Below, one piece after another: positions 1 to 43,058 of a stretch of DNA of 43,058 nucleotides. The notes under the pieces are model-generated. The model searched no databases. It saw only the letters and a program-made list of their open reading frames with translations, and was not told the DNA's origin. The translations under genes and the position numbers were made by a program. Positions within the stretch are counted from its first letter, which is position 1; every line of letters begins with the position of its first letter. The DNA is from Verrucomicrobiota bacterium (GTDB lineage: Bacteria > Verrucomicrobiota > Verrucomicrobiia > Limisphaerales > UBA9464). The DNA lies in contig VHCX01000027.1 of assembly GCA_016871615.1 (NCBI GenBank), positions 1 to 43,058 on the forward strand, in the 5' to 3' direction.

Positions 1-65
1 TCAAATGGATAGAGCGGCGGTTTCCTAAACCGTTGATCCAGGTTCAATTCCTGGTCGGGACACCA
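1..65 (+). tRNA. tRNA-Arg (anticodon CCT), 5' end cut by window edge
   Basis: The 3' part of a tRNA is visible. The D-arm closes with GAGC at 12-15. The anticodon stem is 17-21/29-33, with a 7-nt loop at 22-28 and anticodon CCT at 24-26, which reads the Arg codon AGG. The T stem CCAGG/CCTGG (38-42/50-54) encloses a TTCAATT loop. The 3' acceptor strand is 55-61, followed by discriminator A62 and an encoded CCA at 63-65. The 5' acceptor strand and first half of the D-arm (about 12 nt) lie outside the window. The fold is unambiguous. Identity as Arg rests on the anticodon. Confidence 0.93.
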
Positions 66-120
66 GTTTTTCCGCCAATTCCCGGGTTTTTGCAGTGGTG
101 CACGCGTCCGGCCAACCGGC

Positions 121-2520
121 TCAGGCGCCACGCACGAGTTGAAGGAAGGCGGCCTCGTCCACGATGGCCACGCCCAGCTCCCGGGCCTTGTCCAACTTGG
201 ACCCGGCGCTCTCGCCGGCCAGCACGAAGTCGGTGTTGCGGCTCACCGACGAGGCGACCTTGCCGCTGGCCTGCCGGATCATCGCCGAGGCCTCGTCCCG
301 ACTCAGGGTCGGCAGGGTTCCGGTGAGAACCCAGGTCTTGCCGGCAATGGAGCCCGGGGTCGGACCGGCAGGGGTTGCAGCCACCCGCTCGGCCTTGGGG
401 TGGACGCCCAATTGGCTCAAGCGCTCCAGCGTGCGGCGACCGGTCTCGGATTCCAGGTAGGCGGTCAGGGCGCCAGCGGCCCCGTACTCGATCCGCGTGA
501 CGTACTCAGGTTTGGCCGAGCTGCCCTTCTGGCGCAATTGGGTCCAGCGGGCATTGGCCTCGGCGGCCCCCAGGTCCACCAACTGGTCGCCCTGATCCCG
601 GATCTCGCCCTTGAGCCGCTCATAGTCGGCGCGGCGGCGTTCACGCTCCGGGTCGGAAAGGCCGGGCTGCGACGGTGAGCCCTCCTCGAGCGAGTCGTAC
701 AACCGCCCCAGCCGGACGATCCCCGCCAGGGTCTCCGAGCGGGCCACGTGGTCGAGGTCGTCATGCAGCCGGGCGATCTCGTAGGCCATGGTCTCGCCCA
801 CCGACGGCACACCCAGCGCGTGCAACCACCGGTGCAACGGTGCCGAGCGGGCCCGCTCGAGGGCGGCCACCATCTTGCCGGCGTTCTTGGCCCCGAAGAC
901 CCGGGGCTCCTCGTCGGTGCCGAGATTGAGGGTCGCCAACCCCTCCACGGTCAGGTCAAAGAGGTCCAGCGGATCACGGACCCAGCCCCGCTCCACGAGT
1001 TTCTCGGCCACGATGCCTCCGAGCGACTCGAGGTCCAGGGTCTTGCGCTGGGCGAAGTATTCCACCCGCCGGGTCAACTGGGCCGGACAGGCAGCCACGT
1101 TCTGGCAACGCCAGGCCACCTCGTCCTGGGCACCATCGGACACCTTCTCCCTGGCGATGGGACCGCCGCAAGCCGGGCAACGGCCGCCGACGTGGCGGAC
1201 GAGATCGAACTCCTCCGCGCCGGGCGGTCGCATCGTGGTCAACACCTCGGCCACCTCCGGGATCACCATGCCGGCCTTGCGGATCACCACCGTGTCGCCG
1301 ATGCGGATGTCCTTGCGGCGGATCTCATCCTCGTTGTGCAGCGTGGCACGCGACACGGTGGATCCTTGGACGAACACCGGCTCCAGTTCGGCCACGGGCG
1401 TCAGGACCCCGGTCCGGCCCACCTGGACCGTGATCGCCTGGAGGCGCGTCTGGGCCGGCGTGATCCACGGCACGGGCTTGTGGACGATGGCGTAGCCCGG
1501 GGAGCGCCGCTTGTCGGGGATGCGCGCGGCGTCGTCGAAGCGGTCCACCTTGAGCACCACCCCGTCGATCTCGTAGGGCAGACGGCGACGGAGGTCCCGG
1601 TCCTCGTCGTACCCGGCCACCACCTCGGATCGGTACACCTCCAGCGCCATGTCAATGCCCGGGCACGACCGCCACGTCCTTTGAGTCGGAAGCCCCCACG
1701 CGGCGAAACGGCTCAGCATCTCGGAATGGCTGCCGAAGCGGACGCCCTCGCAGACGCCCACCGCGTAGAAAACCGCCCGGATCGGCCGCCCGGCCACGAT
1801 CTTCGGGTCGAGCAGCTTCAGGGTCCCCGAGGTGGCGTTGCGCGGATTGGGTGCGGCCTTCTCGCCGGCCGCCGCCAGGGCGACGTTCATGGCAGCGAAG
1901 TCGTCCAGCGTGAGGTACGCCTCGCCCCGGACCTCGATCCAATCGGGCGGATTGGGCGTGTCCAACTGCAGCGGGATCGACCGGATCGTGCGCAGGTTGG
2001 CCGTGATGTCGTCGCCGAAGCGTCCATCGCCGCGGGTCACCCCCAAGCTCAACTTGCCGTGGCGGTAGTGGACGCTCAGGGACACCCCGTCGACCTTGGG
2101 CTCCATGATGAGCGGCACGGAGTCCCGGCCCAGCATCTTGCAGATCTGGGCGTACCAGGTGCGCAGGGCCTCCAGCGTGTTTTCGTCCTGAAGGCGCACC
2201 CGGCGTTCCCGATCGGGCATCTCCGCGGAAGATGGAACCTCGGAGGCTTCGACCTTCTCGAGCGAGAGCATCGGGCGCTGGTGCTCCACCCGGGCGAAGC
2301 CCTCGGCCGGGGCGCCGCCCACGCGCTGGGTCGGCGACTCGGGCGTCGCCAACTCCGGATGGGCCGCCTCCAACTGCTGGAGTTCCCGATACAACCGGTC
2401 GTATTCGAGGTCGGTGATCGTCGGGGCCGACAGGACGTAGTAGGCCCGGTCGTGGGACAGGATCTCGGCGGCCAGCCGTGCATGGCGATCCCGTGCGGCC
2501 GCAGTGGAGGCATCGGTCAC
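121..2520 (-). CDS. ligA: NAD-dependent DNA ligase LigA with extra segments
   Basis: Seals nicks in DNA during replication and repair, using NAD+ to form a ligase-AMP intermediate. The 799-residue product starts at a GTG preceded by an AAGGTG ribosome binding site. It has the N-terminal Ia domain (about 1-85), the adenylation motif KVDG with Lys142 as the expected AMP-accepting lysine, the OB fold (about 350-440), a four-Cys zinc finger (Cys448, 451, 472, 478), helix-hairpin-helix repeats (about 490-710) and a C-terminal BRCT domain (723-799). It is about 130 residues longer than E. coli LigA (671). The excess lies mainly in roughly 25 extra residues before the KVDG motif and a charged segment at about 611-675 inside the HhH region. 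The family call is certain; the role of the extra segments is unknown. Confidence 0.97.
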   Translation of the reverse strand: MTDASTAAARDRHARLAAEILSHDRAYYVLSAPTITDLEYDRLYRELQQLEAAHPELATPESPTQRVGGAPAEGFARVEHQRPMLSLEKVEASEVPSSAEMPDRERRVRLQDENTLEALRTWYAQICKMLGRDSVPLIMEPKVDGVSLSVHYRHGKLSLGVTRGDGRFGDDITANLRTIRSIPLQLDTPNPPDWIEVRGEAYLTLDDFAAMNVALAAAGEKAAPNPRNATSGTLKLLDPKIVAGRPIRAVFYAVGVCEGVRFGSHSEMLSRFAAWGLPTQRTWRSCPGIDMALEVYRSEVVAGYDEDRDLRRRLPYEIDGVVLKVDRFDDAARIPDKRRSPGYAIVHKPVPWITPAQTRLQAITVQVGRTGVLTPVAELEPVFVQGSTVSRATLHNEDEIRRKDIRIGDTVVIRKAGMVIPEVAEVLTTMRPPGAEEFDLVRHVGGRCPACGGPIAREKVSDGAQDEVAWRCQNVAACPAQLTRRVEYFAQRKTLDLESLGGIVAEKLVERGWVRDPLDLFDLTVEGLATLNLGTDEEPRVFGAKNAGKMVAALERARSAPLHRWLHALGVPSVGETMAYEIARLHDDLDHVARSETLAGIVRLGRLYDSLEEGSPSQPGLSDPERERRRADYERLKGEIRDQGDQLVDLGAAEANARWTQLRQKGSSAKPEYVTRIEYGAAGALTAYLESETGRRTLERLSQLGVHPKAERVAATPAGPTPGSIAGKTWVLTGTLPTLSRDEASAMIRQASGKVASSVSRNTDFVLAGESAGSKLDKARELGVAIVDEAAFLQLVRGA

Positions 2521-2592
2521 CTGCCCACCTTGGAGGACCGTCCCGACCCTTTGAAGCCCAAAGCCCCTCTGGAGGGTCCGGCCGGGCCCCGG

Positions 2593-3381
2593 TCACTCGG
2601 CCGTTCCGCGGCGCTGCAGCGGGTCCCAGTACATCGCGTTGCGGTACTGGTTGACCCCGCCCTTGATCGGGTCGTCGGGCGGATTGATGTTGGCGTTCCG
2701 ACGGGTCTCGGCATGGCCGTCGTTGAACACCACGTTGCCGCGGCGGCCGTGCCGGTTGTCGTCGACACCCTCGTAGGTGTTGCCGCGACCGGGCGTCATG
2801 CCCGAGCTCGGCCACCAGAGGCTGCTGCTCCAGGTGAGGTCGGGCTTGGGCATGGTGTCGCCGATGACCAGGTTCTGGACCGGATTGACGATGGCCGTGC
2901 GCTTGAACCACTTGGTGGTGGAGAGGCCGGCCGCCTCATGGGAATCGTAGGGATGGACGCCCAGGAAGAACGCGTTGTACCCGTAGCCGACCAGGTGGCA
3001 GTCGAACTTCCACGACCATGGAATGCCCGCATCCTTGCGGGGTCCCTTCAGGGCGTGGCAGCGGAAGTAGTTCGACTGCCCGCGCGCGTAGCCCACGATC
3101 GCCGTTCCCCACCAGTTGGTGCGGGAGGGCGGCTCGTCGGAGGTGGTCAGGTTGCCGTTGCGATGACCGGGGAACACATCCCGGTTGTCGTCGGTGTACA
3201 ACTGCATGAAGAGCGCGATCTGCTTGAGGTTGTTCATGCAGGCGATCGTCTCGCCCTTGGCCTTGGCCCGGCCGAGGGCCGGCAGGAGCATTCCGGCGAG
3301 GATGGCGATGATGGCGATGACCACCAGCAGCTCGATCAAGGTGAAGGCGGCGCGAGCCGTCCGGGCGAAGTTCGTCTTCAT
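2593..3381 (-). CDS. Type II pseudopilin-like protein with H-X9-DG C-terminal motif (paralog 1)
   Basis: About 262 residues. The short basic leader is followed by the prepilin peptidase recognition motif FTLIELL, with cleavage expected between Ala12 and Phe13 and the conserved Glu at mature position 5. A single hydrophobic helix follows (about 13-35). The rest is a globular exported domain ending in a His-X9-Asp-Gly motif ([12 protein letters not shown]). Proteins of this kind are numerous in Planctomycetes and Verrucomicrobia and are thought to be surface or periplasmic pseudopilins; their function is mostly unknown. Two relatives are at 38832-39722 and 39838-40701. ATG at 3381 gives a short class-III-type leader; ATG at 3414 is in frame and would add 11 residues. 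Neither has a clear ribosome binding site. No pilus assembly genes are nearby. Confidence 0.85.
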
Positions 3382-3651
3382 GCGATCCAAGGGGTTCCGA
3401 GGGATGGATGGCATCAGGCGCCAAACCGTCCGGTTTGTCCATGCTCGAGAGGCGTCGCCAACCGGGTGCCCCGCCGGGCAGGCATCGCGAACATCCTGCG
3501 GGCGGCCCCGGGCGCGCCGGCCCGCGGCGGTGCCGGGCTCCGAAGCCTGGACCCGGCCTGCCTCCGGCATCGGGCCGTCAATTTTGACTCGCCGGCAAGA
3601 CCGGTCTCGGCGTTTTCTCCATCCATCGGTCCCCACCCAGGACCTCTCCGC

Positions 3652-4512
3652 ATGAATCCCTACGCTTCGATCGTCCGCGACTACGCCCGCAGCTTCCGCG
3701 ACGGCCGCGCCTTTCCCCTGGGCGGCCTGACCCCGACCCCCGTGGCCCCGCACCGGGCCGGTGCGCCCAGGGCCCTGATCTTCTCCCCCCACCCCGATGA
3801 CGAGTGCATCATCGGCGGCCTGGCGCTGCGTCTGCTGCGGGAATGCGGGTGGAACATCCGCAACGTCGCCGTGACGCAGGGCAGCAATCGCGCGCGGCAG
3901 GCCGAGCGCTGGACCGAGCTGCAGGCCGCCTGTGCCTTCATGGGATTCGGTCTCATCCAGACCGCACCCAACGGCCTCGAGAAGGTCACGCCCAGGTGCC
4001 GGGCCGAGGAGCCCGCGGTCTGGGCGCCCATGGTCGGTCGCATCGCCGACATCCTCCGCGCCGAGGCCCCGGCAGCCATCTTCGTCCCGCACGCCGCCGA
4101 CTGGAACGGCACCCACATCGGCACCCACCACCTGGTGATGGATGCCCTGGCCACCCTCGGCCCGGACTTCCAGACCGTCCTCATCGAGACCGAATACTGG
4201 GGCCAGATGACACGCCCTAACCTCATGGTGGAGATCGGCGAGAACGATCTCACCGACCTGGTCAGCGGCGTGTCCTTCCATGCGGGCGAGGTGCGGCGCA
4301 ACCCCTTCCACCTGCTGCTGCCGGCGTGGATGCAGGACAACGTACGGCGGGGGAGCGAACTGGTCGGCGGCCAGGGCGGTGCGGCTCCGGACTTCGGCTT
4401 CGCGACGCTCTACCGGCGCTGCCAGTGGCGGCAGGGAGCGGTCGTGGAGATCCAGCAGGGCGGACTCAACCTGGGCCTGAAGGATCGCCCGGATTCCCTG
4501 TTCCCGGCGTGA
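3652..4512 (+). CDS. PIG-L/LmbE family zinc-dependent deacetylase
   Basis: A 286-residue protein with the PIG-L hallmark HPDDE near the N terminus (His47, Asp49, Asp50) and a second metal-ligand cluster NGTHIGTHH (His155, His159, His160). Family members remove N-acetyl groups from sugar-like substrates such as GlcNAc-inositol or GlcNAc-malate; the substrate here cannot be read from sequence. There is no signal peptide, so it is probably cytoplasmic. Its stop codon overlaps the GTG start of the larE-like gene (GTGA), so the two are probably translationally coupled. ATG 3652 was chosen because the conserved Rossmann-like strand begins about 40 residues in; an open frame continues far upstream but is antisense to ligA and the pseudopilin gene and is not coding. 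Confidence 0.88.
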
Positions 4513-5375
4513 ACACCCGCCCGCATCCCGGTCCTGAGGCCCCGACCACCGAGACCCGCCATCGGGCCCTGCGCGAGGTCCTCGCCGGCTACGGCAGTTG
4601 TGTCGTCGCCTACTCGGGCGGCGTGGACTCGGTCTTCCTGGCCAAGGTCGCGCACGAGGTGCTCGGGGATCGGTCGCTGGCTGCCATCGCCGACTCCCCC
4701 AGCCTGCCGCGCCGGGAACTGCAGGAGGCCCTGGAGATCGCCGGGCGCTTCGGCATCCCGGTCCGCGTGGTCGCGACCCGGGAGTTCAACGATCCGCGGT
4801 ACCTCTCCAATCCGGAGAACCGCTGCTACTTCTGCAAGCACGCCCTGTTCCGGGAGCTCGAACCCATGGCCCGCGACCTCGGCTACCGGGTGCTTGCCTA
4901 TGGCGAGAATGCCAGCGACGTGGGCGACCACCGCCCCGGGGCCAAGGCCGCCGACGAGTTCCAGGTGCGGGCACCGCTCAAGGAGGTGGGGTTGACCAAG
5001 GAGCAAATCCGCCGGCTCAGCGCCCAGCTCGGACTGCCCACCGCCGACAAGCCGCAGATGGCCTGCCTGAGTTCCCGCATCCCCACCGGCGAGGCCGTCA
5101 CCGAGCAGAAGCTCCGCATGGTCGAGGAGGCCGAGGCGTTCCTGCGCGACCAGGGGTTCCACGACGTGCGGGTGCGCCACCATGAGCTGGGTGGTGCGCT
5201 GAAAGGGCACCTCGCCCGCATCGAGATCGGCCCCTCGGAGTTCGAGCGCTGGCAGGAGCCCGGCCTGCGCGAATCGACCGTCACCCGGCTGAAGTCCGTC
5301 GGCTATGGCCTGGTCACCGTGGACCTCCACCCGTACCGCCGCGGTCCGGCCCCGATCGCCTTCCGGGCCGCCTGA
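4509..5375 (+). CDS. larE: LarE-like ATP-dependent sacrificial sulfur transferase
   Basis: 288 residues, starting at a GTG that overlaps the stop of the PIG-L gene. The PP-loop ATP pyrophosphatase motif SGGVDS is at residues 36-41. The family motif NRCYFCK (Cys106, Cys109) and the [11 protein letters not shown] segment (Cys186) follow. Cys186 sits where the sacrificial cysteine of Lactobacillus LarE lies. LarE converts the carboxylates of the pyridinium precursor to thiocarboxylates during synthesis of the nickel-pincer cofactor of lactate racemase-type enzymes. Its partners LarB and LarC are not in this window, so the pathway assignment depends on the rest of the genome; many LarE homologs in bacteria have unproven roles. 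Length and motifs match the family well. Confidence 0.9.
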
Positions 5376-5396
5376 GAGCTGCCAGCACCTCGCGCA

Positions 5397-5428
5397 GACC
5401 GGGCGGGATCGATGCCCCGCCACCGGTC
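5397..5428 (+). terminator. GC-rich hairpin after larE, possible terminator
   Basis: Stem GACCGG-GCGGG (5397-5407) pairs with CCCGC-CA-CCGGTC (5416-5428), leaving an 8-nt loop and a 2-nt bulge on the 3' side. It starts 21 nt after the larE stop and precedes the next gene by about 90 nt. There is no T-tract, so it may be a stabilising 3' hairpin or a weak terminator and not a canonical intrinsic terminator. Confidence 0.35.
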
Positions 5429-5517
5429 CTGCCCACGGGCTTGCCGGCCGTGACCGACCCCGAAGCCTCCCGGATCCGGGTTTGGACTTCTCCAATCCCG
5501 GGCCATGTTGGATCAAG

Positions 5518-6234
5518 ATGTCGGAACCGGTTTCCCAAGGCCCGCTATTGGCGGCCCGCGACGTGCACCATGCCTACGGCGAACGCCCCGTGCTGGCCGG
5601 CGTCTCGCTGGCGATCCGGGCCGGCGAACGCGTGGCCCTGACCGGGCCCTCCGGTTCCGGCAAGACCACCCTGCTCAACCTGCTGGGCGGCGTGGACCGG
5701 CCCACCTCGGGCCACATCGACTTCGACGGCACCCGCCTCGGCGACCTCGATGGCGACGGTCTGGCCGCCCTGCGCCGCCGACACGTCGGCACCGTGTTCC
5801 AGTTCTTCCACCTGCTGCCCACCTTGAGCGCCTTCGAGAACGTGGAGCTGCCGCTCCAGTTGCTGGATGTGCCCGCCGCCGAGCGCCGGGACCGGGTCGC
5901 CTCGCTGCTGGAGCGCGTGGGCGTCGCCCATCGCGCCGATGCCCCCCCGGGCGAACTCTCCGGCGGCGAAATGCAGCGGGTGGCCATCGCGCGCGCGCTG
6001 GTCCACCGGCCCAGGCTGCTGCTCGCCGACGAGCCGACGGGCAACCTCGATTCCCGAAACGGCGAGCGCATCCTCGGGCTCCTGCGCGAACTGAGCGACG
6101 AGACCGGCACCGCGCTGGTGCTCGTCACCCACAGTCCGGACGCGGCGGCCATCTGCCACCGTGAGATCCGCCTGCGCGATGGCCGCATCGCCTCCGAACA
6201 CCCGCCATCGCCCGCGCTCGCGCCCCGCCCATGA
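5518..6234 (+). CDS. ABC transporter ATPase, LolD/MacB type
   Basis: 238 residues. Walker A is GPSGSGKT (43-50), the signature is LSGGEMQRVAIARAL, Walker B is LLLADEPTG and the switch histidine lies in LVTH. The sequence type (GNLDS after Walker B, FQFFHLLPTLSAFENV for the Q-loop region) matches ATPases that drive FtsX-fold permeases such as LolCDE and MacB, which extract or move lipids, lipoproteins or other envelope molecules and do not import solutes. Its ATGA overlaps the start of the permease gene, so the two are co-translated. The 3' neighbour is an AttH-like exported protein. ATG 5518 gives the usual length. Confidence 0.94.
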   Translation: MSEPVSQGPLLAARDVHHAYGERPVLAGVSLAIRAGERVALTGPSGSGKTTLLNLLGGVDRPTSGHIDFDGTRLGDLDGDGLAALRRRHVGTVFQFFHLLPTLSAFENVELPLQLLDVPAAERRDRVASLLERVGVAHRADAPPGELSGGEMQRVAIARALVHRPRLLLADEPTGNLDSRNGERILGLLRELSDETGTALVLVTHSPDAAAICHREIRLRDGRIASEHPPSPALAPRP

Positions 6235-8960
6235 GCCGCTCGACCCCGCCGCAGGTCCAGCGGCTGCTGTGGACCCGGTTCAGTTGGCGGCACGCGCGGC
6301 AGGCCCCGTGGACCACGGCCCTGCTGGTGCTCACCCTCGCCCTCGGCGTGGCCGTGTACTTGGCCATCCGCCTCGCCAACCGGGCGGCGGTGTCGAGCTT
6401 CCGCAACTTCACCGACGTGGTCACGGCCGAGAGCGACGGCATGATCCTCGCCCCGGCGGGCAGCCTGCCCGAGTCGCTGCTGACAGGCCTGCGGAAACAG
6501 TTTCCCGACACCCCGGTGCATTGGGTGCCGGTGCTCGAAAGCACGGCCGTGGAACCCGGCGACGGGTCCGAGGGCATCATCGGCAACCGAACGACCTACA
6601 CCCTGCTCGGCGTCGACTGGGTCGCCCTGCAGAACCTCGCCCAGGCGCGTCGTGCCCAGGGGCCGGAAACGGGCTCTGGTTCGCCCCCGGAGCCGAACCG
6701 GGCCCACCCATCGGCGGCGGTGCTGGCGCAGGACCAAGGCAGCGGCTCGGTCGGAGGCGCAACCCTCCAAGACGCCGGGACTCCGGGCGACCAAGCCCTG
6801 CTCTGGGCCCGTCTGCAGGACCCCCGGGCCGTGCTCGTTCCGGCGGCGGTGGCCGCCCGCCTCCGCTCCCCCACCCTGCGTCTGGTCATCCAGGAACGCA
6901 TCGTCGACCTCCGGGTGGCCGGGGTGCTGCCCGACGACCCCGAGCAACCGAGGGCTCCGGACAACCTGCTGCTGTTCGACCTGCCGGCCCTTCAGGCTCT
7001 CACCGCCCGCCCGGGCCAACTCGACCGCATCGAGTTCGTGCTGCCCGAGGGCCCCGACCGGCCGGCCCGCGCTTCCGCGTTGCGACGGGATCTGGAAGGA
7101 TGGGCCTCCGGCCGGTGGCTGCTGAGCAGCCCCTCCGAACGGCGGGACAACGCGGCCACGATGACCCAGGCCTTCCGGCTGAACCTGACCATCCTCTCCC
7201 TCCTGGCACTGCTGGTGGGTCTGATGCTGGTGTACCAGGCCCTCGACGGGGCCGTGGTACGTCGACGGGAGGAGATCGCCATCCTCCGTTCGCTGGGCGT
7301 GGAGCCGGGCCGGATCCGGCGGGCGTGGTGGATCGAGGCGGCGGTGCTGGGGCTGTGCGGCGGCGCGCTGGGCCTGCTGCTCGGTTGGGCCGGGGCGCAG
7401 GGGGCCGTGCGCGGGGTCGGCCAGACGGTCAATTCGCTCTACTACGCCACGACCGTGCGGTCGGCCTCGCTGGACCCGGTCGAGGCCGCCGTCGCCCTGA
7501 TCCTGGCCGTGGCGGCCAGCCTCGCGGCGGGAGGCTGGCCGGCCCGGCAGGCGGCCAACACGCCCCCGGCCCAGCGGCTCGGACGCGGAAGGGCCCAGGC
7601 CGGTTCTCGAGCCCCACGCTGGGTGCTTCCCGGAGCCTTGGCCCTGCTCGGCCTGGGCGGCCTGCTGGCGACGCTTCCGGCGCTGCGACTCGAGGGTGGC
7701 TCGAGGATCTCCCTTGCGGCCTTCGGCTCGGCCCTCACCTGGCTGCTCGGGGCCGGGCTGCTGGCCGGCCTGCTGCCGCCGATGGTCCTGGGTCGTCTGG
7801 CGGCATGGGATCGCCTGTCCGGCCCGGCCCGTCTGGGCTTGAGCCACCTGCGTCGCCCCACCGGCCGGCATCGGCTGGCCATCGCCGGCCTGGTCTGCGC
7901 CGTGGCGATGACCGCGGGCATGGCCATCCTCGTCGGCAGCTTCGACACCACCCTGCGCGGCTGGATCGAGCGCACCTTCATGGCCGACCTGTATGTGTCC
8001 AGCGAGGGCGCGCAGAGCGCCTCGACGCAGAATCGCATCCAGCCAGAGACCTGGAAATCGTTGGTCGCCGAGCCCGAGGTGGTCGCGGCGAACGTCGTGC
8101 AGGCCGTCGAGCTGCAGCTCCCCGGCGGATCCACCCTGCTCTTCGGCGGCAACCCGGCCTTCATGCGGGACCAGGCCCGCATCGCCTGGCGCGAGGCGCC
8201 GACCGGCGACGCGCTCTGGGATCCGGCCTGCAACAGCGGCCTGGCCCTGGCCAGCGAGAGTTTTTCGCACCGCTTCCGGTTGCACCGGGGCGACACCCTC
8301 ACCCTGCCGACGCCCACCGGGCCGAAGGTGGTGACGCTGGCGGGCATCTTCTCCGACTACGGCAACGAACGGGGCGCGGTGGTCGTCCAGCGCGAGCACT
8401 TCGCGGCCTGGTTCGGCGATGAACTGGCCACCAGCATCATCGCCAAACTGCGCGACTCCGCCGACGCCGCGGCGGTCCGAGCCCGCTGGAAGGCGGCGCA
8501 TCCGGGTCTGGCGGTCTACACGCAGCCGCACCTGCGGGGCGAGGCCCTCCGCATCTTCCGGCAAACCTTCGCCATCACCGACGCGCTCGAACTCATCGGG
8601 GTTGCCGTGTCGGTGCTGGGCTTGGGCTTCACCCTCGCCAGCCTGCTGTGGGAGCGTCGCGACGACCTGACCACGCTGAGGGCCCTGGGCTTCCGCCACG
8701 GTGAGATCGCCTGGGCGACGACGATCGAGAGCCTGGTCACCGCCACCGTCGGCATCGGGGTCGGACTCGCCGCGAGCCTGGCGCTGGGCTGGTTGCTGAT
8801 CCACCGGGTCAACGTCCAGACCTTCGGCTGGACCCTCGAGACCGATCCCCCGTGGCTCTGGATGACAGGCCTCGCGCTGGCGGTGCTCACCATGGCGGGC
8901 CTGACCGGGTGGAGCATCGGACGCTGGGGCGCCTCCCTGCCCGCCGAACGCGAAGAATGA
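6231..8960 (+). CDS. FtsX-family ABC transporter permease (LolC/MacB-like, duplicated core)
   Basis: 909 residues. An N-terminal membrane helix (about 28-48) is followed by a large extracytoplasmic domain. The first FtsX core has helices around 315-430, with the typical coupling segment RRREEIAILRSLG. Central helices begin near 470, a second extracytoplasmic domain follows (about 575-770), and a second FtsX core closes the protein (about 780-900) with ERRDDLTTLRALG. This is the long permease type carrying both halves in one chain. The first extracytoplasmic domain contains a Gly/Ser/Pro/Gln-rich stretch at about 142-183 that looks like an insertion. It overlaps the ATPase gene by 4 nt upstream and the AttH-like gene by 4 nt downstream, a tight three-gene operon. 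The substrate is unknown. Confidence 0.93.
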   Translation: MSRSTPPQVQRLLWTRFSWRHARQAPWTTALLVLTLALGVAVYLAIRLANRAAVSSFRNFTDVVTAESDGMILAPAGSLPESLLTGLRKQFPDTPVHWVPVLESTAVEPGDGSEGIIGNRTTYTLLGVDWVALQNLAQARRAQGPETGSGSPPEPNRAHPSAAVLAQDQGSGSVGGATLQDAGTPGDQALLWARLQDPRAVLVPAAVAARLRSPTLRLVIQERIVDLRVAGVLPDDPEQPRAPDNLLLFDLPALQALTARPGQLDRIEFVLPEGPDRPARASALRRDLEGWASGRWLLSSPSERRDNAATMTQAFRLNLTILSLLALLVGLMLVYQALDGAVVRRREEIAILRSLGVEPGRIRRAWWIEAAVLGLCGGALGLLLGWAGAQGAVRGVGQTVNSLYYATTVRSASLDPVEAAVALILAVAASLAAGGWPARQAANTPPAQRLGRGRAQAGSRAPRWVLPGALALLGLGGLLATLPALRLEGGSRISLAAFGSALTWLLGAGLLAGLLPPMVLGRLAAWDRLSGPARLGLSHLRRPTGRHRLAIAGLVCAVAMTAGMAILVGSFDTTLRGWIERTFMADLYVSSEGAQSASTQNRIQPETWKSLVAEPEVVAANVVQAVELQLPGGSTLLFGGNPAFMRDQARIAWREAPTGDALWDPACNSGLALASESFSHRFRLHRGDTLTLPTPTGPKVVTLAGIFSDYGNERGAVVVQREHFAAWFGDELATSIIAKLRDSADAAAVRARWKAAHPGLAVYTQPHLRGEALRIFRQTFAITDALELIGVAVSVLGLGFTLASLLWERRDDLTTLRALGFRHGEIAWATTIESLVTATVGIGVGLAASLALGWLLIHRVNVQTFGWTLETDPPWLWMTGLALAVLTMAGLTGWSIGRWGASLPAEREE

Positions 8961-10255
8961 ACCCCCGACGATTTCCATCCCGCGCCCGGACCTGCGGGCC
9001 GGTTCGGCACACCGGCCCGCGAACCGGGCTTCCCTCCATGTGGATCCTCGCCCTCGTCATCACCGCACTCGTCGCGCTGCCCAGACACGCCACCGATGCC
9101 CTCACCACTCCGGGCCCGGGCACCCGGGAATCGGCCCCGTCGACGGTCGCCCGGACATTCGCCCTGCCCCAACCCGGGCGGGTGTTCCAGTTTCCGGCCG
9201 ACCACGGCAGCCATCCGGAGTTCAAGATCGAGTGGTGGTACCTCACCGGCCACCTGACCTCCGAGGGCGGTCGGCGCCATGGCTTCCAGGCCACCTTCTT
9301 CCGGCGGGCGTCCGAGGTGTCGGCGGCGCCGCACCCCTCGGGCACGATTGCCCCTGCAGTGGCTTCCCCGGCCACCCCCCCTTCCCCTCCAAACTTCGCC
9401 AACGACGAATTCTTCCTCGCACACATGGCGTGGCTCGACGTCGACACGAAGACCTTCCGCCACGAGGAGCGCCTCAATCGCCGGGGCTGGGATGCCCAGG
9501 CCGACACCAACCGCCTGGACGTCCGCAACGGCAACTGGTCCCTCCAGGACCTCGGACCGGATGCCCAGGGAAACCCGACGCTCGAGTTGCGCGGAGGCAT
9601 CCAGGCCGACCTCTTCTGGCGCATGCGCCTGACGCCGAAGAAACCCCTGGTGGTCTTCGGCACCAACGGCGTTTCGCGCAAGGCCCGGGAACCCTCGGCG
9701 GCCAGCCACTATCTGACCTTCCCCCGGCTTTCGGTCACGGGCGAACTCCGGCGCGGATCCCAGACCGGGCGGATCGAAGGCGAAGCCTGGATGGATCATG
9801 AACTGAGCAGCAGCCAACTGGGCGAGGGCCAGGTGGGTTGGGACTGGACGAGCATCCAGTTCTTCGACGGTCGCGAACTCATGGCCTACCGCATGCGCCG
9901 CGACGACGGCAGCACCGACCCGTTCTCGACCGTCGCCTGGGTCGGCCAGGATGGCCGTGTGTCGCAGTGGGGACCCGACCGGTTCACCTGGCGCGGCGAG
10001 GGCCAATGGAAGAGCCCGCGCTCCGGCGGCACCTATCCGGCCACCGTCCTGCTCACCGTGCCCGAGCCCGACGGCCGCCCCGGGCCAACGTGGCGCATCG
10101 AACCGCTCTGTGCCGACCAGGAGCTCTCTGGCGGCATCGGCGGCGTGCCCTACTGGGAAGGCGCCTGCCGGGTGCTCGACGCCTCCGGCCGCGAGGTCGG
10201 CCGCGCCTTCGTGGAGATGACCGGTTACGCCGGCCACCTGCGCCGGGCCTTGTGA
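8957..10255 (+). CDS. AttH/CrtC-like lipocalin-fold exported protein
   Basis: 432 residues from ATG 8957, which overlaps the permease stop (ATGA). A hydrophobic segment at 28-43 (MWILALVITALVAL) indicates export; ATG 9038 is an alternative start that would place it at the N terminus. The family signature lies at residues 80-98 (PADHGSHPEFKIEWWY, then TGHL), matching the hydroxyneurosporene synthase/AttH group. Members have a double lipocalin-like fold. CrtC hydrates carotenoids, but AttH-type proteins encoded beside ABC transporters are of unknown function. No carotenoid genes are present here, so a hydratase role is not supported. From context it may bind a lipid-like substrate for the ABC transporter; this is inference. 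Confidence 0.87.
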   Translation: MNPRRFPSRARTCGPVRHTGPRTGLPSMWILALVITALVALPRHATDALTTPGPGTRESAPSTVARTFALPQPGRVFQFPADHGSHPEFKIEWWYLTGHLTSEGGRRHGFQATFFRRASEVSAAPHPSGTIAPAVASPATPPSPPNFANDEFFLAHMAWLDVDTKTFRHEERLNRRGWDAQADTNRLDVRNGNWSLQDLGPDAQGNPTLELRGGIQADLFWRMRLTPKKPLVVFGTNGVSRKAREPSAASHYLTFPRLSVTGELRRGSQTGRIEGEAWMDHELSSSQLGEGQVGWDWTSIQFFDGRELMAYRMRRDDGSTDPFSTVAWVGQDGRVSQWGPDRFTWRGEGQWKSPRSGGTYPATVLLTVPEPDGRPGPTWRIEPLCADQELSGGIGGVPYWEGACRVLDASGREVGRAFVEMTGYAGHLRRAL

Positions 10256-10520
10256 GCGCGCGTTTCGACGGATTGTCCGCCACCTGCATCCACGCCGGGG
10301 CCCGCGCAGGAAGAGGCGGGCTGGCGCCGGTCGCCCGGACCATCCGAGGCACCCGGCGGTGGGGCGACGTCCCAGCGCGCACGGACCCGGGCCCGGACGG
10401 CTCGTAGCCCCATCCCGATCCCCACCGGCTGGGACCCGGGCACGCAGGGGGAGCCGCCGGGGCGTGTCCAGAGCGGCCTGGTCGGCGGGTTGAACCCCGC
10501 GACAGGCACGCCGCGGGCGC

Positions 10521-11957
10521 TCAGGCCAGCGCGCCCGTGATGAGTTCGCCGTGCACGTCGGTGAGGCGGTGGTCGCGGCCGCCGGAGCGGAAGGTCAGCC
10601 GGTGGTGGTCGACGCCCATCAGGTGCAGGATGGTGGCGTGCAGGTCGTGCACCGCGCACGGCTTGTCCACCGCCCGGTAGCCGAACTCGTCGGTGGCACC
10701 GATGGCCGTGCCGCCCCGGACGCCGCCACCGGCCATCCAGACCGAGAAGGCGTAGGGATTGTGGTCGCGGCCGTTGGATCCCTGGGCGAAGGGGGTGCGC
10801 CCGAACTCGCCGGACCAGACCAGCAGCGTGGAATCCAGCAGGCCGCGCTGCTGGAGGTCGAGGATGAGGGCGGTGATCGGCTGATCCACGGCCCGGGCAT
10901 TGGCCTCGTGGCCGGCCTTCAGGTCGCTGTGCTGGTCCCAACGGTCGCCGATGGTGCGGGGGCAGGTCACCTCGATGAAGCGGACGCCACGCTCGACCAG
11001 GCGCCGCGCCAGGCAGCACTCCCGGGCGTAGATTCGGGTGGGCTCGAAGGGACTGTCGAACCCGTACATGGCCTTCGTCGCGGCGCTCTCGCCGTCCAGG
11101 GCGGACAGCTCGGGCACCGCCGACTGCATGCGGTAGGCCAGCTCGTGGTTGGCGATGGCGCTCTCGACCGCCTCGGCGCCGGTCTCGTGCGCGAAGGCCG
11201 AGTCGAGACGGCCGATCAGGTGGCGCTTGCGCTGCTGGAGCGCATCGGGATCGCGGGGGGTGGCGTCGGCAATGGTCTCACCCCGGGGCCGCAGGATGGA
11301 TCCCTGGTGGCGCGCCGGCAGGAACCCGGCCGAGAAGCAGTCGAGGCCGCCCGGCGGAACCAGCCCTCCCTCCACCACCACGAAGCCCGGCAGGTTGTCG
11401 TTCTCGCTGCCCAAGCCATACGACATCCACGCCCCCATGGACGGCCGCCCGGGAATGCCCAGGCCGGTGTGCAGGAAGTAGTTGGCGTTGGTGTGCTCGC
11501 TGAAGTTGCTGGTCATCGAGCGGATCACGCACAGCTCGTCGGCCACGGTGCGCAGGCGCGGGAACAGCTCGGAAATGGGCAGGCCCGACTGGCCGCACTG
11601 CGCGAACGTCCAGGGCGAGGCCAGGGTGTTGCCGTTGTTGTTGAACTGCGTGGGCGCCATGGGCAGCGGGAAGGGCTTGCCATGGTAGTCGGCCAGGCGC
11701 GGCTTGGGATCGAAGGTGTCCATTTGCGCGGGCCCCCCGTCCTGGTAGAGGAAGATCACGCTGCGCGCCTTGGCCCGCGCATGGGTGGCCGCCAGCGCCC
11801 GGGATTCGCTCGCCGCCGCGAGGGCCGCTCCGGCCGGGCCGAAGAGGCCTCCGAGCGCCAGCAAGCCCAGGCCGCTGCCCGAGGCCGCCAGCAGTTCACG
11901 TCGGCTCAGGGGCACCGGGCGGGTGCGTCCGCAGGGGTGGGTCCGGGGTGGGTTCAT
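10521..11957 (-). CDS. DUF1501 family exported protein
   Basis: 478 residues. A Tat-type signal is present: SRRELLAASG (Arg19-Arg20) followed by a hydrophobic, Ala/Gly-rich segment. The mature part has the DUF1501 features IFLYQDGGPAQMDTFDPKP near the start, a central WDQHSD segment, SGEFGRTP, and the C-terminal LTDVHGE. DUF1501 belongs to the alkaline phosphatase/sulfatase-like fold, but no member has a well-established activity. Its start overlaps the stop of the upstream cytochrome/DUF1553 gene by 4 nt, a pairing typical of Planctomycetes and Verrucomicrobia. A second such pair is at 25045-29442. Probably acts outside the cytoplasm together with its partner. Confidence 0.93.
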   Translation of the reverse strand: MNPPRTHPCGRTRPVPLSRRELLAASGSGLGLLALGGLFGPAGAALAAASESRALAATHARAKARSVIFLYQDGGPAQMDTFDPKPRLADYHGKPFPLPMAPTQFNNNGNTLASPWTFAQCGQSGLPISELFPRLRTVADELCVIRSMTSNFSEHTNANYFLHTGLGIPGRPSMGAWMSYGLGSENDNLPGFVVVEGGLVPPGGLDCFSAGFLPARHQGSILRPRGETIADATPRDPDALQQRKRHLIGRLDSAFAHETGAEAVESAIANHELAYRMQSAVPELSALDGESAATKAMYGFDSPFEPTRIYARECCLARRLVERGVRFIEVTCPRTIGDRWDQHSDLKAGHEANARAVDQPITALILDLQQRGLLDSTLLVWSGEFGRTPFAQGSNGRDHNPYAFSVWMAGGGVRGGTAIGATDEFGYRAVDKPCAVHDLHATILHLMGVDHHRLTFRSGGRDHRLTDVHGELITGALA

Positions 11958-14902
11958 CGGAGGAAGACGAATTCCTTGGAGGCGAAAAGGGCATGGGCCA
12001 GGGCCGCGTAGGCGGCCCGCTCGCGGGCCACCGGGGGTTGGTCCGAGGCGGACGCACGCTCGTCGGCAAGGAACCCGAGGGCCAGCCGGACCTCGTCCTC
12101 CTTGGGTCCGCGCGCGAAGGCCGAAAGCCACAGCCGTTCGATCCGCTCCCGGTCGGCGGCCGGCGTCGGCAGCGGCGGGCCATCCGACGGGGGGATGAGC
12201 GTCTCGGCCCAGCGCCCGGCCATGAGATGGACCAACTCGCTGTTCATGAGCGCCAGCGCCTGCGCGGGCACGTTGGAGGCGTGGCGGCGGCCGCAGGTGG
12301 TGGCCGGCGCGGGCTGGTCGAAGGCCTGAAGGAACGGGTCGAGGAAGTTGCGGCGGGTCTCCACGTACACGCTGCGGCGACGCGCCCCGTCGACTGGGCC
12401 GGACTTGCCGGGCCGACCGCGACCCTGCATGTGCTCGGTCAACCGCGCCGGCACGCTGGCACCACCCAGGGTGCGGTCGAGGGTGCCCGAGGCCGCGAGC
12501 ATCGCATCGCGGATCTGCTCGGCGTCGAGGCGGCGCGCCGGCATGGGCGACCACGCGTCGGCCGAAGACCGGCCGGGATCGGAGGGATCGGCGGCCGACC
12601 GGTAGGCGTGAGACAGCACCAGGTCGCGGAGGAGCTGCTTGAAGGTCTGCCCCTGGGCCAGTCTCGAAGCGAGGTGGTCGAGCAGCTCCGGGCTCCAGGG
12701 AACCCCGCCCAGCTGACCGAAATCATCCGGGGTGTCGACGATGCCCCGACCGAAGAGCTTGAGCCAAATCCGGTTGGCCGTGGTGCGCCACAGGAAGGGC
12801 CGCCGCGGATCGGTCAACGCCTCCACCAGCATCCGACGGCCGCTGCCGGCAACCGGCTGCCGGGCGTCGAGGCCCAGCACCGAAAGGCGGGCCAGCGGCG
12901 CCGGCTCGCCATAACGATGGGCCGCACCACGCACGTGGATCGGCTCGTCCAGCGAGCCTCCTTCGTCGGCCAGCAGGGCGCGGATGGGCGGGGCGCAGGC
13001 CAGCAGGGCCTCACGCGCCTCCACGGCCCGGGCACGGGCCTCGGCCAATCCGGGCGTCGACGGGTTCCACCCGGTGGCCGGACCATCGGCATCCCACGCC
13101 TCGGCCGGCGGCGGCGTGGCGGTGTCGGTCATGAGGATCGTGTCGACCTCGATCCAGCCCGGGCCGTCGTCCTGCACCTCGAAGTGCACCCGCTCGCTCT
13201 GGTAGCGCGAGAAGTCGAAGGTCTCGATGCGCCAGGCGACGTCGCGCGGATCCTTGGCCGCCTCGGCCCCCTCGGCACGGGGCAGTCGGCGACGGAATCC
13301 CTCGAAAAGCAGGCTGGCATGCTTGTCGAGCCAGTAGTTGTCGACGACGGCGCGGAAGGCGGCGTCGCTGCCGCGCAGGCGAAGGTGGAAGTATCGCTTG
13401 GAGATCGGGACGTCGGCCGACCGGGCGCTGCCGGCCAGCGGCAGGGCCAGGCGGGCGCTGTCCAGGGTGCCCGTCTCGGCCGGGCGCAGGCCCCCGGAGG
13501 CATCCAGTGCCAGCAACGAGCCGGAGGCGTCGAAGGCCCGCCCCGAACGCGACCATGCCGCACCCCCACGAGCCACGTCGTCGAGCACCACGACGCCCGA
13601 CGGCGACACCGGCCGGGTGGAGGCCACCACCCCGGAATGCCGACCCGCCTCCTCGAGGGCCTCGCGGGCGGCGGCGGCGCGCGCCGGGGTCCGCGCATCG
13701 GCATCGAGGAACCCCTCGATGCGCCGGGTGTTCCGCGCGACGCCGAAAAGGGCGTAGAAATCGCGCGCCGGGATGGGGTCGAACTTGTGGTCATGGCAGC
13801 GCGAGCACGCGATCGACAGACCGAAGAGGCTGCGCCCGGCGACGTCCACGGCCCCGGCCAACCGGTCGGCCTCGTCCTGCCGGACATCCACCGGGGAGTG
13901 CGTGGCGGGCCCCAGGAACCACCAGGCCGTACCAAGCGGCGCGGCGTTGGGAAGGCCCAGTCCGGGCCGGGGCGGCAGCAGGTCGCCCGCGATCTGTTCG
14001 GCGACAAAGCGGGCCGGGGCAACATCGGCGTTGAAGGCTTCGACGACGTAGTCGCGGTAGCGCCAGGCGTGGGGAATCTCGTAGTCGAACTCGTGGGCCA
14101 TCGTCTCGGCGAATCGGGCCAGATCGAGCCAGTGACGACCCCAGCGCTCGCCGAAAGCCGCGTCGGCCAGGTAGCGGTCGACCTGCCGCGCCAGTCGGCC
14201 GGGATCGGGGTCGGCCACGAAGGAACGAACCTCCTCGGGTGTCGGCGGCAGGCCGCGCAAGTCGTAGGACAACCGACGCAGCAGCGCCGCCGGATCGACA
14301 TCCCGTACCGGAGCCCGCAGGCCGGCCGCCTCCCGGTGGGCCAGCACGAAGGCGTCGATCCCGGTCTCGCACCAGGCACCGTCGCGGACCGTCGGCACAC
14401 CAGGATCCTGCAACGGCCGGAAGGCCCACGGCTCGGCGTAGGCGGCCCCGGCCTGGATCCATTGCTCGAGGGTCTGCACCTCGGCCGGCGTCAGCGGTTC
14501 GCCCTTCGGCGGCATGCGCTCGTCCAGATCGGCGTGGGTCACGCGGGCCAGCAGGGCGCTCGCGGCGGGCTTGCCCGGCACGATGGCCACCACCCCGGAC
14601 TTCAGCGCCGACGTGGCCCCGTCGAAGGTGTCGAGCCGCAACCCCGACTTGCGCGCCTCCGCATCCGGCCCGTGGCAGGAGTAGCACTTGGCCGCCAGGA
14701 TGGGCCGCACCGCCCGGCTGAAATCGGGCCCCGGGGCGGCGGCCGCCGAGGGCATCACCCACCCGCCCAACGCCAGCAGACAACCCACCACCCACCGTAG
14801 TCCGGCAACGCCGAGCGACCCCACGCCAAAGGGCCGGACGCTCGGCTCGATCCGAACATCGGCTCGGCCCGTGGGACGTTGCGGGGTGGAATTCTTGGAC
14901 AT
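11954..14902 (-). CDS. Planctomycete-type cytochrome c / DUF1549 / DUF1553 protein
   Basis: 982 residues. A signal or anchor segment lies at about 30-55, then a c-type haem motif CYSCH (Cys73, Cys76, His77) in a PSCyt1 domain with a possible axial Met in ERMPPKG. DUF1549 (PSCyt2) follows from about 165 and carries the family motif CSRCHDHKFDPIP near 365-377. A variable middle region (about 400-680) looks like a beta-sandwich domain. The C-terminal DUF1553 (PSD1) runs from about 700 and includes NRIWLKLFGRG. The molecular function of this family is unknown. Translation is coupled to the DUF1501 gene. ATG 14902 lacks a clear Shine-Dalgarno site, and a TAGCTT box lies 7 nt upstream, so the mRNA may be leaderless. 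Confidence 0.93.
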   Translation of the reverse strand: MSKNSTPQRPTGRADVRIEPSVRPFGVGSLGVAGLRWVVGCLLALGGWVMPSAAAAPGPDFSRAVRPILAAKCYSCHGPDAEARKSGLRLDTFDGATSALKSGVVAIVPGKPAASALLARVTHADLDERMPPKGEPLTPAEVQTLEQWIQAGAAYAEPWAFRPLQDPGVPTVRDGAWCETGIDAFVLAHREAAGLRAPVRDVDPAALLRRLSYDLRGLPPTPEEVRSFVADPDPGRLARQVDRYLADAAFGERWGRHWLDLARFAETMAHEFDYEIPHAWRYRDYVVEAFNADVAPARFVAEQIAGDLLPPRPGLGLPNAAPLGTAWWFLGPATHSPVDVRQDEADRLAGAVDVAGRSLFGLSIACSRCHDHKFDPIPARDFYALFGVARNTRRIEGFLDADARTPARAAAAREALEEAGRHSGVVASTRPVSPSGVVVLDDVARGGAAWSRSGRAFDASGSLLALDASGGLRPAETGTLDSARLALPLAGSARSADVPISKRYFHLRLRGSDAAFRAVVDNYWLDKHASLLFEGFRRRLPRAEGAEAAKDPRDVAWRIETFDFSRYQSERVHFEVQDDGPGWIEVDTILMTDTATPPPAEAWDADGPATGWNPSTPGLAEARARAVEAREALLACAPPIRALLADEGGSLDEPIHVRGAAHRYGEPAPLARLSVLGLDARQPVAGSGRRMLVEALTDPRRPFLWRTTANRIWLKLFGRGIVDTPDDFGQLGGVPWSPELLDHLASRLAQGQTFKQLLRDLVLSHAYRSAADPSDPGRSSADAWSPMPARRLDAEQIRDAMLAASGTLDRTLGGASVPARLTEHMQGRGRPGKSGPVDGARRRSVYVETRRNFLDPFLQAFDQPAPATTCGRRHASNVPAQALALMNSELVHLMAGRWAETLIPPSDGPPLPTPAADRERIERLWLSAFARGPKEDEVRLALGFLADERASASDQPPVARERAAYAALAHALFASKEFVFLR

Positions 14903-14909
14903 CGAAAAG

Positions 14910-14915
14910 AAGCTA
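14910..14915 (-). promoter_or_regulatory. Candidate -10 box TAGCTT, 7 nt before the DUF1553 gene start
   Basis: On the minus strand TAGCTT is followed by CTTTTCG and then the ATG at 14902. With a usual 6-7 nt distance to the start site, transcription would begin at or next to the A of ATG. The -35 region is weak (TTTCCT about 17 nt upstream). The pattern resembles two better examples at 37903-37932 and 38798-38825. Confidence 0.3.
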
Positions 14916-14999
14916 CCACCGATGCCATCGGGAGGAAATGCCCCAATCCAAGGGATCATGCCCCCGAATGGAGGGGATTCGAGCCGGGTGACATCCGTG

Positions 15000-15022
15000 G
15001 GTCCACCCCTGTGCCATGGACC
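15000..15022. promoter_or_regulatory. Inverted repeat GGTCCA-N11-TGGACC in divergent intergenic region
   Basis: Perfect 6-bp arms at 15000-15005 and 15017-15022 lie between the divergent DUF1553 gene and the small exported protein gene. The spacing would suit an operator or a short hairpin. It may be chance in GC-rich DNA. Confidence 0.2.
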
Positions 15023-15076
15023 TGTTTCAGGTTCCCAACGGGAGCTTCTCGAGGCCATGCTCGGACCGCTTCACCC

Positions 15077-15667
15077 ATGAACCCCGACCCAACCGGAACC
15101 GGCCGACGGTGGCATCTGAACGACCTCCGACTCCAGGCGTCTTGGATTCTGATGTCGTGCCTGCTATGGGCATCATGTTCCCCGCCCTCCGCGCAAACGC
15201 CCTCCGCACGGGAGACCACCTCCAGCGATTCCGCCCGAGCCGCCGCCCCGACGACGCCGGCCGGCGTGCTTCCACGACCGGAACCTGCGGCTCCGGATGT
15301 TCCGTCCTCGGCGGTGCCCGTGGTGCTGGGCGAGGTGGACAACGGGTTCCGCAAGGTGCCCATCCCGTTGGGCACCGACCATGGTTTCCTGGTCATGAAT
15401 GCGGGCGACGAGGATCAGGCGTCGCCCCGGATCGCCCTGGGGCGAAAGAATCGACGCGAGGTGGTCGCCTTCAAGACGGTCGCGGATTTCGAGGCGGCGC
15501 TCCGACGGATTCCCGCCGGCACCCTGTTGCATCGTCACGACCGGTGCCTGCGTCCGGCCTCCAGCGGTCTTGAGGCGGCGTTCCTGGAGGGCGTGGAGCA
15601 GGCCCTCGCGCGGTCCGACGTCCAGGTCGCGCCGGACACGGTGGTGACCTGCCTCTGCGGACGTTGA
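15077..15667 (+). CDS. Small exported hypothetical protein
   Basis: 196 residues. After a polar N terminus there is a hydrophobic stretch at 21-33 followed by Cys34 (LLWASC), which resembles a lipoprotein signal, although Trp at -3 is atypical. A low-complexity Ser/Pro/Ala linker (about 35-85) leads to a compact domain (about 88-196) with VADFEAALRRIPAG, LLHRHDRCL and a C-terminal CLCGR. I do not recognise the family. Codon use and the alternation of polar and hydrophobic residues look like real coding, more so than the opposite strand. Its stop is about 25 nt from where epimerase homology on the minus strand breaks off, so the junction between the two may be an old rearrangement. Confidence 0.6.
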   Translation: MNPDPTGTGRRWHLNDLRLQASWILMSCLLWASCSPPSAQTPSARETTSSDSARAAAPTTPAGVLPRPEPAAPDVPSSAVPVVLGEVDNGFRKVPIPLGTDHGFLVMNAGDEDQASPRIALGRKNRREVVAFKTVADFEAALRRIPAGTLLHRHDRCLRPASSGLEAAFLEGVEQALARSDVQVAPDTVVTCLCGR

Positions 15668-15689
15668 ACGGTCCAAGGCCCGCGCAGGC

Positions 15690-16045
15690 GCCCTCAGCAT
15701 CCGCAGCGAGCGCCCCTCCAGGTCGGCGAGGAACCACATCTTGCCGCCCGGACCGTGGCCGTGCCGACGCGAGAACGGCGCGCAGGATCGGGCGACCTCC
15801 AGCCATTCGGGACGGGCCTCCACCGTGCGGAAGGCCGTGGCGAACATCCACCCGGCACGCCCCTGGAACCACACGCTCTTGTCGGAGTCCATGAGGGATC
15901 CGTTCCGGTCGAGGCAGGTGAAGATCCCGCCGTGCTCGCGGTCCCAGCCATGCCGGACCCAGAAGGGCAGCACGTCGCGGGTGAGCGTCTCGGAATAGAA
16001 CGCGGCCAAGCGGGCCCGCTCGGCGGGATGCTCAAGCAGGCTCAT
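15690..16045 (-). pseudogene. N-acylglucosamine 2-epimerase-like gene, truncated (N-terminal fragment)
   Basis: Starting at ATG 16045, with GGAGAGG upstream as a plausible ribosome binding site, the first ~118 residues match the start of the AGE/mannose isomerase family. Recognisable segments are LPFWVRHGWDREHGGIFTCL, DSDKSVWFQGRAGWMFATAF and a segment near residues 100-117 ending GRSLRML. Family members are usually about 390-420 residues, an (alpha/alpha)6 barrel with catalytic histidines in the missing part. After about position 15690 the frame stays open to 15173 but only reads antisense through the small exported protein gene and no longer looks like an epimerase. The fragment would lack the active site, so it is called a remnant. 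Confidence 0.7.
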
Positions 16046-16425
16046 CGTCGGGCCTCTCCGGCTCTGGCCCGTGAACCCGCATCGGGTCGCCTTGGACCCC
16101 AACGAAAACTCCGTCCCCTGGTTGTCTCGCGCATGATCGTGGGGAGCGAGCCTGCCGGGAGCGCTTCGGAAGCTCAACGGTCCTTCCCCGGGCAGCCCTG
16201 AACTCGCCTGCAAGGCGGGGCTCGCGCCCGGGGCAGGCAGTCCGATTGGTCCGCGCCGTTGCCGGCGTTTTCGGGGAAGGCACCCTGCCCCTGCCCACGA
16301 GCCTCTCGACCCGCCCAAGCGGGCACCGCACCCGACCAGAAATGCTCCAACCATGCGCCCGGCGCCGACGCCCCATAAGGCGGGCATGGTGTTCCAGGAG
16401 CCTCCGGCGTAGGGTCTGCACCACG
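16046..16425. other. Intergenic region, no recognised feature
   Basis: 380 bp between the truncated epimerase (minus) and the CoaB-like gene (plus). It has no convincing coding frame, no RNA gene I recognise and no strong repeat. A TAGGGT box (16410-16415) lies 10 nt before the CoaB start and could be its -10 element; the -35 is weak. Confidence 0.5.
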
Positions 16426-17073
16426 ATGCGTTGCCTCGTGACGGCGGGTCCCACCGTGGAGCCCCTCGACTCGGTGCGTCGGTTGACCAACCACTCGACC
16501 GGCACGCTGGGCACCTCGCTGGCCAACCATCTGGCCTGCGTGGGCCATGAGGTGCGGCTGCTGCGCAGCCGAAGCGCCACCGCGCCGCCCCCCATCCACG
16601 CCGTGGCCACCGAGGCCTTCAGCACCACCCGCGAGCTGCTGGCCTGCCTCGAGGGCCATGCCACCCGGGAACCGGTGGCGATCTTCCACGCCGCGGCCGT
16701 CGCCGACTTCGAGGTGGGTAGCGTGTTCCGACGGGAGGCCGACGGGTCGATGATCCCGCTCTCGGCCGGCAAGCACTCCACCCGTGAGGGTGGGCTGTGG
16801 GCCGAACTGCGGCCGACCCCCAAGATCCTCGCCCGCCTGCGCGACCTGTATCCGCAGGCCTGGATCACCGGCTGGAAGTACGAGGTGGATGGATCGCGCG
16901 ACGAGGTCCTTGAGCGGGCCCGGCAGCAGTCGACGGCCTGCCGATCCGACGCGGTCGTGGCCAACGGCCCGGCCTACGGTCCCGGGTTCTGCTGGTTGTC
17001 CGGCGGCCTCGAACACCATCTGGACGACGGGGTCGCCCTGAACAGGTGGCTGGCGGACCGGCTCGGCCGGTGA
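16426..17073 (+). CDS. CoaB-like phosphopantothenate-cysteine ligase domain protein
   Basis: 215 residues of the DFP/CoaB family. It shows VTAGPTVEPLDSVRRLTNHS then TGTLG (4-28), the family's nucleotide-binding opening, AAAVADFEV (89-97), LSAGKHS with Lys116, and ADAVVANGP-like SDAVVANGPA (174-183). CoaB joins 4'-phosphopantothenate and cysteine in coenzyme A synthesis. In most bacteria it is fused behind the decarboxylase CoaC; here it stands alone and CoaC is not in the window. Thr/Asn-His-Ser-Thr replaces the usual Ser-Asn-Arg-Ser, so substrate or nucleotide preference may differ. ATG 16426 was chosen because homology begins immediately; an open frame extends upstream without coding character. 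Confidence 0.8.
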   Translation: MRCLVTAGPTVEPLDSVRRLTNHSTGTLGTSLANHLACVGHEVRLLRSRSATAPPPIHAVATEAFSTTRELLACLEGHATREPVAIFHAAAVADFEVGSVFRREADGSMIPLSAGKHSTREGGLWAELRPTPKILARLRDLYPQAWITGWKYEVDGSRDEVLERARQQSTACRSDAVVANGPAYGPGFCWLSGGLEHHLDDGVALNRWLADRLGR

Positions 17074-17145
17074 TGCTGCAGGAGTCCGATTTCCGCTCCC
17101 TCGATACCGCCGCCCCCAGAGAATCCCCGACCTCCGAGACCCCCA

Positions 17146-18639
17146 TCAGGCCGATGGTGGCGCGCCGTGACGGTCGGCTCCATCGGCCCCATCGGCTCCG
17201 TCCGATGGAACGGGGCCCTCGAATTTGTCCCCGGATTTGTCCCCGGATTTGCCCTCCGCCGTCCACGCGGTCTCCGACACCCACCGGAGCGCCCCCTCCA
17301 GGTCGGCGTATTCCCCGTCCAGTTGGGCGGCGTAGGCCTGCTGGAGCAGTTTTCCCAAGGCCGGTCCCCCGACCCATCCCCGGGCCAGCAGATGACGCCC
17401 CTGCAGGATCGGCGCCGGCGCAGCCGCCTGCAGCTGAAGGGCGCCTGCGGCCTCGCGAAGCTGCTGCACCGACCGAGGCACCCCGGCCGGACGCGGGGGG
17501 CGCCCCGAGGCGTCGGCGGTCATCACGGCGCAGAGTTCGTCGATGGTCGAGGGCCGGAGCCGCACGGACAATCGGCGAACCATGCGTGCGGACGGATCCT
17601 CGGAGTGGACCATGTGGTTGGTCACCAGCGGCACCACCCGGTCGACCAGCGTCTCCTGGAAGCCGATGCGCCGCAGGAAGGCCGCAGCGAGGCCTCCACC
17701 AACGCCCTCGTGGCCGGGCGAGACGACCCGCTCCCGGCCATCCCGCACCTCGGTCCGGGTGCAGGTCGCCTTGCCCGTGTCGTGCAACAACACGGCCATC
17801 ATCAGGACCAGCCGGCGCTCCGCCGGGGACGCCTTCCAGTCGGGATCGGCGACCAGCGCATCCACCGCATGCCCCGTGTGGATCCAGACATCGCCCTCGG
17901 GATGCCACAGCGGATCCTGAGGGACCCCCACCACCGCGGCCAGCTCCGGCAGGGGCCCCAACCACCCGCTGTCCTTGAGGAAGGCGAGCCCCATCGAGGG
18001 ACGGACCGAGCGGGTGGCCCACTTCAGCCACTCCTCGCGCACCCGCTCCACGGCCAGCTCCTCGTAGGCGCCGACGATGGATCGGCACAGGGCCAGGGTC
18101 TCGGGCGCGCCCCGCAGGGCGAAGCGGCCGGCGAACTGCATGCCGCGCAGGACGCGCAGCGGATCCTCCGGAAAGGCCGGGCTCGTGTGGCGCAGGAGCC
18201 CCGCCCGGAGGTCCGCCCGCCCGCCATGCGGGTCCATCAGCCCGCCGGTCCGCGGGTCCCAGAGCATCGAGTTGATCGTGAAGTCGCGCCGTGCGGAAGC
18301 CTCGGCCGGGTTGAGGTCGGGATCGAACTCGATGTCGAACCCCTTGTGGCCGGGGCCTCGCTTGGAATCCCTGCGGGGCACCGAGAAATCCCACACGGCC
18401 CCGCTGGCATGGGTGAGCTTCACCACCCCGAAGGACTTGCCCACCCAGTCCGCCCGGCCATGCCGCGAGAGCACCCGGACCAGGTCGGGATACGCCACGC
18501 CGTACACCTCGATGTCGATGTCCACGACGGGCACGCCCAGCAGCCAGTCCCGCACACAGCCGCCGACCAGGTAGGACCGGCCCAGCTCGGAGGTGGACCT
18601 GAGCAGCGCCAACAGTTCGGGAGGCAGGATGTCGACCAT
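17146..18639 (-). CDS. tRNA nucleotidyltransferase/poly(A) polymerase family protein with HD domain
   Basis: 497 residues. The class II nucleotidyltransferase head has GGCVRD (26-31), the metal-binding pair Asp40/Asp42 in VDIDIE, and RRDFTINSM (117-125), the hallmark of CCA-adding enzymes. A head-and-neck region follows, then an HD phosphohydrolase-like domain with LLHDTGKA (His286, Asp287). It probably adds or repairs the CCA end of tRNAs, while the HD part may remove cyclic phosphates. The last ~35 residues are low-complexity repeats (KSGD units, then GAD units) encoded by short tandem DNA repeats. ATG 18639 is preferred; an in-frame GTG at 18678 would overlap the cupin gene. Last gene of a glmM-cupin-cca operon. 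Confidence 0.92.
   Translation of the reverse strand: MVDILPPELLALLRSTSELGRSYLVGGCVRDWLLGVPVVDIDIEVYGVAYPDLVRVLSRHGRADWVGKSFGVVKLTHASGAVWDFSVPRRDSKRGPGHKGFDIEFDPDLNPAEASARRDFTINSMLWDPRTGGLMDPHGGRADLRAGLLRHTSPAFPEDPLRVLRGMQFAGRFALRGAPETLALCRSIVGAYEELAVERVREEWLKWATRSVRPSMGLAFLKDSGWLGPLPELAAVVGVPQDPLWHPEGDVWIHTGHAVDALVADPDWKASPAERRLVLMMAVLLHDTGKATCTRTEVRDGRERVVSPGHEGVGGGLAAAFLRRIGFQETLVDRVVPLVTNHMVHSEDPSARMVRRLSVRLRPSTIDELCAVMTADASGRPPRPAGVPRSVQQLREAAGALQLQAAAPAPILQGRHLLARGWVGGPALGKLLQQAYAAQLDGEYADLEGALRWVSETAWTAEGKSGDKSGDKFEGPVPSDGADGADGADRHGAPPSA
17174..17254. repeat. Short tandem repeats in the 3' end of the nucleotidyltransferase gene
   Basis: Three 9-bp units of the form TCGGCTCCA (17174-17200) encode the Asp-Gly-Ala repeats. 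About 2.7 units of the 12-bp ATTTGTCCCCGG (17223-17234, 17235-17246, partial from 17247) encode Lys-Ser-Gly-Asp repeats. Both unit lengths are multiples of three, so copy-number change would keep the frame. Confidence 0.85.
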
Positions 18640-18668
18640 GGGATCGGCGGGCCCCGCGGCGCCGGGGT

Positions 18669-19112
18669 TCAGCGGCACTCCGGCAGGCCGAGACTGCGGC
18701 GAAGGCTCGCCCAGGGCTCATGGTCCCACTCGTTGACCGTGCCAGGCTCCTCGGCTTCCACCGGCGAGAGCATCGCCAGGAAGATGACCGGTTCGCGGAA
18801 GGGGTTGTAGGTGCCGTGGATCTCGTTCTTCGGCATCAGCACCATTTCGCCGGGCTTGAGGATCCGGTGTTCCTGGCCGCACCACTGCTCGGCCTGACCG
18901 GACAGCACATAGATGATCTCCTCGCGCGTCGGGTGCCGGTGGAAGCCATGGCAGCGTCCCGCATCGAGGGTGGCCCGGACCAGCAGCAGGGATTCGCAGG
19001 GCACGATGCCCGGACGCGAGAGCCACGTGTTGAGCGTGTGGGGCGTCAGGTCGGTCTGGCTTTCGGCCGCCGTGACGAAGCGCCGGCCGGAGTCCGCCCG
19101 CGGGGTGCTCAT
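18669..19112 (-). CDS. Cupin-domain protein
   Basis: 147 residues. A single cupin_2 barrel covers about 40-120, with the metal-binding pattern GFHRHPTREEIIYVLSG (the two His plus Glu of motif 1) and a shorter motif 2 around PKNEIHGTYNP. Such proteins bind a metal and often act as sugar isomerases, dioxygenases or ligand sensors; the specific role is not clear. It lies 4 nt after the glmM stop on the same strand and 29 nt before the tRNA nucleotidyltransferase start, so it is probably co-transcribed with both. No signal peptide. Confidence 0.88.
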   Translation of the reverse strand: MSTPRADSGRRFVTAAESQTDLTPHTLNTWLSRPGIVPCESLLLVRATLDAGRCHGFHRHPTREEIIYVLSGQAEQWCGQEHRILKPGEMVLMPKNEIHGTYNPFREPVIFLAMLSPVEAEEPGTVNEWDHEPWASLRRSLGLPECR

Positions 19113-19116
19113 GGGG

Positions 19117-20505
19117 TCAATCGGCCTTGCCGACCTGCCGGCGGATGGAGCCGCAGATGGCCGAGGACCACCGCTCCATGACCGCCGCGTCCGGGCCCTC
19201 GATGAGCAGGCGCGCCTTGGGTTCGGTGCCCGAGTAGCGCAGCAACACGCGTCCGCCGTGAGGCTGGACCTCCGACTCAGCCTGCTTCACCAGGTCGAGA
19301 ATCTCCTCCAGTTCGTCGAAGGGGGTCTTCACCCGGACGGCCACATTGGTCACCAGTTGCGGATACCGGGTCCAGCAACGGGCCAGCCTCGAGAGCGGCT
19401 CACCGCGGGTGCGCATGGCGCCGAGGATCTGCAACGCGGCGACCAGGCCGTCGCCGGTGCTGCTGTGGTCGCGGAAGATCAGGTGCCCGCTCTGCTCGCC
19501 GCCGAAGTTGAATCCGTTGGCCAGCATGCAATCGATCACATTCTTGTCGCCGACGGCCGTGCGCACCACCTCGCCACCAGCGGCGCGGATGGCGACATCG
19601 AGGCCTGCGTTGCTCATCACCGTGGCCACCAGCATCTTGTTGGCCAAGCGGCCCTCGGAAAGCATCTGGAGGGCGCTGATGGCCATGATGTCGTCGCCGT
19701 CCACGAGCTGGCCGGCCTCGTCGCACAGCAGCACCCGGTCGGCGTCCCCGTCGTGGGCGATGCCGAGGTCCGCCCGGTATTCGCGCACCTTGCTGCAGAT
19801 CAGCTGGGGGTGCATCGAGCCGCAGTCGCGGTTGATGTTGATGCCGTTGGGCTGCGTGCCGAAGGCGATGACCTCGGCCCCGAGTTCCTGGAGGACCATG
19901 GGGGTGGTCTTGTAGGAGGCGCCATGCCCGCAATCCACGACGATGCGCATGCCCTCGAGGGTCAGCGTCTTCGGAAAGGATGACTTGGCCTGCTCGACGT
20001 AGCGGCCGATCGCGTCGTCCACGCGCAGGGCCTTGCCGATCTCGCCGGCCGTCGGGCGGAAGGACTCGATCGCACCGCTGAAGACCAGGTCCTCGATCTG
20101 GCTTTCGGTCGGGTCGTCGAGCTTGTAGCCGTCGGGACCGAAGAACTTGATGCCGTTGTCCTCGTAGGGATTGTGCGAGGCGGTGATCACGATGCCGGCG
20201 TCGGCCCGCATGGAGCGCGTCACGTAGGCCACGCCCGGCGTGGGCAACGGTCCGATGAAGATCACGTCCACCCCCATCGACAACACCCCGGAGCTGATCG
20301 CGTTCTCGAGCATGTAGCCCGAGAGGCGAGTGTCCTTGCCGATGACGATGCGGTGCCGCACCCGGTTCCGGGCCTGGCCGTTGCGGTTCTTGAACACATG
20401 CGCCGCGGCCCGGCCCAGCTTCAGGGCCGTCTCGGCCGTCACCGGCTCGATGTTGGCCCGGCCCCGCACGCCGTCGGTCCCGAAGATCCGTTTCTGGTTG
20501 GACAT
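19117..20505 (-). CDS. glmM: Phosphoglucosamine mutase GlmM
   Basis: 462 residues. Converts glucosamine-6-phosphate to glucosamine-1-phosphate for UDP-GlcNAc and cell-wall synthesis. FGTDGVRG opens the protein, the phosphoserine loop is TASHNPYEDNG (Ser110), the metal-binding loop is DGDADR, the sugar-binding segment is GGEQSGH and the phosphate-binding site is RYSGTEPKARLL near the C terminus. All match GlmM better than other phosphohexomutases. ATG 20505 is preceded by AAGAAG at short distance. First gene of a minus-strand operon with the cupin and tRNA nucleotidyltransferase genes; divergent from recQ. Confidence 0.96.
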   Translation of the reverse strand: MSNQKRIFGTDGVRGRANIEPVTAETALKLGRAAAHVFKNRNGQARNRVRHRIVIGKDTRLSGYMLENAISSGVLSMGVDVIFIGPLPTPGVAYVTRSMRADAGIVITASHNPYEDNGIKFFGPDGYKLDDPTESQIEDLVFSGAIESFRPTAGEIGKALRVDDAIGRYVEQAKSSFPKTLTLEGMRIVVDCGHGASYKTTPMVLQELGAEVIAFGTQPNGININRDCGSMHPQLICSKVREYRADLGIAHDGDADRVLLCDEAGQLVDGDDIMAISALQMLSEGRLANKMLVATVMSNAGLDVAIRAAGGEVVRTAVGDKNVIDCMLANGFNFGGEQSGHLIFRDHSSTGDGLVAALQILGAMRTRGEPLSRLARCWTRYPQLVTNVAVRVKTPFDELEEILDLVKQAESEVQPHGGRVLLRYSGTEPKARLLIEGPDAAVMERWSSAICGSIRRQVGKAD

Positions 20506-20621
20506 AACTTCTTGGATCAACCTGCCAAAACCGTGTCCCGGCGGGCAACAGGCAATCCGGGAAATGGCGCCCGGCCGGTTCCCGCCCCGGGCCGCCGCCA
20601 TTCATTGGACGCCACCGCGCA

Positions 20622-20650
20622 TTGCCCTGCCACCGGCCGGGCCATAGGCT
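20622..20650 (+). promoter_or_regulatory. Candidate recQ promoter (TTGCCC-N17-TAGGCT)
   Basis: A -35-like TTGCCC (20622-20627) and -10-like TAGGCT (20645-20650) are separated by 17 nt. The -10 ends 12 nt before the GTG start of recQ, implying a very short leader. There is no clear Shine-Dalgarno site. Confidence 0.35.
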
Positions 20651-20662
20651 CGTGGCCAATCC

Positions 20663-22498
20663 GTGTCGCACGCCTCCGGCTCAACCTCCCTCAGGAACCT
20701 GCTCAAGCAGGTGTTCGGCTATACCGAGTTCCGTCCCCACCAGGAGGAGATCATCCGCGACGCGCTGGGCGGCCGGGACGTCTTCGCCCTGCTGCCCACC
20801 GGCGGGGGCAAGTCGCTGTGCTTCCAGTTGCCGGCCCTCGTGCGCTCCGGGCTCACCGTGGTGATCTCCCCCCTGATCGCCCTCATGAAGGACCAGGTGG
20901 ACCAACTCCAGGCCAATGGCGTGGCCGCCACTTTCCTGAACTCGTCGCTGTCCGAGAAGGAACGCAAGGCACGCTGGCGCGGACTGCACCAGGGGGAGTT
21001 CAAGCTGCTCTACCTGTCGCCGGAGCGGCTGATGATCGGCGAGGGCTCGCTCTTCGAGGCGCTGCGCCAGTGGAACGTGCAGCAGGTCGCCGTCGACGAG
21101 GCCCACTGCATCAGCGAGTGGGGGCACGACTTCCGGCCCGAGTACCGTCAGCTCTCGCTGTTGCGGGAGCAGTTCACCGACCTGCCCTTCATGGCGCTGA
21201 CGGCCACGGCCACGTTGCGGGTGCGCGACGACATCATCCGGCAACTGCGCCTGCGCGATGCCTCGGTGCACGTGGCCAGCTTCAACCGGCCCAATCTCAC
21301 CTACCGGGTGACGCCGAAGACCCAGGCCTACCGCCAGATCCTCGACTTCGTGAAGTCCCGGCCGAAGGAGAGCGGCATCGTGTACTGCTTCTCGCGGGCC
21401 TCGGCCGAGTCGGTCGCGTCCAAGCTCGCGCAAGATGGGGTGAGGTCGCTGCCCTACCACGCCGGACTGTCGGGCAAGGAACGCTCGGCCAACCAGGAAT
21501 CGTTCCTCCGCGACGAGGTGCGGGTGGTCTGCGCGACCATCGCCTTCGGCATGGGCATCAACAAACCCAACGTCCGCTTCGTCATCCACCACGACCTGCC
21601 CAAGAACATCGAGGGCTACTACCAGGAGACCGGCCGGGCCGGGCGCGACGGGCTCCCGGCCGAGTGCCTGCTGCTCTACAGCCCGGGCGACGTCGCCAAG
21701 CAGACGGCCTTCATCGCGGAAAAGACCGACCCGAAGGAGCAGCGCATCGCCCGCGAGCAACTGCAGCGCATCAGCCACTACGCCGACAGTTCGGAATGCC
21801 GGCGGGCCTCGTTGTTGGACTACTTCGGCGAGACCTACCCGCAACCCAACTGCGGCGCCTGCGACAACTGCCTCAGCCCGAGGTCGACGTGGGACGGCAC
21901 CGTGGCGGCGCAGAAGTTCCTGAGCTGCGTCTTCCGCATCCGCCAGAAGAGTGGCTTCGGCACCGGCTTCAAACACGTCATCGCCGTGCTCACGGGCAGC
22001 GGGTCCGGGAAGGTGATCCAGTGGGGGCACGACCAGCTCAGCACCTACGGCATCGGCTCCGATCTCGGGCGCAACGAATGGGCGTCGATCGGCCGCGAAC
22101 TCGTGCGCCTGGGCTACCTCCGGCAGACCTCCGAGCAGTTCAGCGTCCTGGAGATCACCCCGGAGGGCATGTCGGCCCTCAAAGACCGGCGGACCATCAC
22201 CCTCACCCGGCCCATGGAACGGCCGCGGCCGAAGGCCGAGCGGGTGGGCGACATCGCCTGCGACGAGTTGCTCTTCGAGAAGCTGCGCATCCTGCGCAAG
22301 GGGTTGGCCGACAGCCTCGGCGTGCCGCCGTACATCGTCTTCGGCGACAACTCCCTGCGCCTGATGGCCCGCGAGCTGCCCACGACCGACGAGGAGTTCC
22401 TGACGATCTCGGGCGTGGGCGAGCGCAAGCTGCGCGACTACGGCCGGGACTTCCTGGCCGAGATCCGCGAGCACCTGCGGAACAACCCGCGGAACTGA
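20663..22498 (+). CDS. recQ: ATP-dependent DNA helicase RecQ
   Basis: 611 residues from a GTG start. A 3'-5' helicase that unwinds forks and joints in recombination and repair. Walker A is PTGGGKS (45-51), the DEAH box lies in VDEAHCISEWGHDFRPEY, and motif VI is QETGRAGRDG. The zinc-binding RQC domain has Cys379, Cys397, Cys400 and Cys403, nearly the same spacing as E. coli RecQ. A winged helix follows and a C-terminal HRDC domain covers about 525-605. Length matches the family. It stands alone, divergent from glmM and convergent with argS. Confidence 0.97.
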   Translation: MSHASGSTSLRNLLKQVFGYTEFRPHQEEIIRDALGGRDVFALLPTGGGKSLCFQLPALVRSGLTVVISPLIALMKDQVDQLQANGVAATFLNSSLSEKERKARWRGLHQGEFKLLYLSPERLMIGEGSLFEALRQWNVQQVAVDEAHCISEWGHDFRPEYRQLSLLREQFTDLPFMALTATATLRVRDDIIRQLRLRDASVHVASFNRPNLTYRVTPKTQAYRQILDFVKSRPKESGIVYCFSRASAESVASKLAQDGVRSLPYHAGLSGKERSANQESFLRDEVRVVCATIAFGMGINKPNVRFVIHHDLPKNIEGYYQETGRAGRDGLPAECLLLYSPGDVAKQTAFIAEKTDPKEQRIAREQLQRISHYADSSECRRASLLDYFGETYPQPNCGACDNCLSPRSTWDGTVAAQKFLSCVFRIRQKSGFGTGFKHVIAVLTGSGSGKVIQWGHDQLSTYGIGSDLGRNEWASIGRELVRLGYLRQTSEQFSVLEITPEGMSALKDRRTITLTRPMERPRPKAERVGDIACDELLFEKLRILRKGLADSLGVPPYIVFGDNSLRLMARELPTTDEEFLTISGVGERKLRDYGRDFLAEIREHLRNNPRN

Positions 22499-22535
22499 GC
22501 CGGCCCCCGGGGCCTGCCGTCGCCCAAGGCCCGCC

Positions 22536-24296
22536 TCACATCTTCTCGGTGACCTCGATGCCCAGGGTCTCGAGACCCAGGCGGAGCACCCGGGCGCTCA
22601 ACCGGCACAGCGCCAGCCGGGTCGAGCGGGCCGGCTCCGAGGCCTTCAACACCGGGCAGGCCTCGTAGAAGGCGCTGTAGAGCCCGGCCAATTCATGCAG
22701 GTAGTTGCAGAGATAATTGGGCCGGCATTCCTGGGCGGCGGCCTCGAGGGTGTAGCCGAGGTTCATCAGGTGCCGCGCGAGCGCCAGCTCGGCGGGCTCG
22801 TTGAGAACGACCTCCGGGACCGCACCGGACCCCTCGCCGGCATCCCGGACGACCTTGGCCGCCCGGGTGTACTGGTACTGCACATAGGGGGCGGTGTTGC
22901 CCTGCAGGGCCAGCATCTTGTCCCACGAGAACACGTAGTCACTCTGGCGGTTGGGCAGGAGGTCCTGCCATTTCACGGCCCCGATGCCCACGATCCGGGC
23001 GATCTCGCGGCGCTCGGCCTCCGGTAGGTCGGGACGCTTCCCGGTCACCACCTGGAGGGCGCGCTCCTCGGCCTCGTCGAGCACGTCGGCCAGGCGGACG
23101 GTATCGCCGGAGCGGGTTTTGAAGGGCTTCCCGTCATCCCCGAGGATCTTGCCGAAGCCGATGTGCCGCAGGCGGGTCTTGCGGCACGCCTCGGGCTGCC
23201 AGCGGGCGAAGACATGGAACAACGCCCGGAAATGGCCCGATTGCCGGTCGTCCACCACATAGAGGATCTCGTCCGGGGCCCAAGTCCGCAGACGATGGTC
23301 CACCGTGGCCAGGTCGGTGGTCATGTAGTTGAAGCCGCCGTCGCTCTTGCGGATGAGCGCGGGCACATCCACCCACTCGCCGTCCCGGCTCACCAGGAAG
23401 GGATCCTCCTTGGGCGGCATCGTGCGGTCGCTGAAGACAGCGACGGCGCCATCGCTGGTCCGGGCGATGCCCGCGGCCAGCAACTCGTCCACCACACGGC
23501 CCAGTCCGGGGTTGTAGAAGCTCTCGCCAAGCGTGTGGTCGAAGCGCACACCGAGCCGGCCGTAGAGGGTGTCGAACTGGACCTGCGACAGACGGATCAT
23601 CTCCCGCCAGATCGCGAGGTTCTCCGGGTCGCCGGCCTGCAGACGGACCAGTTCCTGTCGGGCGGCCTCCAGACGGGCCGGATCGGCATCGCACTGGGTG
23701 TTGACCGCCTTGTAGAGGCGCTCCATCTCGGCGATCGGGTCACGTTCGAGGGCGGGCCGGTCGAGCAGTTCCTTCCATCCCACGAGCAGCTTGCCGAACT
23801 GGGTGCCCCAGTCGCCGATGTGGTTGTCGCTGATCACCCGGTGTCCGAGCAGGCGCCAGAGGCGCTGCAGCGCGTCTCCGATGCCCGTGGAACGGATGTG
23901 ACCGACGTGCATGGGCTTGGCCACGTTGGGCGACGAGAAGTCGAGGACCACCGTCCGCGGGCTCCCGGACCGCGGCACCAGGTCCGCCCGGCCCGAGGCC
24001 GCCTCCTCGACCCAGCCCGCGAGGGCCCGGGGCGTCAGGCGGAAATTGAGGAAGCCGGGCCCGGCGATCTCGACGGGTCCACAGCAGTCGGACACCTCGA
24101 GTCGGGCGACCACGTCGGCGGCCAACTGGCGCGGATTCAGGCGGGCCGCCTTGGCCACCAGCATCAGCGAGTTGCTCTGGTAGTCGCCGAAACGGGCCTC
24201 GGAGGCAGGCTGCACCTGCAGGATGGCAGGGTCGACGGAGGGGACCACGGCCGCCACCGCGGCGCACAACCGGGATTCAAGGACATGGTGGTACAT
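22536..24296 (-). CDS. argS: Arginine-tRNA ligase
   Basis: 586 residues. Charges tRNA-Arg with arginine. The N-terminal Add-1-type domain (about 1-100) includes FGDYQSN. The class I HIGH-type motif is in SPNVAKPMHVGHIRST, and the KMSKS equivalent is GDDGKPFKTRSGD, which in ArgS typically lacks the second lysine. The C-terminal DALR anticodon-binding domain includes YVQYQYTRAAKVVRDAG. Length is normal (E. coli 577). ATG 24296 has no obvious ribosome binding site. It lies 88 nt after the PTS IIA-like gene on the same strand and may share its transcript. Confidence 0.97.
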   Translation of the reverse strand: MYHHVLESRLCAAVAAVVPSVDPAILQVQPASEARFGDYQSNSLMLVAKAARLNPRQLAADVVARLEVSDCCGPVEIAGPGFLNFRLTPRALAGWVEEAASGRADLVPRSGSPRTVVLDFSSPNVAKPMHVGHIRSTGIGDALQRLWRLLGHRVISDNHIGDWGTQFGKLLVGWKELLDRPALERDPIAEMERLYKAVNTQCDADPARLEAARQELVRLQAGDPENLAIWREMIRLSQVQFDTLYGRLGVRFDHTLGESFYNPGLGRVVDELLAAGIARTSDGAVAVFSDRTMPPKEDPFLVSRDGEWVDVPALIRKSDGGFNYMTTDLATVDHRLRTWAPDEILYVVDDRQSGHFRALFHVFARWQPEACRKTRLRHIGFGKILGDDGKPFKTRSGDTVRLADVLDEAEERALQVVTGKRPDLPEAERREIARIVGIGAVKWQDLLPNRQSDYVFSWDKMLALQGNTAPYVQYQYTRAAKVVRDAGEGSGAVPEVVLNEPAELALARHLMNLGYTLEAAAQECRPNYLCNYLHELAGLYSAFYEACPVLKASEPARSTRLALCRLSARVLRLGLETLGIEVTEKM

Positions 24297-24384
24297 GGAA
24301 GGACGTGATCGGAGGCGGGCTGGAATCGGACGGACAGGGGAAGGAACGGACGGAGAGGGGGAACAGCACCCCGATGCCCGGGAG

Positions 24385-24855
24385 TCAGCGGAGGCCCTCG
24401 GAGAAGTCGCGGATCATCCGGATCATCGCCTCGGCGTCCGGAGCTTGGGTGATGGACTTCAGGAAGTCGTCGCGACGCAGCACCTTGGCGATGCCCGCCA
24501 GCGTGTGCAGGTGCCTCTGGAACTGTCCGGCCGGCACGAGGAACAGGGTGACCAGATGCACGGGCTGGTTGTCGAGGGCGTCGAAATCCACCCCGCCCCG
24601 GGAGCGGCCGAAGGCGGCGGTCACCTCGGGAATCAGGTCGGTCGAGGCGTGCGGGATGCCGATGCCGAAGCCGATGCCCGTGCTCATCGAGGTCTCGCGC
24701 TTCTTGACCACGGCCGTGACGGCCTCGCGGTGCTCCGGCAACACCTTGCCGGCGGCCACCAGGCAACCGATGAGTTCGTCGATCGCCTCCCAGCGGTTCT
24801 TGGCCGCGAGTTCAGGAACGATCTGCCGGGTCGTGAGGATGTCGCCAAGATTCAT
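24385..24855 (-). CDS. PTS IIA-like (fructose/nitrogen-regulatory type) protein
   Basis: 156 residues forming a complete PTS EIIA type-2 domain. The phosphorylatable histidine is His69 in GIGFGIGIPHAST. Stand-alone domains of this type (PtsN-like) usually relay phosphate for regulation and do not transport sugars. No other PTS component is in the window. ATG 24855 starts at the conserved LGDILTTRQIV helix. Upstream, TTGAAT (24898-24903 on the minus strand) could be a -35 box with a weak AGATGCT -10 about 17-18 nt on. Upstream of argS in the same direction. Confidence 0.9.
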   Translation of the reverse strand: MNLGDILTTRQIVPELAAKNRWEAIDELIGCLVAAGKVLPEHREAVTAVVKKRETSMSTGIGFGIGIPHASTDLIPEVTAAFGRSRGGVDFDALDNQPVHLVTLFLVPAGQFQRHLHTLAGIAKVLRRDDFLKSITQAPDAEAMIRMIRDFSEGLR

Positions 24856-25044
24856 GCTCGCCTGTGGACCGTTAGCATCTCGCCGCCCGAGCCGCGGATT
24901 CAAGCGTCATTTGCGGGACCCCATCTGCGGACATGCGGAGGATTTGGACGGCCGAAGGAAATCACCTGCCGCCTGCCCGACGCCGGCTTCCCCGGGAAGC
25001 CTCCCGGCGCCCCCCCGGGAAGATCGGAAGACCGGCCTTGAAAA

Positions 25045-28020
25045 ATGGACGAACCTCGTCGAGGAAGTAAATGGCGTGTGAACCCTGACCGATCCTCCCG
25101 ACGATTCCGCCGTGCCGGTACCCTTCTGGAGGTCCTGGCCATGCTGCTGACCGGATCGGGCGCCGCGGCCGACCCATCGACCGTCCCCCGATTCCACCGG
25201 GCGATCAACCTCAACGGGCCCTCCATCACCCTCGACGGGAATGCCTGGGAAGGCGAATCCACCACCAATCTGGTGCTGGGCGGCAAGGCCTTCGAGAACC
25301 AGCAGGTGGCCCTGCGGCCCGCCACCGATCCGATCCGGGCGCGCATGATCCGCAGCAGCCGCTGGGGCAACCGTTTCGAGGTGGCCTTGATGGAGACGCC
25401 ACCCGGCGACTACCAGGTCTTCGCCTACGTGTGGGAGGACAACCACAGCGAGCAGTTCGACCTCCTGCTCGACGGCCGGGTGGTCGCTGCGAGGTTCCAC
25501 AGCGGCCAGGCCGGCGCATGGCATCGCCTGGGTCCTTGGCCGGTGCGCCTCGAAGGCACCAACACATCGATCCGTTTGGCGGCCCGGGGGCCGGGACACG
25601 GGGCGGCCAACCTCTCCGGCATCGAGGTCTGGGCGGGAACCGGTCCGATCCCCGGACCCGAGGCGCCCAGATTCGCCACCCAGCCCACCCCGGAGCAGGT
25701 GGCCTTCTTCGAGGGGCGTGTCCGCCCGGTCCTGACGGAGCACTGCGAGGACTGCCATGGGACCCGCTCCGGAAAATCCAAGGGCGGCCTGTTGCTGGAT
25801 TCGCGGGATGGCCTCGTGCGGGGCGGCGACAGCGGGCCGGTGGTCGCCCCGGGCGATCCCGAGTCCAGCCTGCTGATCCAGGCCGTGAGGCGCTCCGATC
25901 CGAACCTCGCCATGCCTCCGGACAAGCCCCTGCCCGCCGAGGCGATCCGGGACCTGGAGACTTGGGTTCGAATGGGGGCACCGGACCCACGAACCGGGGA
26001 CGCGATCGCCACCCGGGATCCAAAGGTCTCGATCGACTGGAATCAGGCCCGGGAATGGTGGGCATTCCAGCCGGTGGCCGATCCGACGCCTCCGCAGGTC
26101 CACCGCCGCGACTGGCCGGTCACCGGCCTCGATGCCTTCATCCTTGCCCGTCTGGAGGCGGCCGGACTCGCCCCTTCGGACGACGCCGATCCCCGGGCCC
26201 TGATCCGACGGGTGGCCTACGACCTCACCGGGCTGCCCCCGGATCCCACGGAGACGGAGGCCTTCTCGAAGGATCCCTCGCCCGCGGCTTTCGCCCGGTT
26301 GGTGGACCGGTTGCTCGAGTCGCCCCGGTACGGCGAACGCTGGGGACGCCACTGGCTCGATGTGGTGCGCTACGCCGACACGGCCGGCGACAACTCCGAC
26401 TTCCCGGTTCCGCAACTCCACCGCTACCGGGACTGGGTGGTCCGGTCGTTCAACCGCGACCGACCCTTCCACGAGTTCGTCCGGGACCAGATCGCCGGCG
26501 ACCTCGTCGAGGGCGGGACTTCGGCCGAGCGACGGGAGCGGATCATCGCCACCGGCTACATCGCCAACGCGCGGCGCTTCGGTTCGCGCGTGGAGGACTA
26601 CCCGCAGCACCTGACCATCGAGGACACGCTCGACAACCTCGGCCGCACCTTCCTCGGGCTCTCGCTCGCCTGCGCGAGGTGCCACGACCACAAGTTCGAC
26701 CCCATCCCTGCGGCCGACTACTACGGCCTGTACGGAATCTTCGACAGCACCCGCTACCCCTGGCCCGGGATCGAGCTCGACCAGCGGCAACGCGACTTCG
26801 TCCCCCTGGTCGATGCCGAACGGATGACCGACTACCGGGCCCGGTGGTCCGCACGCCAAGACGAGGCCGAACGCCTCCGCCAGCGGCTCCAGCAGGCCAG
26901 GGATGCGCTGAAGTCGGCCCCGGGTGAGGGGAAGACCGCGGCCGAATCCGCAGTCCGGGAGGCCGAGACGGCCCTTGCCAGACATGCCCGCCAGCCCCCG
27001 CTGGCCGAGACGGCCTATGCCGTCGCCGACTCGGAACGCTCCGGCGACGCCCGAATCCAGATCAGGGGGGATCCGGCCCGGCCCGGGCCCCTCGTCCGCC
27101 GCCGTTTCCTGCAGGTTCTCGGGGGCGACAGCCTGCCGGACGGAGTTGCCGGCAGCGGACGGCGCGAACTGGCCCGGTGGATCACGGCCCGATCGAATCC
27201 GCTGCTCGACCGGGTCTGGGTCAACCGGGTCTGGCTTCATCACTTCGGCCGGGGGCTCGTGCCGACGCCCAACGACTTCGGCCGACAGGGACGACCGCCA
27301 TCGCATCCGGAGCTCCTCGACTGGCTGGCGACCCGCTTCCGGGAGTCGGGTGGATCCACCAAGGCACTGCACCGGCTGATCCTGCTCTCGCGGACCTACC
27401 GACAGTCCTCCCGCGGAAGTCCCGCATCCATGGAACGCGATCCGGACCATGAGCTTCTCGGTTCCTTTCCTCGGCGGCGGCTGGACGCCGAGGCGATCCG
27501 TGACACGCTGCTCCACCTGGGCGGTTCGCTCGACCTTTCTCCGGCCGGGGCGCACCCGTTCCCCCCGGAACACGATTGGAAGTTCACCCAGCACCACCCC
27601 TTCCGGGCGGTCTACGATTCGAACCACCGCAGCGTCTACCTGATGACCCAACGGATCCAGAGACACCCGTTCCTGGCAACCTTCGACGGGGCCGACCCGT
27701 CCGCCAGCACCGGTACCCGGCTCACCAGCACGACACCGGTCCAGGCCCTCTTCCTGCTCAATGACCCGCTGGTGCATGTGCAGGCCGCCCGATTCGGCCG
27801 ACGGGTCTTCGACGCAGGGACGACCACGCGCGACCGGATCGACATGGTCCATCGTCTGGCCCTGGGAAGGCCTCCCACGGTGGAGGAAGCGACCCTCGCC
27901 GGCGACTTCCTCGTGGCCACCCAGGATCGCGACGGGCGGGCGGGCCCGGGAGATCCCCGAGCGTGGGAGTCCCTCGGCAGGGCCCTGTTCCGGCTCAACG
28001 AGTTCGTGTATCTTGACTGA
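25045..28020 (+). CDS. Malectin-like / cytochrome c / DUF1549 / DUF1553 protein
   Basis: 991 residues. A signal-like segment lies at 24-42, then a malectin-type carbohydrate-binding-like domain (about 50-197) that the paralog at 11954-14902 lacks at this position. The cytochrome domain has haem motif CEDCH (Cys234, Cys237, His238) and AMPPDKP as possible axial Met. DUF1549 runs from about 365 with CARCHDHKFDPIP (Cys543, Cys546, His547). A Glu/Arg-rich coiled segment (about 605-655) and DUF1553 (from about 700, including VNRVWLHHFGRG) complete it. The function of the family is unknown. A GTG at 25078 is an alternative start. The DUF1501 gene follows after 12 nt. Confidence 0.93.
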   Translation: MDEPRRGSKWRVNPDRSSRRFRRAGTLLEVLAMLLTGSGAAADPSTVPRFHRAINLNGPSITLDGNAWEGESTTNLVLGGKAFENQQVALRPATDPIRARMIRSSRWGNRFEVALMETPPGDYQVFAYVWEDNHSEQFDLLLDGRVVAARFHSGQAGAWHRLGPWPVRLEGTNTSIRLAARGPGHGAANLSGIEVWAGTGPIPGPEAPRFATQPTPEQVAFFEGRVRPVLTEHCEDCHGTRSGKSKGGLLLDSRDGLVRGGDSGPVVAPGDPESSLLIQAVRRSDPNLAMPPDKPLPAEAIRDLETWVRMGAPDPRTGDAIATRDPKVSIDWNQAREWWAFQPVADPTPPQVHRRDWPVTGLDAFILARLEAAGLAPSDDADPRALIRRVAYDLTGLPPDPTETEAFSKDPSPAAFARLVDRLLESPRYGERWGRHWLDVVRYADTAGDNSDFPVPQLHRYRDWVVRSFNRDRPFHEFVRDQIAGDLVEGGTSAERRERIIATGYIANARRFGSRVEDYPQHLTIEDTLDNLGRTFLGLSLACARCHDHKFDPIPAADYYGLYGIFDSTRYPWPGIELDQRQRDFVPLVDAERMTDYRARWSARQDEAERLRQRLQQARDALKSAPGEGKTAAESAVREAETALARHARQPPLAETAYAVADSERSGDARIQIRGDPARPGPLVRRRFLQVLGGDSLPDGVAGSGRRELARWITARSNPLLDRVWVNRVWLHHFGRGLVPTPNDFGRQGRPPSHPELLDWLATRFRESGGSTKALHRLILLSRTYRQSSRGSPASMERDPDHELLGSFPRRRLDAEAIRDTLLHLGGSLDLSPAGAHPFPPEHDWKFTQHHPFRAVYDSNHRSVYLMTQRIQRHPFLATFDGADPSASTGTRLTSTTPVQALFLLNDPLVHVQAARFGRRVFDAGTTTRDRIDMVHRLALGRPPTVEEATLAGDFLVATQDRDGRAGPGDPRAWESLGRALFRLNEFVYLD

Positions 28021-28032
28021 GCGTTCAACCCC

Positions 28033-29442
28033 ATGAGCCTGAATCCCGCCACCATGACCCGAAGGGCATCGATCCGGTCCCTGGTGGGAGGCTCCCTCCT
28101 GTTGCCCGGCCTCGTCGCCGATCTGCTGGGCAGGGAGGGCACGTCCGGCGTGGGCGGTCCATCCACCGATCCCCTCGCCCCCCGGGCCCCCCATTTCCCG
28201 GCCAGGGCCAGGCGGGTGATCTTCATCTTCTCCAACGGCGGGGTTTCCCACATGGACACCTTCGACCACAAGCCGAAGCTCTTCGCGGCCGACGGCAAGA
28301 CCCTCGGCGTCGGGGGCGGACTCTCAAACCAGCAACGCCGGTTGTTGCGGCCTGGCTGGGAGTTCCGTCCGGGCGGCCGCTGCGGAACGCTGGTCAGCGA
28401 CCTCTTCCCGCACCTGCGCCAGTGCATGGACGAGATCTGCCTGATCCGCTCGATGAAGAGCGACGACAACGAGCACTACCAGGCCACGCTCGCCATCCAC
28501 ACCGGTTCGTTCTTCTTCGCCCGCCCAAGCTTGGGCTCGTGGGTCAGCTATGGGCTCGGCACCCTCGACCAGAATCTGCCATCGTTCATGGTCATCTCGG
28601 CGGGCTCGCCCTACGCCGGCACGCAGATCTTCAACAACGACTTCCTTCCAGCCTACCATCAGGGCGTCCGCGTGATCCCCGGGCGCGAACCCATCGCCAA
28701 CCTCGACCGCCGGGCGGGACCAGCCGGGGCTTTCCAGGAACTGGAGCTCGGTCTCGCCGAGGCCCTGAACCGGCGGCACCTGGACGCACGCGGCCACGAC
28801 GCCGGTCTCGCCGCGCGGATCCGCACCTTCGAGACGGCCTTCCACATGCAGACCGAGGCGCGGGAGGTCTTCGACCTGTCCCGGGAGTCGGAAGCGACGC
28901 ATGAGCTGTACGGCCTCAAGCGAGGCCAGACCGACGGGTTCGGCTGGCCCTGCCTCGTGGCCCGTCGCCTCGCCGAGCGCGGGGTGCGGTTCATCGAACT
29001 GGTGGACGGATCATCCTCCCACAACTGGGACCAGCACGGGGACATGGCCGAGCATGCCCGGCACGCCCGCAACATCGACCAGCCCATCGCCGGCCTGCTG
29101 CGCGACCTGAGACAACGTGGGATGCTCGACGACACCCTGGTCGTGTGGACCACGGAGTTCGGACGCACTCCCGGCGTGGACGGCGACAAGGGACGCGGGC
29201 ACCACAGCGCGTGCTTCTCGTCCTGGCTGGCCGGGGCCGGCGTGCGCGCCGGCACGACCTACGGCAGCACCGACGAACTCGGGGCCAGTGTCGCCGAGGA
29301 CCGCGTCCACGTGCACGATTTCCACGCCACGCTGCTTCACCTCCTGGGCATGGATCATGAGCGCCTGACCTTCCGACACGGTGGCCGTGACTACCGGCTC
29401 ACCGACGTGCACGGCCATGTGGTGAGGGCTCTCCTCGCCTGA
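28033..29442 (+). CDS. DUF1501 family exported protein (second copy)
   Basis: 469 residues. A Tat-like N terminus MTRRASIRSLVGGSLLLPGL is followed by DUF1501 features: IFIFSNGGVSHMDTFDHKPK, NWDQHGDM, WTTEFGRTPG and the C-terminal RLTDVHGHV. It parallels the gene at 10521-11957 but is clearly diverged. It lies 12 nt after the DUF1553 partner gene, so the two are one operon. Probably exported and working with its partner; activity unknown. Confidence 0.93.
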   Translation: MSLNPATMTRRASIRSLVGGSLLLPGLVADLLGREGTSGVGGPSTDPLAPRAPHFPARARRVIFIFSNGGVSHMDTFDHKPKLFAADGKTLGVGGGLSNQQRRLLRPGWEFRPGGRCGTLVSDLFPHLRQCMDEICLIRSMKSDDNEHYQATLAIHTGSFFFARPSLGSWVSYGLGTLDQNLPSFMVISAGSPYAGTQIFNNDFLPAYHQGVRVIPGREPIANLDRRAGPAGAFQELELGLAEALNRRHLDARGHDAGLAARIRTFETAFHMQTEAREVFDLSRESEATHELYGLKRGQTDGFGWPCLVARRLAERGVRFIELVDGSSSHNWDQHGDMAEHARHARNIDQPIAGLLRDLRQRGMLDDTLVVWTTEFGRTPGVDGDKGRGHHSACFSSWLAGAGVRAGTTYGSTDELGASVAEDRVHVHDFHATLLHLLGMDHERLTFRHGGRDYRLTDVHGHVVRALLA

Positions 29443-29494
29443 GCGGTGGCGACTGGACACGGGGGTCACGACGGCCCGCCGGCCGCCTGCGACC

Positions 29495-30181
29495 TCACCG
29501 GATCCACCTCTCGGCCGCCTGCCAGGCCCAGGCCCCGATTTCCAGGGTGTGCCGCGCGGCCCATCGCAGGGCGGTGCCCACACCGGGGCGGCCGGACAGC
29601 CAGGACATGCCCAGCAGCAGGATGAGGGCGTTGCCCAGCCAGATGAGCGAGCCCGAGAACAGGAATCCCTCGCCCACGAGGTCCGGCTGGCGGATGCGGA
29701 GGATCACCACCGTCATCGTCACGTGGAACCCGTAGGTGAATCCCAGTCCGGCCTGATAGAGCGGCAGGACCCACCAGGCGGCACCCCAGCGCCAATGGAC
29801 GGCGGCCATGACCAGCGACCACAGGATGGAATAGATCGGCAGGAAGTACGGCGACAGGGCGATGAAGGCGTTGCTCCGGCTGAGCCGGACCGCGCCTCCC
29901 CGGCTGCTCACCTGGAAGGATTGGACCCGCGCACCACACATCCAGGCGCTCAGGGCATGGGTCAACTCGTGTCCGAGCACGTAGAGCCACATGGGCCGGG
30001 GCAACTGGAGGTAGATCACCCCCCAGATCCCGAGGCCGACCAGGAGCGGCATCCAGAACGGGCCGGCATCGACGGCGATCCGCCCGACCTCCCAGACCGC
30101 CCGGCACAGTCCAAGGTTGATCGGCAACAGGAGCAGGGCGATCGCCCAGCGGATCGCACGGCGCACCCAACGCGACAGCAT
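29495..30181 (-). CDS. Membrane protein with M50-type HExxH metalloprotease motif
   Basis: 228 residues with about five hydrophobic helices (10-30, 42-60, 108-130, 138-160, 185-205). The zinc-protease motif HELTH (71-75) lies in a membrane-associated segment GHELTHALSAWMCGARV, the arrangement of M50 (site-2-type) proteases. The usual third-ligand motif with LDG is not visible; the corresponding region reads ALSPYFLPIY. So it may be an M50-like protein of altered active site, or the ligand differs. Its ATG (30179-30181) overlaps an in-frame ATG of the divergent helicase gene, which more likely starts at 30369. Confidence 0.75.
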   Translation of the reverse strand: MLSRWVRRAIRWAIALLLLPINLGLCRAVWEVGRIAVDAGPFWMPLLVGLGIWGVIYLQLPRPMWLYVLGHELTHALSAWMCGARVQSFQVSSRGGAVRLSRSNAFIALSPYFLPIYSILWSLVMAAVHWRWGAAWWVLPLYQAGLGFTYGFHVTMTVVILRIRQPDLVGEGFLFSGSLIWLGNALILLLGMSWLSGRPGVGTALRWAARHTLEIGAWAWQAAERWIR

Positions 30182-30368
30182 GACGGCGGGGAGACTCCCG
30201 GGACCCGGCCCGGCCGAACAGCCCAAAGCGACCGGAAGGCGACCGGCCGACCGGGCGGACCATGCCGCCACTCCGTCCGGGCCTGCGCGCCACGCACCAC
30301 CCACGGAGGTGGCCCCGACCTTGAAGACCCGGGATCCGCAGGGCAACCTCCCAGGGCTGATCGCCCGA

Positions 30369-33300
30369 ATGAAGCCGAAGGCCAACCCCCCAGTGACCCC
30401 GCCGGCCGTTCCCCCGGCACCCGCCGGGAGGACCGCCTCCGCCCCTCCTGCCAGGGGCAAGGCGCCCGTCGGCAAGGCAAGCCCGGCCGGTGCGACCCGG
30501 CGGACCGGCAAGGCCGCCCCGGACGCCGCCGCGCAGGAGACGCTGCCGGCCGACACGGCCGCCAGCGAATTCGCCTCCGAGGTGTCGATTGCGCTCGGGC
30601 GTGGCCTCAAGGCCACCGAGATCGAGACCCTTCGCCTCATCGACGCCCTGCTGGCAAGGGTCCGGACCGGCACTCCCATGACCTGCGGCCATCTGGCCGA
30701 GTTGGGGTTCCTCCTCCGCGAGAGTTCCTGGCAGAAGATCGACCTCTGGAGCACCCCGCCCCGCTCGTCCCGCGAACTCTGGCAGTATGTGGCCGTCTTC
30801 GCCGAGGAACGGAACCTCGCCATCCCGGCCTTCCTCAAGCCGGTCACCCACCCCGACGAGGCCCGGGCCGCGGTGGTCGCCCATCGCCGCGACCGCGAGG
30901 TGACGCGCTGGAGGACCCTGCTCTCGAATCTCCAGCTGGGCCCCTCCGAGGATGCGCGGCCGGGCGGCCAGATCGAGTTGCGCCTGCGCCTCGACGCCAA
31001 GGAGGCCCTGGTGGAGTGGCGCAAGTCCGGGGCCGACGCGTGGACCCCGGTCAAGCCGGGCAAGTTCAAGGACTTCGACGAGAAGCATGCCACGGAACTG
31101 CTGGCCGAGGTGGCGCTGCTCTGGCAGCCGTTGGCGCAGCGGGCGCGCTACGGGTATCCCATCGAGCTGTTCTACCATGACCAGAACACCCGGCTCTTCC
31201 TCAACCGCGTGCTGCGCCTGCCCGCCCTGCATCCGTTCATCGTCGGGGCCTCGGGCGAACCGCTCAACCGCCCCGAACAGCCGCTGCGGTGGATCCTCGG
31301 CGACGCGGCCGACGACCACGCGGACTATTCGCTGCGCCTGCTGACGGCCGACGGGCAGCCCGTGCCGCCCTTCCTGCTGACGCTCCAGGGCCGCCCGAGC
31401 CTGTACCTCACGCCCGACACGCTCTTCTCGGGCCCGCCCGCCGAGGACCGGGCCCTCGACCCCGCCCTCGAGACCCGCATCCCCGCCCCGGCGCTGGAGA
31501 CCCAGGCCGGTGTGCGCTTCCTGTCGCACCTGCAGCTGGTCCTGCCGCCGCGCCTGGCCGCCAAGGTCGGGGTGATCCCGCTGTTGCCGCGCCTCCAAGC
31601 CGAGCTGGTGCAACCCATCGTGGGCTACGACAACGAGTTCTGCTTCCTCGACCTGCAGGCCGTCCGCCCGGATGGACACCCCGTCGAACGCTGGAACGGC
31701 ACGGCCTGGACCGAGATCGACCCGGCCGATGCGCCGGGCGCCGCGGCGGGGACCCCGGAGGACCCGGAGGCCCTTTGGATGTTCGACCGCAGCGGGCTGG
31801 CCGAGGCGGCCCGACGGCTCGACGCATCGGGGTTCCGCTGGGACTTCGCCCGGCAACGTTGGTCGGCCAAGGTGACCCGGCAGTTCCCGGAACGTTTCGT
31901 GCCCTGGCTCCGGTCGTTGCCGCCCTCGATCGCGCTGGATCTCCGGGGTGAACTGGCCTCCTTCCTCCGCTCCGAGGTATCGGGCACCGTGAAGCTCGAG
32001 GTGCAGGAGTCGGGCATCGATTGGTTCGACCTGCAGGTGATCGTCGACGTCTCGGACACCTCGCTCACTCCGGAGGAGGTCCGGATCCTGCTCAACGCCC
32101 GGGGCAAGTGGGTGCGCCTCTCCAACAAGGGATGGCGCAAGCTCGAGTTCAGGCTCTCGGCCCAGGAGGACGAGCAACTGGCACGGCTGGGGCTCAACCC
32201 GCATGAACTCGGGGCCGAGAAACACCGGCTGCATGCGCTGCAACTGGCCGACCCGGCCGCGAGGCAGTTCCTCTCGGAATCCGGCTACCAGAAGGTCGAA
32301 CGCCGGGCGGCCGAGCTGAAGGCACGGGTGAGCCCCGAGATCCCGGCCGGGATCCGGGCAGAGCTTCGCCCCTACCAGCGGGAGGGGTTCCACTTCCTGG
32401 CCTACCTGAGCACCAACCGGTTCGGCGGCATCCTCGCCGACGACATGGGCCTGGGCAAAACCCTCCAGACCCTGACCTGGATCGCCTGGCTGCGGTCGCA
32501 CGAGGCCACGCCGGGACCGGTCCTCGTGGTGTGCCCGAAGTCGGTGGCGGACAACTGGCGCTCCGAGACCCTCCGATTCCTGCCCTCGGTCCGGCCCCGC
32601 GTCTGGAGCAGCGACGACATGAAGTCGCTGCCCGGGCAGACCGACTCGGCCGACCTGCACATCATCAACTACAACCAGTTGAGGTCCATCGGCGAGAAGC
32701 TCCGCACGGAGTTCCTCGCGGTCATCCTCGACGAGGGGCAGTACATCAAGAACCCGGGCTCGGTCACCGCCCTCATCGCCAACCAGCTCGAGGCGCGGAA
32801 CCGACTGCTGCTCAGCGGCACGCCCATCGAGAACCAGTTGGTGGACCTCTGGAGCCTGATGGCCTTCGCCATGCCGGGCATCCTGGGCAGCCGGGCCGAC
32901 TTCCAGCGGCTCTTCGACAGCAAGGAGGACCCCCTGTGCCGCCGCCGGCTGGCCGCGCGGGTGCGGCCATTCCTCCTGAGGCGCACGAAGATGCAGGTCG
33001 CCAAGGACCTGCCCGAGCGCATCGAGGAGGACCTGCTCTGCGAGCTCGAGGGCGAGCAGCGGACGCTCTACAAGGCCGAGCTCAAGCGGGCCCAGCAGAT
33101 GCTCCTGGGCATCCAGAGCAGCACGCAGCTCAACAAGAACCGCTTCAACCTGCTGACCTCCCTGCTCCGGTTGCGGCAGATCTGCTGCCACCCGCGCTTG
33201 GTCAAGGAGGACTCGAAGGCCGAGAGCGCCAAGGTCGAGGCCCTGGTCGAGACGCTCGACCCCATCATGGAGGAGGGCGGGAAGGTCATCGTCTTTTCGC

Positions 33301-33731
33301 AGTTCGTCGAGATGCTGGGCCTGCTGCGCAAGGCGGTGGCCGAGCGCCACTGGCCGACCTACTACCTGGCGGGCGACACCGAGAACCGGGGCGACCTGGT
33401 CGAGCAGTTCCAGCGGCACGACGGGGCGGCGGTGTTCCTGATCTCGCTCAAGGCCGGCGGCTTCGGGCTCAACCTGACGGCGGCCAGCTACGTGATCCTC
33501 TTCGACCCCTGGTGGAATCCCGCCGTGGAAAACCAGGCGATCGACCGTGCGCATCGCATCGGACAGCGCCAGACCGTCATCGCCTACCGCCTGCTCATCA
33601 AGGACAGCGTCGAGGAGAAGATCCGCGCCCTGCAGAAGTCCAAGAGCCAGCTGGCCGAGGATGTGCTGGGCGAGGACACCTTCGCCCAGTCGCTCACGCT
33701 CGACGACCTGCGCTACCTCTTCGAAGGCTGA
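30369..33731 (+). CDS. SNF2-family DEAD/DEAH-like helicase
   Basis: 1120 residues from ATG 30369. A Pro/Ala/Lys-rich, probably disordered N-terminal tail (1-65) leads to a long N-terminal region of the type found in bacterial SNF2 enzymes (about 70-640). The SNF2 ATPase core has ADDMGLGKT (Walker A, about 688-696) and DEGQ (about 787-790) in place of DEAH, as usual for this bacterial group. The helicase C domain ends with AIDRAHRIGQ near 1058. Bacterial homologs are double-stranded DNA translocases that remodel protein-DNA or RNA polymerase complexes. ATGs at 30117 and 30180 are in frame but overlap the divergent M50-like gene. It stands alone, and no restriction or defence genes flank it. 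Confidence 0.93.
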   Translation: MKPKANPPVTPPAVPPAPAGRTASAPPARGKAPVGKASPAGATRRTGKAAPDAAAQETLPADTAASEFASEVSIALGRGLKATEIETLRLIDALLARVRTGTPMTCGHLAELGFLLRESSWQKIDLWSTPPRSSRELWQYVAVFAEERNLAIPAFLKPVTHPDEARAAVVAHRRDREVTRWRTLLSNLQLGPSEDARPGGQIELRLRLDAKEALVEWRKSGADAWTPVKPGKFKDFDEKHATELLAEVALLWQPLAQRARYGYPIELFYHDQNTRLFLNRVLRLPALHPFIVGASGEPLNRPEQPLRWILGDAADDHADYSLRLLTADGQPVPPFLLTLQGRPSLYLTPDTLFSGPPAEDRALDPALETRIPAPALETQAGVRFLSHLQLVLPPRLAAKVGVIPLLPRLQAELVQPIVGYDNEFCFLDLQAVRPDGHPVERWNGTAWTEIDPADAPGAAAGTPEDPEALWMFDRSGLAEAARRLDASGFRWDFARQRWSAKVTRQFPERFVPWLRSLPPSIALDLRGELASFLRSEVSGTVKLEVQESGIDWFDLQVIVDVSDTSLTPEEVRILLNARGKWVRLSNKGWRKLEFRLSAQEDEQLARLGLNPHELGAEKHRLHALQLADPAARQFLSESGYQKVERRAAELKARVSPEIPAGIRAELRPYQREGFHFLAYLSTNRFGGILADDMGLGKTLQTLTWIAWLRSHEATPGPVLVVCPKSVADNWRSETLRFLPSVRPRVWSSDDMKSLPGQTDSADLHIINYNQLRSIGEKLRTEFLAVILDEGQYIKNPGSVTALIANQLEARNRLLLSGTPIENQLVDLWSLMAFAMPGILGSRADFQRLFDSKEDPLCRRRLAARVRPFLLRRTKMQVAKDLPERIEEDLLCELEGEQRTLYKAELKRAQQMLLGIQSSTQLNKNRFNLLTSLLRLRQICCHPRLVKEDSKAESAKVEALVETLDPIMEEGGKVIVFSQFVEMLGLLRKAVAERHWPTYYLAGDTENRGDLVEQFQRHDGAAVFLISLKAGGFGLNLTAASYVILFDPWWNPAVENQAIDRAHRIGQRQTVIAYRLLIKDSVEEKIRALQKSKSQLAEDVLGEDTFAQSLTLDDLRYLFEG

Positions 33732-33770
33732 GCCGTCGCGGCACGGCGACGCACACCGGACCGCACGACC

Positions 33771-34103
33771 TCACCAGTACCTCGGCACCGAGGGGTCGGC
33801 CTCACGGCTCCATCGGTCGATGCCGCCGGTCAGGTTCACCAGCCCGGTGAAGCCTTCCTGCTCGAGGAAGGCGATCGCATGGGCGCTGCGGACCCCGTGG
33901 TGGCAGTACACCACGGTCTGGACGCCGCCAGCGCACCAGTCCCGCAGCTCCTGCCAGCGGGACTCGAGTTCCGAGAGCGGCAGCAGGCGGGACCCCGGAA
34001 GGGCGCAGTGGGCATGCTCATCCGGCTCCCGCACGTCCAGCAGCCGGCACGGCTGCGAGGCGTCGAGTCGCCGTTTCAGTTCGGTCGGGGTGATCGAGGT
34101 CAT
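33771..34103 (-). CDS. Single-domain rhodanese (sulfurtransferase)
   Basis: 110 residues, one rhodanese domain. The active-site loop is CHHGVRSA with catalytic Cys67, and LLDVREPDEH is the typical opening motif. Such proteins carry sulfur as a persulfide or act in thiol redox. It follows trxB by 59 nt on the same strand, so a shared transcript and a thiol/sulfur role are likely. ATG 34103 gives the usual domain length; the frame stays open upstream only as antisense of nothing recognisable. Confidence 0.9.
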   Translation of the reverse strand: MTSITPTELKRRLDASQPCRLLDVREPDEHAHCALPGSRLLPLSELESRWQELRDWCAGGVQTVVYCHHGVRSAHAIAFLEQEGFTGLVNLTGGIDRWSREADPSVPRYW

Positions 34104-34162
34104 CCGGGGAACCCGTCGGGTGGGGTGGGTGACGACCGGCGTGGCGGGTGCGACCTGCGGCC

Positions 34163-35092
34163 TCAGCCCTGCAGCGCCGCCAGATGACGCTCGGCCTCGA
34201 TCGCCGCCGAACAGCCCAGACCAGCGGCGGTGATCGCCTGCCGGTAGACCGAGTCGACGCAATCGCCCGCGACGAACACCCCCGGGATCCGGGTGCGGAC
34301 CGATCCGTCGGTCTTGAAATAGCCGTTCTCGTGGAGGTCGAGGGTACCCTTGAACAGCGAGGTGTTGGGCACATGGCCGATCGCGACGAACACTCCGGTG
34401 CACGGCAGGTGCGACTCGGAGCCGGTCTTCAGGTTCTTGAGCGTCACGCCCGTGACCTTGTCGGCGGCCACGTCCGTCACCCCGGTCACCACGCTGTCCC
34501 AGACCGGTTGGATCTTGGGATTGGCCAGGGTGCGTTCGGCCATGATCCGCGAGGCCCGCAGCGTGTCCCGGCGGTGCACGAGGTACACCTTCGAGGCGAA
34601 GCGGGTCAGGTAGGTGGCCTCCTCGCAGGCGGAGTCGCCGCCGCCGACCACCACCACCGGCTGGTTGCGGAACATCGGCAGGGCCCCGTCGCAGGTGGCG
34701 CAGTAGGTCACGCCCTTCTTCTCGAGTTCATGCTCGCCGGGAACGTCGAGGTGCTTGTGCCCGGCACCGCTGGCGATGATGAGCGTGCGGGTCTGGACCG
34801 GTTCACCATCGACCACCAGTTCCGTGACCCCGTCGCCGAACGTCACCGACTCCACGGTCGCGAACTTCACCCGGGCCCCGAACTTTTCGGCCTGGGCCTG
34901 CATGCGTGTCATCAGCTCGTAGCCATCCACGCCGTCGGGGAACCCCGGGAAATTCTCGACGATGCTCGTCGTGGTCAGGAGCCCGCCGGGCATCGTGCCT
35001 GTGAGCACCAGCGGCTTGAGATTGGCGCGGGCCGTGTAGATGGCGGCGGTGAGACCGGCGCACCCGGTCCCGATGATGACGACGTTTTCCAT
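34163..35092 (-). CDS. trxB: Thioredoxin-disulfide reductase
   Basis: 309 residues. Transfers electrons from NADPH through FAD to thioredoxin. The FAD motif is GTGCAG (8-13), the redox pair is CATC (Cys131, Cys134), the NADPH motif is GGGDSA (150-155) with HRRDTLRA, and GVFVAGDC is the second FAD motif. Two departures from the E. coli enzyme are visible: Cys in place of Pro in GSGPAG, and PGGLLTTT where PGGQLTTT is usual. Length and all domains are otherwise normal. Upstream TACGCT (15 nt before ATG) may be a -10 box. Confidence 0.95.
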   Translation of the reverse strand: MENVVIIGTGCAGLTAAIYTARANLKPLVLTGTMPGGLLTTTSIVENFPGFPDGVDGYELMTRMQAQAEKFGARVKFATVESVTFGDGVTELVVDGEPVQTRTLIIASGAGHKHLDVPGEHELEKKGVTYCATCDGALPMFRNQPVVVVGGGDSACEEATYLTRFASKVYLVHRRDTLRASRIMAERTLANPKIQPVWDSVVTGVTDVAADKVTGVTLKNLKTGSESHLPCTGVFVAIGHVPNTSLFKGTLDLHENGYFKTDGSVRTRIPGVFVAGDCVDSVYRQAITAAGLGCSAAIEAERHLAALQG

Positions 35093-35259
35093 GTTCTGCG
35101 CCGCCGAGCGTATCCCGTAACCCCACCCCGGCCAAATCGCATTTCAACCCGGGAGGGTTCGGTGAGGTTTCACGACCTGCATCGATCCGCCGGCCCCGGT
35201 GGCCATGCGCGGGACCTTGCGGGCTCTCCGCCGGACCCTGTCGAGATCGAAGCCGGGGT

Positions 35260-35442
35260 TTATGTCAATAGTGAGGACCGACCCCCTAGGGACTTCGGCA
35301 CCAACTCCAGACGCACCGCCAGGGGTTTCAGCGGGGTCGCCCCCTGGACTCCGGCGGCTGGCACCGACGGTCTTGCCGACAGGGCGGTGAACGCCGATGC
35401 GATCGGCAACCACGACAGTGCGAACCGACGGATGGGATTCAT
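35260..35442 (-). CDS. Possible 60-residue exported peptide
   Basis: The ATG at 35442 is preceded by AAGGAG with a 5-nt spacer, the strongest ribosome binding site in the window. The peptide has a basic start (MNPIRRF), a hydrophobic stretch (ALSWLPIASAFTALSA, about 8-23) and a short Pro/Ala/Leu-rich rest, which looks like a signal peptide or small membrane peptide. I recognise no family. It lies in an otherwise gene-poor stretch between trxB and the hydrolase, transcribed toward trxB. It could be a real small gene, a leader peptide, or the remnant start of a lost secreted protein. Confidence 0.45.
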   Translation of the reverse strand: MNPIRRFALSWLPIASAFTALSARPSVPAAGVQGATPLKPLAVRLELVPKSLGGRSSLLT

Positions 35443-35731
35443 GGGGTCTCCTTGGGAGGGTCAAGGGCGGGATCACCGCTGCGAGGGCTGCGGGATATAG
35501 TGTTCTTCCGATGCATCAACCCCGACACATCCGACAAAAACGACCTCACCCGCGCCCCAAACGTCAACGCCAAAGGCCCAGGCAGCGCGCATCCATTCCG
35601 CGGAATGCGCGGGATTGTTTCCCGAACCGGCGGACGGCGGATTCGTTGGCATGCGGCAGACGGCATGCGGCGGCAACGCGGTCGGCATCCAAGGCTTGCG
35701 CCACGACCACGGGGCACGACAGGGTGAGTCC
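35443..35731. other. Intergenic region with palindrome and possible promoter boxes
   Basis: Divergent spacer of 289 bp between the small peptide gene and the hydrolase gene, visibly less GC-rich than its surroundings. A plus-strand TATAGT (35498-35503) is a good -10 match without a good -35. A perfect 12-bp palindrome ATTCCGCGGAAT lies at 35595-35606. No coding frame convinces. Confidence 0.45.
35595..35606. promoter_or_regulatory. 12-bp palindrome ATTCCGCGGAAT, candidate operator
   Basis: Perfect dyad symmetry, partly extended by GCGC on both sides, placed about 125 bp before the hydrolase start and about 150 bp before the small peptide start. Could be a repressor site; no regulator gene is adjacent. 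Confidence 0.3.
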
Positions 35732-36619
35732 ATGATCCTCCCACGAACCGCGATGGCGCTGTGGGTGATGGGAGCCTTTGCACTCATCGCCCTTCCCGCC
35801 GACCCCATGCCCTCGACCCGGGTGCGGGATGTGATCTACGGACGGGCCGACGGCACGTCGCTGACCTTCGATGTCTTCAAGCCCGCACGCCCCAAGGGCG
35901 TGGGGGTGGTCTACGTGGTCAGCGGCGGATGGTACTCTTCCCCCGAATTCATCGGCCTGAAGGTGGTGCAACAACTGCTCGACCATGGGTACACCGTCTT
36001 CGCGGTGGTTCACGGGTCGAACCCACGCTACCGGATCCCCGAGATCGTGCCCCAGATGGAGCGGGCGGTGCGGTACATCCGCCATCACGCCGCCGACTAC
36101 GCCATCGACCCGGCCCGCCTCGGCGTCTCGGGCGGCAGCGCCGGCGGGCACCTGTCGCTCATGCTGCTCACCCGCGGCGGCCCGGGAAAGGCCGATGCCA
36201 AGGATCCCGTGGACCGCGAGAGTAGCGCGGTGCAGGCCGCGGCGTGCTTCTTCCCGCCGACGGATTTCCTGAACTACGGCAAGCCGGGCGAGACGGCCCT
36301 CGGCGAGGGCATCCTCAAGGACTTCAAGAGCGCCTTCGGCGAGGTGCCCCAGGAACCCGAGGCCAAACGCCGGTTCGGCGAATCGATCTCACCGGCCTAC
36401 CACGTGCGCACGGGCATCGGACCGGTGTTCCTGCTGGTCGGCGATCAAGACCGCCTGGTGCCCATGCAGCAGTCGGAACTCTTCCTCGAGCGGGTCAAGG
36501 CGGTGGGGGGTATCGGCGGGATCGAGATCCGGCCGGGACAGGCCCACGGTTGGAAGGACTGGGAGAACGACGTGGAACGCTTCGCCGTCTGGTTCGACAA
36601 GCACCTGACGCCAAAGTGA
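35732..36619 (+). CDS. Exported alpha/beta-hydrolase (esterase/lipase-like)
   Basis: 295 residues. The N-terminal signal peptide is about 1-23 (hydrophobic ALWVMGAFALIALPA). The fold is alpha/beta hydrolase of the esterase/BD-FAE-like type, with nucleophile Ser136 in GVSGGSAGGH, likely acid Asp240 in VGDQDRLVP and His272 in GQAHGW. The oxyanion-loop region reads VVSGGWYSS and not the usual HGGG. Similar enzymes remove acetyl or feruloyl groups from plant polymers or act on small esters; the substrate is not known. GGGTGAG upstream of ATG 35732 is a usable ribosome binding site. Convergent with the asparaginase gene. Confidence 0.88.
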   Translation: MILPRTAMALWVMGAFALIALPADPMPSTRVRDVIYGRADGTSLTFDVFKPARPKGVGVVYVVSGGWYSSPEFIGLKVVQQLLDHGYTVFAVVHGSNPRYRIPEIVPQMERAVRYIRHHAADYAIDPARLGVSGGSAGGHLSLMLLTRGGPGKADAKDPVDRESSAVQAAACFFPPTDFLNYGKPGETALGEGILKDFKSAFGEVPQEPEAKRRFGESISPAYHVRTGIGPVFLLVGDQDRLVPMQQSELFLERVKAVGGIGGIEIRPGQAHGWKDWENDVERFAVWFDKHLTPK

Positions 36620-36624
36620 GCTCC

Positions 36625-36640
36625 CCGGGGCCGACCCCGG
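36625..36640. terminator. Short GC hairpin between convergent genes
   Basis: CCGGGG-CCGA-CCCCGG forms a 6-bp stem with a tetraloop 6 nt after the hydrolase stop. It lies before the end of the convergent asparaginase gene and could serve both directions. There is no T-tract on either side. Confidence 0.3.
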
Positions 36641-36711
36641 TCTTCAGGGCATGGCCGGGAGCCGATATGTTGCGAGGGAGTGCAATCCCCGCGCCGACTC
36701 GCTCCGCCTGG

Positions 36712-37896
36712 TCAGGCGTTGTCCTGCAGGGCGCCCGGGATCAATCCATCGCAGGGCAGCGTCTTCGGGCCATCCTGCGTGCAGACGGCATAGCGCACGC
36801 GGCGGCCGTCGGTCTGACCGGCCCAACCTCGGTCGTTGTCGTCCTCGGCGTACATGGCCACGGCGGCGTGCTCGCCCTTCGCGTTGATGGCGTAGAAGGT
36901 GATGTTGAAGTTCGGGTCGCCGTTGGGCTTGCGCAGCCGCCGTTCGATGGTGTTGGCGCGGATGCGCCGGAGGGCCTCCAGGCAGGCGTCCTTCGGATGG
37001 CGGCCCTGGCGCATCGCCTCGACGATGAGGTGCGACGAAAGGTTGTAGAGGTTGGCCTCGCCACGCCCGGTCGAACCGGCCGCGCCGATGGCGCCGTCGA
37101 CATACAGTCCGGCCCCCAGAATCGGGGAATCCCCCACCCGGCCCGGGATCTTCCAGGCCAGCCCGCTGGTGGTCGTGACCCCCGCCAATTCGCCGGCCGC
37201 GTTGACACCGTTGCAATGGATCGTGCCCCAGTAGTGGCGCGGCGGGATGACCCCGCCCGCGATGAGCCGGCGCAGGATCCGCTGAGGCTCCACATGCGCC
37301 GAGGTCTTGCGGTCCTCGGGCCGGAGGTAGTGCTTCGGGTCGGTCTGGCGTTTCCACTCGAGCCACGCCTTGCGGGACCGTTCGGTGTTGAGGTCGGCCT
37401 CGATGGTGAAGCCCATGTTGCGGGCAAAGTCCTGGGCCCCCTTGCCGACGAGCAGGTGGTGGTCGGTGCTCTCCATCACGGCATGGGCCACGCGGGACGG
37501 TGTCCTCACGCCCTCGAGGGCCGCCACGCCGCCGGCACGCTTCTTCGGCCCGTGCATGCAGCACGAATCCAACTGCACGACCCCGTCGGCATTGGGAAGT
37601 CCACCGTAGCCCACGCTGGTGTCCTCGGGGTCGAGCTCGACCAGGTTCACCCCCGCGATGAGCGCCTCAAGGATGTCGCTCCCGCCGACCATGCGCGCGA
37701 AGGCCAGTTCGACGCAGGTCTTCGATCCGCCGTTCTTGTGGAAGTTGCCGTTGGCCGAGGCGATGACCACGGGCCGCGAGGTGCGGGAGCGCACGACCGT
37801 CGGCGCGGCCGCCACGACACCGGAACCGAGGGGGGCGGCGGCGGCGACCAGGCCGGTGGCCTTCATGAACGCGCGACGCGACTGACGGGGATTCAT
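36712..37896 (-). CDS. N(4)-(beta-N-acetylglucosaminyl)-L-asparaginase, Tat-exported
   Basis: 394 residues. Cleaves the GlcNAc-asparagine bond of glycopeptides (glycosylasparaginase, Ntn-hydrolase family). The N terminus has a textbook Tat signal SRRAFMK (Arg7-Arg8) plus a hydrophobic segment, so the enzyme is exported folded. The autocleavage and nucleophile residue is expected to be Thr225 in WGTIHCNG, with substrate contacts Arg253 and Asp256 in GRVGDSPI. Both subunits of the mature enzyme are present and the length is normal. The family also contains plain asparaginases, so substrate is inferred from best motif fit. A TAGCTG box 6 nt before ATG and TTGACC 18 nt further up suggest a leaderless mRNA. 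Confidence 0.9.
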   Translation of the reverse strand: MNPRQSRRAFMKATGLVAAAAPLGSGVVAAAPTVVRSRTSRPVVIASANGNFHKNGGSKTCVELAFARMVGGSDILEALIAGVNLVELDPEDTSVGYGGLPNADGVVQLDSCCMHGPKKRAGGVAALEGVRTPSRVAHAVMESTDHHLLVGKGAQDFARNMGFTIEADLNTERSRKAWLEWKRQTDPKHYLRPEDRKTSAHVEPQRILRRLIAGGVIPPRHYWGTIHCNGVNAAGELAGVTTTSGLAWKIPGRVGDSPILGAGLYVDGAIGAAGSTGRGEANLYNLSSHLIVEAMRQGRHPKDACLEALRRIRANTIERRLRKPNGDPNFNITFYAINAKGEHAAVAMYAEDDNDRGWAGQTDGRRVRYAVCTQDGPKTLPCDGLIPGALQDNA

Positions 37897-37902
37897 GGAC
37901 GC

Positions 37903-37932
37903 CAGCTAGGACAACCGGCCCGCGCGGGTCAA
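37903..37932 (-). promoter_or_regulatory. Candidate leaderless promoter of the asparaginase gene
   Basis: On the minus strand TTGACC (37927-37932) is a 5/6 match to the -35 consensus. An 18-nt spacer and TAGCTG (37903-37908) follow, then 6 nt to the ATG at 37896. The predicted start of transcription is at or within 1-2 nt of the start codon, and there is no Shine-Dalgarno site. Confidence 0.5.
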
Positions 37933-38105
37933 GCGCCGGGTTGGTCGCTCCCGCGCCGCGGGACCGGGCCGGGGCTCCCCGGGGTGCCCGTCGGACGATC
38001 CACCCCGGGGATGGCAGGAGCTGCACTGCAGGGCATCCTTTCGGGGAAACCGGAAGGAGTCCGCCGCCACCCCGGAGACGCGCCGCCGGCGAAGAGTCCG
38101 CTTCC

Positions 38106-38138
38106 GGGCTGAGCCCGTTTCCGGGCTTGCGCCCGGAA
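38106..38138 (+). promoter_or_regulatory. Two adjacent hairpins upstream of the GYF-domain gene
   Basis: GGGC-TGA-GCCC (38106-38116) is followed by a perfect 8-bp stem TTCCGGGC-TTGC-GCCCGGAA (38119-38138). The TCCGGGC core occurs three times in a row, so alternative pairings are possible. This could be a structured leader, a terminator for antisense transcription, or a small repeat. Confidence 0.3.
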
Positions 38139-38242
38139 GGATCGGGTGGAGGGATCCATTGGTCGTCACGATGTCCGGGGGAGAATCCCGACGTGCCGGC
38201 TTCCCTGCGAGGCATCCCCGGGGAACATCGGGCAGGAATCCC

Positions 38243-38713
38243 ATGCAGCTTCACATCGCCATCCAAGGACAACGGCAGGGGCCGATGTCGATCGACGAGG
38301 TCAACGCCCAGTTGGCCCAAGGCCGGATCCCGACCGAATCCACGCTGGCATGGCATGAGGGATGTCCCGAGTGGATTCCCCTATGGCAGGTGGCCGGCGT
38401 GGTCCTCCCAAGCCCGCCGGCCCCGGCCCCGGCAACGGTGGCACCGGCAGCGTCTCCGGACGTCCTGAGTTCGGTCATTCCCTACCGGAACCCGATGGCC
38501 CTCTTGGCGTACTACCTCGGCATCTTCAGCCTGATCCCGGTCATCGGGTTGCTCCTGGCCCTGCCGGCGATCGTCCTCGGGGCGCTCGGCCTCGGTCGAA
38601 GTCGGCGCAGCGCCGAGGCGAAGGGAAAGGCCCACGCGTGGACGGGCATCGCGACCGGCACCGTTTCGGTGGTCGGACACGTCATCCTGGTGGTGCTCGC
38701 CGGCGCCCGGTGA
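38243..38713 (+). CDS. GYF_2-domain membrane protein
   Basis: 156 residues. An N-terminal GYF_2 (DUF4339) domain covers about 3-52 and includes QGPMSIDEVNAQLAQGRI plus the Trp-rich end CPEWIPLWQV. A Pro/Ala linker (55-75) follows, then two membrane helices (about 86-118 and 133-153) of the DUF4190 type with the GRSRRSAEAKGK loop between them. This architecture is common in Verrucomicrobia and Planctomycetes; the GYF_2 domain is thought to bind proline-rich peptides, but the role is unknown. ATG 38243 begins directly at the domain. Divergent from the asparaginase gene. Confidence 0.87.
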   Translation: MQLHIAIQGQRQGPMSIDEVNAQLAQGRIPTESTLAWHEGCPEWIPLWQVAGVVLPSPPAPAPATVAPAASPDVLSSVIPYRNPMALLAYYLGIFSLIPVIGLLLALPAIVLGALGLGRSRRSAEAKGKAHAWTGIATGTVSVVGHVILVVLAGAR

Positions 38714-38797
38714 ACCGGCGTGCCCCGCCCGGGCCGGACAAATCCGGGCCCGGTCGGGACCGCCCGGATGGCCCGGGCCAGGCACCCCGCGTGGGGG

Positions 38798-38825
38798 TTG
38801 AATCCTTCGGTCGGCTTGTTAGCGT
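38798..38825 (+). promoter_or_regulatory. Candidate leaderless promoter of pseudopilin gene 38832
   Basis: TTGAAT (38798-38803), a 16-nt spacer and TAGCGT (38820-38825), then CTGGCC and the ATG at 38832. The -10 ends 6 nt before the start codon, so the mRNA would begin at about the ATG. No Shine-Dalgarno site is present. Confidence 0.5.
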
Positions 38826-38831
38826 CTGGCC

Positions 38832-39722
38832 ATGACCCCAAAAGCCGCCGGCCGTGCATCCCTACCGTGCCGTCCTCACCATTCCGTTCCGACGGGGTCT
38901 GCCCGAAAGCCCGTCCGGAAACCCTGGGGATTCACCCTGATCGAGTTGCTGGTGGTCATCGCCATCATCGCCATCCTGGCGGGCATGATGCTGCCGGCGC
39001 TTGCGAAATCGAAGGCGCGGGCCCAGGCCATCCAATGCCTGAGCAACCAGAAGCAATTGACGCTGGCCTGGCAGATGTACACCGACGACCACGCCGACAA
39101 CCTCGTGTGGAACGACCTCACCGCCGACGGATCGGGCTGGGTGCGCGGCATCATGGATTATTCGGCGGGGAACCCCCACAACACCAACCTCGCCAACCTC
39201 GTCAATCCCACGTACGCGAAGCTGGCTCCCTACACGCAGTCGCCCGGCATCTACCGCTGCCCGGGCGACCGCAGCACGGTGACCATCGGCGGCCGGCGCA
39301 TCCCGCGGGTCCGCAGCCTGTCGATGAGCCAGGCCATGAACTCGCGGGACGACTGGCTGAGCTTCATCACCAAGGCCAAGTACGTGGTGTTCCGGAAAGG
39401 CAGCGACCTCAACCGCATGGGGGCCTCGCAGGCCTACGTGTTCATCGACGAGCATCCGGACAGCGTGAATTTCGGCGATTTCGCCGTCTCGATGAACGAC
39501 GGGGCCGCCGCCGGGGCGATCTACATCATCGACTATCCGGCCAGCAACCATGGCACCTCGGGCGCGTTGAGCTTCGCCGACGGCCACGCCGAGGTTCACA
39601 AGTGGGTCGACCCGCGGACCATCAAGCCCGTGCTGCTCAGGCCGATGACCCTCGTCGTGCCCTCGGGCGGCAACAACGACATGCGCTACATGTCCGAGCA
39701 CGCGTCGGTGCGGCTGGAGTGA
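38832..39722 (+). CDS. Type II pseudopilin-like protein with H-X9-DG motif (paralog 2)
   Basis: 296 residues. The basic leader is 33 residues, then GFTLIELL with cleavage expected between Gly33 and Phe34, Glu38 at mature position 5, and one hydrophobic helix (34-57). The exported domain contains [10 protein letters not shown] and [12 protein letters not shown], both shared with the neighbour at 39838-40701, and ends with [15 protein letters not shown], a His-X9-Asp-Gly motif. Function unknown; probably inserted in the inner membrane and exposed outside. It is convergent with paralog 3 and probably arose from the same duplication. Confidence 0.93.
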
Positions 39723-39837
39723 GCCCGGACGGTCCCGACAGCCGCCCCGTGGATGGCCGCCAGGGGCACGCGCGCAGGCGCCGTCGATTTGCGGGGCCGG
39801 AACCCTCCGTCCTGACCAGGCCGGGCCTCCTCCAAGG

Positions 39838-40701
39838 TCACCGGGGCACCTTGAGCGAGGCCGCGTGGAAGCGACGCAAATCGGGATCGTTGGCCCTCAC
39901 GTTCTGACTCTGGATGTAGGGTGGCAGGCGGCCGATGCGGATCGTGTCGGCCGAGACGAAGCGCCACGACTCGGCATGCCCGTCGGCGAAGCTCAGCGTG
40001 GCGGCGCCCGCGTGCCGCACCGACGGGAAATCCACCCAGAACCACTCCCCGGGCTGCGTGACCACAAAGCGCGCGTTCTCGATGCTGTTCTCGTGCTCGT
40101 CGAGGAAGACGAAGGCCTCGGAAGGCGTCGGCAACACGATCTGCGAGAGCTTGTGCCAGCAGGTGAGGTCGGACGGATCGGGCTGGTCGTTCATCGAGGC
40201 GCTCATCGAGACGCTGCGTGAGCGCGGGATCCGCCGGGCGTCGCGGACCGTGGAGCGATCGGCCGGGCATCGGTAGATCCCTGCGGCCTGGTTGTAGGGA
40301 AAGAGCAGGCCGCGGCGGATGTTGGCATCGTTGGTGTCGGTGAAGGCGTTGCCGATGACCCAGGTGCGGGCGGTGGCATTGGCGCCTTCCCGGCCGCCAT
40401 TGAGCACCGTCTCGTTCGGCGGCAACTCGTCCTTGAAGTCGTCGATGTAGAGCAACCACGCGAGGTTGAGCTGCCGGTAGTTGCTCAGGCACTGCGTGCG
40501 CAGGGCCTTGTTCTTGGCCTTGCCCAGGGCCGGCAGGAGCATGCCGGCCAGGATGGCGATGATGGCGATCACGACGAGCAACTCGATCAACGTGAAGGCC
40601 GCGCCGGAACACCGGAAGCGACGACAGTCCAGCCCGGGGCCCGGGGACATCCCCCCCGCCCCTCTACCCGTCCATGTTCTGTTGGTCCATTCAACCTTCA
40701 T
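39838..40701 (-). CDS. Type II pseudopilin-like protein with H-X9-DG motif (paralog 3)
   Basis: 287 residues. AAFTLIELL has expected cleavage between Ala35 and Phe36 and Glu40 at mature position 5. A hydrophobic helix follows (36-59). The shared segments [10 protein letters not shown] and [11 protein letters not shown] and the end [15 protein letters not shown] show close kinship with the gene at 38832-39722. The long leader is atypical; an internal ATG (Met18) would give a shorter one. The minus-strand upstream region has GGAGG about 11 nt before the ATG and a TAGATT box near 40740. Convergent with paralog 2, with a 115-bp gap. Confidence 0.92.
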
Positions 40702-41037
40702 TCGGGCCTCGCCTCCGTCCCATCCATCGCCCCGCTGAAGAATCTACGTCATGTCCCTCGATCCGATCCACTGGCGACGCTACCCGAGCGATGGAACCTC
40801 AGCAACCCACCGATCGGTTGCAGGAGGTTACAGGGTCACAGCACACCCGGCATTCCGCGGGCGTGCGGGTGGTTCCAGGCGCGGGTCATGGAGGCACTTG
40901 GGCCGCTTGCGATGACTCCTGGGGGGCGGGTCGGGCGGTGGCGACCCGCGATTGGCCTGCGATTCGCGGTTGCCCGGGCGGCGGGTTCGGGTCTGATCGT
41001 CGGTGTTCCCGCGAAGCCTCCGGTCTTGTCCCCGTCC
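40702..41037. other. Divergent intergenic region, with a hairpin
   Basis: 336 bp between the pseudopilin gene (minus) and the MFS gene (plus). The MFS frame is open back to an ATG at 40888, but those 50 residues do not resemble transporter sequence. It contains an 8-bp inverted repeat at 40926-40949 and nothing else I can name. Confidence 0.5.
40926..40949 (+). promoter_or_regulatory. Inverted repeat GCGGGTCG-N8-CGACCCGC upstream of MFS gene
   Basis: Perfect 8-bp arms (40926-40933 and 40942-40949) lie about 90 nt before the MFS start. Could be an operator or a leader hairpin. Confidence 0.3.
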
Positions 41038-42306
41038 ATGAACGCCCCCGAATCGTCGCCCCTGCCCCGTTGGGCCTGGCTCACCGTGTTCCTGCTGGCT
41101 CCGGTGGCGCTGCTCAACTACCTCGACCGCCAGATGCTCGCGGCCATGAAGGGTTCGGTGATGGCCGACCTCCCGGACATCGGATCCGAGGCCAATTGGG
41201 GGCGGATGCTCGGGCAGTTCAAGTGGGTGTACGCCTTCCTGAGCCCGGTGGGTGGCTGGATCGCCGACCGCTTCGGCCGACGGATCACCATCTGCGGCAG
41301 CCTCTTCGCCTGGTCGGCGGTGACCTGGTGGACCGGGCATGTCCATTCCTACGCCGAACTCCTCACCGCCCGGTCGCTGATGGGCCTGAGCGAGGCGTTC
41401 TACATCCCGGCGGCCCTGGCGCTCATCGCCGATTACCACACGGGCCCCACCCGGTCGCGGGCCGTGGGGGTGCACCAGATGGGCATCTATTGCGGGGTGA
41501 TCCTCGGCGGCTTCACCGGCTACGCGGCGGAGATGCCGGGGCTGGGATGGCGCGGGACCTTCGGCTGGAGCGGTCTGCTGGGCATGGGGCTGGCGGCGCC
41601 CCTGCTGCTGCTGCTCAAGGACCTGCCGCGAACCCCGGGGAGCGCCGACCGGGCCCCGGCCGGGCTCGGCACGGTGCGGGCGCTCCTGGGCAACCGATCG
41701 TTTCTCCTGCTGGTGATGTACTTCACGTTGCCCGCGCTGGCCGGCTGGGTGGTGCGCGACTGGATGCCGGCCATCTTGAAGTCGGAGTTCAAGATCGGCC
41801 AGGGCAAGGCCGGCGTGTCGGCGACCTTGTACTGGCAGGCCGCGGCGATCGTCGGCGCCTTCGCGGGCGGCTGGCTGGCCGACCGCCGGATGCGCTCGAC
41901 CCCCAGGGGCCGGATCCAGGTCAGCGCCCTGGGCATGGTGCTCATCATCCCGGCCATGTTCGGCGTGGGCTTCTCACCCCAGACCGGACACCTGTGGGTC
42001 GCCATCGCGTTCCTGGTCCTCTTCGGGCTGGGATGGGGATTCTTCGACAGCAACAACATGCCGATCCTCTGCCAGGTGGCTCCGCCCGAGCAGCGGGCCA
42101 CCGGCTACGGCCTGATGAACCTCGTGAGCATCAGTTGCGGCGGCCTGGCCGACTGGGGCTTCGGCATCCTCCGCGACCGGGGGCTGCCGCTGGCGGCGAT
42201 CTTCAGCGTGTTCGCCTCGGCCGCCGTGGTCTCCGTGGCCCTGGTGCTCATGATCCGGCCCACCGTGGGCGATGCGGAGGCCGGCCCCGGGGGTCGGACC
42301 ACCTGA
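41038..42306 (+). CDS. MFS transporter
   Basis: 422 residues with about 12 hydrophobic helices. LNYLDRQML in helix 1 and the loop 2-3 motif GGWIADRFGRR (72-82) place it in the major facilitator superfamily, near the anion:cation symporter/hexuronate group, whose members often begin with a YxDR motif. Substrate cannot be read directly; carboxylates or sugar acids are typical. ATG 41038 was chosen because the first helix follows after 12 residues. The PQQ-propeller gene starts 98 nt downstream on the same strand and may be co-transcribed. Confidence 0.92.
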   Translation: MNAPESSPLPRWAWLTVFLLAPVALLNYLDRQMLAAMKGSVMADLPDIGSEANWGRMLGQFKWVYAFLSPVGGWIADRFGRRITICGSLFAWSAVTWWTGHVHSYAELLTARSLMGLSEAFYIPAALALIADYHTGPTRSRAVGVHQMGIYCGVILGGFTGYAAEMPGLGWRGTFGWSGLLGMGLAAPLLLLLKDLPRTPGSADRAPAGLGTVRALLGNRSFLLLVMYFTLPALAGWVVRDWMPAILKSEFKIGQGKAGVSATLYWQAAAIVGAFAGGWLADRRMRSTPRGRIQVSALGMVLIIPAMFGVGFSPQTGHLWVAIAFLVLFGLGWGFFDSNNMPILCQVAPPEQRATGYGLMNLVSISCGGLADWGFGILRDRGLPLAAIFSVFASAAVVSVALVLMIRPTVGDAEAGPGGRTT

Positions 42307-42404
42307 ATCACCCGTCTGGAAAACCCGGCGGCGGCCGGAGGAACGACCCAGGATCGACGGCGGCGGGATTGACGGCAGCCGAGGCCGTGCGGGAGCGTTG
42401 ACGC

Positions 42405-43058
42405 ATGTTCCCGATCCTCACGGCCCGACGCCTCGCCCGTGCCCTCGCCGCCGCCCTCGCGCTGGGTCTCGCAGGCGGCCTGCCGACCCACGGGGCCACC
42501 GACTGGCCGCAGTGGCGCGGGCCCACCCGCACCGGGCACCCATCGACCGAGGAAGCCCCGCTGATCGCCCTGCCCGACTCGCCCAAGGTCGTCTGGTCGG
42601 TCGCGGCCGGACCGGGCTACGCCTCGCCCGTCGTGGCCGGGGACCTGGTCTTCGCGGCCGAGGCCCAGGAGGGCAAGGAAGTGGTGCGCGCGCTGGACGC
42701 AGCCTCGGGTACCGAGCGGTGGAAGGCCGTGGTGGACGACACCTTCACCGACTCGCAAGGTCCGGCCGCGCCGCGCTGTACGCCCGTGGTGTCCGAGGGG
42801 CGGGTCTTCGCCCAGTCATGCCGCGGACGCCTGGCCTGTTTCCGGGCCTCCGATGGAGAGGCGCTGTGGACGGTCGACTACACGAAGGACTTCGGGGCGG
42901 TCTTCGTGGGCGAGAAGGGCAACAGCCAGGGCGCCATGCGCCACGGCAACAACGGGTCGCCCTGGGTGGAACCGGGCTGGTTGTGGGCGTCGGCGGGATC
43001 CACCCACGGCGCGGGCCTGGTCGCCTTGGATCCGGCCACCGGAAAGGTCCGCTGGAAG
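42405..43058 (+). CDS. PQQ-type beta-propeller exported protein, 3' end beyond window
   Basis: The first 218 residues are visible and the frame is open to the window end. A signal peptide (about 1-30, LARALAAALALGLAGGL) is followed by WPQWRGPTRTG, the usual start of outer-membrane/periplasmic PQQ-like propeller proteins in Planctomycetes and Verrucomicrobia. Repeats of the form DAASGTERWKA, RASDGEALWTV and DPATGKVRWK are propeller blades. Such proteins act in the periplasm, often with hydrolases or as scaffolds; they need not bind PQQ. GGGAG lies about 10 nt before ATG 42405. Confidence 0.9.
   Translation, partial: MFPILTARRLARALAAALALGLAGGLPTHGATDWPQWRGPTRTGHPSTEEAPLIALPDSPKVVWSVAAGPGYASPVVAGDLVFAAEAQEGKEVVRALDAASGTERWKAVVDDTFTDSQGPAAPRCTPVVSEGRVFAQSCRGRLACFRASDGEALWTVDYTKDFGAVFVGEKGNSQGAMRHGNNGSPWVEPGWLWASAGSTHGAGLVALDPATGKVRWK

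Follow-up and report, generated by a model that had tools for sequence, protein, structure and literature searches.

In the window, that is, the whole stretch of 43,058 nucleotides of Verrucomicrobiota DNA that was analyzed, a 118-residue piece of an N-acylglucosamine 2-epimerase (AGE) is, as judged from sequence comparison, most likely a recent sugar-epimerase pseudogene (probability of roughly 0.88), which would have arisen by relocation of a gene block and by a deletion. The original prediction had offered three explanations for the fragment (a recent deletion or rearrangement, retention for some reason or a wrongly joined assembly), and the first of them fits best, as both a deletion of ~0.9 kb of AGE and a block relocation are seen. 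The features at the break are the following, in window positions:

15692 to 16045, minus strand: AGE remnant, residues 1–118; DNA homology to the congener G010 ends at 15697, residue 116
16046 to 16191, minus strand: retained AGE upstream region, from DNA alignment with G010
15672 to 15696, no strand: deletion joint, 25 nt here vs. 915 bp in G010 (L040:4689-5603)
15173 to 15691, minus strand: part of the AGE frame that runs on as antisense and lacks homology; open as codon usage would predict
15077 to 15667, plus strand: small lipoprotein-like gene, intact; family with the ending TCLCG(R/K)

The frame of the remnant starts with the ATG at 16045 on the minus strand and forms a 290-aa ORF, with homology confined to its first ~116 residues. 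In line with the original prediction, the N-terminal AGE part is intact, and neither a stop nor a frameshift was found inside it. It matched PF07221 with 29.1 bits (cut-off 23.4) at profile positions 1-72 of 347 only, and NCBIfam NF052547 at positions 3-105 of 384 with 99.1 bits, which is under the whole-protein cut-off of 600; its membership of the AGE family is supported by an over-cut-off match to a partial profile only. Within AGE/RnBP (PF07221; PDB 8bry, 2gz6, 6f04 and 1fp3), it is the N-terminal part of the family that the remnant matches. Identity to the G010 AGE was 85% over 118 residues, and to that of a second congener, G012, 76% over 117 residues. The intact G010 protein itself matched PDB 8bry over residues 13-396 (E 2.7e-142) and pig AGE 1fp3 (E 1.2e-63).

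PMC6333288 describes the AGE fold as an (alpha/alpha)6 barrel with two critical histidines, names Arg58, His373 and Glu309 in the Nostoc enzyme, where Arg58 and His373 lie at the active site, and gives Arg63 and Glu314 of the Pedobacter enzyme as the proposed acid/base pair for proton transfer. The remnant comprises 118 of 413 residues, so that the window copy lacks about 295 residues and falls short of the 390-410 or so residues that a whole (alpha/alpha)6 barrel takes. Five active-site positions of the G010 AGE (R63, H249, E318, H382 and R385) were placed through alignment to 2gz6, onto which the active-site numbering of the Anabaena enzyme (H239/E308/H372/R375) was transferred. R63 alone is left in the remnant and the other four are deleted; unlike AGE/RnBP proteins, the window copy is thus without both checked histidine positions and the glutamate position. 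With less than one third of the barrel and one of five checked active-site positions left, no epimerase activity should be expected from the remnant.

The deletion was sized by DNA alignment of window positions 13500-19500 with contig C219 of G010 and with G012. DNA homology to G010 covers 15697-16191 and, after the 25-nt gap, continues leftward from 15671; the alignment halts at window 15671 (G010 4688) and restarts at 15697 (5604). Similarly, the alignment with G012 halts at 15667 (5146) and restarts at 15697 (6040), which leaves 29 nt in the window vs. 893 bp in G012. Since neither the AGE tail nor the spacer is conserved across species, the left edge of the joint is not sharp. The 915 bp of G010 encode the remainder of its 413-aa AGE, while the G012 gene is an ORF of 435 aa, or 409 aa counted from the aligned start. 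As had been foreseen, homology ends abruptly beside the stop codon of the oppositely oriented small gene (15665-15667), at a distance of about 30 nt. In pseudogenes produced by terminal deletion at rearrangement joints, homology stops abruptly and the rest is intact; the window copy is alike, its homology ending abruptly at the joint with the rest intact.

A continuation of AGE in another frame or on another contig of the same genome, which would have spoken against a truncated gene, was rejected, as protein and profile searches gave no remaining part. Residues 119-413 of the G010 AGE found no match at E<=10 in this 95.6% complete genome, in a search that had no positive control of its own; with the whole G010 protein as the query against the genus genomes, full-length matches were obtained in G010 and G012, and in the window's own genome only residues 1-119 were matched. 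A PF07221 profile search of the own genome detected one piece over the cut-off, namely the remnant, and one sub-cut-off hit on contig C130 (17.1 bits). When the DNA lost relative to G010 and G012 was compared with six stretches of the own genome, short matches only were obtained, the best being 19 exact bases (E 0.002). The genome is a metagenome-assembled genome (MAG) of 183 contigs with 3.5% contamination, and a point against the pseudogene reading is that a further AGE could sit in the portion beyond the 95.6% covered.

The comparison set comprised 59 genomes, the own one included: 19 in the genus (18 besides the own) and 40 outside it. The 118 residues had matches in 19 of the 59 genomes and, within the genus, in 3 of 19 (the own genome, G010 and G012); in the 16 other genus genomes, which are 67-97% complete, no AGE match was found at E<=0.001. 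Among the 23 non-self match rows, 21 lie in stop-to-stop frames of at least 400 codons (two of these rows being one G037 gene); full-length alignment covered those of G010 and G012 only. The idea, raised in the original prediction, of a short AGE-like protein conserved as a family was rejected, since no short form occurs among the relatives in the 59 genomes. The remaining two rows, both from G054, contain internal stops. These two matches, L013 (G054:C32:1352-1597) and L025 (G054:C41:17989-18300), carry their stops in frame, three TGA in one and one TGA plus three TAA in the other, and AGE may be decaying in G054 too.

Full-length orthologues in the same context were found in 2 of the 18 other genus genomes, G010 and G012. 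In both, a NanM-like kelch gene is followed by full AGE on the same strand, and then by the convergent small gene, the PSD1 gene and the DUF1501 gene; when reverse-complemented, the G010 contig is identical to JAJTFN010000136.1, a public MAG contig (Verrucomicrobium sp. isolate 49614_E7). Beyond the NanM-like gene lies a gene without a Pfam match and, in G012, RmuC thereafter. The original prediction had considered that full AGE and the small gene might be separate loci in relatives; they are instead adjoining and convergent in G010 and G012, as they are around the remnant. Its description of an AGE fragment beside an unknown exported protein was right as to the fragment, whereas the small gene is an old, intact neighbour of AGE.

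The remnant marks one border of a ~6 kb block (10263-16377) that consists of the DUF1501, PSD1/PSCyt2 and small genes and the AGE remnant. The further features of this block and of its surroundings are:

8852 to 10255, plus strand: CrtC/lipocalin-9 gene left of the insertion
10263 to 10529, no strand: left joint of the relocated block, unaligned to the block or to the empty site of the congeners
10521 to 12002, minus strand: DUF1501 protein (PF07394), part of the moved block; 5' end approximate
11954 to 14902, minus strand: PSCyt1/PSCyt2/PSD1 protein (PF07635, PF07583, PF07587), moved with the block; start approximate
16192 to 16377, no strand: right joint of the relocated block, without alignment to either of the G010 contigs; searches gave no repeat family
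16426 to 17073, plus strand: DFP-domain (phosphopantothenate-cysteine ligase-like) gene right of the insertion

The block is absent from this site in all three congeners whose contig was compared (G010, G012 and G011). There, the end of the CrtC/lipocalin-9 gene directly precedes the DFP-like gene, and the sequence left of 10262 is joined to that right of 16378, with 70, 38 and 86 bp between the aligned parts of G010, G012 and G011, respectively; a match of G015 at this site lies 106 bases from a contig end and stands outside this three-congener comparison. Synteny with G010 also ends to the right of the remnant, at 16191, and the G010 counterpart of the DFP-like gene is located on another contig, C188.

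In the own genome, the NanM-like gene (81% identical to that of G010) is found on contig C13 (L059:6486-7688) and is followed by a glucuronyl-esterase-like gene (ORF 7692-9146, with similarity to congeners from 7964), the NanM/esterase joint lying at about 31.69-31.96 kb of C13 (L059:7688-7964). In G017, about 1.7 kb separate the esterase-like gene from the block, at the end formed by DUF1501; G016 has the small gene on the opposite side of DUF1501, and here the distance between the esterase-like gene and the small gene is about 1.6 kb. Further, in G001, G007, G011, G015, G017 and G018 the small gene is flanked on its other side by sequence that matches the own C13 at about 20.2-21.4 kb. Since neighbours of the block in the congeners now stand together on C13, this contig appears to be its old home and the window's contig (C27) its new one. 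The old gene order was reconstructed from several congeners, the contigs of G010 and G012 ending in or just after DUF1501, short of the esterase side.

The ancestral order would accordingly have been NanM-like gene, full AGE, convergent small gene, PSD1 and DUF1501. The DUF1501-PSD1-small gene-AGE block would then have moved to the site between the CrtC-like and DFP-like genes, with the NanM-like gene staying on C13, and the AGE end of the moved block would have lost about 0.9 kb, from residue ~117 to the end. Move and deletion may have taken place in one break-repair episode, or the deletion may have come after AGE had parted from its neighbour.

The joints are known from assembled contigs of one MAG, and an assembly or binning error would mean that the contig joins non-adjacent pieces and that the real AGE is whole. 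The number of contigs and the contamination given above would favour such an error, as would the cut of AGE within 30 nt of the neighbouring gene and the occurrence of three joints (10263-10529, 15672-15696 and 16192-16377) within 6.1 kb. However, the absence of the block from the donor contig C13 is independent evidence, so that two errors would need to agree; exact repeats among the joint zones do not exceed 12 bp; the missing AGE part is on no contig; and the small gene occurs only once in the genome. Owing to the independent agreement of C27 and C13, we consider an assembly error unlikely.

The longest exact repeat common to joint zones, that of C13 included, measured 12 bp and stands as a direct repeat at positions 10299 and 15677. 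Among the three window joints, a shared 12-mer arose in 144 of 2000 resamplings, and this repeat was therefore rejected as meaningful and taken as chance. The C13 joint and the left joint have at most 11 bp in common, and the left and right joint zones had no exact repeat of at least 10 bp in common, or one of 10 bp when wider ranges were used. Elsewhere in the genome, the joint sequences recurred only as one 39-base stretch (83%) and one 25-base stretch (92%). The terminal or genome-repeated joint sequences of a mobile element (an insertion sequence or a composite transposon) were thus not observed. Non-homologous break repair may lie behind the move of the block. A hairpin at the right joint was rejected as a special element, being no more stable than shuffled sequences (z 0.69); its sequence occurs once in the window and, with three mismatches allowed, had two other matches in the genome vs. 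one for a reversed control.

With respect to selection, dN/dS between the window and G010 was 0.15-0.16 for the remnant and 0.13 for PSD1, and between G010 and G012 it was 0.13 both for the part equivalent to the remnant and for the rest of AGE. As the remnant's value is near those of PSD1 and of intact AGE, most of the branch was probably passed under selection as a full working enzyme, and the break would be recent. Lineage-specific amino-acid changes in 116 residues numbered eight in the window only and four in G010 only, which would amount to a slight relaxation and weighs against the pseudogene reading; four of the eight fall in residues 107-113, beside the break (Fisher p 0.0017, for a zone picked after the data had been viewed).

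These values bear on whether a short protein, truncated or chimeric and of 118-290 aa, has been preserved in a role of its own. The frame, its start codon and the DNA upstream remain in place, and the low dN/dS vs. G010 could be read in the same sense; yet that ratio may be inherited from before the break, the window-only changes cluster beside it, the relatives offer no short form, and the antisense tail can be ascribed to codon usage. Retention as a short protein is consequently very unlikely. The original prediction was correct in that the frame stays open as antisense to the small gene, as far as 15173. When the small protein was kept fixed and synonymous codons were redrawn from local genes, 1467 of 2000 versions had this antisense frame still open over 165 codons or more, and the long extension is therefore an expected, trivial by-product of codon usage. 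That the chimeric 290-aa frame, made of the AGE start and small-gene antisense, is expressed with an acquired role, i.e., as a new gene at the joint, is extremely improbable.

The upstream DNA also includes a 39-nt run (window 16153-16191 vs. L040:6060-6098 of G010) that is 95% identical and is perhaps an AGE promoter or operator, or a chance run.

The small gene was present in 12 of the 19 genus genomes (loci L028-L038 among them) and, weakly (E 6.7e-4), in one of the 40 others; dN/dS between the window and G010 was 0.38. The window's protein had no Pfam or NCBIfam match over the cut-off. In all 12 aligned genus proteins, a cysteine follows a hydrophobic stretch and the ending TCLCG(R/K) is present; measured against the lipobox consensus, the conserved cysteine after the hydrophobic stretch suggests a lipoprotein.

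AGE converts ManNAc and GlcNAc into each other, and sialic acid is the substrate of NanM-type mutarotases. The arrangement in G010 and G012, where AGE is immediately preceded by a co-oriented NANM-family gene, resembles sialic-acid catabolic genes that combine a NanM-type mutarotase (PF24996) with an AGE-type ManNAc epimerase. The kelch proteins of G010 and G012 scored 83.1 and 98.7 bits against PF24996 (cut-off 45); the NanM-like proteins thus pass the Pfam cut-off but fall below those of NCBIfam, so that sialic acid is a putative substrate. The pairing suggests a sialic-acid role in these two genomes. In contrast, the pair is split in the own genome and its AGE broken. Replacement of AGE by NanE (PF04131) was rejected: none of the 19 genus genomes gave a NanE match, in a search whose control was positive in 8 of 14 known genomes. 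With AGE broken and NanE absent, the own genome has no intact ManNAc epimerase gene for a NanM-AGE sialic acid module, and the AGE-based route of ManNAc/GlcNAc interconversion has likely been lost in this cell. Its NanA-like protein reached 143.5 bits vs. a cut-off of 281, and PF00701 genes were found in all five genomes searched, three to four in each, including G011 and G015, which are without AGE.

The minus-strand frame beginning at 16045 should consequently not be annotated as an epimerase, nor should the genome be credited with AGE-based ManNAc/GlcNAc interconversion. A literature search returned nothing on this locus, which is a clear example of a block move that splits two neighbouring sugar genes and breaks the one at the edge; beyond correct annotation it is of little importance, being ordinary gene decay.

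Elsewhere in the window, the minus-strand frames 8516-10237, 24907-28269 and 29466-33554 had no Pfam match and are probably shadow frames. The DNA at 26058-26735 and 29077-29415 resembles the block's PSD1 and DUF1501 genes, and these two stretches are probably paralogues within the window.
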